Origin: Verrucomicrobium sp. BvORR106 | GTDB lineage: Bacteria > Verrucomicrobiota > Verrucomicrobiia > Verrucomicrobiales > Verrucomicrobiaceae | DNA length: 49,860 bases | NCBI RefSeq assembly: GCF_000739655.1 | Contig: NZ_BATR01000055.1 | Location: forward strand, 1 to 49,860 | Direction of reading: 5' to 3' | Shown here: positions 1 to 49,860 of the stretch, in pieces | Layout of the letters: every line of letters starts with the position of its first letter | Position numbering within the stretch: position 1 is the stretch's first letter | Notes under the pieces: model-generated | The model's database searches: none | Seen by the model: only the letters and a program-made list of their open reading frames with translations | Told to the model about the DNA's origin: nothing | Translations under genes and position numbers: made by a program

Positions 1-40
1 TTTTTTGTGACTGAGTTTCGGGAAAGTACTGCGTCGAGGA

Positions 41-616
41 CTACTTCTTCTTCACGGAGGAGAACACGCGGGCCACGGGGTCGAACACGCAGGTGAAGTC
101 CTCTACCTCGAACCGCTTCCCATTGAGCGTGCCTTTGCCGCTCAGCGCCAGGAAGGCCTGGGGGCCGTCCTTGCTCCAGCCCACGCAGCGCAGGTAGCTG
201 CGGTCCAGAATGGTGTCCTTGATCTCCTTGCCGCCCTCGATCTGGGCGGCCAGGCGCTGCACAGCGAAGTCGAAGTCGAACTCCTTCACTTCCTTGTAAG
301 TGAGCCCGGTGGAGCGCTTGAAGAGACGCACGTTTGTCCCCAGGCTGCTGCCGCCATCGGTGACGAAGAGCCAGCGGTCGTCGGAGGAGAAATCCACCTT
401 CAGCGCGCCAAGGCCGACGATGTCAGCCACCTTGGCACCAGTGCCGCCGTGAGCCCAGGAGACGAAGAGTTCGCCACCGTCGCTGGTGGATCGGGCCACC
501 CACACCAGATCTTTGGTGGAGGACTTGCCGTCGACCGTGCCAGCCTGAGCCTGGACGGGCAGGAGGGCGGAAAAAACCGCAGCGGCGGCCATCGCGAGAA
601 GGGAGAGTGTTTTCAT
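41..616 (-). CDS. Secreted hypothetical protein
   Basis: The 191-residue product starts with a clear Sec signal peptide: K2, then a hydrophobic Ala/Leu-rich stretch to about residue 22, with likely cleavage after AQA. The mature part is a small soluble domain with two cysteines (C143 region and C176 region), which could form a disulfide in the periplasm. Short segments such as DDRWLFVTDGG resemble single beta-propeller blades, but one domain of this size cannot be a full propeller. I do not recognise a family. The gene is on the same strand as the downstream-transcribed edge of the window and about 95 bp from the M20 peptidase gene, so co-transcription with it is possible but not shown. Confidence 0.75.
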   Translation of the reverse strand: MKTLSLLAMAAAAVFSALLPVQAQAGTVDGKSSTKDLVWVARSTSDGGELFVSWAHGGTGAKVADIVGLGALKVDFSSDDRWLFVTDGGSSLGTNVRLFKRSTGLTYKEVKEFDFDFAVQRLAAQIEGGKEIKDTILDRSYLRCVGWSKDGPQAFLALSGKGTLNGKRFEVEDFTCVFDPVARVFSSVKKK

Positions 617-711
617 GATGCAGTCAGAATGGAGGTGAAGAGGGGGGACAATCTCTGATTGTGCCTTTCAGGGCTTCTGTGACAAAAAACCTGCGCTGGT
701 CTCCTCCTTGG

Positions 712-2040
712 TCACTTGGCCAGTTCCCGCAGGAGATGTTGGTTCAGGCGGATGCCCGCCTCGAAGTTTGCCACCGGGTAGTTTTCGTTCGGTGCATGAG
801 CCTGGCAGTCAGGCAGCGCCAGACCCAGCAGGAGGGTGTCCACACCCAGCACATCACGGAAAGCCTGCACGATCGGGATGCTGCCGCCTTCGCGAATCAG
901 GGCGGGTTTGCCTCCAAAGGTGGCTTCGAGGGCGTTCTGCGCCGCTTGGCCGAAGGGAGAGTAGGGATCCATCAGATAAGGCTGTCCAGTATGGCCCAGT
1001 TCGATCTCCACTTTCACTCCGGGTGCAACTTGCTTGCGGAGATGCGCTTCCACTTTGGCGAGGATGTCGTCCGGGTCCTGATCGGGGACGAGGCGGAAGC
1101 TGAACTTGGCAAATGCAGAGCGCGGAATCACCGTTTTGGAGCCCTCACCCTGATAGCCGCCGCCGATGCCGTTCACCTCGGCGGTGGGGCGGGCCCAGCG
1201 ACGTTCCATGTCCGTGTATCCCGCTTCGCCAAAGAGCTGGGGCACTCCTGTGAGCCTTTGCGTCTCTGCCGCGGGATCGCCCAGCTTGGCCCACGCGTCG
1301 CGCTCCCAATCGGCTAGGGGGCGCACCGCGTCGTAGAAGCCGTCCACGGTCACTTTCCCCTCGGGATCGTGAAAGGTCGACAGCAGTCTCGCCAATGCCA
1401 TGTTGGGATTGTTCACTGATCCGCCAAAGAGGCCGGAGTGGAGGTCGATGCCAGGACCGCGCACAGTCACTTCCACGCAGGCGATGCCGCGCAAGCCATA
1501 GGTGAAAGTGCCTTTGCCCTCACCCACCATACCGGTGTCGGAAATGGCCACCACGTCGCACTTGAGCAGCTCTTTGTTGGCCAGCAGGAAAGGCTTGAGA
1601 TTGGGGCTGCCGATCTCTTCTTCACCTTCAATGAGGAACGTGAGGTTCACCGGCAGATCGCCGTGCTCCTTGAGAGCCTGTTCTACACCGCACACGTGGG
1701 CCATGAACTGCCCTTTGTTGTCAGCGGATCCGCGGCACATGATGCGGTCGCCTACCAAGGTGGGTTCGAAGGCGGGTGTGAGCCACTCGGCGAGCGGTTC
1801 CGCTGGCTGCACATCATAGTGTCCGTAGATGAGCACGGTACGCCGGTCTGGACGATGTTCGTTCTGGGCGATCACCACCGGATGCCCTGGGGTTTCATGG
1901 AGGTTGGTGGTCAGTCCGATCCGGCGGAGCTTTTCCACCAACCAGTTGGCGCAGGCGCGGGTGTCGTCACGCCGGGAGGAGTCAGTGGAGACGCTGGGGA
2001 ACCGCAATACGGTGAAAAGATCTTCGAGGGGAGTGCTCAT
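712..2040 (-). CDS. M20 family dipeptidase (zinc metallopeptidase)
   Basis: This 442-residue protein is an M20/M28-clan dipeptidase of the usual length for the carnosinase/DapE-like group. The two-zinc site is complete: H74 and D76 in YGHYDVQP, bridging D107 in GSADNKG, the catalytic and ligand glutamates in EGEEEIGS (138-145), D168 in SDTGM, and the late histidine in AHAPNE. A dimerisation or lid domain lies between about residues 190 and 320, with a GLFGGSVNNP segment typical of this subfamily. There is no signal peptide, so it should act in the cytoplasm on small peptides. The ATG start gives the conserved N-terminus. It lies 39 bp downstream of the M50 gene on the same strand and is probably co-transcribed with it. 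Confidence 0.93.
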   Translation of the reverse strand: MSTPLEDLFTVLRFPSVSTDSSRRDDTRACANWLVEKLRRIGLTTNLHETPGHPVVIAQNEHRPDRRTVLIYGHYDVQPAEPLAEWLTPAFEPTLVGDRIMCRGSADNKGQFMAHVCGVEQALKEHGDLPVNLTFLIEGEEEIGSPNLKPFLLANKELLKCDVVAISDTGMVGEGKGTFTYGLRGIACVEVTVRGPGIDLHSGLFGGSVNNPNMALARLLSTFHDPEGKVTVDGFYDAVRPLADWERDAWAKLGDPAAETQRLTGVPQLFGEAGYTDMERRWARPTAEVNGIGGGYQGEGSKTVIPRSAFAKFSFRLVPDQDPDDILAKVEAHLRKQVAPGVKVEIELGHTGQPYLMDPYSPFGQAAQNALEATFGGKPALIREGGSIPIVQAFRDVLGVDTLLLGLALPDCQAHAPNENYPVANFEAGIRLNQHLLRELAK

Positions 2041-2078
2041 GGAAAGCTAATGGTGGAAGACGGAAGGGCGGGACGCGA

Positions 2079-2726
2079 TCAGTTGGGGTAGAGCATGCCA
2101 GCAGTGCGGTCACCGCGATAGCGCTGGTAGTTTTCGTAGGCCATCATGCCAAGAAAGAGAGTGCTGAAGGTGCTGCCGCGGGAAAGCGCCCAAAGTGCCA
2201 ACGCAGCGGCTCCGACGATGCCGACGATGTAGGTGACCTTTTCCAGGCGAGGTCCAAGGAAATGGAACAGCACCTTGCCACCGTCCATTGGGTAGATGGG
2301 GAAGAGATTGAAGATGCCCCAAATGATGCTGACCCACGCAAACGACCTGAGGAAATCGACGATAAATTGCGCGTCTCCGCTGCTCATTTTGAGGAGCTTC
2401 AACGCAAGCACTCCAATGATGATCTGGGGAATCGGGCCCGCCAGGCTGATCTTGATGTGCTGTTGCCTGGTGAATCCGCGATCCGAAATCGCAAGGCCGC
2501 CGAAGGCCACCAGCATGATCTGCACCCTGCCGCCGTAGCGGCGTTGCAGGAAGGCGTGCCCCAGTTCGTGAAGGATGATCGAGATCAAAGCCGCCAGCAC
2601 AAAGGCGAGGAGATACCGGAAATCGCCGGGTGTACTGGCAAAAGGTTTGCCGCTCAAGAACACCGCCGTCACCCAAAACATCCAGTGAATGGCAATCGGG
2701 AAGCCAAATAGGGAAAATCGAATCAT
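2079..2726 (-). CDS. M50 family (site-2 protease-like) membrane metalloprotease
   Basis: This 215-residue integral membrane protein carries HELGH at 53-57, the zinc-binding motif of M50 proteases, inside a hydrophobic segment. The third-ligand motif follows at about 140-150 ([11 protein letters not shown], with D148). It has about five membrane segments and no PDZ or CBS domain, so it belongs to the minimal rhomboid-sized SpoIVFB/S2P group rather than the RseP type. Such proteases cut substrates within the membrane, but nothing nearby identifies the substrate. It starts with ATG, faces msrB divergently across 181 bp, and precedes the M20 dipeptidase gene. Confidence 0.9.
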
Positions 2727-2907
2727 AGTTGAACCTCAAAAGGATGGCTACGAATGCAACCAGATTGCGGGCACGGGCAACATTCCTTGGGAATATTCCC
2801 CGTCTCGTTCGTCTTACAGGGGTAGGGCCGGGGTGCTGAGTGCGGTTTGTTTGAACCGCTGGCTTGCAATCCCGATCAGAACCAGTCCATCCTTTCGTAT
2901 TCTACTC

Positions 2908-3588
2908 ATGTCCACTGTTCGCCAATACCCCATCGCCGCCGTCCGGGGCAGTGTCCTCGCTCATGCTGCCCGCGCCCTGACCCTGGTTGCCGGCCTTTCC
3001 CTCGCCACCATGTCCCAAGCTGAACCTGAGAAAAAGGAAGAACCCAAGTCCGAGGCCGCTGCCAAATCCGACGCTGCCGGCCCCCGGGCCCCTCTTCCCA
3101 CCAAGGAAGAGCTCAAGCAGAAGCTCACCGCCGTGCAGTACGCCGTCACCCAGCAGAGTGGCACGGAGCGTCCGTTCACGAACGAGTATGACCATCACTT
3201 CGAGGAGGGCATCTACGTGGACATCGTCTCCGGAGACCCGCTCTTCTCCTCCAAGGACAAGTTCGACTCCGGCTGCGGCTGGCCTGCATTCACGAAGCCG
3301 ATCAATGACAAAGAGGTCAAGGAACTCGCAGACAACACCCACGGCATGGTCCGCACCGAGGTCCGTTCCAATCGCGCAGACTCGCACCTGGGCCATGTCT
3401 TCAATGACGGTCCCAAGGACAAGGGCGGTCTGCGTTATTGCATCAACTCCGCCTCCCTGCGCTTCATCCCCAAGGCCAAAATGCAGGAGGCCGGCTACGG
3501 CGGGCTGCTTCATCTGTTTAACGACGCCAAGCCGAAGACGGAAGCCACGGCGGCAGCTGCCAAGACCGAGGAAGAGAAGAAGAAGTAA
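2908..3588 (+). CDS. msrB: Exported peptide-methionine (R)-S-oxide reductase MsrB
   Basis: The protein reduces methionine-R-sulfoxide in oxidised proteins. The catalytic cysteine is C178 in RYCINS. C123 in SGCGWPAF sits where the resolving cysteine is found in disulfide-type MsrB enzymes. The two CxxC pairs that bind structural zinc in many MsrB proteins are absent: the first place reads DIVSGD and the second ADSHLG. The enzyme is therefore of the zinc-free type. The ATG at 2908 gives 226 residues with an N-terminal hydrophobic segment (about 12-32) ending in a possible cleavage site near SQA, then a charged K/E/A-rich linker to about 65, so export to the periplasm is likely. An in-frame start at 2689 exists but would destroy the signal peptide. 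A terminator follows at 3622. Confidence 0.92.
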
Positions 3589-3621
3589 CGAGTTCTCTCG
3601 AGTTTTTTCCCACTGATCAAG

Positions 3622-3655
3622 GCCCTGTCGTGCTCTCAGCATGATGGGGCTTTTT
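3622..3655 (+). terminator. Rho-independent terminator after msrB
   Basis: A 13-bp stem with some G-T pairs (3622-3634 with 3638-3650) and a 3-base loop is followed by TTTTTG. It sits 34 bp after the msrB stop codon. Confidence 0.8.
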
Positions 3656-3657
3656 GT

Positions 3658-3975
3658 TTATGCCGAAGGCATTTCAGCGCACCGCCAGGGGATGCCTTCG
3701 GTATGGTGACTCACCTGTTCGCGGATCCGCCAGGGGATGCCGAAGGCATTGCAGAAGGTAGCCAGGGGTCAGGCGAGTGAAGCGAGCTTGACCCCTGGTT
3801 GATCGCAAAATCATTGCATCCTGAAGGGATGCCAGAATGGGTGCAATTGCTGCCACGACAAGCGCATGCCACCACTCTGCCATCCCTTCAGGATGGAGTC
3901 CCGTTTTGCCTTTTCCAGGGGCAGGGCTCGTAACACTCGCCCGGCCCCTGGCTACCATCTGGGATGCCTTCGGCA
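3658..3975. repeat. Cluster of nested palindromes in a 570-bp gene-free gap
   Basis: Between msrB and the acyltransferase gene no convincing gene is seen. The space is filled with short palindromes. ATGCCGAAGGCAT and its variants occur four times (3659, 3691, 3737, 3964). GCATCC-TGAAG-GGATGC (3816-3832) and CCATCC-CTTCA-GGATGG (3880-3896) are near inverse copies of each other. Two larger hairpins share CCAGGGG...CCCCTGG arms (3762-3798 and 3915-3951). The two halves of the block mirror each other, so it looks like one large imperfect inverted repeat. This arrangement resembles REP/REPIN clusters. Open frames across it are by-products of the repeats. Confidence 0.7.
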
Positions 3976-4158
3976 TGGAGGTCAGTCAGTGCCGACTTCC
4001 GACAATCGAACGGAGAAACTCATTGCCGTGTCACAAACACTGGCATTTTCCGATGCATGTCTTGTCGGGGGAGATCCCCGGCTGCCAACGCCGTGCTTCC
4101 ATCCCGCTCAATTGACTCCTCTGCGCCGCTGCCTCTGGCAGAGGGCGACCGTATCACC

Positions 4159-5397
4159 ATGCGCCCTGGCTGGCATGCCAGGTTTCACCGGGTGATTTCC
4201 TGGCTCTATTTCGATCGCGTCACTGTGACGGGGCGGGAACATCTGCCCGGATCTGAGGAAGGCCCTGTGTTGTTTCTGTGCCTGCACCGGAACGGGGCGG
4301 TGGATGCGTTTGTCTATCACGCCCTCCTGGCCCCCACCCGGTTCATGGTATCGGTGCAACTGTGCCGGAGCTGGTTTGGGCGGCTGTTCTTTTCCGGGAT
4401 CGAAGTGGTGAGGGACAAGGATCGGGCCAAGACGCCGGACGCAGACCGGATCAACCAGCAGGCCATGCAGGAATGCCAGGACCTGCTCGCGCGAGGGGGG
4501 CGGCTCACAATTTTCCCAGAAGGCACCAGCACGCTCGGCCCCCGGCACCTTCCCTTCCGGGCGGGGGCTTCACACCTGATCCTGGAGCACCTAAAAGCTG
4601 GGCGCAGTGATCTGAAGATCATCCCCCTGGGCATCCACTATGAAGAGCCCAGCCTCTTCCAGCGCCGCGTTGAGGTGGTCATCGGCCCCCCGGTGCCGTT
4701 GGATTTCGAGGAGTCAACTTCAGACCGCCGCCGGCTTCTCGCCATCAAGGAACGTACCTCGGCCGCACTGGAGGCCGTTGGCATCAATGTCGCGACGGAG
4801 CAGGAACAGGAGGATGTGCAGCGCATTGCCTTCGCCCTCACCCTGGGGACGCAGCATGAGTACTTTGCCATGATGAAGCAGCTGGAGCGCGGCATCCCGA
4901 CCCCGATGCTGGAAGCCTGGCGTGCCTTTCAGCAGGCAATCCGTGACCGGCAGGCTGCCATGCCCAGCCTTCCGCTGGTGCTGTATCAAGGCATTCCTCT
5001 ATTCCCCATCAAGCCTGTTCCGGTGTATGTCGCCGCGTTCTTCCTCTTCGGCGCGCTTTGGTTCCCAGGGTTGTGGCTCAATCTTCCGCCATTGCTGGTG
5101 GGTTGGCTGGCCGCCCGGAAAATGGCGGACGATCTCAATGTGGTCAGTCTGTGGAAGATCATGGTGGGCGTGCCCGCCTTCCTGCTTTGGGGTGCCCTGG
5201 TGGTGCTGATCGCCCTGCTCAGCGGGCATCCTGGCGCAGCCGTGTTCTACCTGCTGGCCACGCTCGTTTCTCAGCAGCTCACGCATCGTTTTCAGAAGGT
5301 TGCCACCGCCGTCAACAATGCCCTCCGTCATCCAGAACTCCGACGCAAGGCCCTCGCGTTTCACCAACAATTGATCCAGGAGCTTGACCGCCCATGA
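4159..5397 (+). CDS. PlsC-type lysophospholipid/glycerol-phosphate acyltransferase
   Basis: An acyl-CoA or acyl-ACP-dependent phospholipid acyltransferase of the LPLAT superfamily. The catalytic block is H43-R-N-G-A-V-D49, the HX5D spacing found in the yeast Gpt2/Sct1-like branch rather than the classic HX4D. The FPEGTS acceptor-binding motif is at 119-124, preceded by RGGRLT. The C-terminal half (about 285-385) holds three or four hydrophobic segments, so the enzyme is membrane-anchored. The ATG at 4159 gives 412 residues and starts close to the conserved FDRVTVTGREHLP region. The in-frame ATG at 3964 would add 65 residues encoded in repeat DNA. The stop overlaps the next start (ATGA), so translation is probably coupled. 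Confidence 0.88.
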   Translation: MRPGWHARFHRVISWLYFDRVTVTGREHLPGSEEGPVLFLCLHRNGAVDAFVYHALLAPTRFMVSVQLCRSWFGRLFFSGIEVVRDKDRAKTPDADRINQQAMQECQDLLARGGRLTIFPEGTSTLGPRHLPFRAGASHLILEHLKAGRSDLKIIPLGIHYEEPSLFQRRVEVVIGPPVPLDFEESTSDRRRLLAIKERTSAALEAVGINVATEQEQEDVQRIAFALTLGTQHEYFAMMKQLERGIPTPMLEAWRAFQQAIRDRQAAMPSLPLVLYQGIPLFPIKPVPVYVAAFFLFGALWFPGLWLNLPPLLVGWLAARKMADDLNVVSLWKIMVGVPAFLLWGALVVLIALLSGHPGAAVFYLLATLVSQQLTHRFQKVATAVNNALRHPELRRKALAFHQQLIQELDRP

Positions 5398-6293
5398 CCC
5401 GGCTGGATACCTGGAAGATTCTTCCGCATGAAATCGCCTTCGCGCTGTTCTGGATTTCTGGAACGGTGCGACTGGTGCTGGGGCACGGGTGGGGCGGTGA
5501 TGCCGTGCTCTTCTCCAGTCTGTTGCTGGTCAGTGGAGCGCTGATCCTGCTGTCACTCCGGCTGCCGCACCGGCGGTGGACCATGTGCCTGCGGCTCCTT
5601 TACTTCCCCCTGGCGATCAATCTGACCTATGCGGCCATCCGCACGGCCGTGCCTGCCATGACAACCCGTCGCTGGGACCTGGCTTTGCAAAAGTGCGATG
5701 AAACACTCCTGGGTGGGCACCCCTCCCTCTGGCTCCAGTCCTGGGTGAACCCCTGGACTACGGAGATCCTCAGTTTTTGCTACCTCACTTTCTTCGCGGG
5801 ACTGTTGCTGAGCTGGATCCATTATTATCGTCGGGATCTCGGTCTCGCCCGACTTTTCACGGCGGGTTTCTTCACCGTCTATGGGCTGGGATTTTTAGGT
5901 TATACCCTCGTTCCTGCTGCGGGGCCGCACCTGGATGCCGCTTTTGCCGCCCGCTACACCGTGCCCCTGGATGGCTGGGTATTCACCAAGTGGAACGCCG
6001 CCCTCGTGGAGGCGGGGAGCAACCGGGTGGATGTCTTTCCCAGCCTGCACACCGCGGTCACCGCCTTCCTCCTGGGGTTTGACCGCCGCTTTGCCCCCGG
6101 TCGATTCCGCCTCTGGCTGCTGCCCACCATCGGCCTGTGGCTCTCCACCATCTACCTGCGCTACCACTATGTGACGGATGTGGTGGCCGGGTTTGCCCTG
6201 GCTGGTTTCGCCCTCTGGCTGACCCGATACCTTCATGCCCCCCTCGCCCAACCGCCATCCCTACGCCGCCATGAGCCTGCTGCTTCCCTTTGA
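5394..6293 (+). CDS. PAP2_3-type membrane phosphatase / phosphotransferase
   Basis: This 299-residue protein has about six membrane segments and the two conserved blocks of the PAP2 superfamily: FPSLHT at 215-220 (catalytic-site H219) and the third block with R256, H258 and D262 in YLRYHYVTD. The first PAP2 block (KX6RP) is not visible, which is normal for the PAP2_3 branch that includes Aur1-like inositol-phosphoceramide synthases. It therefore either removes phosphate from a lipid such as phosphatidic acid or moves a phospho-headgroup between lipids. It overlaps the acyltransferase gene by 4 bp and the dikinase gene by 23 bp. The family call is firm; the substrate is unknown. Confidence 0.85.
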   Translation: MTRLDTWKILPHEIAFALFWISGTVRLVLGHGWGGDAVLFSSLLLVSGALILLSLRLPHRRWTMCLRLLYFPLAINLTYAAIRTAVPAMTTRRWDLALQKCDETLLGGHPSLWLQSWVNPWTTEILSFCYLTFFAGLLLSWIHYYRRDLGLARLFTAGFFTVYGLGFLGYTLVPAAGPHLDAAFAARYTVPLDGWVFTKWNAALVEAGSNRVDVFPSLHTAVTAFLLGFDRRFAPGRFRLWLLPTIGLWLSTIYLRYHYVTDVVAGFALAGFALWLTRYLHAPLAQPPSLRRHEPAASL

Positions 6294-8787
6294 TGACCCA
6301 CGCGCCACCCGGGTGGACCTCTGCGGGGGTAAAGGAGCCAACCTTGCCCTGCTCACGCAGAACGGGTTCCCGGTGCCCGCAGGCATGGTGGTCACCACCA
6401 GTGCCTACCAGGAGTTCGTCTCCGGACTGGGGGATATCCTCGCTCTTGCCACGGACCTCTCTGCGGAAGATCCGGTGCGCCTCCAGCAGGGCAGCGCTCA
6501 GTTGAGAGAGGAGCTGGCCCGCGCGCCGTTGGCAGAGTCCGTCGTGGCGCAGGTGCGCGAGGCCCTGGCCGCCCGCCCGGAGGGTCAGGCTTACTCGGTG
6601 CGTTCTTCTTCCAATCTCGAGGATCTGGCCAGCGCCGCCTTCGCCGGCCAGCACGATACCTTCCTCAACGTGATCGGCCCAGACGAAGTGCTGACGAAGG
6701 TCAAGGCTTGTTTCCTCTCCCTCTGGCATGATCGAGCCATTGCCTACCGGCGGGAGCATGGCTTTGACCACACCCTCGCCAGCATGGCGGTCGTGATCCA
6801 GGAGATGGTGCCCTGCGATGTCGCCGGTGTGGCCTTCAGCATCAACCCCGTGAACGGGGATCTGGGCACCATGGTGGTGGATGCCAACTACGGCCTGGGG
6901 GAGTCGGTCGTGAGCGGGGAGGCGGAGGTGGACCATTTTGAACTCGACAAGGCCACGGGCGCAGTGAAATCCCGCACCGTGGCCACCAAGTCTCATATGG
7001 TGGTTTCCTCAGACCAGGGCACCGAAGACCGGCCCGTGGACGAGGCGGCGGCGTGCTGTGCCTGCTTGAGTGACGGGCAACTGGCGGAGCTGGCGACACT
7101 CCTGGGCCGTGTGGAGCGCCACTACCGTTTTCCGCAAGACATCGAGTGGGGGCTGGTGGGGGACACGTTGCATCTTCTGCAGTCCCGGCCCATCACCACC
7201 ATCCCGCCCAAGTGGACCCGGGATGAATCGGCTGAACGCTTCCCCAAGGTGATCACGCCGCTGACCTGGGACTTTGTCGAGGCTGGTTTCCATGAATCGC
7301 TGCACTATTCCTTCCGGCTCATGGACTACCCAGCCTTTCGCGGGAAGTGGTTCGCCAGCTTTGGCCACTACATTTACGGCAACCAGAACGCCGTGCGCCT
7401 CTATGCGGGCCGGGCTCCGTTCCACTTCACCACTTTGGAGGATCTGCTGGGACAGATGCCCCGGCTCCGGGAGGAGTACCGCTGGGTGCAGGAGCTGCCC
7501 GTGACTTGGATGCGGGATCTGGATGGCTATCTCATCCGCCTGGGCGTGTTCTCCATGGTGCCGCTCCAAGAGATGAACGAGACTGCTTTGTGGGCGCATG
7601 TGAAGGAGGTGGTGGCGCATGGTGCGCAGTATTTCCGGCCTAACATCGCCATCTCCATCACCCAGTCGGTCCTCTGCCGTCTGCTGTTGAAGTTGCTGGC
7701 CTTTGTGGTGGGGGAGCAGGATGCTCGCCCCGTGTTCGATGCGCTGATGTCCTGGTGCGAGACCAAAACGGGTCAGATCAACCGGGAGCTTTTCGAGCTG
7801 GCGCATCGTGCCCAGCAGAAGCCGGCGCTGGCCATCCTGCTGAAGGAGGTTCCCTCACGTGAGATCGTTGAGGACCATCTGCTGGCACCGTTCGAGGAAT
7901 TCGCCGCCCAGTTTGAGCGGTTTCTGGAGAACCACGGGCATCGAGAGATCGACTTCGATGCCTACCAGCCACCGTGGCGTGAGGCCCCCTGGGTGGTGTT
8001 GGACAACCTCAAGATCATCCTCGCCTCGCCGATGCACGCCGCACCGGTGAAAAAAGAGCGGGAGATCAAGATGGCGGCGCAGCAGGCGGAGTTTCGCCTG
8101 TTCAGCAAGCTGCCTGCGGAAGCGCACTACTTCTTTTCCGAGATCCTCCGGCTGGCACGGGCTTACACGAGCCTGGATGATCTGGAGCACTACCAGACCA
8201 CCCGGCTCAACCAGCCATTGCGCATGGGCTTGAGAGCGCTGGGGGAGCGGCTTGTCGCCCGCGGCGTATTGGAAGAGCCCATGGACATTTTCTATGCCCA
8301 CGAGGCGCAGATCGACACCGCCGTCAGCGCCAGCTGTGGAACCGCCTGGCGGCTCCTGGGTGAGCAGGTGCGCACCCAGAAGGCCGCCTGTCTGGCGGAT
8401 GCCGCCCGGGAACCGGAGTGGAATTTGGGAGAATCAACCCCCGAGCCGGTGGAAGAATCTGGTGACATGACGGGATTGGCGGGCAGTCCGGGCGAGTCCG
8501 AAGGGGAGGTCTTCCGGGTGTTGTCGGCGGATGACTTTGCCAAGTTCCCCAAGGGGGCCGTGCTCGTGGCCCACACCACCAGCCCGACCTGGACCCCACT
8601 TTTTTATCTGGCCAGTGCGGTCATCACGTCCAGCGGCGGCCCGCTGTCTCACGGAGCGGTCACCGCCCGCGAAATGGGCATTCCCGCGGTGATGGCGGTG
8701 CGGGAATGTCTCTCGCGGCTTTCCAACGGGCAGCGGGTGCGGGTGGATGGCTCCCGAGGTCGCGTCAGACTGGTGCAGGAAACTTGA
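6271..8787 (+). CDS. Rifampicin-phosphotransferase-like ATP-dependent dikinase
   Basis: The domain order is that of rifampicin phosphotransferases and not of PEP synthase. An N-terminal PEP/pyruvate dikinase ATP-grasp domain (about 1-310, starting LCGGKGANLALL, with SVRSSSNLED near 110 and LLQSRPITTI closing it) is followed by a long helical substrate domain (about 320-730). A C-terminal swivelling phosphohistidine domain follows, with H794 in GGPLSHGA. The protein stops right after that domain, so the PEP-binding barrel of PEP synthase is missing. ATP should phosphorylate the histidine, which passes the phosphate to a third substrate. That substrate is unknown; the lipid-enzyme neighbours suggest a lipid headgroup rather than an antibiotic. 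The ATG at 6271 gives 838 residues; an ATG at 6235 is also in frame. Confidence 0.82.
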   Translation: MSLLLPFDDPRATRVDLCGGKGANLALLTQNGFPVPAGMVVTTSAYQEFVSGLGDILALATDLSAEDPVRLQQGSAQLREELARAPLAESVVAQVREALAARPEGQAYSVRSSSNLEDLASAAFAGQHDTFLNVIGPDEVLTKVKACFLSLWHDRAIAYRREHGFDHTLASMAVVIQEMVPCDVAGVAFSINPVNGDLGTMVVDANYGLGESVVSGEAEVDHFELDKATGAVKSRTVATKSHMVVSSDQGTEDRPVDEAAACCACLSDGQLAELATLLGRVERHYRFPQDIEWGLVGDTLHLLQSRPITTIPPKWTRDESAERFPKVITPLTWDFVEAGFHESLHYSFRLMDYPAFRGKWFASFGHYIYGNQNAVRLYAGRAPFHFTTLEDLLGQMPRLREEYRWVQELPVTWMRDLDGYLIRLGVFSMVPLQEMNETALWAHVKEVVAHGAQYFRPNIAISITQSVLCRLLLKLLAFVVGEQDARPVFDALMSWCETKTGQINRELFELAHRAQQKPALAILLKEVPSREIVEDHLLAPFEEFAAQFERFLENHGHREIDFDAYQPPWREAPWVVLDNLKIILASPMHAAPVKKEREIKMAAQQAEFRLFSKLPAEAHYFFSEILRLARAYTSLDDLEHYQTTRLNQPLRMGLRALGERLVARGVLEEPMDIFYAHEAQIDTAVSASCGTAWRLLGEQVRTQKAACLADAAREPEWNLGESTPEPVEESGDMTGLAGSPGESEGEVFRVLSADDFAKFPKGAVLVAHTTSPTWTPLFYLASAVITSSGGPLSHGAVTAREMGIPAVMAVRECLSRLSNGQRVRVDGSRGRVRLVQET

Positions 8788-8813
8788 TCATCAGGCACCC
8801 AAGTCTTGCAATC

Positions 8814-8843
8814 CCGGAAGGGGCGGGTCAGTATCCCTTCCGG
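8814..8843 (+). promoter_or_regulatory. Hairpin covering the translation start of the GYF_2 gene
   Basis: CCGGAAGGG (8814-8822) and CCCTTCCGG (8835-8843) form a perfect 9-bp stem ending one base before the ATG at 8845. The 5' arm contains the purine-rich stretch and the 3' arm lies where a ribosome binding site would be expected. It could limit initiation or end upstream transcription, although no T-run follows. Confidence 0.4.
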
Positions 8844-8844
8844 C

Positions 8845-9177
8845 ATGAACTGGTATTACTCAGTCGAGGGTCACGCGCTGGGGCCCGTAAACGAGGAGGC
8901 GCTTGAAAAGCTCGCCCGTGAAGGGGCGCTGGTGAAGGACACCCTGGTCTGGCAGCCGGAGCTCGAGGAATGGGCTCCACTGCAGAAGGTGCACCCTGAC
9001 TTGCTTGAGCGGGTGCGCCTGGTGCAGGAAAAGCCGGCTCCGCTGACGAAGGCCACCGCTCCGCTCCCCTTGCCCCCGCCGCCTTCTCATGCGGCCTCCA
9101 ACGGGGGCGCTCCAGGCGATTCTCACAAAGAAAAGCCGGGGCTCTTTGGGCGGCTTTTCGGTCGTGAGAGGAATTGA
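8845..9177 (+). CDS. Small GYF_2 domain protein
   Basis: The 110-residue protein consists of one GYF_2 domain (about 2-58: NWYYSVEGHALGPVNEEAL, then LVWQPELEEWAPL). A proline- and lysine-rich tail follows, ending FGRLFGRERN. GYF_2 domains bind proline-rich peptides and are common at the N-terminus of RDD-type membrane proteins in Verrucomicrobia and Planctomycetes. This one has no membrane segment, so it may act as a soluble partner of the GYF_2-RDD protein encoded 99 bp downstream, whose first 50 residues are clearly related. The start at 8845 was chosen because the domain begins there; an in-frame earlier start lies inside the hairpin. Confidence 0.8.
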   Translation: MNWYYSVEGHALGPVNEEALEKLAREGALVKDTLVWQPELEEWAPLQKVHPDLLERVRLVQEKPAPLTKATAPLPLPPPPSHAASNGGAPGDSHKEKPGLFGRLFGRERN

Positions 9178-9276
9178 GGTTGAGGCAGGTTTTTTGCTTT
9201 TCTCCACGGCTTCTCTCAGCGAGGGTGCAGCCGCACGTCACGCTTTTCCCCAACCTAAGACAGACCCTCCCGACAC

Positions 9277-10146
9277 ATGAACTGGTTCTACTCTGAAAAC
9301 GGACAACAAAAGGGCCCAATCTCCGACATGGAGCTGACCACGCTGGTTCGCGGCGGGACCATTCCGGTCAACACGCTGGTCTGGAGGGAAGGTCTGCCAG
9401 ACTGGCAGCCGCTCTCCCAAGTGCGGCCTGACCTCACCCAGGTAAGCGCGACAACGCCGACTCTCGGTGGCGTGCCGGTGTATGACAAGGGGCTCCTCCT
9501 CCAGCAGATGCGTGAAGGGGTGGTCACGGAGGCCACCCATCCGGGTGCGATTCAGTATGTGGGATTCTGGTGGCGCTTCCTGGCCTTCTTCATTGATTAC
9601 ATCGTCCTCAGCGTGGCGGGGTGTCTGATCATCATGCCTTTTGCCTTCGGGTTGGGGCTCATGGCTGGTGCTAGCGGTGGAGACGCAGCTGGCGCTGCCA
9701 TCGGGGTGCAACTCGTAGGTCAGCTCGTGTTGAATGCCATTCAGCTGGTCATCTGGGGTGGTTACTTTACGTGGATGAACGGCAAATACGGCGCCACGCT
9801 GGGCAAGCTGGCTCTGGGGTTCAAGGTAATCAATGCGGATGGCACCAAGACCTCCTATCTCCGTGCACTCGGTCGTTTTGCCGCAGAGTACATCTTGAAC
9901 GGGATCATTCTGACAGTCGTCGCCCTGGTCCTGGTGGGACTGGTCATGGCCCTGGGCTTTGGCGGCTTCCGCTCGCTCATGGAAAGCAACCGGGACGCCT
10001 TCGCCGGAGGCATCGCATTTGGCATGCTGGGCTCCATGGTGGTGGGTTTCCTGCTGGGTTCCTTCCCTTGGTGGATGGCGGCATTTGATCCCGAGAAGCG
10101 TGCGCTGCATGACCGCATCAGCGCGACCCGCGTGGTGCGCAAGTAG
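9277..10146 (+). CDS. GYF_2 and RDD domain membrane protein
   Basis: This 289-residue protein has a GYF_2 domain at 1-55 (NWFYSENGQQKGPIS, LVWREGLPDWQPL), a linker, and an RDD domain from about 92. The RDD signature is R100 and D107 in FWWRFLAFFIDY and a second D in the C-terminal KRALHDRISATRVV. Four or five membrane segments are visible, two of them rich in glycine and alanine. RDD proteins are membrane proteins linked to ion transport or envelope functions; the precise role is not known. It is part of a run of envelope genes to 15468 that includes DUF4129 and DUF4350 proteins, a usual neighbourhood for RDD genes. Confidence 0.88.
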   Translation: MNWFYSENGQQKGPISDMELTTLVRGGTIPVNTLVWREGLPDWQPLSQVRPDLTQVSATTPTLGGVPVYDKGLLLQQMREGVVTEATHPGAIQYVGFWWRFLAFFIDYIVLSVAGCLIIMPFAFGLGLMAGASGGDAAGAAIGVQLVGQLVLNAIQLVIWGGYFTWMNGKYGATLGKLALGFKVINADGTKTSYLRALGRFAAEYILNGIILTVVALVLVGLVMALGFGGFRSLMESNRDAFAGGIAFGMLGSMVVGFLLGSFPWWMAAFDPEKRALHDRISATRVVRK

Positions 10147-10190
10147 GACCGCCGAATTCCCCGATCCCTAAAAAACCACCCGGCGAGATC

Positions 10191-10844
10191 ATGGCCACCC
10201 TCCGCTGCACCAGTTGCGGCTACGCCATCCCTCAAGAAGCCTTCAAGGGGCGTGAGAGCGCCCCTTGCCCGCTCTGTGGGCGCGTGTCCCAGGCTTGGGT
10301 GCTTCCAGCTCTTGCCGTGGGTGCAGGGGATTCTTTGGCCGCCTCCCGGCCACCATCACTCCCGGACGATCCTCCTGGACCGGGCGACAACGTTTGTTTC
10401 TACAATCCTGAGCGGCGGGCCACGACGTCCTGCAGTCATTGCGGGGTCTTTATTTCTGATGCCTGGGCGGCTCAGTGGGGAGGGGAGACGGTCTGCTTCA
10501 AGTGTCTGGATAATCTCCGGCTCAAGCGGCAGGACTCCCGCTTCCAGTCACGGCGGGTGCTGTGGGACAACATTGCCCTCATGACGGCCCTCTCGCCCTT
10601 TCTCCTCTGCATCCCGCTCCTCTTGCTGGGGCCAGTCGGTGTGCCGTTCATTGTTCTGTGCGCCATGGCCAGCCTCATCACAGCCCCCACCGGGCTGGGG
10701 CTGTCCATCTTTGCCTGGGGCAAGCCTCGCAGCCTGGTGCCCCGGGGCCGGGGCCGGGTGGTGTGGGCCGCACTGTTGAGCCTCATCCAATGCGCGATCT
10801 GGGTCGCGCTATTCATCGGGGTGGTGTCCAAAAACTTTGGTTGA
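10191..10844 (+). CDS. Zinc-ribbon membrane protein with B-box-like finger
   Basis: In this 217-residue protein a zinc ribbon opens the chain (CTSC at about 5-8 and CPLC at about 25-28). After a linker there is a second cysteine cluster (NVCFYNP, CSHC, CFKC, about 66-105) with the spacing of a bacterial B-box-like finger. The C-terminal half has two or three membrane segments (about 122-155, 165-185 and 195-215). The fingers should face the cytoplasm and bind protein partners. The function is unknown, but a similar finger recurs in the protein at 11993. The stop is 8 bp before the next start. Confidence 0.78.
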   Translation: MATLRCTSCGYAIPQEAFKGRESAPCPLCGRVSQAWVLPALAVGAGDSLAASRPPSLPDDPPGPGDNVCFYNPERRATTSCSHCGVFISDAWAAQWGGETVCFKCLDNLRLKRQDSRFQSRRVLWDNIALMTALSPFLLCIPLLLLGPVGVPFIVLCAMASLITAPTGLGLSIFAWGKPRSLVPRGRGRVVWAALLSLIQCAIWVALFIGVVSKNFG

Positions 10845-10852
10845 AGCGGCCG

Positions 10853-11947
10853 ATGAAACAGTCATTCGACGATTACAAATATCTGGCTGGTGGCACCGGT
10901 GGCAAGGGCAGCCTCTGGCAAGGGCCTGACCATCTGCTCGTGGTCGAGGGACGAGGCTTCCTGCTTCCCTTCAGCGAGGTGTACCGCCGCGTGGACTATG
11001 ACAAGATCCAGGCGCTCTCTCTGGTCGCTACCAAAACCTACATCTGGGCTTCCGTGGGGATGGGGCTCGCCGCGATCTTCTTCCTGGGGATGGCTTTTCT
11101 GGCCCGTGATGAAGAGCCCTTTTTGCCGATTTCACTGCTCATCCCGGGAGTGATGCTGACGGTCCTGCTGTTGATCAACCTGTTTCGGGGTTCTACCTGT
11201 CGCTGCTCACTGCAAACGGCCGTGCAGGTCCTGCGGTTGAAGTCCCTGGTCCGTGTGCATAAGGCGGAGCAGGTCATGGCTCTGCTGGATGATCTCTGCC
11301 GCCGGCAGCAGGCTGGCTTGGCGCATGCTCCGGCCGCCTCAACCCGTCCGGGAGTGGAAGGGGTGGGGGCGCTGCCTCTGGCACCCGAGCTTCCCGGTGC
11401 TGCCATACCCGGTGGCAAGCCGCCCTGGCAGGGTAGCAACTGGACTTTCTTCACCGGGCTCCTGATGCTCTTGTGGGGGGCGGCATTGGCGGCGGAGTTG
11501 TTTGTGTCCGGGGTGGCTCTCACCATTTCCAGTGTGGTCCTGGGGACTGCGGTTGTCGTTCTGGGGATCATTGCCCTCGTCCACGCCTCCCGCTACCGGA
11601 CTCCTGTCACTTTGCTGGTGTGTCTCTGGGGGAATCTGGCGACGGATCTGCTGGCAGGATTGGGCATGTACATCCTGGCGGTGGCAGCGGTCATGCATCA
11701 GGGCATGAGCAATCCCGAGAAGTTGTTCGGCAACAAAGCCATGGGCAACGAGCACATCATCAGCTCCCTGGCCAACTACTCAATGGAGCAGTGTGAGCCC
11801 TGGGGCTGGGCCCTTGTCGTGTTGGGGGGCTTGATCCTGATTCTCGGCCTGAGTATTGTCGTTTACGGTGGGCGGGGTCGCCGCCTCGCTTCGGAAGAGG
11901 TCAAGGCCTCACCTCCTCTTCCTCCGCCACTGGACCCCGTTTCATAA
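10853..11947 (+). CDS. Multi-span membrane protein of unknown function
   Basis: The 364-residue product has an N-terminal region (1-60) that reads like a small beta-rich domain (LVVEGRGFLLPFSEV), perhaps PH-like, followed by two membrane helices (about 62-82 and 88-108). A cytoplasmic linker (about 110-180) carries three cysteines, and three more membrane helices follow (about 200-330). The tail is short and proline-rich. No family is recognised with confidence. The ATG at 10853 follows the preceding stop by 8 bp; longer in-frame extensions reach into the upstream gene and were not used. It is most likely co-transcribed with the zinc-ribbon and RDD genes. Confidence 0.72.
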   Translation: MKQSFDDYKYLAGGTGGKGSLWQGPDHLLVVEGRGFLLPFSEVYRRVDYDKIQALSLVATKTYIWASVGMGLAAIFFLGMAFLARDEEPFLPISLLIPGVMLTVLLLINLFRGSTCRCSLQTAVQVLRLKSLVRVHKAEQVMALLDDLCRRQQAGLAHAPAASTRPGVEGVGALPLAPELPGAAIPGGKPPWQGSNWTFFTGLLMLLWGAALAAELFVSGVALTISSVVLGTAVVVLGIIALVHASRYRTPVTLLVCLWGNLATDLLAGLGMYILAVAAVMHQGMSNPEKLFGNKAMGNEHIISSLANYSMEQCEPWGWALVVLGGLILILGLSIVVYGGRGRRLASEEVKASPPLPPPLDPVS

Positions 11948-11992
11948 GAGTCTGGCCGGTTTGCCGGGCTTATTTCCCAACCCCTCGTTTCC

Positions 11993-12304
11993 GTGTCCAA
12001 CGCCATCTGTCTCAATCACCCTCTCCGGGAAGCAGCGGCCCGTTGCACCTCCTGTGGGAACACCTTCTGCCGTGAATGCATCACGGATCTGGACGGGCGC
12101 ATGGTGTGTGTGGCCTGTCACCGGCAGAAGACCAGCGTCAAGGACAAGCCCAAGCGGGACTGGTTCCTGGTGACGGCAGGCCTGCAGGCGGTGGTGGGGA
12201 TCGCGGTTCTCTGGTTCACCACCTGGGCTGTGGGGCGTATCCTGCTGAACATCCCTGCCGAGGTGCATGAGGGCACCATCTGGATGAAATTCTCCGGCAT
12301 GTAG
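11993..12304 (+). CDS. Small B-box zinc finger membrane protein
   Basis: The 103-residue protein starts at a GTG codon. Its N-terminal half is a bacterial B-box-type zinc finger: C6 and H8 in ICLNHP, CTSC (18-21), CREC (26-29) and CVAC (about 39-42), the last followed by H. A single membrane helix follows (about 58-80), then a short tail. Proteins of this layout are frequent beside RDD and rhomboid genes, but their function is unknown. No ATG in this frame would keep the first cysteine-histidine pair, which supports the GTG. It lies 45 bp after the previous gene and 32 bp before the DUF4129 gene. Confidence 0.75.
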   Translation: MSNAICLNHPLREAAARCTSCGNTFCRECITDLDGRMVCVACHRQKTSVKDKPKRDWFLVTAGLQAVVGIAVLWFTTWAVGRILLNIPAEVHEGTIWMKFSGM

Positions 12305-12336
12305 CCGGATAGCCACCGAACTTTCCCGAGCTTCCC

Positions 12337-13997
12337 ATGGCCCACCGCCAGCCATCCCCCCTGCCCACTCTCATCACCCTGCTGGAGGAGGCCACCCACC
12401 TCTTGCGACGATCCACGTCGGGGGCGTGGCTCACCTACTACGCCTCCACCGTTCCCTTCGCGCTCTACCTGTTTTATTTCCTGAATGACATGTCCCGCTC
12501 TGCCAATGCGGGCACCCATGTCTTGGCGTCATCCCTGGTGCTGGCCCTGCTCTATGGCGTGATGAAGATCGGCCAGGCGCTGTACTGCGACCAGATGGAA
12601 GCGCTGGTCCAGGGCAGGCAACAGGCCGCGGCTCTGCCTTTCCGCGGGTGGTGCCGGCTCGTGGCCTCCCAGATGCTCGTTCACTCCACTGCCCCTTGGG
12701 TCCTGGTCATCGCATTGCTGGCCATGCTGCCTTTCCCGTGGACTTACGCCTTCTACCACAACGTCACCATTCTGGCGGTGGATCATTTCCGGCGGGGGGC
12801 ACCACCCGGGAACTTATCCGGATCGCCGCCCGGCAGTCTCACTTGGAGTGGCTGCAGAACGCCACCACCATCGCCGTCATCAAGCTGGTGGCCTTCCTGA
12901 TGTATCTCAATGTGTTCATCGGGTTTGCCATGGGTGCCATCCTCCTGAAGTCTTTCACGGGCATCGAAAACCCTTTCAGCATGAACTGGACGCTCTTTTT
13001 CAGCACTGGCATCCAGGGACTGTTGGTGCTGATTTGCTACCTGGGTCTCAACCCACTGGTGAAGAGCATTTACATCCTCCGGTGCTTCTACGGTGAGTCC
13101 CGGACCACGGGGGCTGATCTCTCGGTCATCCTGCGTCGCATCATCTCTCTGCGTGGGGCTACCGCAGGGGTGGCACTTCTGGTGGCGATCTGTTCCCTCT
13201 TCGCGGCGACTCCGGCTGTGGCCCAGTCCGCCGCGCCGGCCCAGGCGTCGGAGCGTGGTGGCGAGCTTTCGCAGAACATCGAGAGCGTGCTGCAAGGCTC
13301 CGAATACCAATGGCGCATGCCACGGGAGGGTGGGCCGAAAGTGGAGGAGGAGAGTTCCTGGCTCGCGAGCGGGTTCAAAGATCTGGGAGCCTGGATCAAC
13401 AGCATGCTGGAGTGGATTGGCAATGCCATTGGTGACCTGATTGACTGGTTGTTTGGCGGGAAGGAGACACCTCTCGTTCCTTCCGAAGCTCCAGCGGATT
13501 CGGCCTGGATGGCCATGATGCCCAAGTTCCTGATGGTCCTGGCCGGCGTGCTCATCATCGGGGTGATCTGGCTCTTCATCCGCAACTGGCGTCAGTCCCG
13601 GCGCACCCAGCTGGTGGAGGCGGATGCGGCCCCAGCGGAGATTGACCTGGAAAGTGAGCACGTGGTGGCTACCCAGTTGCCGGAGAATGAATGGCTCCGT
13701 ATGGCCCGCGAGAAGATGGAGGCCGGGGAGTTGAGGCTCGCCCTGCGGGCGCTCTTCCTCGCCACCCTGGCGCACTTGGGTGAGAAGCGCATGCTCCAGA
13801 TCAACGGCACGAAATCCAACGGGGACTATGTGCGGGAGATCAACCGCAAAGCCCGCGGGCACGAGGATGTGCAGGCCAGCTTCCTGCGTCAGGTTCGCAC
13901 CTTTGACCGCGTCTGGTATGGCTGGCATGAAGTCACGCACGAACTCATGACCAGCTTCCAGGAGGAACACGAGCGCATCACCCGCCATGCAGCGTAA
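12337..13997 (+). CDS. DUF4129 domain membrane protein, split by a -1 frameshift at a G run
   Basis: Two overlapping frames (12337-12900 and 12648-13997) clearly belong to one protein of about 553 residues. The N-terminal frame supplies two or three membrane helices and reads ...LAVDHFRRG at 12799. The homology-like sequence then continues in the other frame as GTTRELIRIAARQ. The join falls on GGGGGG at 12794-12799; one extra G would restore a single frame. The C-terminal part has more membrane helices, a helical extracytoplasmic stretch, a last helix (about 390-410) and a C-terminal DUF4129 domain (LALRALFLATLAHLGEK, then FDRVWYGWHEVT). Its last 11 bp overlap the DUF4350 gene. A sequencing error, a real mutation or programmed slippage are all possible. 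Confidence 0.8.
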
Positions 13998-15468
13998 CAA
14001 CGCAGTCCCTGTCGTCATCCTCGTCTTGCTGGGGTGCTTTGCCGTCTGGTGCCTTTCCAGCATCATCGGTCGGCGATTCTCGGCGGGGAATGCGTACCCG
14101 CCCTACTCGTCACTGCGCAGTGATCCCCTGGGGTCCCGGGTTCTGTTTGAATCTCTCGATCGTCTGGATGGCGTGCAAGCGCTGCGCAACTACCGCAGCC
14201 TCGACAAGCTCGAGGGTGGCCCTGGCCAGACGCTGATGCTGTTGCGCCTGACGCCGGCAGTCTTTGCTTCCAGGGAACTCAACGGCAAGGATGTCCAGGC
14301 CTTTGCCGCCCGGGGCGGCCGGGTGGTGATCACTCTGGACGGCCAGGTGGGCAACTGGCAGGAAATGGAGAATCGCGTGGACAAGCGTCGCGATGACAAC
14401 GCTGATCGCCGCGAGCGCGAACAGTGGGAGAAGCGCAAGGCGGAGCTGGAGAAGATGCGTAAAGAGAAAGAGAAGGAGGATGAGAAGAAAAAATCGGCTG
14501 ACGATTCCGCGGGCAAGAAAAGCGCAGACCAGCGCAAATCTGAAGAACGCGAGGAGCATATGGCCTGGCTCATGAAATCGCGGTCTCTGAAAGAGGTGCT
14601 CGGGCTCACCGTGAATCAACAGAACTTCGTCATGACCGCCAAGGGGGCGGTGAAACTCGAGAAATCTCCCGAACTGCCCCTGAAGGACGGCGAACTGCCC
14701 TCCTGGTACGGCCGGACATCCCTCAAGTTCGAGGAAACACCGGAAAAGAAACCGGTGACGGACGAGAAGAAGGCTGACGCGGCAGGGGACAAGGCGAAAG
14801 ACGGGGCCAAGGAGGAAGAAGAGGAGGACGCCAAGCCAGTGTCCACGGCGGATCGCTGGACCGCTCTGGCGGCCGCAGACGGCGGGGTGATGCTCGCCGT
14901 GCAGCGCATCGGTCAGGGGAGTGTGGTGGTGGCCACGGACAGCTATTTCGCCAGCAATGAAGCGCTGCTGAAGGAGCGGGCTCCGCAGTTTCTCGCATGG
15001 CTGGTGGGGCCATCCCGGGAAGTGATCTTTGATGAGTTCCACATGGGCACGGTGGAGACGCCCGGGATCATGACGCTTTCCCGTCGTCTGCATCTCCAGG
15101 GGCTTTTCATCGGCGGTCTGGTCCTGTTTGGCCTGTTCATTTGGCAGAGCAGCTCCAGCCTGGTGCCTGCGGAGGATGTCTCGAGCAAGGAGTCAGAATC
15201 TGTGGTGTCCGGTCACGGAGCCACCGCGGGCTTGATCAGCCTGCTGCGGCGCGGCATTCCTCGCGGCCAGTTGCTGACCCGCTGCTTTGAGGTGTGGGAG
15301 AAGTCTGCGCGCCAGACGGGGGCGGCGGCGTCACGTGTGGCTGCGGCCGCGCAGGTCATGGCCCCGGTGAAGGGGATCAAGCTGCCGGCGCGTCAGGTCG
15401 CCAGCGTGTACCGCCAGCTTTGCGAGGTCCTGCACACCGGATCACGACGCAAGCAGGGCGGGGCGTGA
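13987..15468 (+). CDS. DUF4350 domain membrane protein
   Basis: The 493-residue protein has an N-terminal membrane helix (about 7-27) and a DUF4350-type domain beginning YPPYSSLRSDPLGSRVLFESL and including the ARGGRVVITLDG strand (about 110-121). A second membrane helix (about 373-393) precedes a cytoplasmic helical tail. A striking Lys/Glu-rich coiled stretch (about 135-195) and a second acidic-lysine stretch (about 250-285) interrupt the domain; both look like insertions in a flexible loop. The segment FDEFHMGTVETPG before the last helix is typical of the family. DUF4350 genes usually stand beside DUF4129, MoxR and DUF58 genes, and here DUF4129 overlaps by 11 bp. The biochemical function is unknown. 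Confidence 0.85.
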   Translation: MQRNNAVPVVILVLLGCFAVWCLSSIIGRRFSAGNAYPPYSSLRSDPLGSRVLFESLDRLDGVQALRNYRSLDKLEGGPGQTLMLLRLTPAVFASRELNGKDVQAFAARGGRVVITLDGQVGNWQEMENRVDKRRDDNADRREREQWEKRKAELEKMRKEKEKEDEKKKSADDSAGKKSADQRKSEEREEHMAWLMKSRSLKEVLGLTVNQQNFVMTAKGAVKLEKSPELPLKDGELPSWYGRTSLKFEETPEKKPVTDEKKADAAGDKAKDGAKEEEEEDAKPVSTADRWTALAAADGGVMLAVQRIGQGSVVVATDSYFASNEALLKERAPQFLAWLVGPSREVIFDEFHMGTVETPGIMTLSRRLHLQGLFIGGLVLFGLFIWQSSSSLVPAEDVSSKESESVVSGHGATAGLISLLRRGIPRGQLLTRCFEVWEKSARQTGAAASRVAAAAQVMAPVKGIKLPARQVASVYRQLCEVLHTGSRRKQGGA

Positions 15469-15471
15469 GTT

Positions 15472-16656
15472 TCAGAGGCCTGCACCACCTACCAGCACAT
15501 ATCCTGCCGCCTGAGCGGAGAGGGTACCCATCCGCTCATAGATGGAGAGGATGTTGGTGCGCCCCTTGGTGCCGTGCAGCCGGCTGGAGAGAAAGATGTA
15601 GAAGCTGCCTGATGCCGGATCGATCCAGAGACAGGTGCCGGTGAACCCCGTGTGGCCGTAGGAGCCATCAGGAAACAACATGCCACGGGGCCGGCTGTAG
15701 CTGGAGTGGAGGTCCCAGCCCAGTCCCCGCTGGTCGGCCATGGCGGGTGGTGATTGCACGGAGGTCATCAGTTGCACCGTCTCCGGGCGCAAGACTCTGG
15801 CACCCTCCAGTTCGCCCTGTCGCAGCATCATGCGGGCGTATCGAGCCAGATCCCCGATGGTGCTGAACAGCCCGGCGTGACCGGTCACTCCGCCCATGCG
15901 ACGGGAGGTGGGATCGTGCACAACGCCGCGGAGGAGTTGGCCGTTCTCATCATTCTCCGTGGGGGCGACGCGTGGCTTCAGCGCCTCGCCCGGCACATAT
16001 GTCGTGTCCTTCATCCGCAGGGGATCGAAGACATGCTGCTTCGCAAACTGGTCCAGGGGTTGCTTCGCCACGCGGCTCACAAGCTCGCCCAAAAGGAGGA
16101 AATTGATATCGCTGTAGCGGAACTCGGCGTCCGGGAGGTGGAAGGGCTCGGTGGTGGTGATCAGCTGAAACCCGGCCGCCCAGCCTGTCCATGGCGGATT
16201 GAGCGGGATGCCCGGCCGGAGTCCCGAGGTGTGAGTCATCAGTTGTTTGATCGTGATGAACTCCCGTCCGCTTCCGGTGAACTCGGGTAGATGGCGGCAG
16301 ACACGGTCGTGGATGTCCAGCTTGCCCTGCTCATACAGCAGCATCACTGAGGGAGTCGTGGCCACCACCTTGGTGAGCGAAGCGAGGTCGAAAATCGTGT
16401 CCGCCGTCAGCGGTTCCACCGCTGGCACGCGAGCTCTTGATCCGTGAAAGCCTGAAGCCACAACGCCCTGCTTCTCGATCCACCATTCGGCGCCAGGCAG
16501 CTGGCGGTTCTTGACGGCTTCTACCACCATCGCCCGGATCTCATCCAGACGGCTTCGCACCAGCGGCTGCGGGGCAGGGGACGCCGGAAGCGCCCACGTC
16601 CCGCTCAAAGGGGCCAGGGCGGCAGTCTGAAGCCAGCGGCGACGGCTGAACGGCAT
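15472..16656 (-). CDS. Exported serine hydrolase, class C beta-lactamase / esterase family
   Basis: This 394-residue protein of the PF00144 group has the SxxK motif as S93-L-T-K96, the second motif as Y181-S-D in FRYSDINF, and HTG in GYGHTGFTGT-like context near residue 318. YSD in place of YxN and HTG in place of KTG are usual for the esterase and DD-peptidase-like members, so an esterase or muropeptide hydrolase fits better than a drug-degrading enzyme. The N-terminus has a Tat signal (SRRRWLQTAALA), so the folded enzyme should be exported. The ATG at 16656 was preferred over a TTG two codons upstream. It converges on the DUF4350 gene with only 3 bp between stop codons. Confidence 0.88.
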   Translation of the reverse strand: MPFSRRRWLQTAALAPLSGTWALPASPAPQPLVRSRLDEIRAMVVEAVKNRQLPGAEWWIEKQGVVASGFHGSRARVPAVEPLTADTIFDLASLTKVVATTPSVMLLYEQGKLDIHDRVCRHLPEFTGSGREFITIKQLMTHTSGLRPGIPLNPPWTGWAAGFQLITTTEPFHLPDAEFRYSDINFLLLGELVSRVAKQPLDQFAKQHVFDPLRMKDTTYVPGEALKPRVAPTENDENGQLLRGVVHDPTSRRMGGVTGHAGLFSTIGDLARYARMMLRQGELEGARVLRPETVQLMTSVQSPPAMADQRGLGWDLHSSYSRPRGMLFPDGSYGHTGFTGTCLWIDPASGSFYIFLSSRLHGTKGRTNILSIYERMGTLSAQAAGYVLVGGAGL

Positions 16657-16820
16657 CGGCAAATTCTAACGGGAAATTCCGGGAAGGGAATCCTTGTCTG
16701 AAGTTTTCACAGGGCGTCCACCCGGAGGCTGCGGGCAGAACAGATGTTCTATGGTGGCCGACCCTGGCGTGAGCTAGCGTGACGGCCGCAGCTTTGCGGA
16801 CACTGGTGAAAATAAAGTCG

Positions 16821-18470
16821 ATGCCCCAGCCTTTGGTCTGGCTGGCCCTGGTGGCTGGTCTGTTCTGTCATGCCTTGCCTCTGAAAGCAGAAGACGCTGT
16901 GGTGTGGCAATGGTCTGCTCCGATAGAAGAAGGGATCGTTTCTCCAGAAACTCAAGCCGCTCCCCGCGCCTATCTGTGGATCCCGCCCACTTGCCAGAAG
17001 CTGCGAGGCGTGGTGCTGGGGCAGCACAACATGGAGGAGGAGCCCATCCTGGAGCATTCCAGATTTCGCAAGGCGCTGGCAGAGTTGAATTTCGCAGCCG
17101 TCTGGATCACTCCGCCGTTGGGCATGGACCTCCAGGCGGATACTGCGTTGGGCGGGAGGTTCGAGGGAATTCTCAGCGCCTTGGGCGCCGCGTCCGGGTA
17201 CACGGAGCTGGGCACGGTGCCCGTGGTCCCCATCGGACACTCGGCTGCGGCCTCCTTCCCCTGGTCCTTCGCTGCGTGGAAGCCGGAGCGGACGTTGGCG
17301 GCCATTTCCATCAGTGGGCAGTGGCCTTATGCAAGGGATCCTGGCATTCCCAAACTGTCTGCGGATGCTCTCAACGGAGTGCCGGGTCTGGTGATTCTGG
17401 GGGAGTATGAATGGGCCTCAGATCGGGCGGGAGAAGGGCTTAAACAGCGTCGCGAACACCCTCGTCTGCCGCTGACCTTTCTGGCGGAGCCGGGAGGTGG
17501 GCACTTCGACGTCTCCGACGCCAAGGTGGACTTCCTGGCGTTCTATCTGCAAAGGGCCGTGCGATACCGCCTGCCGACTCAAGATGGGCAGCCGCTGGTG
17601 GCCCTTGATCCCAGTCGCGAAGGATGGCTGGTAGAGCGCTGGCGGCGTGATCAGCCCCGGAAGACTCCTATCGGGTCGGTGGCTCAGTACAGCGGAGATC
17701 CCGGTCAGGCGTTTTGGTGCTTCGACCAGGAAACGGCTCAGGGAATCGAGGGATTCGGGCACGAGCACGACAACAAGAAAGCCCAGTTGGTGGGCTACGA
17801 GCAGGCGGGCATCACGGTAGGGCAGGACAAGAACACTCATCAGCAGGTCACCTTGCCGTTCTTACCTGAACCGGACGGCATCACCTTCAAGTTGCGCGGC
17901 ACCTTTCTGGACTCAGTGCCAGAGGGACGTCCCGAGAAATGGGCACAGCTTCCCGCTGGTGCGAAGATCGACCACGCCGCTGGAGAAGGGCCGGTTGTCA
18001 TCCAAAAGATCTGCGGCCCGGTGACTCAACTCGGCCACGAGACCTTCCAGATCGCCTTTGGGCGACTTGGCTTCGACAACCCCCGGCGTTCCGGGGAGAT
18101 CTGGCTGATGGCAAGCCATCCGGGAGATGGGGAGTACAAACGCGCCGTGCAGCAGGCGGTCCTGAAGATCCCGGTGCGCAACACTGCCGGCCCTGCCCAA
18201 CGCATCACCTTTGCGCCCGTCCCCCATCAGAAGCCCGGAACGTCCACGGTGCCTTTAGTGGCCACCTCAAACTCCGGAGAGAAGGTGCGCTTCTATGTGC
18301 GTGAAGGCCCCGCCTGGGTGGATGGGGATACTCTTCATCTCACTCCGCTGCCACCTCGCACCCAGTTTCCTGTGAAAGTCACCGTGGTAGCCTGGCAGTG
18401 GGGCCGGTCCATCGAGCCGAAGCTGCAAAGCGCCGAGCCGGTGGAGCGAACCTTTGAAGTGGTGCGTTAG
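16821..18470 (+). CDS. Secreted alpha/beta-hydrolase-like protein
   Basis: This 549-residue protein has a Sec signal peptide (hydrophobic 5-20, cleavage near LKA). Residues 30-265 look like an alpha/beta-hydrolase fold with a nucleophile elbow G139-H-S141-A-A and a later GGHFDVSDA that could supply the catalytic histidine. The C-terminal 250 residues form beta-rich segments of the kind found in putative glycan-handling enzymes of this phylum. Such proteins are often annotated as hypothetical or dienelactone-hydrolase-like. The ATG at 16821 was chosen because it starts the signal peptide; an upstream GTG at 16779 would bury it. The substrate is unknown. The gene is divergent from the serine hydrolase gene and 84 bp before the TPR gene. 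Confidence 0.72.
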   Translation: MPQPLVWLALVAGLFCHALPLKAEDAVVWQWSAPIEEGIVSPETQAAPRAYLWIPPTCQKLRGVVLGQHNMEEEPILEHSRFRKALAELNFAAVWITPPLGMDLQADTALGGRFEGILSALGAASGYTELGTVPVVPIGHSAAASFPWSFAAWKPERTLAAISISGQWPYARDPGIPKLSADALNGVPGLVILGEYEWASDRAGEGLKQRREHPRLPLTFLAEPGGGHFDVSDAKVDFLAFYLQRAVRYRLPTQDGQPLVALDPSREGWLVERWRRDQPRKTPIGSVAQYSGDPGQAFWCFDQETAQGIEGFGHEHDNKKAQLVGYEQAGITVGQDKNTHQQVTLPFLPEPDGITFKLRGTFLDSVPEGRPEKWAQLPAGAKIDHAAGEGPVVIQKICGPVTQLGHETFQIAFGRLGFDNPRRSGEIWLMASHPGDGEYKRAVQQAVLKIPVRNTAGPAQRITFAPVPHQKPGTSTVPLVATSNSGEKVRFYVREGPAWVDGDTLHLTPLPPRTQFPVKVTVVAWQWGRSIEPKLQSAEPVERTFEVVR

Positions 18471-18554
18471 TTGCTGTTGGCTGTCAAATGAGGATTCCTC
18501 GACGGTCGCAGGTTGCGCGGGGCGGTGGGTGGGATAAAGAAATCTCTCCGCCGT

Positions 18555-21227
18555 ATGAAGCCTGCCGCCCCCTCCAATTCCCCGGCCCCATCCGCCACAG
18601 ACAAGGTGCGCAGCCTGTTGAACGCCAAGCAGTGGCGCAAAGCTCGTGATGAGGCGAAGCAGGGCTGCAAAGCGGACAAAGCGACATTCCTTCCTTTGTT
18701 GATTGAGGCCAACACCGGTTTGGCCTTGGAGATGATCTCCAAGAAGCAGATTTCTGAAGCGGAACAGGTGATTTCCTACCTCGCAACGATCGCCCCCAAG
18801 GAGATCGTCGATTTACTGAAGAAGGAAATTGTCGCGCAAAAGGAGAGCCTGGCGGGAGCGACTCCTGCCCCACCGCAGGCTTCCGCATCGGTTCGCCTTC
18901 CCACATTGGATGAGGTGACAGCACTGGCCTCAAAGCTCAGTTCAGGAGAGGAGATTGCTTCTTCTGATTGGGACCGTATTGATGCCTGGGTGGCAGAGTT
19001 GCTGTCGAGGAGCCTCCCGACCCTGAAGGAGGGTTCTTCCCAGGTTCTTCAGGATTTGATCGCGATTGGCAGCGCAGTGGAGGCCGTGGGCAATGGTGAC
19101 TTTCCTGCAGCGCAGGACCTGCTGCGCCCCCTGTCGCTGAAATCTGCGTTGCAGCATTGGAAGTCGTTCCTGCGGGCAGTCGTCTTCACGCACCAGGGAG
19201 AGAAGGAAAAGGCCATCAAAGGATTCAGCACGCTGACGGCCTCTGCCTTCTTGACTCGGGCCTCCGTACCGTATCTCTCCCTTTTGAGGTTGCCGGCGGA
19301 GGCTGCGGCCAAGGCATCTGATGAACAGGTTGCATATGGCCTCCTCGCTCTGGTGGGAGGGGATCCCGGCTGGGCACCTGCCGTGGCAAAGGCCGAATCT
19401 CACTGGATCAAAGGCGAAGCCTCCCGGGCGTATCACGCACTGCGCAATGGCGCGAAAGGCAAGTTTCCCACGATTGCCCCGAATGCGGCTGGCTCGCTCA
19501 CGGATCAAGTGTTTGCCACTGGGGAACTGAGTGATGACCGGCGCGATCAATTGCTGTCGGCAGTATTGGCCGACCTGCCGAAGGCGCTGGAACGCCACAA
19601 GGAGTCATTGGCCATGCTGCGGTGTGTCATGTTGAACCTGGACTTCCTGAAGGAAACGGACATCCCTACGGTATTCGAAACCTACCTTCGGGTTTGGAAA
19701 GCTGAGGCAGGGCTGTCCCCGGAAACGGAGGCTCTGGCCCGGGTGTGGTTGGCGGAAAAGTGGGCGGATGAGGCCACGGTGCCGTCGCGGATTCCCGGTC
19801 AGTTTGAAGTCCTGATGCGCAACCCCAAGGCTGCCCAAGCTGAGTTTGAGAAGGCCATTCGGCTCCGGCCAGATTGGGTGAAGCCCTATCTGGGGTTGTG
19901 CCGGGTGTTGGAGAGGATAGAGACAAATTCTTCCAAGCGGCAGCAGCTTCTTGACGGGATGTGCCAGCGGTTCGAGGAAGACAAGAATGTGCTGGTACTG
20001 GCCGCTGAGTCAGACCTGGAGTTGAGGAACTTTTCGAAGGCGCTTGCGATCCTGGAGAAAGCGCTGCGATTGGATCCTCTCGACACCCGTCTGCAGGAAG
20101 ATGTAGTGTTTGCCAAGGCGGGTGAGATCATTGCGAAAGAGGAGAGAGCAGCCCCAGATGAATGGGCCGATGTGGAGCCTCTTTTGGTGAACGAGGCCAA
20201 GGTCCAGGCGCGATCTCGGTGGTGCATGCGGTTGATCCAAGGGGCGGGCCATCAACGTGGCAGCTTCGCAGCGGTCCGTGAAGAGGGCATGGCCCTGGCA
20301 CCCCATCCTCTGGTGGCGGTCTATTTCGAGCGGATGTTCTGCATTTGCTTTATTTTGCCCGTGCCCAAGGACAGCGCGGCGCGCTGGAAGGCGGCGCTTC
20401 CCTCAGTAAGTACGGAAACAATCATCCAGTTGCTGGATGTCTTTGAGTATTGGGTTTTGCGACGCAAGTCTGACGGTGAGGACAAGCAGGCTCGAGGTCC
20501 TCTGGAGGCAGCCATGGCAGCGGTGAAATTCAAAACCGCTTCAGCAGAAGCCGTGCTGAAGCTGGCCGACGCCCTGGTGTCGCGCGTGACCAAAGGTGCG
20601 AAAGATGCTCAGTTCAGGGAGCTGTGCGACTACCTGATTTTTCTCCTGCACAAACGTTTCCTTTCGAAAGAGCACAAGCCAAAGTCAGACCCGCGCTTGA
20701 GACTTGCAGTAGCCGTGTTGGACGATTTGCGGTGTTTCCGCGAGACCGTTTATGAGCCGGAGTTCTATCTGAAGAATCTGGCGAAAGATGCCACCGCGGC
20801 AGGTCTGCCGGTGGTAGCTGAGAGGGCTCGCAAGCTGCTGCACAAGGTGAAGGAACTTCACTCCAAGAGAAGGGGGCACTTCGACGATCCGATTGTCGAG
20901 GTTATCCCAGCTGGGCCGGACGGCTACGCTGATGATGAATCAGGCCTCTCCAATGACGACATCCGTGGGTTTATGGATATCATCCTCCAGATCAAGGATA
21001 CCCATCCACGCGATGTTGCCGCCTTCCGGAAGCGGGTGATCAAAGAGGGCGTGATACCGGTCGAGATGTTTGACCTGCTGGTTGACTTCGCCATGCATAG
21101 CTCAGACGAGGAGCTCGCCGAAATCATGATGGGTGAGGACGAAGATGACGATGAGCCGGATCCTCCGCCCAGCAAGCCGAAGGGGCGTGGAAAGACCGCC
21201 CATCCTGACCAGCTCGACTTGTTCTAA
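18555..21227 (+). CDS. Large TPR-like protein of the accessory Hsp70 cluster, ending in a clamp-binding motif
   Basis: The 890-residue soluble protein is mostly helical. TPR-like repeats are readable at about 422-450 (AQAEFEKAIRLRPDWVKPYL) and 492-514 (ALAILEKALRLDPLDTRL); much of the rest looks like degenerate helical repeats. The end changes character: an acidic stretch (EDEDDDEPDPPP), a basic flexible linker, and a terminal QLDLF (886-890, encoded by 21210-21224). QL[SD]LF is the consensus that binds the hydrophobic groove of the DnaN sliding clamp, and terminal placement is typical. TPR proteins commonly serve as Hsp70 co-chaperones or substrate adaptors, which suits the four genes downstream. 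The ATG at 18555 avoids a less likely start at 18513. No exact family was recognised. Confidence 0.78.
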   Translation: MKPAAPSNSPAPSATDKVRSLLNAKQWRKARDEAKQGCKADKATFLPLLIEANTGLALEMISKKQISEAEQVISYLATIAPKEIVDLLKKEIVAQKESLAGATPAPPQASASVRLPTLDEVTALASKLSSGEEIASSDWDRIDAWVAELLSRSLPTLKEGSSQVLQDLIAIGSAVEAVGNGDFPAAQDLLRPLSLKSALQHWKSFLRAVVFTHQGEKEKAIKGFSTLTASAFLTRASVPYLSLLRLPAEAAAKASDEQVAYGLLALVGGDPGWAPAVAKAESHWIKGEASRAYHALRNGAKGKFPTIAPNAAGSLTDQVFATGELSDDRRDQLLSAVLADLPKALERHKESLAMLRCVMLNLDFLKETDIPTVFETYLRVWKAEAGLSPETEALARVWLAEKWADEATVPSRIPGQFEVLMRNPKAAQAEFEKAIRLRPDWVKPYLGLCRVLERIETNSSKRQQLLDGMCQRFEEDKNVLVLAAESDLELRNFSKALAILEKALRLDPLDTRLQEDVVFAKAGEIIAKEERAAPDEWADVEPLLVNEAKVQARSRWCMRLIQGAGHQRGSFAAVREEGMALAPHPLVAVYFERMFCICFILPVPKDSAARWKAALPSVSTETIIQLLDVFEYWVLRRKSDGEDKQARGPLEAAMAAVKFKTASAEAVLKLADALVSRVTKGAKDAQFRELCDYLIFLLHKRFLSKEHKPKSDPRLRLAVAVLDDLRCFRETVYEPEFYLKNLAKDATAAGLPVVAERARKLLHKVKELHSKRRGHFDDPIVEVIPAGPDGYADDESGLSNDDIRGFMDIILQIKDTHPRDVAAFRKRVIKEGVIPVEMFDLLVDFAMHSSDEELAEIMMGEDEDDDEPDPPPSKPKGRGKTAHPDQLDLF

Positions 21228-21250
21228 ATCTTCCACCCCCCTGTTAACTC

Positions 21251-21553
21251 ATGAATCCCTATCTTGAACTGGGTGTCACCGAAAACGCGGGTGACGAGGA
21301 AATACGCCTCGCGTATGTGAAAGGCATCCAGACACGCTCTCCAGAAAACGATCCGGCAGGTTTTCAGCTGCTGAACGCGGCTTATGAACGCATCCGCACG
21401 TCTGAGCTGAGGGACATGTGGCGGCTTTTCCGGGACGCTGCCCCGGGGGCTTCGCTCTTGGATGCCCTGGCCCGCTACCTTCAACAACCCGGGGTGGCCC
21501 GGCCCATGCCCGCCGCCCAGTTCAAGCAGTACCTCCGTCTTTGTGCCAAATGA
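21251..21553 (+). CDS. J-domain-like co-chaperone with SPE in place of HPD
   Basis: The 100-residue protein is little more than a J domain. NPYLELGVTENAGDEEIRLAY matches helix I-II of DnaJ, and GFQLLNAAYERIRT matches helix III. Where DnaJ has the HPD tripeptide that stimulates Hsp70 ATPase, this protein reads RSPENDP, so the histidine is serine and the aspartate is glutamate. A variant group of bacterial J-like proteins with a PE..P..F pattern at this place is familiar to me, so it is probably a real subfamily rather than a damaged gene. The C-terminal 35 residues are helical and not recognised. Its stop overlaps the GrpE-like start (ATGA), which ties its expression to the exchange factor. 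Confidence 0.82.
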   Translation: MNPYLELGVTENAGDEEIRLAYVKGIQTRSPENDPAGFQLLNAAYERIRTSELRDMWRLFRDAAPGASLLDALARYLQQPGVARPMPAAQFKQYLRLCAK

Positions 21554-22275
21554 ATCCTTCTTTTCCCCTTCCTCACGGATCCGATGCTGATCCGGAAAGT
21601 TCCTCTGCTGGCCTCGAGTGGAAGTCGGCCCTGCGCGCGGAGTTCGAAACCTGGCTTGAGTCTGTCGATCAATTGGCTGAGCCGGAGGCGGATGAAATTG
21701 CAGCAGCTGAGGAAGCGCCTAGTCTGAGATCCTTCTACGAGCAACTCACCACTGCAACCACGGAGTGGCGTCGCTCGGGGCGCCGTACGGCTGATGTGCT
21801 CGCCCGGCTGGGCGACTCGCTCTCCGCCCTGGGTGAGGAGACTCGCCAGTTGCGTTTGCAACGATCTCAGGAGGAGCAGGGAGATGCTCTCCCCTCAGAC
21901 TGGTATCTGGCGCTGATCGAGACGGCCGACAAGATCCGGCGCATCCAAACCGCTTTCGATAGCCCTCCTCAAGTGTCTCCCACCTGGTGGCCTTCCGCCC
22001 GTGCTGGCCTGCAGACCTGGCGCAATGCGTGGCAGGTTCAGGGCGAAGCCTTCGCGATTCTGTCCGGGCATGTGGACGGACAGTTGAGGAAGGCCGGGCT
22101 GGAAAGGATCGTCACTCAAGGCCGGATCCTTGACCCAGCCGTGATGACCGCTGTCAGTGTGACGGTGGACGGATCGGTGCCCGATCAGACGGTGATCGAG
22201 GAAATATTACCCGGCTACCAGAGGGGCGGTCAGCTTGTCCGCGCCGCCCAGGTCCGGGTCTCCCGCTCCGCATAG
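21550..22275 (+). CDS. GrpE-like nucleotide exchange factor
   Basis: The 241-residue protein has long helices (about 60-190) for dimerisation. A C-terminal segment closely follows the GrpE beta-wing pattern: an LDPAVMTAVSV strand, a PDQTVIEEILPGYQ turn, then LVRAAQVRVS (about 192-238). In GrpE this wing inserts into the Hsp70 nucleotide-binding domain and releases ADP. The long N-terminal region is acidic and differs from housekeeping GrpE. The ATG at 21550 overlaps the J-protein stop; the Hsp70 gene starts 21 bp downstream. The order J, GrpE, Hsp70 in one operon implies a dedicated exchange factor. Sequence identity with GrpE is low outside the wing, so the call rests on the wing and the context. 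Confidence 0.8.
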   Translation: MNPSFPLPHGSDADPESSSAGLEWKSALRAEFETWLESVDQLAEPEADEIAAAEEAPSLRSFYEQLTTATTEWRRSGRRTADVLARLGDSLSALGEETRQLRLQRSQEEQGDALPSDWYLALIETADKIRRIQTAFDSPPQVSPTWWPSARAGLQTWRNAWQVQGEAFAILSGHVDGQLRKAGLERIVTQGRILDPAVMTAVSVTVDGSVPDQTVIEEILPGYQRGGQLVRAAQVRVSRSA

Positions 22276-22296
22276 AACCCCTCAGAAATTTACATC

Positions 22297-24057
22297 ATGT
22301 ACGAAGTTATTGCAGGCATTGACCTTGGAACCACGAACTCCGCCGTTTGTGTGGTGGAAGACGGCGCGCCTCGAATCCTTCCCGTCCACGGCCAGCCCAC
22401 GATGCCAAGTGCCGTGGGGCTGGATCCCACCGGGAGACTCATCGTGGGACAGGCTGCCAAGAATCAGCAGATCTCTGCACCAGAGCGCACCATCACCTCC
22501 ATCAAGAGGCTCATGGGGGAGGACACGAAGGTCACGCTGGGTGACCGGGAGCTTTCTCCAGAGGAGGTCAGTGCGCTGATTCTTAAGGAGCTGAAGCTGG
22601 CCGCTGAGACAGAGCTGGGGGTACCGGTGAAAAAGGCGGTGATCACGGTGCCGGCGTTCTTTAACGAGCGCCAGCGCAAGGCCACCCAGGTGGCGGGGGA
22701 GCTGGCCGGTCTGGAAGTCGTCCGGATCATCAACGAACCCACTGCGGCAGCGCTCGCCTATGGGGCCGGCCGTCAGGAAGGGGAGACCATGCTGGTTTAT
22801 GACCTGGGCGGCGGCACCTTCGATGTCTCTCTGGTGCGCGTGGAGTCCGGAGTGGTCGAGGTGAAGGCCAGCCATGGAGACACTCATCTGGGCGGCGATG
22901 ACTTTGATGAGGAGCTTGTCCGGCTTGCCTCGGAGCGTTTTCGCTCGCGGCACCGCACGGAAGGCGAGCTCCCTGATCTGGTGCGGAGGCGTCTGAAAGG
23001 CACCATGGAGTCTGCCAAGATCCGCCTGTCTGAAGAAACCTTTGTTCAAGTGCAGGAGGAGTATTTGCAGGCCGGTCAGCACCTCGACACAGAGGTGTCA
23101 CGCGCTGAGTACGAGGAAATGATCGAGCCCTGGCTGGAGAAGACGTTGACCTGCTTGCACAGCACGTTGCGGGACGCGGGCATGACCAGCGCGGAGGTGG
23201 GCAAGATCATGCTTGTGGGCGGAGCCACACGGACGCCGGCGGTGCAGGATTTGCTCAGAGAGCGGCTGGGACTTGAGGCTCATTTTGAGATCAACCCGGA
23301 TCTCATCGTCGCCATGGGGGCGGCGGTACAGGGGGCCATCATCGCCGGGCAACCGCAGCGGGCCATTCTGGTGGACATTACTCCGCACACTTACAGTGTG
23401 GCAGTGGTGGATCAAAACGTGGCGCACAGTCTGGTCTGTGACCCGATCGTGAACCGGAACACGCCTCTTCCGGCCAAGCGGGCTAAGACTTTCTACACGC
23501 TATTTGCCGGCCAAAAAGAGGTGAATGTAGAGGTGTATCAGGGGGAGGGTGCATTGCCCGAAGACAATCTCCTCGTGGGCGATTTCGTTGTGTCCGGGCT
23601 TTCCATCAATGCTCCGGAAGACAGCCCCATCATCGTTGAATTTCACCTGGATCTCAATGGCATGCTCAAGGTGACTGCCACGGAGAAATGCACGCGGCTT
23701 GCCAAGACGGTGGTGCTGGACACGAGAGGGCAGCACCTGCTCGACCTGAAAGCGGCCCGGGCCAATCTGGAGAGCTACTATGACGCAATCGCTGGAGATT
23801 CCGCCGAAGAGGAGGGGGCCTTCGACGGTGCAGACGAGGAGGACGGGGATTTGAACCAGGAGTCCTTGCTTGCCACGGCGAAGTCTCTCCAGCAGCGAGC
23901 GGAATTGCTTCTGGACAAAGGTGTGTCCGATGATGACGCCGGGGAGATCCGCCGCCTGCTGGATCTCATTGGTACCGCGATCGCAAGCCAAGAGTGGAGC
24001 CAACTGTCCAAGCATTCCGATGCCTTGGGCGACGTCTTGTTTTACCTCGAAGATTGA
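22297..24057 (+). CDS. Accessory Hsp70 chaperone (DnaK/HscA/HscC-like)
   Basis: This 586-residue Hsp70 has the complete ATPase domain: GIDLGTTNSAV (7-17), IINEPTAAALAYG, DLGGGTFD (169-176) and VGGATRTP (307-314). The linker to the substrate domain reads ILVDITPHTYSV, where DnaK has VLLLDVTPLSLG. A beta-sandwich substrate domain follows (about 390-490). The helical lid is short and preceded by an acidic stretch (about 510-530, EEEGAFDGADEEDGD). The total is shorter than DnaK, nearer to HscC and HscA. With its own J-like, GrpE-like and TPR partners it is probably specialised for particular clients and not the housekeeping DnaK. No heat-shock element was recognised upstream. Confidence 0.93.
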   Translation: MYEVIAGIDLGTTNSAVCVVEDGAPRILPVHGQPTMPSAVGLDPTGRLIVGQAAKNQQISAPERTITSIKRLMGEDTKVTLGDRELSPEEVSALILKELKLAAETELGVPVKKAVITVPAFFNERQRKATQVAGELAGLEVVRIINEPTAAALAYGAGRQEGETMLVYDLGGGTFDVSLVRVESGVVEVKASHGDTHLGGDDFDEELVRLASERFRSRHRTEGELPDLVRRRLKGTMESAKIRLSEETFVQVQEEYLQAGQHLDTEVSRAEYEEMIEPWLEKTLTCLHSTLRDAGMTSAEVGKIMLVGGATRTPAVQDLLRERLGLEAHFEINPDLIVAMGAAVQGAIIAGQPQRAILVDITPHTYSVAVVDQNVAHSLVCDPIVNRNTPLPAKRAKTFYTLFAGQKEVNVEVYQGEGALPEDNLLVGDFVVSGLSINAPEDSPIIVEFHLDLNGMLKVTATEKCTRLAKTVVLDTRGQHLLDLKAARANLESYYDAIAGDSAEEEGAFDGADEEDGDLNQESLLATAKSLQQRAELLLDKGVSDDDAGEIRRLLDLIGTAIASQEWSQLSKHSDALGDVLFYLED

Positions 24058-24064
24058 TTGCCCC

Positions 24065-24385
24065 ATGCCTGTGCGCTCCATCACCTGCCCAGCCTGTGGG
24101 AAGTTCAATGAGATCGAGGATGCCAATCTCGCCTGCCGTCGTTGCAGTACGGACTTGGAGCCTCTCCTGAGCCTTGATGCCGCGGCCGCAGGGTTGCGAC
24201 TTCTAGGGGCCCGGGCCCTCCGCCAGCAGCAGCCTGAAGAGGCGCTTGCTTTGGCGGGGCAGGCTTGGGGGTTGAGCCCCAGCCGCGCTACTGCCCAGGT
24301 GGCAATCCTCGCATCGGTGGGGTGCCGGGACTGGGAGGGGCTGATGTGCTGGAGACAGCGTCTCGCAGCACTGTCAGGTGCTTAG
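24065..24385 (+). CDS. Small zinc-ribbon protein at the end of the Hsp70 cluster
   Basis: The 106-residue protein opens with a zinc ribbon (C8-x2-C11 and C24-x2-C27). The remaining 70 residues form two or three helices with a TPR-like pattern (GARALRQQQPEEALALAGQAWGLSP). It starts 7 bp after the Hsp70 stop, so it belongs to the same transcript. J-type co-chaperones such as DnaJ use zinc ribbons to hold substrates. Here the J domain and the zinc ribbon are in separate proteins, so this protein may supply that function to the minimal J protein; this is inference. It ends 15 bp before the convergent hisF stop. Confidence 0.75.
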   Translation: MPVRSITCPACGKFNEIEDANLACRRCSTDLEPLLSLDAAAAGLRLLGARALRQQQPEEALALAGQAWGLSPSRATAQVAILASVGCRDWEGLMCWRQRLAALSGA

Positions 24386-24400
24386 AGGCGGGGATCCTTT

Positions 24401-25174
24401 TTACAGCCGCACGGGGATGCCCTTGCTGGCCAGATGGCGCTTCACGTCACCCACAGTGAACTCGCCAAAGTGGAAGATGCTCGCGGCGAGCACGGCATCC
24501 GCCTTGCCTTCCTGGAGGACGTCCACCATGTGGTCGAGATTGCCCGCCCCGCCACTGGCGATCACGGGAATGGTGACGGCTTCGCTCACGGCGCGGTTCA
24601 GGGGCAGGTCATAGCCCGCTTTCGTACCGTCAGCGTCCATGCTGGTGAGGAGAATCTCACCCGCACCGCGGCGACAGGCCTCGGCGGCCCATTCCACGGC
24701 ATCGATTTCCTTGCCATCCCGCAGGGCAAGTTTCCGTCCGCCGTGTGTGTACACCGACCAGGAACCCCGGTCGTTGCGCTTGGCATCGATGGCGACCACG
24801 AGTGCCTGGCAGCCAAAGGCGGCAGCGCCTTCGTCGATCACGCTGGGATTGAAGAGAGCGGCGGTATTCAGGCTGACCTTGTCGGCACCGGCCAGCAGCA
24901 TCGTGCGCATGTCGGCCACCGTGCGGATGCCTCCGCCCACCGTGACTGGCATGAAGCAGCGCTCGGCGGTGCGTTCCACCACGTCCACGATGGTGCGGCG
25001 CTCTTCCACGGCAGCCGTGATGTCCAGGAAGACTAGCTCGTCCGCGCCCTGGTCGTTGTAGGCCACGGCGCATTCCACGGGATCGCCGGCATCACGCAGT
25101 TCCAGGAACTTGGTGCCTTTGACGACGCGGCCGTTGTTGACGTCCAGGCAGGGGATGATGCGCTTCGTGAGCAT
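24401..25174 (-). CDS. hisF: Imidazole glycerol phosphate synthase cyclase subunit HisF
   Basis: HisF takes PRFAR and the ammonia produced by HisH and forms imidazole glycerol phosphate and AICAR, linking histidine and purine synthesis. The 257-residue TIM barrel has both catalytic aspartates, D11 in PCLDV and D130 in AIDAKR. The two phosphate-binding sites are also clear: GGGIR (80-84) and the late SGGAGN. Length and sequence are standard. No other his gene is in the window, so the pathway genes are scattered, as is common in this phylum. The ATG is at 25174; the recombinase gene starts divergently 88 bp away. Confidence 0.97.
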
Positions 25175-25262
25175 GAGAGACGGTGGGAAAAGGGGAAAGG
25201 TTGAATATCTTGGTTAGACCAGATTGGCAAAAAAGCGAATCCTGCGAGAAGATGAGGCCGTC

Positions 25263-26219
25263 ATGGCCGCCGCTGCTCCCAGAAAGTCAGGCAAGAAAGA
25301 GGCTCCCTCCCGCCGGGAACCGGAGGGCATGGAGCGGTCGGAACTGGAGATGGACTTTCTGACGTTCATGGAGGTGGAGCGATCGGCTTCGCCCAAGACG
25401 CTGGAGAACTACCGGCATGCCATGAGTACGTTCCGGAAGAGCCAGCCGGCGAGCATGACCTGGGAGGCGCTGACGCCGGACGACTTTCGCCTCTATCTCT
25501 ACGAACAGATGAAGGCGGAGCTGGGCCGTTCCACCATCCGCCTGCACTTCGCCGCCCTCCGGTCGTTCTTCAAGTTCCTGACGCGCCGCCGGGGCCTGGT
25601 CAACAACCCTCTCCTGGAGGTGCAGCTTCCCAAACCCGAGAAGAAGCTGCCGGTGGTGCTGACGCTGACTCAGGTGGAAACCCTCCTGAATCTGCCCTTG
25701 AACACACCTCGGGAAAAGCAGGCCCCAGCGTGGGCTCCCGAGCGGGATGCAGCCATCTTGGAGCTGTTCTACAGCACAGGTATTCGAATCAGCGAGCTGG
25801 CCTCTCTGAACGTGGAAGACGTGGATGTGTACTCGGAGACCTTGCGGGTGATCGGGAAGGGCCGGAAGGAGCGCATCTGCCCGGTGGGCGGTCCCGCCAT
25901 CCGGGCGATGCAGCGGTATCAGAGCCGCTTGGGCGTGTACAACGGGCCGCTCTTTCGCAGCAAGGTAGGCAAGCGCATGACCACGCAGGCCATCAACAAC
26001 GTGGTGGAGAAGTACTGGAAACTCTCCGGTGTGCCCGTGCAGGTGACCCCGCACAAGCTGCGGCACAGCTTTGCCACCCACCTGCTCAACAATGGCGCGG
26101 ACTTGCGCAGCGTGCAGACCCTCCTGGGCCATGCCAGCCTGAGCACCACCCAGATCTACACGCACGTCACCACGGAGCGGATGAAGGAAGTGTACGAAGA
26201 TGCTCATCCCCGGGCATAA
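25263..26219 (+). CDS. XerC/XerD-family tyrosine recombinase
   Basis: The 318-residue protein has a SAM-like N-terminal core-binding domain (about 28-115) and a catalytic domain with the whole active site: R175 in STGIRIS, K199 in GKGRKE, H264 and R267 in HKLRHSF, H290 in LGHASLS, and nucleophile Y299 in QIYTHV. The FATHLLNNGADLRSVQTLLGH stretch is typical of XerC/XerD, which resolve chromosome dimers at dif with FtsK. A charged 25-residue N-terminal extension is unusual. The ATG at 25263 was chosen; an in-frame TTG at 25224 would lengthen the extension. No dif-like or integron-like site was identified nearby, so XerC cannot be told from XerD. Confidence 0.9.
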   Translation: MAAAAPRKSGKKEAPSRREPEGMERSELEMDFLTFMEVERSASPKTLENYRHAMSTFRKSQPASMTWEALTPDDFRLYLYEQMKAELGRSTIRLHFAALRSFFKFLTRRRGLVNNPLLEVQLPKPEKKLPVVLTLTQVETLLNLPLNTPREKQAPAWAPERDAAILELFYSTGIRISELASLNVEDVDVYSETLRVIGKGRKERICPVGGPAIRAMQRYQSRLGVYNGPLFRSKVGKRMTTQAINNVVEKYWKLSGVPVQVTPHKLRHSFATHLLNNGADLRSVQTLLGHASLSTTQIYTHVTTERMKEVYEDAHPRA

Positions 26220-26328
26220 TGTGCTGCCCTCACAGCCTGAGGACATTTCCGGGCAAAAACGTCACGGACTTTTCCTGTCCAGCCCGGCCTGAAATGGGTG
26301 TTGTTAGGATGCCCATGCAGATTTACCC

Positions 26329-26369
26329 GGGGTCAGAATGCAAGTGTACACTTGCAACTGTTTGACCCC
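26329..26369. repeat. Nested palindrome upstream of the RND adaptor gene
   Basis: GGGGTCA (26329-26335) and TGACCCC (26363-26369) flank a perfect 18-bp palindrome, TGCAAGTGTACACTTGCA (26339-26356). The outer arms resemble REP sequences mobilised by RAYT transposases. The inner palindrome, 99 bp before the efflux adaptor start, also resembles an operator of a TetR-type repressor. The rest of the 235-bp gap (26220-26454) shows nothing else clear. Confidence 0.55.
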
Positions 26370-26454
26370 TTCGGACGTACAGCCAATACCCCGCTTTCGC
26401 TGGAGGGCGGGTGGCCCGAGCTGCAAGGCTGGCAAAATACCCCACGAATTTCAC

Positions 26455-27663
26455 ATGATCCAACGCGCTCCATTGTTCCTTCTCGCGGTTGCAGGCCTGT
26501 CCGGTCTGGCCATCACGTCATGCCAGAAAAAGGCCAGCGATACAGCTGCCGCAGCATCCACCCCCAAGGTCACCGTGGCGGCACCGGTCGTGAAGAAGAT
26601 CATGGAGTGGGACGAGTTTGTAGGCCGTCTGGAATCACCCAAAATGGTGAACCTGCGGGCCCGCGTTGGCGGTTATCTGGAGAAGATCCATTTCAAGGAA
26701 GGTGCGGAGGTGAACGCCGGGGACCTGCTGGTGACGATCGACCCACGTCCCTACGAAGCCGCCGTAGAAGGGGCCAAAGCCGAGCTGGACCGCAATCGGA
26801 CCCGTTCGGAACTGGCTCGCAATGAGTCCAAGCGGGCGGAAACGCTCATCAAGTCCCGCGCGATCGCCGCAGAGGACTATGATGCCCGCCTCAAGGCCGC
26901 CGCCGAAGCGGACGCCGCCGTGCGCGTGGCGGATGCGGCGCTCAAGACGGCCCAGCTGAATCTGGAGTTCACCAGCGTGCGCGCGCCCATCAGTGGCCGT
27001 ATCAGCAATGCCCCTGTCACCGAGGGGAACCTCGTGACCGGCGGCGAAAAAGATTCCACGCTGCTGACGACGATTGTTTCCTTGGACCCGATCTACTGTT
27101 ACATCGAGGTGGATGAACAGAGCGCGCTGAAGTACCGCCAGCTCTACCGTGAAGGCAAGCGTCGCAGTGCCATCTTTGAGACTGTGGAAGCCCAGATGGG
27201 GCTCTCCAACGAGGCCGGATTCCCTCGCAAGGGCATCATCGACTTCGTGGACAACCAACTCCGACCGGACACCGGCACCATCCGCGCTCGTGGCGTGTTT
27301 GCCAATGCCGACAAGCTCATGGCCCCCGGCTTCTTCGCCCGGGTCCGCATCCCTGGTTCAGGTGAATACGAAGGACTCCTGATTCGCGACAACGCCATCG
27401 GCAATGACCAGGGCCGCACCTATGTCTTCGTCATCAACGGCGAGAACAAGGCCGAGTACCGCCCTGTCGATGTGGGCCCCATGGAAGACGGCCTCCGCGT
27501 CGTCCGCTCCGGCCTGAAGGCGGGTGAGAAAGTCGTGATCAACGGCCTCATGAACATCCGCAATGGGGCCGCGGTCCAGGCGACGGAGGAAGCCATGTCG
27601 ATACCTGCACCTGATGCGGACAAAGCCGGTGTAACGGCTTCGGCGGCGGCCCCAAAAAATTAG
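26455..27663 (+). CDS. RND efflux periplasmic adaptor (membrane fusion lipoprotein)
   Basis: The 402-residue HlyD/AcrA-type adaptor connects an inner-membrane RND pump with an outer-membrane channel. A lipoprotein signal ends at C23 (ITSC). The lipoyl halves (LRARVGGYLEKIHFKEGAEV and about 180-215 with VRAPISGRI) flank an alpha-helical hairpin (about 100-165). Beta-barrel and membrane-proximal domains follow to about 380. The ATG at 26455 starts the lipoprotein signal; the in-frame ATG at 26338 falls inside the palindrome. The last codons (AAA AAT TAG) lie inside the left inverted repeat of the four-helix-bundle cassette, so the C-terminal end may have been changed by the insertion. Confidence 0.92.
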   Translation: MIQRAPLFLLAVAGLSGLAITSCQKKASDTAAAASTPKVTVAAPVVKKIMEWDEFVGRLESPKMVNLRARVGGYLEKIHFKEGAEVNAGDLLVTIDPRPYEAAVEGAKAELDRNRTRSELARNESKRAETLIKSRAIAAEDYDARLKAAAEADAAVRVADAALKTAQLNLEFTSVRAPISGRISNAPVTEGNLVTGGEKDSTLLTTIVSLDPIYCYIEVDEQSALKYRQLYREGKRRSAIFETVEAQMGLSNEAGFPRKGIIDFVDNQLRPDTGTIRARGVFANADKLMAPGFFARVRIPGSGEYEGLLIRDNAIGNDQGRTYVFVINGENKAEYRPVDVGPMEDGLRVVRSGLKAGEKVVINGLMNIRNGAAVQATEEAMSIPAPDADKAGVTASAAAPKN

Positions 27664-27689
27664 GAATTCTGAATTCTGAATTAGGAATG
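27657..27689 (+). repeat. Left inverted repeat of the S23-gene cassette
   Basis: This 33-bp repeat matches the reverse complement of 28064-28096 at 31 of 33 positions. The outer 19 bp (AAATTAGGAATTCTGAATT) are identical. It contains the stop codon of the adaptor gene and the start codon of the four-helix-bundle gene. Confidence 0.85.
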
Positions 27690-28079
27690 AGATCCGACAC
27701 GCGCGGTGCCAACGCAGTGCTGGACAAAAGCTATGCTTTTGCCCTGGAGGTGGTTCAAGTTTACAAGGCCATGACCGAGAAAAAGGAGTATGTGCTCTCG
27801 AAGCAGTTGCTGAGAAGTGGCACGAGCATTGGAGCGAATGTTGAAGAAGCCCAGGCTGCGCAAAGCACAAAGGACTTCGTCAACAAGCTCTCGATTGCCT
27901 GCAAAGAGGCGAGGGAGACTCGCTACTGGCTGCGGCTTCTGGACCAAAGTCAGCTCTGTGCCCTGAACTTCGTGCCCCTGCTTGAGCGTGCGGAGGAACT
28001 CATCGGAATTCTGAATTCCATCATCAAAACCACCACGGAGCGGCAATCGGCCGCCCTGAAGCCCATTCCTAATTCCTAA
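27687..28079 (+). CDS. Four-helix-bundle protein of the 23S rRNA intervening-sequence (S23) family
   Basis: The 130-residue protein has the family signature LLRSGTSIGANVEEAQAA (43-60) and a matching helix KEARETRYWLRLL (about 73-85). S23 proteins were first noticed inside intervening sequences of 23S rRNA genes and also occur as stray genes in many phyla. They form pentameric bundles with a basic surface and are thought to bind nucleic acid; no catalytic role is established. The gene sits between the two genes of an RND pump, exactly bounded by inverted repeats that supply both its start codon and its last residues (PIPNS). This looks like a small mobile cassette. It could be translated with the pump genes. 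Confidence 0.9.
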   Translation: MRSDTRGANAVLDKSYAFALEVVQVYKAMTEKKEYVLSKQLLRSGTSIGANVEEAQAAQSTKDFVNKLSIACKEARETRYWLRLLDQSQLCALNFVPLLERAEELIGILNSIIKTTTERQSAALKPIPNS

Positions 28080-28096
28080 TTCAGAATTCCTAATTT
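28064..28096 (-). repeat. Right inverted repeat of the S23-gene cassette
   Basis: This is the inverted partner of 27657-27689. It contains the TAA stop of the four-helix-bundle gene and ends 6 bp before the ATG of the RND pump gene. The repeated CCTAATT and CAGAATT units make it internally repetitive. Confidence 0.85.
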
Positions 28097-28102
28097 CCCC
28101 CT

Positions 28103-31100
28103 ATGAATTTGCCGAGGTTTTTCGTAGATCGCCCTGTCTTTGCTGCAGTGGTGAGCATTGTGATCACATTGCTAGGAGGTCTGGCATATTTCCAATTGCC
28201 GGTCTCTCAATATCCGGAAGTGATCCCGCCGACGGTGGTGGTGAGTGCGACGTATCCGGGCGCGAATGCGGAAGTTCTTGCGGATACCGTGGCGACGCCG
28301 CTGGAGCAGGAAATCAACGGGGTGGAGAACATGCTCTACCTGTCATCTTCATCGACCAGTGACGGTCGATTGTCGATCACCGTAACCTTCAAGCTGGGCA
28401 CGGACTTGAACCAGGCGCAGGTGCTGGTGCAGAACCGTGTGAATGCCGCGCTGCCGCGTCTGCCGGAAGAGGTGCGACGACTCGGGGTGACGGCGCTCAA
28501 GCGGTCGCCGGACTTGACGATGGCCATTCAGTTCTATTCGCCCGATGACACACGCGATGTGTTGTACCTGGCGAACTATGTGAACCTGCAGGTGCAGAAC
28601 CGCATTGCTCGTGTGCCCGGCGTTGCGGAGGCCTCCACCTTGGGCGGCTTGGATTTCACGATGCGCATCTGGCTTGATCCAGAGAAGCTGGCGGTTCGCA
28701 ATCTGACGGCGGGTGATGTGGTCAGCGCCATCCGTGAGCAGAACGTGCAGGTGGCCGCAGGTCAGCTTGGGCAGCCACCCGCCCCGAGCGGACTTCAGTT
28801 CCAGTACACGCTTACCACTCAGGGACGTCTGCGCAGTGCAGAGCAGTTTGGCCGGATCGTGCTGCGCACGGGAACCAGTGGGGATGTGATCCGTCTGCAA
28901 GACGTGGCTCGCATTGAACTGGGTGGCAAAGACTATGCCGTGAAGAGCTATCGCGACGGCAAGAACTCAGTCTCGCTGCGTGTCTTCCAGCTTCCCGGCA
29001 CCAATGCGCTCCAGACCTCGGACGCGGTGTATGCTGCCATGGATGACATCAGCAAGCGTTTCCCGCCGGGTGTGGATTACAGCATCAACTACGATCCGAC
29101 CAAGTTCGTGCGTTCCTCCATGAAGGCGGTGCTTCACACCCTCGTGGAAGCCGTGCTGCTGGTGGTGCTGGTGGTGGTGGTCTTTTTACAGAGCTGGCGC
29201 GCCTCCGTTATTCCGCTTCTCGCCGTGCCCGTGTCGTTGGTGGGGACCCTGGCGGTGATGTCGGCTTTCGGGTTCTCGTTAAACAACCTCTCCCTTTTCG
29301 GCCTGGTACTGGCCATCGGGATTGTCGTGGATGATGCCATCGTAGTGGTGGAGAACGTGGAACGCTATCTTGCCAAGGGCTTCACACCCCGAGAGGCCAC
29401 CTTGCGAGCCATGAAGGAAGTGACGGGACCGGTGGTGGCCATCGCCCTGGTGCTGTGCGCAGTGTTCGTGCCCACCGCCTTCCTGGGCGGCATCACAGGT
29501 GAGTTCTACCGCCAGTTCGCCCTCACCATCACGGCTTCCACGGTGATCTCCGCGATCAACTCGCTCACACTTTCCCCTGCACTTGCGGCCCTGCTTCTGC
29601 GTCACCACGAGGCCAAGCCAGACATCATGACCCGGATCATCGAAGGGCTGCTGGGCTGGTTCTTCCGTATTTTCAACCGGGTCTTCGGTGCCATGTCGGA
29701 CATGTATGCGAAGAGCGTCGCCAAGATCATCCGCCAGGCCATCCTGTCGTTGCTGATCTATGGGGGGCTGATCGCCTTTGCCGTGCACGCCTTCAAGAAG
29801 GTGCCCAGCGGATTCATTCCGGCCCAGGACATGGGTTATTTCATGACGGTGATTCAGTTGCCAGACGGTGCCTCGTTCGAGCGATCGGATGAGATCGTGC
29901 GCCGGGTGGATGCCCTCGCTCGCGAAACCCCTGGCGTGGCCCACACGTTTGCCATCTCCGGCTACTCGAACGTGCTCCAGGCCAACCAGAGCAACCTGGG
30001 CGCGTGCTTCATCATCCCGGATGAGTTCGAGAATCGCACGGATCCCTCGCTCAGCGCCAATGCGTTGATGGCCACGCTACGCAAGAAGTTCGCGGACATC
30101 CAAGAAGCTCGCGTGCTCGTGCTGCCACCACCGCCTCTGCGCGGTCTCGGCAATGCCGGGGGCTTCAAGCTTCAGGTGGAGGACCTCAACAATGCCGGTC
30201 TGCCGGCTCTGGAAGCGGCTACGCGCAAGTTCCTGGACGCTCTCGCTGCCGAGCCTGGCTTCTCCTCCATGATCACCGGTTTCCGGGCGAACAATCCCCA
30301 GTTTAACCTGGTAATCGATCGCGAACGGGCGAAGACGATGAACGTCTCCATCTCCGCGATCAACGACACCCTCCAGACCTACCTGGGCTCGACGTATGTG
30401 AACGACTTCAACCTCTTCGGCCGCACTTGGCAGGTGATGGCCATGGCGGAGCCGGGAAACCGGATGAAGCCGGAGGACATCGGCCGCTTGCGCACCCGCA
30501 ACATGAATGGCGAGATGGTGCCCCTCGGGGCTCTGGTGAAAGTGGAGCGCATCGGGGGTGCCGACCGCGTCCAGCGGTACAACATGTTTGTCTCCTCTGA
30601 CATCAGCGGCAGCACCTCGGCCGAGATCAGCTCGGGTGAGATGATTCAACGCGTGGACGAGCTGGCCAAGCAGCACTTGCCGGAGGGCTTCGACTACGAG
30701 TGGACCGACCTCACCTACCAGCAGATCCTGGCGGGGAACTCCATCGTGTACATCTTCCCGCTGTGCGTGTTGTTCGTCTTCCTCGTGCTCTCTGCGCAGT
30801 ATGAGAGCTGGGCCCTGCCGCTGGCGGTGATCCTGATCGTGCCGATGTGTCTCCTCAGCGCCATCGGTGGAGTGTGGATCTCCGGCATGGATAACAACAT
30901 CTTCACCCAGATCGGTCTGGTGGTGCTGGTGGGCCTGGCGTCGAAGAACGCCATTCTCATCGTAGAGTTCGCCCGACAGCAGCAGGATCTGGGCATGTCC
31001 CGGTTCGACGCGGCCGTTGAGGCCTGCCGCCTGCGCCTTCGTCCCATCTTGATGACCAGTTTCGCCTTCATTCTGGGCGTGTTGCCGCTGGTGCTGGCCA

Positions 31101-31306
31101 AAGGGGCCGGTGCCGAAATGCGCAACGCGCTGGGCACCGCCGTCTTCTACGGCATGCTCGGGGTCACCTTCTTCGGCCTGATTTTCACCCCGGTCTTCTA
31201 CGTGGTGATCGCCAAGTTCATGAAGGACCGCAAGGAGATCAAAGACACCCCAGATGCCCTGAAACTGCCTCACACGGTCCCTCATGCCACTCCTGAGGGG
31301 GCGTAA
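28103..31306 (+). CDS. RND multidrug efflux pump, HAE1/AcrB family
   Basis: This 1067-residue inner-membrane transporter exports drugs or other amphiphiles using the proton gradient. It opens with the typical PRFFVDRPVFAAVVSIVI helix and has 12 membrane segments in two halves, each with a large periplasmic loop. The proton-relay residues are present: D410-D411 in GIVVDDAIVVVENVER and K948 in GLASKNAILIVEFAR. The length is standard. The adaptor gene lies upstream, separated by the S23 cassette. No outer-membrane TolC-like gene follows, so the channel is encoded elsewhere. The palindrome at 26339 is a possible operator, but no repressor gene is adjacent. Confidence 0.96.
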   Translation: MNLPRFFVDRPVFAAVVSIVITLLGGLAYFQLPVSQYPEVIPPTVVVSATYPGANAEVLADTVATPLEQEINGVENMLYLSSSSTSDGRLSITVTFKLGTDLNQAQVLVQNRVNAALPRLPEEVRRLGVTALKRSPDLTMAIQFYSPDDTRDVLYLANYVNLQVQNRIARVPGVAEASTLGGLDFTMRIWLDPEKLAVRNLTAGDVVSAIREQNVQVAAGQLGQPPAPSGLQFQYTLTTQGRLRSAEQFGRIVLRTGTSGDVIRLQDVARIELGGKDYAVKSYRDGKNSVSLRVFQLPGTNALQTSDAVYAAMDDISKRFPPGVDYSINYDPTKFVRSSMKAVLHTLVEAVLLVVLVVVVFLQSWRASVIPLLAVPVSLVGTLAVMSAFGFSLNNLSLFGLVLAIGIVVDDAIVVVENVERYLAKGFTPREATLRAMKEVTGPVVAIALVLCAVFVPTAFLGGITGEFYRQFALTITASTVISAINSLTLSPALAALLLRHHEAKPDIMTRIIEGLLGWFFRIFNRVFGAMSDMYAKSVAKIIRQAILSLLIYGGLIAFAVHAFKKVPSGFIPAQDMGYFMTVIQLPDGASFERSDEIVRRVDALARETPGVAHTFAISGYSNVLQANQSNLGACFIIPDEFENRTDPSLSANALMATLRKKFADIQEARVLVLPPPPLRGLGNAGGFKLQVEDLNNAGLPALEAATRKFLDALAAEPGFSSMITGFRANNPQFNLVIDRERAKTMNVSISAINDTLQTYLGSTYVNDFNLFGRTWQVMAMAEPGNRMKPEDIGRLRTRNMNGEMVPLGALVKVERIGGADRVQRYNMFVSSDISGSTSAEISSGEMIQRVDELAKQHLPEGFDYEWTDLTYQQILAGNSIVYIFPLCVLFVFLVLSAQYESWALPLAVILIVPMCLLSAIGGVWISGMDNNIFTQIGLVVLVGLASKNAILIVEFARQQQDLGMSRFDAAVEACRLRLRPILMTSFAFILGVLPLVLAKGAGAEMRNALGTAVFYGMLGVTFFGLIFTPVFYVVIAKFMKDRKEIKDTPDALKLPHTVPHATPEGA

Positions 31307-31334
31307 GGGACTTTCCGGGGATTGAAATTGTGCC

Positions 31335-31366
31335 GGTTGCTGGCAGCTTAGTTGCTGCCCGCAACC
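31335..31366 (+). terminator. Strong hairpin after the RND pump gene, no T-run
   Basis: GGTTGC-T-GGCAGC pairs with GCTGCC-C-GCAACC around a 6-base loop, giving 12 pairs with one mismatch. It lies 28 bp after the RND stop. Without a T-run it is a doubtful intrinsic terminator and may instead protect the mRNA end. Confidence 0.4.
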
Positions 31367-31454
31367 GCTTGGCAGGCCGAAAGAATGGGCTTTGGCGCAC
31401 GTATCCTATATCCGTGGCCGCCCGTTTCTCACTCTGCTGCGGAATCCCCTCACG

Positions 31455-34400
31455 ATGGCCTCAAAATTCTCCATTCACGCCCTTCTGGGTGGCTTGATCG
31501 CCGCCGCTCCTGGACTCTTGGCGGCGGAAGCCCAGCCCACGTTTCCCGGGGATCAGATCGAGTTCTTTGAGAAGAACGTCCGGCCCATACTGGTGGAAAG
31601 CTGCCAGGATTGCCATGGCGGACATCGGCACGAGAACGGCCTCCGGCTGGACTCCCGGGCCGCCATCCTGCGCGGCAGTGACTACGGCCAGATCGTGGTG
31701 GCTGGCAATCCGGAGGGCAGCAAGCTCCTCAAGGCGGTGAAACATGCTCCCGGTGTGGAGGCCATGCCCAAGAAAGGGGACAAACTGAGCGCCTCCCAAG
31801 TGGCCGCCCTGGAGAAGTGGGTCGCCATGGGCCTCCCTTGGCCGCAGGAAAAGGAGCAGGCGGTGGGTCACCACGACAAGCCCTCCTGGCAGGAACATTG
31901 GGCCTTTCAGAAAGTCGCCAAACCGGCGGAGCCCGCCCTCACCAAGCTCAAGGGCGAGGTGAAGAATGGCGTGGACAAGTACGTGGCGGCCAAGCTGGAG
32001 GAGGCCAAGCTGGCCTTCGCCCCGGCGGCTGACCGGGCGACGCTCGGTCGGCGTCTCTATCTGGACCTGACCGGCCTGCAGCCGACGTTTGAAGATCTGC
32101 AGAAGTTTGTGAACGATAAGTCACCCGACGCGGTGGCCAAGCTGGTGGATCAACTCCTGGACTCTCCCCGCTATGGCGAACGCTGGGCGCGGCACTGGCT
32201 GGACGTCGCTCGTTACTCGGACGTGGACGGCTATCGTGCCGGCGGCGTGGACAATCGGTTCCCGTATTCCTTCACCTACCGTGACTGGGTGGTGCAGGCC
32301 CTGAACAAAGATCTGCCTTACGACCAGTTCATCACGCAGCAGTTGGCGGCGGACAAGCTCCTGCCCCCTGCACAAGGGCAGGCCGACCCGTCTCTGGCGG
32401 CCCTCGGCTTCCTCACCATTGGGGATTATTTCCTCGGGGACCGATTGTTGCAGAATGACGACCGTATCGACGTGGTGAGCCGCGGCCTGCTGGGACTCAC
32501 TGTCGCCTGCGCCCGCTGCCACGACCACAAGTACGACCCCATCCCGAGCAAGGACTACTATGCGCTGTACAGCGTCTTCAACTCCAGCGAGACGCCAGAC
32601 AAGCTGCCCGTGATTGGGGAAGCTGCCGACAAGGCGGCTGCCGAGGACTTCAAAACCAAAGTCGCAGCGATCGAGAAGGACATGCAGACCTTCCGTCAGG
32701 AGGTCTATGGCGACATCCGCAACAGTGCGCGTCTGCGTGAGTATCTGGTGTTCGCCCGTAAGGCTCTGGATCTGCAGAGCGAACAGTTCCGCGGTGAGGC
32801 GGGCAAGGCCAAGCTGCGTGATCGCTATGCCGATGGACTGCGTGACATGGTGAAGCGCAATGCCTATGTGGCCAAACCACATCCCGTGATGCTGGCGTGG
32901 AAGAAGCTCTCCGATCTGCCGGATGGCGAGTTCGCTGCGAAAGCCCCGGCGCTGGTTCAGGAGCTAACCAAACCCGAGAGCCCGGTCAACGCCGTGGTGA
33001 AGAACGAGCTGGCCAAGCGGCCTGCCCCCAAGTCTTTCGACGAGGTGGCGGGGCTCTACAGCGATGTGTTTGTGACCTGCATCACCGGCAAGGAGCCGGA
33101 CAACGCCGACTGGCAGGCGGTGCGCGCCATGCTGATGGATGGCAAGTCTCCCATGTCGGTGCCGGTGGATCAGATCGACCGTTTCTTCACGCGGAAAGAC
33201 CGCGAGCACATGACCCAGCTGGAGAACAAGATCACCAAGCTGGAGCTGACCTCCGAAGGGGCGCCGCAACGTGCGATGGTGATGCTCGACAAGGAGAAGC
33301 CCGCAGATGTGAAAGTGATGATCCGCGGGAATCCGGGGCGTCAGGGCGAACCGGCCCCGCGTGGTTTCCTCACTGCCCTGGGTGGCCAGAAGTTCAGCGA
33401 GGGCAGTGGTCGCCTCGAGCTCGCCAAGCTGATCTCCAGCAAGGACAACCCCCTGACGGCGCGTGTCATCGTGAACCGCGTGTGGATGCATCACTTCGGG
33501 AAGCCGCTTGTCAGCCAGCCCAGTGACTTCGGCGTGCAGACGCCCAAGCCAGAACAGGCTGCCCTTCTGGACTACCTCGCCGCGAGCTTCATGGAGCAGG
33601 GCTGGTCGCTGAAGAAGCTGCATCGCCTGATCCTGACCTCCCGCACCTATCAGCAGAGCTCTGTCACCACACCGGAGAAAGAGACCAAGGACGCGGAGAA
33701 CAATCTGCTCTCCCACTTCAACCGCCAGCGCTTGGACTACGAAAACATGCGTGACAGCCTGCTTCAGGTGAGTGGTGCCCTGAATGTTGCCAAGGTGGGC
33801 GGGCGCTCCACCCTCCCGGAGACCCCGGATGCCGACAGCCGGCGCAGTGTTTACATCTTCGTGAACCGATACGAGCAGGCCACGGTGCCCGCCACCTTCG
33901 ACTTCGCGAACCCGGATACGCTGAGCCCGCAGCGCTTCGTCACCACCGTGCCGCAGCAGACGCTGTTCCTCATGAACAGCCCGTTCATGAAGTCCCGGGC
34001 GGACCAGGTCGCGCAGAAAGTGCCTGCGAACAACAGCGGCATCGATTCGGAGAGCCTCAAGGTGCTCTATCGCCAGGTGTTGCTCCGCGAACCCTCGCCT
34101 GACGAGGTGGAGATGGCGGGCCGTTTCGTCAACGACGCAGGCTCTCTCCAGAGCGGCAGTCCCTTCACTTGGGAGTTCGGGTACGGGAACGTGAAGCGCG
34201 ACGCGCCGAATGGCCCCGTGAACGTGCAGTTCAACGGCTTCAAGAAGTTCTTCAACGACAAGAAGATGGGCATCGTCTGGCAGGGTGGCGACAAGGTGCC
34301 TGATCCGGTTTCCAACTACACCTTTGCCCGCCTGTCGGATGGCAAGATCACGAGTCATACCGGCGATGGCGACATGGCCAATATCATCCGCTGGGTGGCT

Positions 34401-34814
34401 CCTTCAGATGCGGTCATCCGCATCTCTGGCGTACTCCAGCATGGTAGTCCCAATGGCGACGGTGTGACCGGCTGGATCATCAGCAGCCGCACCGGTCTGG
34501 TGAAGGAGGCTCAAGTGGCCCCCAATACGGGCCGCAACATGGCCGTCGATCGCCTGGAAGTGAAAGCGGGCGAAACGCTCGATTTCTGCGCCACTCCCGG
34601 CCCGAAGCGAGACAACACCAACGACGGCTATCGCTGGACCCCACGCATTGAACGCCAGGACTCCGCCGCCACCGGTTTCACCATTTGGACCGATGCCGGT
34701 CGCGATTTCGTCGGCCCCGGCCACTGGCCGCTCAATCTCGCCCGGCCCCAGAGCCCCCTTTCTCAGCTCGCCCACGTATTGCTTATGAGCAACGAATTCC
34801 AGTTTGTCGAATAA
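31455..34814 (+). CDS. Planctomycete-type cytochrome c, DUF1549 and DUF1553 protein
   Basis: The 1119-residue protein has a signal peptide (about 1-26), so it acts outside the cytoplasm. A haem-binding planctomycete cytochrome domain follows, with C50-x2-C53-H54 (SCQDCHGG) and GNPEGSKL. DUF1549 spans about 170-380 with a second CARCHDH (C352, C355, H356), and DUF1553 begins near 650 (GRLELAKLISSKDNPLTARV). The last 31 residues are the normal DUF1553 end (LAHVLLMSNEFQFVE), but residues about 904-1088 before it are an inserted beta-rich domain. Such proteins occur with DUF1501 partners and sulfatases in polysaccharide-degrading bacteria; their reaction is unproven. The ATG at 31455 was chosen for its signal peptide over a TTG at 31392. 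Confidence 0.9.
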   Translation: MASKFSIHALLGGLIAAAPGLLAAEAQPTFPGDQIEFFEKNVRPILVESCQDCHGGHRHENGLRLDSRAAILRGSDYGQIVVAGNPEGSKLLKAVKHAPGVEAMPKKGDKLSASQVAALEKWVAMGLPWPQEKEQAVGHHDKPSWQEHWAFQKVAKPAEPALTKLKGEVKNGVDKYVAAKLEEAKLAFAPAADRATLGRRLYLDLTGLQPTFEDLQKFVNDKSPDAVAKLVDQLLDSPRYGERWARHWLDVARYSDVDGYRAGGVDNRFPYSFTYRDWVVQALNKDLPYDQFITQQLAADKLLPPAQGQADPSLAALGFLTIGDYFLGDRLLQNDDRIDVVSRGLLGLTVACARCHDHKYDPIPSKDYYALYSVFNSSETPDKLPVIGEAADKAAAEDFKTKVAAIEKDMQTFRQEVYGDIRNSARLREYLVFARKALDLQSEQFRGEAGKAKLRDRYADGLRDMVKRNAYVAKPHPVMLAWKKLSDLPDGEFAAKAPALVQELTKPESPVNAVVKNELAKRPAPKSFDEVAGLYSDVFVTCITGKEPDNADWQAVRAMLMDGKSPMSVPVDQIDRFFTRKDREHMTQLENKITKLELTSEGAPQRAMVMLDKEKPADVKVMIRGNPGRQGEPAPRGFLTALGGQKFSEGSGRLELAKLISSKDNPLTARVIVNRVWMHHFGKPLVSQPSDFGVQTPKPEQAALLDYLAASFMEQGWSLKKLHRLILTSRTYQQSSVTTPEKETKDAENNLLSHFNRQRLDYENMRDSLLQVSGALNVAKVGGRSTLPETPDADSRRSVYIFVNRYEQATVPATFDFANPDTLSPQRFVTTVPQQTLFLMNSPFMKSRADQVAQKVPANNSGIDSESLKVLYRQVLLREPSPDEVEMAGRFVNDAGSLQSGSPFTWEFGYGNVKRDAPNGPVNVQFNGFKKFFNDKKMGIVWQGGDKVPDPVSNYTFARLSDGKITSHTGDGDMANIIRWVAPSDAVIRISGVLQHGSPNGDGVTGWIISSRTGLVKEAQVAPNTGRNMAVDRLEVKAGETLDFCATPGPKRDNTNDGYRWTPRIERQDSAATGFTIWTDAGRDFVGPGHWPLNLARPQSPLSQLAHVLLMSNEFQFVE

Positions 34815-34823
34815 GCACGCGAG

Positions 34824-34858
34824 CCATTCCGCATTCCGAACTCCCCATTCCGCATTCC
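34824..34858. repeat. Direct repeats CCATTCCGCATTCC between the DUF1553 and DUF1501 genes
   Basis: The 14-bp unit occurs at 34824-34837 and 34845-34858, with GAACTCC between the copies. It resembles the CATTCCTAATTCC units at the ends of the S23 cassette, so it may be an empty or decayed end of the same kind of element. Confidence 0.5.
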
Positions 34859-34859
34859 T

Positions 34860-36308
34860 ATGTCTCACCACGGTTTTAATCCAGAACACTCCTTCCTGAC
34901 CCGCCGGCAGATGCTGAATCGCATTGGCATGGGCTTTGGGACGATGGCGCTGGGGCAGTTGTTTGGAGGCATGGCGTCTGCGGCGGTGAGCAATCCGCTG
35001 GCCCAGCGCAGTTCCCAGTACGCCCCCAAGGCCAAGCGGGTGGTGCATCTGTTCATGAACGGCGGCCCGTCCCATGTGGACACGTTCGACCCCAAGCCCA
35101 TGCTGACCAAGTATGATGGCAAGGTGCTGCCGAACACGCTGCGCACGGAGCGGCCCACGGGGGCTGGCTTGAAGTCTCCGTTCGAGTTCAGGAAATACGG
35201 TCAGAGCGGACTGGAGGTGAGCGATCTGTTCTCCCACACCGCCCAGCATGCGGATGACATGTGCGTGATCCGCTCCATGCACGCCGATGTGCCGAACCAT
35301 GAGCCTTCCCTTGGTCTCATGAACTGCGGCGAGTCGCGCCTGAACCGTCCGAGCCTCGGATCCTGGATCACCTACGGCCTGGGTTCAGAAAACCAGAATC
35401 TTCCTGGCTACATCGCCATGTGCCCCGGCGGCATGCCCATCCGCCGTACGAAGAACTGGCAGTCCGCCTTCCTTCCCAGCGCCTATCAAGGCACCTACAT
35501 CAACACCAACAATGAAGAGGTGGAGAAGCTGGTGGAGTTCATCAAGAACCCCTCGCTGGATTTCAAGCAGCAGCGCCGCCAGCTCGACCTGTTGACCCAG
35601 CTTAACGAGCGGCACCTCGCCGAGCGCCAGAAGGATCAGCAGCTTGAGGCCCGGGTGCAGAGCTATGAACTGGCCTACCGCATGCAGATGGAGGCCAGTG
35701 ATGCCTTTGACATCAGCAAAGAGCCTCAGTGGGTGATCGACATGTACGGCGCCAAGCCGGGCCGTGAGAACGCCTTTGCCCGCCAGTGCCTCATTGCCCG
35801 CCGCCTCCTGGAGCGTGGCGTGCGCTTCCTGCAGCTCTGGACCGGCGACGGTCAGCCATGGGACAACCACGATGAGATTCTCGAGCACAAAAAGCTCGCG
35901 GAACGCACGGACAAGCCCATCGGCGCACTCATGACCGATCTGAAGATGCGTGGGTTGTTTGATGAAACTCTCCTCTTCTGGGGTGGTGAGTTCGGTCGTA
36001 CTCCGTCCGTGGAGCTACCCACTCCGGGATCCAACGCTGGCAAGCAGCGCGGTCGCGACCACAACCACTACGGCTTCAGCATGTGGATGGCGGGCGGCGG
36101 CGTGAAAGGCGGCCAAGCCTACGGGGCGACGGACGAATTTGGCTTCCAGGCCGTGGAGAACAAGATGCACGTGCGCGACCTGCACGCCACCATCCTCGCC
36201 CTGCTTGGGTTTAACCACGAGAAGTTCACCTACAAGTACGCCGGTCTCGACTTCCGCCTCACGGGTGTGGAGGATGGTCCGAAGGTGGTGCGTGAGCTGA
36301 TGGCGTAG
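34860..36308 (+). CDS. DUF1501 family exported protein (sulfatase-like fold)
   Basis: This 482-residue protein begins with a Tat-type signal (TRRQMLNRIGMGFGTMALG). The body shows the family landmarks: HLFMNGGPSHVDTFDPKP (about 62-80), DDMCVIRSMHADVPNHEPS, and a late GGEFGRTP followed by GRDHNHYGFSMWMAGGG. The fold belongs to the alkaline phosphatase/sulfatase superfamily, with Asp and His residues placed as metal ligands, but it lacks the sulfatase C/S-x-P-x-R signature. Its enzymatic role is not established. The gene is 45 bp downstream of the DUF1549/DUF1553 gene; the two families are almost always paired and probably act together in the periplasm. Confidence 0.92.
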   Translation: MSHHGFNPEHSFLTRRQMLNRIGMGFGTMALGQLFGGMASAAVSNPLAQRSSQYAPKAKRVVHLFMNGGPSHVDTFDPKPMLTKYDGKVLPNTLRTERPTGAGLKSPFEFRKYGQSGLEVSDLFSHTAQHADDMCVIRSMHADVPNHEPSLGLMNCGESRLNRPSLGSWITYGLGSENQNLPGYIAMCPGGMPIRRTKNWQSAFLPSAYQGTYINTNNEEVEKLVEFIKNPSLDFKQQRRQLDLLTQLNERHLAERQKDQQLEARVQSYELAYRMQMEASDAFDISKEPQWVIDMYGAKPGRENAFARQCLIARRLLERGVRFLQLWTGDGQPWDNHDEILEHKKLAERTDKPIGALMTDLKMRGLFDETLLFWGGEFGRTPSVELPTPGSNAGKQRGRDHNHYGFSMWMAGGGVKGGQAYGATDEFGFQAVENKMHVRDLHATILALLGFNHEKFTYKYAGLDFRLTGVEDGPKVVRELMA

Positions 36309-36332
36309 GGTTGGGGGTTGTCCTGTTGGCGC

Positions 36333-36535
36333 TTCAAAAGCCGCGGCAGCGTCTTGGAGTGCTGGCGGCTTGACGCCGCTTTCGCTGGCTGGTGGAGGTG
36401 GTTGTGCCTTGAACCTTGGTCCGGCTGGTTGATGTGTGCGGTGGTGTTGGGCTTCGCTGGTGCGTTACCGTCCTTCGTGTTTTGTCGTGGTCAGAAAACG
36501 GTGTCGAGCCACCGTACTCCAAGAGGCTTCGCGAC
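36333..36535 (+). repeat. REPIN-like palindromic element, copy A
   Basis: The ~203-bp element has two inverted arms. The left arm carries GCGTCTTGGAGT and a GCGGC-TTGAC-GCCGC hairpin. The right arm carries ACGGTG-TCGAGC-CACCGT and ACTCCAAGAGGC. It lies directly after the DUF1501 gene. Together with copy B it fills most of the 574-bp gap 36309-36882, in which I see no gene. Confidence 0.8.
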
Positions 36536-36608
36536 AGCGGGCGTGATGGGGGCGCGGTTGACGAGGGAGGTTGGATGCTCTGGGTGAGGTCAATTTCAGA
36601 TTGCCCTC

Positions 36609-36817
36609 TCAAAGGTCGCGGCAGCGTCTTGGAGTGCTGGCGGCTTGACGCCGCTTTCGCCGGCTGGTGGAGGTGGTTGTGCCTTGAACCTTGAACCTTG
36701 GTCCGGCGGGTTGGCGTATGCGGTGCCGTTGGGCTTCGCTGGTGCGTTGTCGCCCTTCGCGTTTGGTCGCGGTCAGAAAACGGTGTCGAGCCACCGTACT
36801 CCAAGACGCTTCGCGAC
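36609..36817 (+). repeat. REPIN-like palindromic element, copy B
   Basis: A second copy in the same orientation, 73 bp after copy A, of about 209 bp. The arms are as in copy A, with GCGTCTTGGAGT at the left and ACTCCAAGACGC at the right. A short GAACCTT duplication in the middle makes it longer than the others. A possible decayed right arm (CCGTACTCCAA) follows near 36864. Confidence 0.8.
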
Positions 36818-36882
36818 GATTGGAGGTGCTGGAGTTAAGACGCGGATGATAGTTTGAATGTATCCGTACTCCAACGAGACCG

Positions 36883-38889
36883 CTACGACGCAGAACCACC
36901 TCCGCCGCCCGGCTGTTCGGGCAGCAACTTCACCACGACCCACAGCAATCCACCCGCGACGGCGGCGAGGGCGACCCACAGAAAGACCGATCCGGCACCG
37001 GATTCATCTTCTGCTTTGCGCTTGCCAGGTGCGAGGGCTTCCTCGGAGCCCAGGGTGGCGGTGGATGGGGTGGCCAGATTGAGTTCCCGCTCCACGAGCC
37101 GCAAGTCGTAGCGTGGGGCAGGCACAGATGGATGATCGTAGTAGAGGAACACCGGAGCTCCGCTGGGCAGGGCTTGGAACTTCAGGCGTACCACTTGATA
37201 GGAACCATGCACCGCGGTGATCTCCATGGGCGTGTTGTCACCGTTGTCCGCCTCAATCCAAATCTCCTTGCCTACAGCGTGGGTGTTTAGCGGCAGGGTC
37301 AAGGTTTTCCCCTCCTCACGATTTCTCACGGTCACGCTGCCCAGGATGGCGGAGTAGTGCTGAGACGAGCCGGAGCGATTGGGGCGTGTTTCCAGGACGG
37401 TCAACGTTCTTTCATAAACCCGGGTCGGAGTGGCAACCTCCAGCCGTTGCAGCGGCAGGTTCTCAAAGGGCAGATCGAGTTTCCACCGTGACCAGGTGAG
37501 GCGCTTGGGATCTTGTGTCAAAGTCACTGGCAGGGAAATGGTGCGGGTAGGGCGCTCCGGCAGCACCAGGTAGGGCAGTTGACGTCCGTCCTGAACGAGG
37601 CGCAGATCGCCGAGGTCATGGTGGCAAGACGCCTCAAGATCGAGTTCGAGGAGTTGCACGCCGGGCTGCGTGATCAGCACCGGCTTCCTCCTCCGCCAGC
37701 TGTTGGTGTCGATGACGCTGCCTGATTCTGCAAACTGGCCGAGGACGCCGTCCTTGCGGTAGCCAGGGTTGGCCTGGAGCTCCCCGACGGTCGCGGTGCC
37801 GCTCTGTGCCGACTTCAATCGCGACGAGAGCGCGGAGAGGTCATAGTACGGCGCGATAGCCAGAGGATTGCCGCTGTACAGTTTCCATTCTCCCAGGGCC
37901 TGGGCCGCAAAAAGTAGATGCGCGGGATAGCGGGTGGCTTCGACGCCATCAACCTTGAGCGGCGGGCTGTCCCCGTTCTCGATGTCCAACACCAGTTGAC
38001 CACCCAAAGCCTGACGATGCACAGGAAGCTCCAAAGAGGAGGCGTTGAGGTCGTCTGCCTGCATGCGGAACACGGTGCCGTCTGCAAGAGGGGAGCCTGT
38101 CGCCTCAGGTGAGGTGCTGGCGTTGCTCAGCGCCACCTTCCGGCTGAAAACGGGATCCGTGGTTTGCAGCCGGAGCGTGCCCAGCCAGGCATGTGGGGTT
38201 TGTAAAGTCAGATGAAGGCGGGTGCGGCCGGGGAGTTCCTCTGTCTTCGATACGGTGACGCTTTCCTTGATGGTGGCCGAGGCGCTACGGGGCAGCTCCA
38301 CGGAGGCCCCCGTGAACGCCACGGGAGGAGACTTCCGGTCATCGAGGGTGATGCGAAGTTGTTTCCAAGATCCGGTTGGAAACGCAAGTCGGAGCCGGCT
38401 GCTGCCATCCCGCTGGCGAAAGACAATGCCGGACTCGCCGATCGGCTGCCAGGTGGCTCCGTCCTGGGAGCCCTCCAGCGTCACGGCTTTGAGGAAGGTG
38501 GCGGTGGCTGCTTCCAGAGTGAGCGCACGGATGGGTTCTCCGGGCGGCACTGCCATCTCCAGATAGGTCTTGTCACCTTCGATCCGAGCTCGGAATTCGG
38601 AAACTGTCCGCGTGGCGACTGTCTCCTGCTGGGGCCATTGCAGCAGGAAAGGGGTTTCCTCACCCGCTGGATTGAGGAGGCGCAAGTCCTGCAGATCCTG
38701 TTGGGCGGCACCGTGGGTGGTGGAGGGGATCTCGATTCGGACAAAGCCTGCCGCTGCCGGCGTCACATTCTGCATGTGCCGCCAGTCTGCCAACGGAAGG
38801 GCGCTGTTTTCCTGCGCCCGCGCGGAGGCCGCCGTCAAAATGACGGCGAGCGAGAGCCACCAAGTCAGAGGGGAAGACGGGGTTTTCAT
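36883..38889 (-). CDS. DUF3999 family membrane-anchored protein
   Basis: The 668-residue protein has a Sec signal peptide (about 10-25, cleavage near ARA), a long beta-rich periplasmic region with several jelly-roll-like segments, and one C-terminal membrane helix (about 635-657) followed by a short glycine-rich tail. This matches DUF3999, whose usual neighbour is a DUF2339 protein. Here its start overlaps the DUF2339 stop (ATGA), so the two are translated together and probably form one complex. The beta domains could bind carbohydrate or cell-envelope material, but no catalytic residues are evident. The REPIN copies lie just beyond its stop codon. Confidence 0.85.
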   Translation of the reverse strand: MKTPSSPLTWWLSLAVILTAASARAQENSALPLADWRHMQNVTPAAAGFVRIEIPSTTHGAAQQDLQDLRLLNPAGEETPFLLQWPQQETVATRTVSEFRARIEGDKTYLEMAVPPGEPIRALTLEAATATFLKAVTLEGSQDGATWQPIGESGIVFRQRDGSSRLRLAFPTGSWKQLRITLDDRKSPPVAFTGASVELPRSASATIKESVTVSKTEELPGRTRLHLTLQTPHAWLGTLRLQTTDPVFSRKVALSNASTSPEATGSPLADGTVFRMQADDLNASSLELPVHRQALGGQLVLDIENGDSPPLKVDGVEATRYPAHLLFAAQALGEWKLYSGNPLAIAPYYDLSALSSRLKSAQSGTATVGELQANPGYRKDGVLGQFAESGSVIDTNSWRRRKPVLITQPGVQLLELDLEASCHHDLGDLRLVQDGRQLPYLVLPERPTRTISLPVTLTQDPKRLTWSRWKLDLPFENLPLQRLEVATPTRVYERTLTVLETRPNRSGSSQHYSAILGSVTVRNREEGKTLTLPLNTHAVGKEIWIEADNGDNTPMEITAVHGSYQVVRLKFQALPSGAPVFLYYDHPSVPAPRYDLRLVERELNLATPSTATLGSEEALAPGKRKAEDESGAGSVFLWVALAAVAGGLLWVVVKLLPEQPGGGGGSAS

Positions 38890-41800
38890 GCTTCGTCAGT
38901 AGGGTGGCTGCGGTCCAGGAACTTCTGGTAGAGGAACGAGGCGGCAAGCGCGATGAGGGCCACGACAATGAGGGCACCGATGCGGTAGATGCTGCCGATG
39001 TTGGCGAGATCGTGGAAGAAGAGCTTCAATAAGGTGACCGCGAGCAGTCCGATGCCGGCGTAGCGGGTCGCCGCCGTGCGCAGCCAGAAGCCGAGCCCGA
39101 GCAGACCCAGGGCGAACAGACCCCAGGAGATGCTGGTGGTCATGTCACGGGCAAAGTTTCCGTCAAAGTTGAAGACGATGAAGCGCTGGCCGGGAGCAGT
39201 GAAGAAGTCGGCGATCTCAATGTTGAGCAATAGGAAGAGCAGCACTCCGCCGAGGGCACAGAAGAGACTCCGGAGATTGATGTCCCACAGTTTGTGACGT
39301 GGCGGTGCCAGCCACCAGGCGGCGAGGATGAGCGCGGCGGCGGCCAAGCCGTAGGTGTACAGGTGCCAGTTCAGGATGGGCGTCTCGCTGCGCGGGTAAT
39401 AGGTAAGTACGGCAGGGTTGAGCGCCAGCCGGACAAAGGCGGCGATGAGGAGGCCCGCACCCGTGGCGCGGAGTCCGCCGTGGGGCACACGACGATACAG
39501 CCAGCACAGAGCGGCTCCTTCAAAGGCCCAGCCAAGCGTGATCCACTGTCTTTCAAACTGAATGGGGAAGATGAGGGTGATGAAGAAGAGGCCCACAGCG
39601 CCGAACCAGGCCAGCTGCGCGACGCGGGCGGGATTGTCGGCAGAGTGCCGTTTCAGCACCATCATCAGGCTCAGGAGAGGCGGCGCCGCGAAGGCGGCGG
39701 GCAGCAGTCCCATCACATTGTTCGGCCAGGTGTCTTTCACCAAGGCATGGACCAGCAGGAAAGCGCCTACACCGGAGAGCGCGGCAGCCGCCCAGGGGAG
39801 AATGGCCTGCTCAAAGACCTTGCGGAAGATGAAGGGATAAAGGGTGAACAGGAGGTAGAAGCCCAGGTACCAGAAGAGCGGTTGCCAGGGGGAGTGGATG
39901 TCAAAGCGGTGCACGTGCCAGGAGATCTGCAGGCCCAGGCTGCACAGCATGGCCACCGGGGGAAGGCTGCCAATGCCGCTGACTCGCGTAAGTCCCAGCA
40001 TGAAGAGAGTCAGGACCAGGGCTGCGCCAAAGATCGGAGCTGGGTTCGGCATCGGGATGTGCAGCGATGCCATGATGAGCAGGAAGAACGGCAGGGTGGC
40101 CGAGCTGATGGGCAACCACTCTGCAAGATTGTTCGGGAGCAGGTTGCGGTCCCCAATCTCGCTGGGCTGGGAGGCCAGGACCCGGCGCGAGAGGAAACAA
40201 CTGGCGGCGATGAAGACCACGGCAAACCCACAGAGGATGGTGAGAAAGCCGGGCATGCTGTCGGTGGAGGCCGGCAGCCGGAGCAGCCAGCCCAGCGTGG
40301 TGAAGAGGGTGAGGACGATCGCGGTCAACACCGGCAACAGGGCGCGGGTCACCACCGCCAGGCCGATGATGAGCAGGTTCACCAGCAGGATGGCAGGCCA
40401 GACGAGCAGGGGCACTGAGGTGAGCCGGAAAATCGGCAGCATCATCAGCAGGAGCGCCACCACGGGAACGAAGCCCGCAATGGTCTGCGGTGTGCCAGGA
40501 TGGCGGCGTGCCCACACCACGCTGAAGGCGGTGTGCATGAAGCCGAACACCAGATAGATCACCAGCGCGGCGGGCAGCATCTCAGCCGTCAGCTGATGTG
40601 TGCTCCAGATCGAGAGGTGGGTAAAGGTGAGCAGGCCGACGATGGCTTGAGCGGCGCGCACGCGGGGCTCGATCCAGACCGTGGCCAAAGCGGCAACATT
40701 CACCAGCAAGACCAAGGTGTAGAGTAGTCCGGGGCGCTGGGTGATTTCGGTATGATCAAAGAAGGAAAAGGCGATGATGAGCGCGCTGCCGCAGAGCGCG
40801 AGGGCCGAGCCCACGGGATAGAGGTCCTCGTCCTCGCGACGCTTCGACCACCAGGCCCCGGCGGTGAAGAGGAAGGCAAACCAGAGGAAGACGCCCACCA
40901 CGATCCAGGTTTTGGGCCCGTACATATAGCCTTCGCTAGAGAAGAACTTCTCCATCCAGCCCAGCTGCATGATAATGGTGCCCGCAGCCCCCAGCGCGGT
41001 GAGGTGAAGCCAGCGCATCTTCTTGGCTACCGCGATCAATCCAACGTCGAGCAGCGTGATGTAGCCGAACAGTCCCCAAGGGTTGTCGTGACCGGTGGAG
41101 CAGAGGATGGGAGTAAGGAAACCACCCACCATGCCCAAAACCGCCACCACCATGGCATTCATCCGCACTGCCAAGAGGAAGGCAACGGCGGTGATCAACG
41201 TCATGAACCCGAAGGTGGTGATGGCGTTGAAAAACGGGAAGCGGTAAAGCGCGTGGGCCGCAAAGGTCACCCCGTACAGCACCAGTACACCCGTGGCGCA
41301 CAAGGTGTGAGCCAGCACGGTGTAGGTTTTTTGGGCGCTCAACTTCAATCCACCCACGGTGAGGCCAATGCCGAACACAAATCCGATGGCAACGCGGACC
41401 GACGGCGGAATCAGGTTCTGCTCAAAGGCATACTTCACAAAGAAGACGATGCCGAGGAAGAGAGCCAGACCACCCAGCCAGGCGAAGAGCTTCACACCCA
41501 TGAATTGCTCCAGGGTGAAGGCGGGTTTTTCCTGAACCGGCTTCCGGGCCGCTGCCGGCAACGGCATGGGTGGAGGCATGACGGGCGGGGCGGATTCGCG
41601 GGTGGACACCGGTGCCAGTGTCGAGGCCGGAGGCAGAGGGGGAGGAGCGAGCGGTTCGGGGCTGGTTTCTTCCACCGCGGCGGAAGCCGGTACGGGCTCC
41701 AGCGTTTCCGTCAGCACGGGTGTAGGTGCAGGCGCTACCTGTTCCAGCGGCGGAGGTGGTGGCGCTGTAGAAGGTTGGGAGACCGTCTGGGGTTCTGGCG

Positions 41801-42053
41801 AGACCGGAGGCGTCGCTGCCTGGGCGGCAGTAGCAGATGGGGCCACCCCATCCCGCAGCTGACTTTCCAGTTCGCCGATGCGACGGTTCATCTGGTATTG
41901 CTGATCGGTCAGGCGGGAGAGCGCCTGGCGGAGCTGTTCCTCGAGCGCTGCGGTTTTGTCCCGCGCAGAGCGTGAGACGATGGCCGCCCGGATGGGCAGG
42001 ACGAAGACCAGCACCACAAAGGCGAGGAGGAAAAGAAGGCCAATGACTTCCAT
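38886..42053 (-). CDS. DUF2339 family polytopic membrane protein
   Basis: This 1055-residue protein starts with a membrane helix (MEVIGLLFLLAFVV) and a short coiled coil (about 28-60, ALEEQLRQALSRLTDQQYQMNR). A long Pro/Ala/Thr-rich linker follows (about 65-175). The rest is a large array of hydrophobic segments, about 20 or more, beginning at LFAWLGGLALFLGIVFFVKYAFE, which is the DUF2339 signature. The function of the family is unknown; size and topology suggest a transporter or envelope scaffold. The ATG at 42053 was chosen; an upstream in-frame start at 42167 would add a polar extension and run into the LysR promoter region. It is divergent from the LysR gene. Confidence 0.88.
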   Translation of the reverse strand: MEVIGLLFLLAFVVLVFVLPIRAAIVSRSARDKTAALEEQLRQALSRLTDQQYQMNRRIGELESQLRDGVAPSATAAQAATPPVSPEPQTVSQPSTAPPPPPLEQVAPAPTPVLTETLEPVPASAAVEETSPEPLAPPPLPPASTLAPVSTRESAPPVMPPPMPLPAAARKPVQEKPAFTLEQFMGVKLFAWLGGLALFLGIVFFVKYAFEQNLIPPSVRVAIGFVFGIGLTVGGLKLSAQKTYTVLAHTLCATGVLVLYGVTFAAHALYRFPFFNAITTFGFMTLITAVAFLLAVRMNAMVVAVLGMVGGFLTPILCSTGHDNPWGLFGYITLLDVGLIAVAKKMRWLHLTALGAAGTIIMQLGWMEKFFSSEGYMYGPKTWIVVGVFLWFAFLFTAGAWWSKRREDEDLYPVGSALALCGSALIIAFSFFDHTEITQRPGLLYTLVLLVNVAALATVWIEPRVRAAQAIVGLLTFTHLSIWSTHQLTAEMLPAALVIYLVFGFMHTAFSVVWARRHPGTPQTIAGFVPVVALLLMMLPIFRLTSVPLLVWPAILLVNLLIIGLAVVTRALLPVLTAIVLTLFTTLGWLLRLPASTDSMPGFLTILCGFAVVFIAASCFLSRRVLASQPSEIGDRNLLPNNLAEWLPISSATLPFFLLIMASLHIPMPNPAPIFGAALVLTLFMLGLTRVSGIGSLPPVAMLCSLGLQISWHVHRFDIHSPWQPLFWYLGFYLLFTLYPFIFRKVFEQAILPWAAAALSGVGAFLLVHALVKDTWPNNVMGLLPAAFAAPPLLSLMMVLKRHSADNPARVAQLAWFGAVGLFFITLIFPIQFERQWITLGWAFEGAALCWLYRRVPHGGLRATGAGLLIAAFVRLALNPAVLTYYPRSETPILNWHLYTYGLAAAALILAAWWLAPPRHKLWDINLRSLFCALGGVLLFLLLNIEIADFFTAPGQRFIVFNFDGNFARDMTTSISWGLFALGLLGLGFWLRTAATRYAGIGLLAVTLLKLFFHDLANIGSIYRIGALIVVALIALAASFLYQKFLDRSHPTDEA

Positions 42054-42184
42054 GCGACGTGCCGGGCGGTTGGTCCCGGTATAGAACCCTAGTCTGGGAC
42101 GGGGTGACGACGAATGGAAATTGATAAAGTTTGACCGTGTATTGATGGACTGAATACAGTGGGCCATCCCCAGCCCGACCCTGA

Positions 42185-43063
42185 ATGAACGTCCACCATC
42201 TTGAACTGTTTTTCTACGTGGCCCGGCATGGCGGGGTGAGCGCGGCCGCCCGGCACATCCCCTACGGCATCCAGCAACCGGCCATCAGCGCACAGATTCT
42301 GCAACTGGAGGACAATCTCGGCGTCACCTTGTTCCGCCGTCGCCCCTTTCAGCTCACGAGGGAGGGGCAGGTCCTCTTTGCTTATATAGAGCCATTCTTC
42401 GGAGGTTTGGATGACATGGCCCGACGCTTGCGGGGTGGGGTGGACAATCGGCTCCGCATTGCAGCTCCAGAAATTGTCCAGCGGGAGTACTTGCCGGAAC
42501 TCCTGGCGCGCATGAAGCAGCGCGTGCCAGGGTTTCATTTCACCCTCACTCAGGGGCGCCAACAGGAAATCGAGGCCCTGCTGGAGTCTCAGGAGATTGA
42601 CTTGGGCCTCTCCGTGCTAACCGACAAGGCGGGGCCCAACATCCAGATTCGCGAGGTGGCCACCCTTTCCATGGTGCTGCTGGTCTCTGAATCCAGCGGC
42701 ATTCAGCACGCTCAGGAGGTGCTGGAGCAGGATCGCATCGAGCTGCCCCTGATCACTCTCAGCTCCTTCGAAGGTGTGAGCCGCACCTTCCAGGCCTACC
42801 TCCGCACCCGCGGGGTGGACTGGCTTCCCAGCCTGGAACTGGGGGGGCTGGATCTGGTTAATCGGTACGTGGAGGGGGGGTTTGGCGTGGGACTCAGTTT
42901 GCAGCTGCCCAAGATGAAGGCGGCATCCGGGGTGAGGGAGTTGCCTTTGCCGGGGGCTCCCCCGGTCACCTTCGGGGCACTTTGGGCGGGGAAGCTCACG
43001 GCTCCAGCCGAAGTCTTCGTGCGGGAGGCCGAGTTGCTGGCTGGAGAGTTATTTTCAAGATGA
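42185..43063 (+). CDS. LysR-family transcriptional regulator
   Basis: The 292-residue protein has a winged helix-turn-helix at 1-62 (HHLELFFYVARHGGVSAAAR, then QPAISAQILQLEDNLGVTLF) and a periplasmic-binding-protein-like effector domain (about 88-290). LysR regulators commonly control a divergent neighbour from a shared promoter region. Here that is the 131-bp gap to the DUF2339-DUF3999 pair, which contains AT-rich stretches near 42117-42155 but no operator I can define with certainty. The effector is unknown. Confidence 0.92.
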   Translation: MNVHHLELFFYVARHGGVSAAARHIPYGIQQPAISAQILQLEDNLGVTLFRRRPFQLTREGQVLFAYIEPFFGGLDDMARRLRGGVDNRLRIAAPEIVQREYLPELLARMKQRVPGFHFTLTQGRQQEIEALLESQEIDLGLSVLTDKAGPNIQIREVATLSMVLLVSESSGIQHAQEVLEQDRIELPLITLSSFEGVSRTFQAYLRTRGVDWLPSLELGGLDLVNRYVEGGFGVGLSLQLPKMKAASGVRELPLPGAPPVTFGALWAGKLTAPAEVFVREAELLAGELFSR

Positions 43064-43113
43064 ATTCAAGGCTGGACGCCTGGAGCGTTTTGCCCTTAAA
43101 CTTCAATTCTGCC

Positions 43114-43323
43114 ATGCGTTTTTTCGCCCGAATTCTCTGGATCGTCGCGTTCTTGGTGGCCACCTACTCTTGGATGGTGGCCTTCGAGCACGGCTTCGGA
43201 TGGGCGGGTTTTCGCGATGGGTTCAAGGGGGAATGGCGCAATCTTGCGGCATTCGTCACTGGTAAGCCCGTTGGGCCGCAACCTGTTACCCCTGCCATGC
43301 CGGCTGCTCCGGCGGCAAAATAG
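43114..43323 (+). CDS. Small single-span membrane protein
   Basis: The 69-residue protein has one membrane helix (about 4-24, RFFARILWIVAFLVATYSWMV), a conserved-looking aromatic stretch (FEHGFGWAGFRDGFKGEW) and a short Pro/Ala-rich tail. No family is recognised. It lies 50 bp after the LysR gene and 65 bp before the TPR gene, so it may be carried on the TPR transcript. The ATG at 43114 was chosen because the helix begins there. Confidence 0.6.
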   Translation: MRFFARILWIVAFLVATYSWMVAFEHGFGWAGFRDGFKGEWRNLAAFVTGKPVGPQPVTPAMPAAPAAK

Positions 43324-43388
43324 CTCCCCCCGCCCGCTTCCTAATTTTACTTACAACGTCAAAACTTCACGAGACCTCCATCAATTCC

Positions 43389-44771
43389 ATGACAGAAGCC
43401 GATCTTGCCCCTCAGCAGAAAAACTTGTGGCTCAAAGGTGTCAGTGCCTATCAGCTAAAGAACTTTGACTACGCCATCAGTCTTGTGCTTACCGTGGTCA
43501 AGCAGGCACCGGAGTTCCTTGATGGACGCAAACTGCTCCGCCGTGCCGAAGGAGAAAAGTTCCGCAGCCAGAAGAAAGGCCTCTTTGGCGGTGGATTGAG
43601 CATGGGCGGCATCAAGCTGGGGCCCGCCTCCAAAAAGGATCCATGGGAGCAGATTGCCGATCTGGAAGAGAATGTCTTCCAAAAGGATCCCTACAACTCG
43701 GGTGCCAACCAGAGCCTGTATGATCTGGCCATGCGCCTCGGGCAGAACCATCTGGCTGCCTTTGCGCTGGAAACCATCAGAGAGGGACAGCCGACCAACA
43801 CCCGGAACATGCATCAACTGGCCCTCCATTACATGGCCATTGATGAGCCAGAGAAGGCCAGCGAAACCTATCGCCTGGTACTGAAGCATGATCCGACGGA
43901 CATGGACGCCATCAAGGGCGAGAAGGATGCGGCGGCCAAGACTTCCATGATGCGCCAGGGCTGGCAGCAGGAAGGTGGCTTCGACAAGGCCAAGCGTGAC
44001 AAGGACCAGTCGAACCGTGATGAGGCCATGAGTCGCCAGGGGATGACCCCGGAGCAGATGCAGGGACTCCTGCTACAGCTCGCGGCCGACTACGAGAAGG
44101 ATCCCAACAACGTCAACGTGGTGAAGAAGATCGCCGACCTCTACGAGCGTCTGGACGACTTGGACAGCGCCATGAGCTACTACGACTGGGCCGCCCAGCT
44201 CGCCCCGGGCGACGTGGCGCTGCAGGCCCGCATCGAGCAGGTGCGCAACAAGGCGGGTGAAAAGCTCATCCAACAGATGGAAGCTGAAATTGAGGCGGAT
44301 CCAGATGCTCCGGACATCGAAGAAAAGCGGGAAGCAATCCGCGCTAGCAAGCGTGAGCGGCTCTCCACCCTCCTGACAGAGGCCAAATCCAAGGTGGACC
44401 GCAACCCGACGGACAAGCAGTACCGCTTCGACTACGCCACGATCCTCTTCCAGGCGGAACAGTACCGCGAGGCCATCCCCGAGCTTCAGCAGGCCAAGAG
44501 CAACCCGCACATCCGCAACAAGGCACTGCTCATGCTGGGCAAGTGCTTTGAGAGGTTGAACATGAACGACTTGGCCATCAACGCGATGAACGAGGCCGTG
44601 AAGGAAATCCCTGCCTTTAACAACGAGAAGAAGGAAATCCTCTACGAACTGGGCAAAACCTACCAGAAGGTGGGCAAGGCCGATGACTACCTCAACTGCA
44701 TGAAGGAGATCTACAACAACGACTACGGCTACAAAGACGTGGCGGCCCGCGTGGAATCGTCCTACGCATAA
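43389..44771 (+). CDS. TPR-repeat protein
   Basis: This 460-residue cytoplasmic protein has no signal peptide. TPR-like helices are readable at about 10-50, 100-170 (HQLALHYMAIDEPEKASETYRLVLKHDP), 215-270 (NVVKKIADLYERLDDLDSAM) and 330-440. A charged coiled section lies in the middle (about 280-330), and a Gly-rich segment (GLFGGGLSMGGIKLGPASKK) sits near residue 65. Abundant proteins of this layout are widespread in Verrucomicrobia and Planctomycetes, but their partners are unknown. A terminator follows, so it is probably the last gene of its transcript. Confidence 0.82.
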   Translation: MTEADLAPQQKNLWLKGVSAYQLKNFDYAISLVLTVVKQAPEFLDGRKLLRRAEGEKFRSQKKGLFGGGLSMGGIKLGPASKKDPWEQIADLEENVFQKDPYNSGANQSLYDLAMRLGQNHLAAFALETIREGQPTNTRNMHQLALHYMAIDEPEKASETYRLVLKHDPTDMDAIKGEKDAAAKTSMMRQGWQQEGGFDKAKRDKDQSNRDEAMSRQGMTPEQMQGLLLQLAADYEKDPNNVNVVKKIADLYERLDDLDSAMSYYDWAAQLAPGDVALQARIEQVRNKAGEKLIQQMEAEIEADPDAPDIEEKREAIRASKRERLSTLLTEAKSKVDRNPTDKQYRFDYATILFQAEQYREAIPELQQAKSNPHIRNKALLMLGKCFERLNMNDLAINAMNEAVKEIPAFNNEKKEILYELGKTYQKVGKADDYLNCMKEIYNNDYGYKDVAARVESSYA

Positions 44772-44800
44772 GTCACAGATTCGCCTTCAAGTTGAACGCT

Positions 44801-44836
44801 TTAGGCCGGTCTCCGCAAGGGGGCCGGCTTTTTGTT
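44801..44836 (+). terminator. Rho-independent terminator after the TPR gene
   Basis: GCCGG (from about 44805) pairs with CCGGC (to about 44829), extended by flanking bases, and TTTTTGTTT follows. It separates the TPR gene from rex. Confidence 0.75.
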
Positions 44837-44849
44837 TATGTGGGGTTCC

Positions 44850-44883
44850 TTGACAAACTCCAGACCTTTGTGAAATTTCACAA
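44850..44883 (+). promoter_or_regulatory. Probable rex promoter with an overlapping operator
   Basis: TTGACA at 44850-44855 is a perfect -35 box. A 16-bp perfect palindrome, TTGTGAAATTTCACAA (44868-44883), covers the expected -10 region and abuts the GTG start at 44884. The half-sites TTGTGAA and TTCACAA are those of known Rex operators, but the spacer here is 2 bp and not the usual 4. It suggests autorepression. The start point would fall at or next to the GTG, so the mRNA may be leaderless. Confidence 0.65.
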
Positions 44884-45504
44884 GTGACAAGAATCGAAAT
44901 CCCCCGGAAAACCGTCTACCGCCTCTCGATCTACCAGCGATGCCTCCAGAGACTGAAGGACAACATGATGGAGACTGTCTCCTCTGAGGCGCTTGCCAAG
45001 GCGGCAGGGGTGAAGTCCACGCAGTTGCGCAAGGATTTGACCTACTTCGGCCAGTTCGGCACGCGTGGTCTCGGGTACAATGTGGCCGGGCTGAGCGGTG
45101 CCATTGGCGAGGTTCTGGGGCGTTCCCGCCTGCAGCCCGTGATCCTGGTTGGGGTGGGGAACCTGGGTGCAGCCTTGCTCCGCTATGGTGGATTCCAGAA
45201 GGAGGGGTTCGAGATCGTGTCCGCGTTTGACGTGCGCCCTGATCCGAAGCGCATGAAGGGCCTCAAGATCCCCCTGATGGATGCCAAGGAACTGTCGTCG
45301 TTCATCCGGGAGAACCACATCAAGATGGCCATCCTCACGGTGCCTGCCACGCACGGCCAGGAGGTGGTGAACGAGATGGTGGAGGCCGGGATTCAGGCCA
45401 TCCTCAACTTCTCACCCGTCGTGCTTGATGTGCCCAAGAACGTTGTCGTCAACAACGTGGACCTCGCCGTGGAACTTGAGAACCTGAGCTATTTCATCCG
45501 GTAG
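44884..45504 (+). CDS. rex: Redox-sensing transcriptional repressor Rex
   Basis: Rex senses the NADH/NAD+ ratio and represses fermentation and respiration genes when NADH is low. The 206-residue protein has the winged helix (33-56, SSEALAKAAGVKSTQLRKDL) with the family hallmark TYFGQFGTRGLGYNV, a Rossmann nucleotide-binding motif GVGNLG (90-95), and the C-terminal domain-swapping helix (VDLAVELENLSYFI). A GTG at 44884 gives the full conserved N-terminus; the next possible starts are within the DNA-binding domain. The start directly follows the palindrome, with no room for a ribosome binding site. Confidence 0.95.
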   Translation: MTRIEIPRKTVYRLSIYQRCLQRLKDNMMETVSSEALAKAAGVKSTQLRKDLTYFGQFGTRGLGYNVAGLSGAIGEVLGRSRLQPVILVGVGNLGAALLRYGGFQKEGFEIVSAFDVRPDPKRMKGLKIPLMDAKELSSFIRENHIKMAILTVPATHGQEVVNEMVEAGIQAILNFSPVVLDVPKNVVVNNVDLAVELENLSYFIR

Positions 45505-45574
45505 AAGGCGCGAGGGCATCCGCGGGCTGGTTTTGATATTTGACGGGGGCCGCCGCCCGTCGGATGTAGGCGGC

Positions 45575-45787
45575 ATGGACCGCCCAGCCGCTATTGCTCA
45601 GATCAGGGAAGCTTGCAAAAACATCGCCCTTCAGTTCATGAAGCTTCATCCGGCCCTACCCGGCTTGAACGATGCGGAGACGATGAGCGATTGCATCAAA
45701 GCGGTGCATGAGATGACGGTGCAGCTTGAGACCATCAAGAAGAAGGTGGGGAAGCTGGAGCGTGCTGATGACAGCACCTTGCTGTAG
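45575..45787 (+). CDS. Small hypothetical helical protein
   Basis: The 70-residue protein is mostly helical (AAIAQIREACKNIALQFM and MTVQLETIKKKVGKLE) and could form a short coiled coil. No known motif is present. It starts 70 bp after rex and may share its transcript. An in-frame TTG start at 45533 is less likely. The assignment as a gene rests on coding-like composition and the ATG only. Confidence 0.5.
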   Translation: MDRPAAIAQIREACKNIALQFMKLHPALPGLNDAETMSDCIKAVHEMTVQLETIKKKVGKLERADDSTLL

Positions 45788-45855
45788 AGGAAGTGAGGAC
45801 GAGAGGTTGATGGGAAGGTTGGATGTCTCGATGAGAGCAATCTTGGCTGGCACCT

Positions 45856-46058
45856 TCAAAGGTCGCGGCAGCGTCTTGGAGTGCTGGCGCCTTGACGCCG
45901 CTTTCGCCGGCGGGTGAAGGGGCGTTGTGCCTTGAACCGCTGTCCTGCTGATTGGAGGAGGCGGTGGTGATGGGCTTCGCTGTGGCTGTGCGGTGCCTCG
46001 CGCTTGGTCGCGGTTAGAAAACGGTGTCAAGCCACCGTACTCCAAGACGCTTCGCGAC
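45856..46058 (+). repeat. REPIN-like palindromic element, copy C
   Basis: The third copy of the element at 36333 and 36609, about 203 bp and in the same orientation. Both arms are conserved (GCGTCTTGGAGT and ACTCCAAGACGC); one right-arm base differs (TCAAGC for TCGAGC). It lies in the 387-bp gap 45788-46174, which otherwise holds only the terminator at 46112. Confidence 0.8.
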
Positions 46059-46111
46059 GTTGGGGCGGTGGGCTCGCTGGGTATCCCGACTGGTCTCGCT
46101 GGCAATCCTCC

Positions 46112-46152
46112 AAAACAAAAAAGGCCGCCGCAGTGTTTCACCGCGGCGGCCT
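46112..46152 (-). terminator. Rho-independent terminator of the HerA-like gene
   Basis: A perfect 9-bp GC stem (GGCCGCCGC with GCGGCGGCC, 46123-46152) around a 12-base loop is followed on the minus strand by TTTTTTGTTTT. It lies 23 bp beyond the ATPase stop codon. Confidence 0.85.
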
Positions 46153-46174
46153 GTGAATCGATCAACCGATCACG

Positions 46175-48637
46175 CTACTCTGCCACCCAGAGAATGCCGA
46201 CAGCACTTGGGGTGATGTTCTTCTTGAGCGGATTGAGCTGGATCGTCTCGAAGACCAGTGTGGTGGGGTCGTACTGATCACGGATCTTCTGGATCTCATC
46301 CGTGAGCTGTTTGTCCAGTTCCCGGAGTTCCTGGTCATAACGCTCCACTTCATCCTCGGCAGCGGAGGCTTCTTTGGATTCTCGCCAGGCGGAGCCTACT
46401 TTGCTCACTGTGGTGCTGCTGAAGGCGCTGCTTTTGCGGCCAAAGAGGGCACCCAGCAATCCGCCGCCAATTTGCATGACCGTAGAGAGCTTCGCGCTGC
46501 TGGCCTGGGCCTTCTGGGTCTCCAGCTTCTGCTGGGCCCGGGCCATCTTTTCATCGATGGCCTTCGCCTGCTTGGTCATCTTGGCACGGAGTTCCTCCAC
46601 CGCCTGATCGCGCAGTTCCCGGGCGGTCTGGTCCACGCGGACCCGGAAGTCTGCGGCCGCTTCGCCAAACTTGGAGTACGCATCCAGCAGAGGGCTGTAG
46701 AGCAGCTCGAACACCTGGTTGGAATACACCCAGTTGATGAAGTCCTTCGAGATCGTCTTATAGGTGGCGGCCTTCTGGGCCACGCTGGGAAGTTCACCGA
46801 AGGCCAGGCTTTCGTCCGGCTCGGTCTGGAGAGTGGTTAGGTCCAGGTCCTTGGGAATCTCCAGGAACTTGTCCCACAGCACCTTGGCTTTGGCGGCATC
46901 GATCTCGTTGGCCACGGTCACGGTGAGGCGACCGTTGATCTTCTTCTTGGGATCGTTGAAGAGCACCGTGGCGGAACGAAGCAGCGCTGGCGCATAGCTG
47001 GTGGCCCCGCCTTCTGTCTTGAAGTACTCCGCCACACCATCGGGGAGTTTGGGGCGGATCGAGGAACCAACTGATGCGCCCTCCTCGCTGTCATCACCAC
47101 TGCTCGGTGGCAGGAAGCCGTCGTCCTCCGTGGGAGCCGCGGCCTTGGCGGTGGTCCGGGACTTGCGCGATGAGGCGGTGGAGGAGATGCGGGTGGTGGT
47201 GGCGAACTCTGACCGCTTCGGGTCCATGAGCTGCTTGATCTGGTTGCGGCTTAGCGGACCCCTCAGGTAGGTCATGACCCAGCGTACGTTGAACACCACC
47301 GGGTGCTCCTCGTGCACGTTGTTCATCAGGAAGATGCGGTTGCCCAGGCCGGACAGGAGCTTTTCCATGTCGGCACGGTCAAACTTGGCATTCTGCGAGG
47401 AGGCCGCGCCTTCCAAGCCATCAAGCACGCGGGCCTTGTCGCGTTCCGTCTGCAGACGGCCGAGCCACCAGGTGCCGATGTTGGAGAGCGCCTTATAGTC
47501 GAGGTCCACCGGGTTCTGGGTGGCCAGCAGGATGCCCAGGCCGAAGGCCCGCGCCTGCTTGAGCAGGATCATCATCGGCTTCTTGGAGGGCGGGTTGGCC
47601 GTGGGCGGCAGGTACCCGAAGATCTCATCCATGTAGAGCATGGCCCGCAGACTGGTGGTGCCGGACTGGGCCCGCATCCATCCCAGAGTCTGGTTGAGCA
47701 GCAGGCTCACGAAGAACATGCGCTGTGCATCGCTGAGATGGGCGATGCTGAAGATGCTGACCCGGGGCTTGCCCTCGGGCGTGTAGAGCATGCTCTGGAT
47801 GTTGAGCGGCACCCCTTCCAGCCAGCTCGCAAAGCTCGGCGAGGCGAGGAGGTTGTTCAGCTTCATCGCCAGATCCGTGCGCTTCTTCTCGGAGAGAAAC
47901 TCGTCCACGGTCATCACGCCCACCTTCTGAAAGGGCGGCTGTTGGGCGAGTTGCACGAGATTCTCCAGCGTCAGGTTCTGCCCCTTGGCCCAGCAATGGG
48001 AGAAGATGTTCGCCAGGAGGATGTGCTCCGGCGACTGCATAGGATCGCCTTCCACACCGGCCAGGCTGAGCAGGCTGGTGGCGCAACTCTCCACCCGCTC
48101 GTGGAATATTTCCTCGTCCTCCAGCACCTCTGCGGGAGGGGCCTCCAGGGAGGCGACGATGGAGACGGGGATGCCAGCGTTGCTGCCGGGCGTGAAGACG
48201 GTGATGTCCACGTTGTCCCGTAGTTTCCTGATCCGCTCCGCGCTCTGGCCCCACTCGCCCAGACCCTTCTTCCAGAGGGCGGACTGGCTCTCCGCGTACT
48301 CGGTGGTGCTCTGGCCCTTCTTGCGGGCATCCTCCTCATTCACCCAGGGCTCGAAGTCGGAGCCCGCCAGGTCCGGGAAGGTCAGCAGGAAGTTGGCGAT
48401 GTCGCCTTTGGGATCAATGGCGATGATGGGGATGCCGTCCATGGCGGCTTCTTCCAGCACGGCGAGACAGAGGCCCGTCTTGCCGGAGCCGGTCATGCCC
48501 AGCACGACGCCGTGGGTCACGAGGTCCTTGGAATCATAAAGCACCAACTCGTCTTCCAGCTTGGTAGCGACGGGATCATAGGTGCGGCCGAGGTAGAAGG
48601 TGCCGGGCTGTTCGTAGATTTCGGGTTTGATTTCCAT
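46175..48637 (-). CDS. HerA/DUF853-type ATPase
   Basis: This 820-residue P-loop ATPase of the FtsK-HerA superfamily has Walker A GMTGSGKT at 47-54, Walker B AMLYMDEIFG near 340, and the LLKQARAFGLGILLATQNP segment just after, which is typical of DUF853/HerA-like proteins. An extra helical C-terminal region (about 640-800) has coiled coils and a glycine-rich GGGLLGALFG stretch that could contact a membrane or drive oligomerisation. HerA works with NurA nuclease in DNA end resection in archaea, and relatives occur in defence systems. No nuclease, SIR2 or other partner gene is adjacent here, so a defence role is not supported. The cellular function is unknown. Confidence 0.88.
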   Translation of the reverse strand: MEIKPEIYEQPGTFYLGRTYDPVATKLEDELVLYDSKDLVTHGVVLGMTGSGKTGLCLAVLEEAAMDGIPIIAIDPKGDIANFLLTFPDLAGSDFEPWVNEEDARKKGQSTTEYAESQSALWKKGLGEWGQSAERIRKLRDNVDITVFTPGSNAGIPVSIVASLEAPPAEVLEDEEIFHERVESCATSLLSLAGVEGDPMQSPEHILLANIFSHCWAKGQNLTLENLVQLAQQPPFQKVGVMTVDEFLSEKKRTDLAMKLNNLLASPSFASWLEGVPLNIQSMLYTPEGKPRVSIFSIAHLSDAQRMFFVSLLLNQTLGWMRAQSGTTSLRAMLYMDEIFGYLPPTANPPSKKPMMILLKQARAFGLGILLATQNPVDLDYKALSNIGTWWLGRLQTERDKARVLDGLEGAASSQNAKFDRADMEKLLSGLGNRIFLMNNVHEEHPVVFNVRWVMTYLRGPLSRNQIKQLMDPKRSEFATTTRISSTASSRKSRTTAKAAAPTEDDGFLPPSSGDDSEEGASVGSSIRPKLPDGVAEYFKTEGGATSYAPALLRSATVLFNDPKKKINGRLTVTVANEIDAAKAKVLWDKFLEIPKDLDLTTLQTEPDESLAFGELPSVAQKAATYKTISKDFINWVYSNQVFELLYSPLLDAYSKFGEAAADFRVRVDQTARELRDQAVEELRAKMTKQAKAIDEKMARAQQKLETQKAQASSAKLSTVMQIGGGLLGALFGRKSSAFSSTTVSKVGSAWRESKEASAAEDEVERYDQELRELDKQLTDEIQKIRDQYDPTTLVFETIQLNPLKKNITPSAVGILWVAE

Positions 48638-48724
48638 GGGAGAGGGAAGGGGTGGAGCCCAATGCGGTTAAACCATGAAGCAGGTGAAAAGACAATGGGC
48701 AAAGAACGGGGATGAGGCCGTGAC

Positions 48725-48755
48725 AAAAGAAAAGGCGCGGCAGTGATGCCGCGCC
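48725..48755 (-). terminator. Rho-independent terminator of trxA
   Basis: GGCGCGGC (48734-48741) pairs perfectly with GCCGCGCC (48748-48755) around a 6-base loop, with a TTTTCTTTTG run following on the minus strand. It lies about 57 bp beyond the thioredoxin stop. Confidence 0.82.
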
Positions 48756-48811
48756 AGTAAATGCTTGTCAGATGGACCGGTGCTGTGACCGGGCGATGAG
48801 GGCTAAATCGA

Positions 48812-49138
48812 TCAGAGGGCTTCCAGCTTGCGGCTGAGAGCATCCTTCGACTGAACGCCTACGACGACGTCCTTGGCCTGGCCGTCCTTGAAGAAGACCA
48901 GCATGGGGATGGAACGCACGTTGAACTGTGCGGCGAGGTTCTGGTTGTCGTCCACGTTCACCTTGCCGATTTTCACAGCGCCTGCCTTGTCCTTGGCCAA
49001 GTCTTCGAGGATCGGGGTGAGCATGCGGCAAGGTCCGCACCATTCGGCCCAGAAGTCCACGATCACGGGCACCGTGGAGTTTTGCACTTCGGCGGTGAAG
49101 TTTTCTTCGGTCAAGGTGACCAGGGTTTCGCTAGCCAT
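48812..49138 (-). CDS. trxA: Thioredoxin
   Basis: The 108-residue protein is a classical thioredoxin with the active site W-C34-G-P-C37 and the cis-proline P78 in RSIPML. It reduces disulfides in the cytoplasm, serving for example ribonucleotide reductase and methionine sulfoxide reductases; it is itself reduced by thioredoxin reductase. Length and all landmarks are standard. It has its own terminator downstream and another upstream at 49241, so it is probably transcribed alone. Confidence 0.97.
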   Translation of the reverse strand: MASETLVTLTEENFTAEVQNSTVPVIVDFWAEWCGPCRMLTPILEDLAKDKAGAVKIGKVNVDDNQNLAAQFNVRSIPMLVFFKDGQAKDVVVGVQSKDALSRKLEAL

Positions 49139-49240
49139 AGTATTAGGGTGTGGAAAGATTTACGCCCCCATCGTGGCGAGGGGATGCGGCGAATCAACCG
49201 GAATCGCAGAGCAACGCGGCGGTGGCCGCTGGGGAGGGAA

Positions 49241-49272
49241 ACAAAAAAGGCGCGACCGGAGTCGCGCCTTTT
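49241..49272 (-). terminator. Terminator between the 27-residue peptide gene and trxA
   Basis: GGCGCGAC (49249-49256) pairs with GTCGCGCC (49261-49268) around a 4-base loop. The minus strand continues with TTTTTTGTTT and the plus strand with TTTT, so it may work in both directions. It closes the transcript coming from 49860. Confidence 0.82.
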
Positions 49273-49299
49273 CAGTAGAAGGGAGGTCTGCGGGGCAGT

Positions 49300-49383
49300 C
49301 TAGCTACCGATCTGACTCTTCGTCAGAATGTTGATGGCAAGGACTGCGATCGAGAGCAGGAAAAGAATCCAGGCGAGAGGCAT
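49300..49383 (-). CDS. 27-residue single-helix membrane peptide
   Basis: A very short open frame, ATG to TAG on the minus strand, encodes 27 residues beginning MPLAWILFLLSIAVLAINIL and ending TKSQIGS. That is one membrane helix with a short polar tail. It sits 23 bp after the stop of the membrane protein at 49407 and 28 bp before a strong terminator, a place where a coding gene is needed to explain the spacing. No purine-rich ribosome binding site is evident, but that is common here. It may be a small subunit of the upstream protein's complex. Confidence 0.5.
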   Translation of the reverse strand: MPLAWILFLLSIAVLAINILTKSQIGS

Positions 49384-49406
49384 GGGAACAGGAGGAACGA
49401 GTTAAA

Positions 49407-49835
49407 TTACTGGTTGTAGAGGTCCGTGATCTTCTTGAGCGTGCTGTTGAACTCGTTCTTGAAGGTGCCAGTGTTCGGATCGCGAACTTCCCAAGCCGGG
49501 TTGTCGGCCGCAGGAACCATGAAGGAACTGGTTTCTCCCGGGGCAGCGGCGAAGGCCTTGTCGGAACCGAGAAGGTTCAGAAGCATCACGGCCACGGCGA
49601 GCACCGTGCAGAGAATGGCGAGAGGGGCGAGACCGGCTTCCGGATCGGTTTCCTCATAGAGAGGCGCGTTGTCTGCAGCCTGGGTGCGCTTCACTGGGGC
49701 GCTCGGAGGCGTCACCGTGCTGGCAGCCTTGGCACCACCAGCGGCGGCGCCACCAGCCATCGGGCCGGTGCCTTTGGCGAGCTGTACCGTTGCTTTGGGA
49801 AGTTGCTGAGTGGGACCTGCTCCGGACTTGGCCAT
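49407..49835 (-). CDS. Low-complexity membrane protein, possibly continuing beyond the window
   Basis: From the ATG at 49835 it encodes 142 residues: a Gly/Ala/Pro/Thr/Lys-rich N-terminal stretch (about 1-65), one membrane helix (about 70-90, LAPLAILCTVLAVAVMLLNLL) and a C-terminal domain of about 50 residues ending in a helix (NEFNSTLKKITDLYNQ). The frame stays open upstream to the window edge, and the residues there (AGGTGTSP) share the low-complexity style, so the true start may lie outside. No family was recognised. It is probably co-transcribed with the 27-residue peptide. Confidence 0.65.
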   Translation of the reverse strand: MAKSGAGPTQQLPKATVQLAKGTGPMAGGAAAGGAKAASTVTPPSAPVKRTQAADNAPLYEETDPEAGLAPLAILCTVLAVAVMLLNLLGSDKAFAAAPGETSSFMVPAADNPAWEVRDPNTGTFKNEFNSTLKKITDLYNQ

Positions 49836-49860
49836 GGGCGAAGTGCCCGTGCCGCCTGCT

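What the first reader, a model, noticed from the sequence alone, without database searches (positions are those of the whole stretch)
18555..24385. Self-contained accessory Hsp70 machine: TPR, J-like, GrpE-like, Hsp70 and zinc-ribbon genes in one tight operon
Five same-strand genes with gaps of 23, -4, 21 and 7 bp encode every class of Hsp70 partner, all divergent from the housekeeping versions. The J domain and zinc ribbon, fused in DnaJ, are separate proteins here. An 890-residue helical-repeat protein leads the operon. Seen: gene order and motifs. Inferred: the five act as one complex with dedicated clients.
Basis: partly seen in the sequence, partly recalled or inferred. Interest (0 to 1): 0.8.

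Follow-up and report, generated by a model that had tools for sequence, protein, structure and literature searches.

The report
Self-contained accessory bacterial Hsp70 machine
Five neighbouring genes encode what looks like a complete spare protein-folding machine (an Hsp70 motor plus its own helpers) that recurs in the same order in many distant groups of bacteria, separate from the housekeeping machine and using an altered form of the usual trigger motif; which proteins it serves is not known.

Summary
In detail: five same-strand genes (TPR, J, GrpE, Hsp70, zinc ribbon), gaps 23, -4, 21 and 7 bp. The genome also has housekeeping dnaK, dnaJ and grpE elsewhere, and an HscA/HscB-like pair. The order recurs far outside the phylum. 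A small J of this type occurs in 9 of 387 same-phylum genomes. In 80 loci from a scan of many phyla, J-GrpE-Hsp70-zinc ribbon is collinear in 64; of the other 16, 12 run off a contig end, 3 are real Hsp70-zinc-ribbon pairs and 1 looks broken. A long ORF fills the TPR position in 58 of 65 loci with J. The Hsp70s form one clade apart from DnaK and HscC (99/99). None of 65 J proteins has HPD; the site reads [P/S/A/T]-P-[E/D]. The nearest characterised system is E. coli HscC with DjlB/DjlC, whose J loop is equally short; five HscC loci show no GrpE or zinc ribbon of this kind. No common neighbour names the client. The 'zinc ribbon split from DnaJ' idea is not supported. Most likely: a dedicated-client Hsp70 machine; complex formation and clients are inferred.

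The parts
18555..21227 (+). All-helical TPR-type solenoid, 890 aa, acidic C-terminal tail; first gene of the operon; probable client-recognition or scaffold subunit (inferred)
   Evidence: TPR_2 29 bits; TPR_19 in 29 of 45 relatives; AlphaFold2: nearly all helix, mean pLDDT 68, confident at about 14-99 and 424-530; TPR superhelices, Z up to 12.5, which for repeats may mean only a common arrangement
21251..21553 (+). 100-aa stand-alone J-domain protein; HPD replaced by SPE (residues 30-32) and loop about 6 residues shorter than in E. coli DnaJ
   Evidence: pLDDT 89; helices 15-28 and 35-48; Foldseek rows mostly J domains; E 0.004 at best, none at 0.001, prob 1.00
21550..22275 (+). GrpE-like nucleotide exchange factor, 241 aa, overlaps J by 4 bp
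   Evidence: (PF01025 50.3 bits over residues 104-238)
22297..24057 (+). Hsp70, 586 aa; NBD deletion at about E. coli DnaK residues 76-101, substrate-domain loop insertion, conserved C-terminal tail ..GDVLFYLED
24065..24385 (+). 106-aa zinc-ribbon (CPAC..CRRC) plus TPR-like helical hairpin; constant neighbour of this Hsp70

Best explanation
The five genes encode a dedicated-client Hsp70 machine of a separate Hsp70 clade, working beside DnaK. Proposed cycle: the large TPR solenoid (perhaps with the zinc-ribbon/TPR protein) captures the client; the small J protein triggers ATP hydrolysis on the partner Hsp70 through a [P/S]-P-[E/D] loop whose acid contacts the conserved arginine (DnaK R167 equivalent); the dedicated GrpE drives ADP release; the zinc-ribbon protein is a fixed partner of the Hsp70 itself, since the two stay together in three loci where the other three genes are absent next door. 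The operon moves between lineages as a unit. Shown: gene order, separate clade, retained ATPase and J-contact residues, loss of HPD, correlated evolution, co-existence with DnaK. Inferred: physical complex, order of events, transfer, client.
For: Order in 80 loci: JGHZ 64, GHZ 6, HZ 9, JGH 1. Hsp70s form one clade, 99/99, 28 rows (98 in a smaller tree of 28 rows, 16 of this family). Residues in 82 rows (five genomes stand in these twice): K70 82, R167 77 R and 4 K, N170 81, T173 82. J: 0 of 65 with HPD; site PPE 36, PPD 17, SPD 6, SPE 4, TPE 1, APD 1. J fold predicted. GrpE domain above cut-off. Spearman correlations of pairwise distances 0.63-0.94 among the five proteins over 48 complete loci plus the window. 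12 of 12 named genomes also carry a full-length DnaK-type Hsp70 above 873 bits. Hsp70 and zinc ribbon alone in L106, L117, L155.
Against: No interaction data; only single chains could be modelled. PMC13254874 (passages) says replacements such as HPN or QPD abolish ATPase stimulation and that only HPE seems tolerated, so a PPE or SPE J might be inactive. In 14 of 65 J proteins a histidine stands just before the triplet (e.g. HPPE), so there an H-P-P-E reading with one inserted residue is possible. No shared neighbouring gene identifies a client. Correlated distances could partly reflect common descent of genomes. The conserved Hsp70 C-terminal tail persists in L106, L117 and L155, which lack the TPR gene next door, so it is not shown to be a TPR docking tail.
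Confidence: 0.65

Rival explanations
1. The small J protein is a pseudo-J (like mitochondrial Pam16): it keeps the fold but restrains or positions the Hsp70, and ATP hydrolysis is triggered by a housekeeping DnaJ or by the TPR protein.
For: HPD absent in 65 of 65; known single changes in HPD abolish activity and pseudo-JDPs exist (PMC13254874, passages). Nostoc and Acaryochloris copies read PAH at the site.
Against: The proline and an acid (E or D) are kept in 65 of 65, and the Hsp70 arginine that the acid would contact (contact recalled) is R or K in 81 of 82 rows. HscC partners with HPE, RPD or DPQ at the site have the same short loop, and DjlC is reported to stimulate HscC (PMC8215388, passages).
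Confidence: 0.2
2. It is a duplicated general stress chaperone set: broad clients, redundant with DnaK.
For: All core parts of a DnaK machine are present; patchy distribution (9 of 387 in the phylum; 5 of 185 gammaproteobacterial genomes including the centre) fits a dispensable back-up.
Against: Separate clade rather than recent dnaK duplicates; 36-37% identity to DnaK; an extra TPR subunit, mostly of 800-950 aa, and a zinc-ribbon subunit that DnaK machines lack; no CIRCE-type heat-shock operator in the window (0 matches with 3 mismatches allowed; other heat-shock controls not tested).
Confidence: 0.2
3. It is a regulator of a conflict or defence system, as Hsp70/GrpE/DnaJ-TPR sets are in some GAP1-N2 GTPase systems.
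For: PMC7159879 (passages) describes about 14% of GAP1-N2 neighbourhoods with HSP70 and GrpE, and a protein fused to DnaJ or TPR; plasmid copies exist; patchy spread.
Against: No family is widely shared among 405 flanking ORFs (largest in 9 loci); PADLOC gives only weak matches (PglZ E 0.019 for J, PDC-M61B E 2e-4 for the Hsp70).
Confidence: 0.07

Closest known systems
E. coli HscC with DjlB/DjlC
   Same: Hsp70 with the NBD deletion at residues 76-101 and the substrate-domain loop insertion; J partner with the short xP[ED]xDPxxF loop, HPE in DjlB/DjlC; helical-repeat material linked (long C-terminus of DjlB/C; Sel1 gene ybeT)
   Different: HscC is its own clade, 100/99, and placing E. coli HscC inside this family is rejected (p-AU 1.7e-4); whether HscC is the sister clade is unresolved (86/62). 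No GrpE or zinc-ribbon profile match at five HscC loci; J is fused to a long C-terminal part in DjlB, DjlC and most HscC partners seen; the histidine is kept in DjlB/DjlC
DnaK-DnaJ-GrpE
   Same: Same three catalytic activities expected; GrpE domain above cut-off
   Different: Different Hsp70 clade; stand-alone non-HPD J without G/F, zinc or C-terminal domains; extra TPR and zinc-ribbon subunits
Myxococcus xanthus MxDnaK2 with its GrpE (MXAN_6671/6672)
   Same: Second Hsp70 with its own GrpE in one operon (PMC11019930, passages)
   Different: No J gene neighbours it (same source); sequence not compared here
GAP1-N2 GTPase conflict systems with HSP70/GrpE/DnaJ
   Same: Hsp70, GrpE, J and TPR domains in one neighbourhood (PMC7159879, passages)
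   Different: Those are built round a GTPase; no common neighbour was found here

Membership tests
Hsp70 superfamily | PF00012 match with catalytic residues | tested here: met
   458 bits, cut-off 20.6; D8, G10, S14, K70, R71, D201 in 82 of 82 rows, N13 in 80
HscC | Belongs to the HscC clade | tested here: not met
   HscC 5 rows one clade 100/99, this family 28 rows one clade 99/99; E. coli HscC inside the family rejected, p-AU 1.7e-4. A sister relation is not excluded: the branch between them has 86/62, and the program flagged HscC and the C123 Hsp70 as long branches that meet
HscC | NBD deletion at DnaK residues 76-101 and insertion in SBD-beta loop L1,2 | tested here: met
   Alignment; definition from PMC8215388 passages. 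The deletion also occurs in many non-proteobacterial DnaKs (same source)
HscC | J partner of DjlB/DjlC type (HPE, short loop) | tested here: inconclusive
   Short loop met; histidine not met (SPE in the window)
HscC | Works without GrpE | tested here: not met
   A GrpE gene lies between J and Hsp70 in the window and a GrpE gene was found in 71 of 80 loci; whether it acts on the Hsp70 is not tested
DnaK | Belongs to the DnaK clade | tested here: not met
   DnaK 7 rows one clade 99/99 (with the own HscA among them) without this family
J-domain protein, class C | J-domain fold | tested here: met
   DnaJ domain in 50 of 51 (the window protein alone is below Pfam's cut-off); predicted fold pLDDT 89; J-domain hits in the PDB by profile, E 3e-13, and by fold, E 0.004
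J-domain protein, class C | HPD motif | tested here: not met
   0 of 65; SPE in the window. By the usual scheme a type IV or pseudo-JDP
GrpE | PF01025 over its cut-off | tested here: met
   50.3 bits, cut-off 25.8
DnaJ zinc domain (CxxCxGxG repeats) | Match to the DnaJ cysteine-rich domain | tested here: not met
   0 of 43 zinc-ribbon members at E 0.01
GAP1-N2 conflict system | Linked GAP1-N2 GTPase | tested here: inconclusive
   No family common to the flanks, but the GTPase itself was not searched for
MxDnaK2/GrpE bicistron | Sequence clade | not tested
   No Myxococcus xanthus sequence was fetched

The most novel reading that the evidence does not exclude
A further deep class of bacterial Hsp70 machine, beside DnaK, HscA and HscC: its own J, GrpE, TPR-solenoid and zinc-ribbon subunits, inherited and transferred as one unit across many phyla, in which a J domain systematically without the HPD histidine is the natural, active trigger, and the zinc-ribbon protein is an obligate, previously unrecognised Hsp70 partner.
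Probability: 0.45. Interest if true: 0.75.

Novelty: new variant of a known kind. Interest (0 to 1): 0.6.

Why it matters
[quoted passage not shown] Here is a widespread operon in which such a departure is the rule, next to its own Hsp70 and GrpE, so the question can be tested on a natural matched set. It would also give a compact system for asking how a TPR solenoid and a zinc-ribbon protein assign clients to an Hsp70.

Tried and rejected
Housekeeping set: rejected, since dnaK (C114), dnaJ/grpE (C168) and an hscA/hscB-like pair (C208) are elsewhere. One further Hsp70-family hit in the own genome (C77, 43.7 bits) reads as MreB (identified from the sequence by recall). Membership in the HscC clade: rejected by the trees, though the resemblance is real and a sister relation stays open. 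Search for a linked client: no family shared widely among 405 flanking ORFs; this used simple ORF calls of 90 aa or more, so small or overlapping genes may be missed. Heat-shock operator CIRCE: none. Promoter-like sites 2 (shuffles 1.2, sd 1.0) and terminator-like sites 8 (shuffles 5.2, sd 2.1): close to chance. GC content of the operon is like its surroundings. Plasmid search with the GrpE found nothing, although GrpE is annotated in the plasmid operons found by Hsp70, so that search was too insensitive. Plasmid search with a proteobacterial J gave 14 records, DjlB-type and Azospirillum J proteins among them, none covering 80%. Phage records hold Hsp70 relatives (48 records, all under 60% identity; the rows shown 37-45%), not examined for this operon. 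The TPR protein by pairwise search finds only the same-genus copy among 17 loci. TPR fold comparison gives only generic TPR superhelices; a weak profile match of the N-terminal part of the TPR family to Tah1-type TPR structures (E 0.002) was not followed. Idea that the conserved Hsp70 tail docks the TPR protein: weakened by L106, L117 and L155. Literature: nine searches listed no paper whose title or abstract start describes this operon; I saw listings, and passages of four papers (PMC8215388, PMC7159879, PMC11019930, PMC13254874). The library holds open-licence papers only, and the most relevant survey (Barriot et al. 2020, cited in PMC8215388) was not held under the DOI I tried from memory.

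The counts have limits. The scan used two exact peptide patterns from one part of the Hsp70, built without the window and Nostoc copies, and only the best 80 of 312 relatives were examined. Without these five the J count is 60: PPE 32, PPD 17, SPD 6, SPE 3, TPE 1, APD 1. Of the 16 loci without the full J-GrpE-Hsp70-Z order, 12 run off a contig end (L100, L115, L125, L129, L138, L145; L116, L142, L149, L162, L165; L148), 3 are real Hsp70-Z pairs (L106, L117, L155; the missing genes could lie elsewhere in those genomes) and L168 looks broken. 'TPR' in the 58 of 65 means an ORF of 300 aa or more ending next to J; not each was checked for TPR motifs (Pfam TPR_19 in 29 of the 45 scanned). Of the 7 loci without one, 4 have J within 900 nt of a contig start and 3 (L123, L134, L135) have a long frame running into J and were not resolved. 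The first motif count took the first fitting triplet anywhere in a frame; anchors it to the site, and a first try at that failed through a wrong spacing.
Full report
What is there. Five genes on the + strand, 18555-24385, encode an 890-aa TPR-type protein, a 100-aa J-domain protein, a 241-aa GrpE-like protein, a 586-aa Hsp70 and a 106-aa zinc-ribbon protein, with gaps of 23, -4, 21 and 7 bp exactly as reported. Hsp70 and GrpE pass Pfam cut-offs clearly (458 bits against 20.6; 50 against 25.8) and TPR_2 just passes (29 against 27); J (21 against 27.8) and zinc ribbon (16 against 27) do not. The flanks are a 563-aa protein without a Pfam match upstream and an opposite-strand gene with the histidine biosynthesis domain downstream.

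It is an accessory set. The genome (8.69 Mb, 209 contigs) has a full DnaK (845 bits, C114), an HscA-like Hsp70 next to an HscB-like J (C208), this Hsp70, and a fourth, short Hsp70 on C123. Housekeeping GrpE and DnaJ lie together on C168. 12 of 12 named genomes taken from the loci also have a full-length DnaK-type gene above 873 bits.

The order is conserved. A same-genus genome has the whole operon (TPR 88%, J 99%, GrpE 98%, Hsp70 97%, zinc ribbon 97% identity). Of the five other same-family genomes in the draw, none has a close relative of this GrpE; one has a hit of E 1e-4, at the level of the housekeeping GrpE. A J profile over 387 same-phylum genomes finds nine small J proteins of this type (E 2e-14 or better, own genome included), after which come frames of DnaJ size at E 9e-12 and worse. 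Beside the two same-genus genomes, seven were read: G127, G083, G321, G098 and G361 hold all five genes, G331 holds J to zinc ribbon at a contig start, G314 holds TPR to Hsp70 and its zinc ribbon was seen later under its other name L108. A Nostoc plasmid carries TPR, DnaJ-domain, GrpE, Hsp70 and a zinc-ribbon/TPR protein in that order; Acaryochloris plasmids carry partly broken copies.

A scan of a collection of 84,980 species genomes with two peptide patterns from the substrate-binding half gave 312 relatives, of which the best 80 were kept. Their record titles name, besides Lentisphaerae, Kiritimatiellae and Verrucomicrobia, alpha-, beta- and gammaproteobacteria, Magnetococcales, Mariprofundaceae, Desulfobacterales and relatives, Nitrospirae, Acidobacteria, Myxococcota, Phycisphaerae, Spirochaetia and Neomarinimicrobiota (titles as deposited; many are MAGs). 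Order: J-GrpE-Hsp70-Z in 64 of 80, GrpE-Hsp70-Z in 6, Hsp70-Z in 9, J-GrpE-Hsp70 in 1. Twelve of the 16 incomplete loci run off a contig end; three are real Hsp70-zinc-ribbon pairs without the other genes next door (L106, L117, L155); one (L168) looks broken. An ORF of 300 aa or more stands in the TPR position in 58 of 65 loci with J. Median intergenic gaps are -1 to -4 bp (ORFs called at the first start codon, so overlaps are upper bounds). The system is patchy in Gammaproteobacteria too: 5 of 185 genomes, centre included, have a short J (81-147 aa frames) at E 7e-19 or better; the other 17 genomes with a match have it in frames of 300-415 aa, DnaJ-like in size.

The Hsp70. A tree of 42 rows puts 28 family members in one clade (99/99), apart from seven DnaK (99/99) and five HscC (100/99). 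A smaller tree without the long HscA and C123 rows agrees (98, 100 and 100), and holding E. coli HscC inside the family is rejected (p-AU 1.7e-4; tested after seeing the first tree). How the three clades join is unresolved (86/62), the root is unknown, and the window copy is a long branch. Within the family the window copy sits with a Phycisphaerae copy in the mostly proteobacterial half (94/91 and 86/73), not with the Lentisphaeria or Kiritimatiella copies; its nearest TPR, J and Hsp70 relatives by identity are proteobacterial, while its GrpE and zinc ribbon are too divergent to say. This suggests lateral acquisition, not proof. The Hsp70 shares with HscC the NBD deletion at DnaK residues 76-101 and an insertion in the substrate-binding domain. 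ATPase residues are kept; J-contact residues R167, N170 and T173 are kept (77 R and 4 K; 81; 82 of 82 rows), while DnaK E206 is kept in only 4 of 82 and is R or K in 50 (that these residues contact J is recalled). The C-terminus ends in a conserved tail, typically S-D-[IL]-L-[FY]-Y-L-E-[ST].

The J protein. No HPD in any of 65; the site reads PPE 36, PPD 17, SPD 6, SPE 4, TPE 1, APD 1, SPE in the window, and PAH in two cyanobacterial copies. In 14 of 65 a histidine precedes the triplet, so HPPE could there be read as HP-D with an inserted residue; the others have C, Y, F, N, W, S or A. The loop is about six residues shorter than in E. coli DnaJ. The fold is still a J domain. Partners of HscC have the same short loop with HPE, RPD or DPQ at the site. 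By profile score the HscC partners (31-40 bits) are no closer to this J family than E. coli DnaJ is (43 bits), so the shared loop is the only special link seen. A 2026 review says only HPE seems tolerated and calls the meaning of such changes enigmatic (PMC13254874, passages).

The other subunits. The TPR protein is nearly all helix in an AlphaFold2 model of moderate quality (mean pLDDT 68), with TPR-superhelix look-alikes. The zinc-ribbon proteins keep two CxxC pairs in 86 of 86 followed by a TPR-like hairpin; 0 of 43 match the DnaJ zinc domain. A zinc-ribbon gene was found in 79 of 80 loci, the exception being cut by a contig end; with the three Hsp70-Z loci this makes it the closest companion of the Hsp70.

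How it works, most likely. A client-dedicated Hsp70 cycle: TPR capture, J-triggered hydrolysis through the remaining acid, GrpE reset, zinc-ribbon protein as a standing Hsp70 partner. Pairwise distances of the five proteins correlate (Spearman 0.63-0.94, 48 loci plus window), which supports one functional unit but also reflects shared descent. The client is unknown: 405 flanking ORFs share no common family beyond small groups, the largest in 9 loci.

Known or new. The closest characterised system is HscC with DjlB/DjlC. It differs in clade, in showing no GrpE or zinc-ribbon match at the five loci looked at (E. coli and four plasmids), and in J architecture. M. xanthus MxDnaK2 has its own GrpE but no neighbouring J (PMC11019930, passages). 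Nine literature searches listed no paper on this operon; the library is open-licence only. I rate it a new variant of a known kind.

Noticed in passing
L044 (G000:C123:64000-75275), 6204-11071 on -: A second accessory pair in the same genome: a 495-aa Hsp70 with a short substrate-binding part, next to a 1097-aa frame, mostly coiled-coil by eye, whose C-terminus matches GrpE.
   Followed up: partly
L106, L117, L155: Hsp70 and zinc-ribbon genes of this family without TPR, J or GrpE next door, in three unrelated lineages.
   Followed up: partly
L130 and L133 (Paracraurococcus sp. LOR1-02): Two copies of the operon in one strain; the Hsp70 frame of one is split by a stop.
   Followed up: no
L168 (Thiocapsa sp. 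KS1): The family's Hsp70 is in two overlapping frames and J is not found: probably a decayed copy.
   Followed up: no
L088 and L180 (Acaryochloris 'Moss Beach' plasmids pMB03, pMB02): Three plasmids of one strain match the family's Hsp70; the two read have split or shifted GrpE, TPR or Hsp70 frames.
   Followed up: no
L172 (Pseudomonas oryzihabitans plasmid), 1-10359: An HscC plus J pair downstream of copper-resistance and heavy-metal two-component genes; E. coli HscC is linked to cadmium resistance in PMC8215388.
   Followed up: no
L173 (Rahnella victoriana plasmid), 7001-10632: HscC followed by two adjacent genes that both match the J profile, one annotated DnaJ and one hypothetical.
   Followed up: no
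L099, L107, L110, L127: In several gammaproteobacterial loci the operon follows genes that look like gatC, gatA and gatB (naming by recall from the sequences).
   Followed up: no
window 16779-18470, +: 563-aa gene just upstream of the operon without any Pfam match at E 0.1.
   Followed up: no
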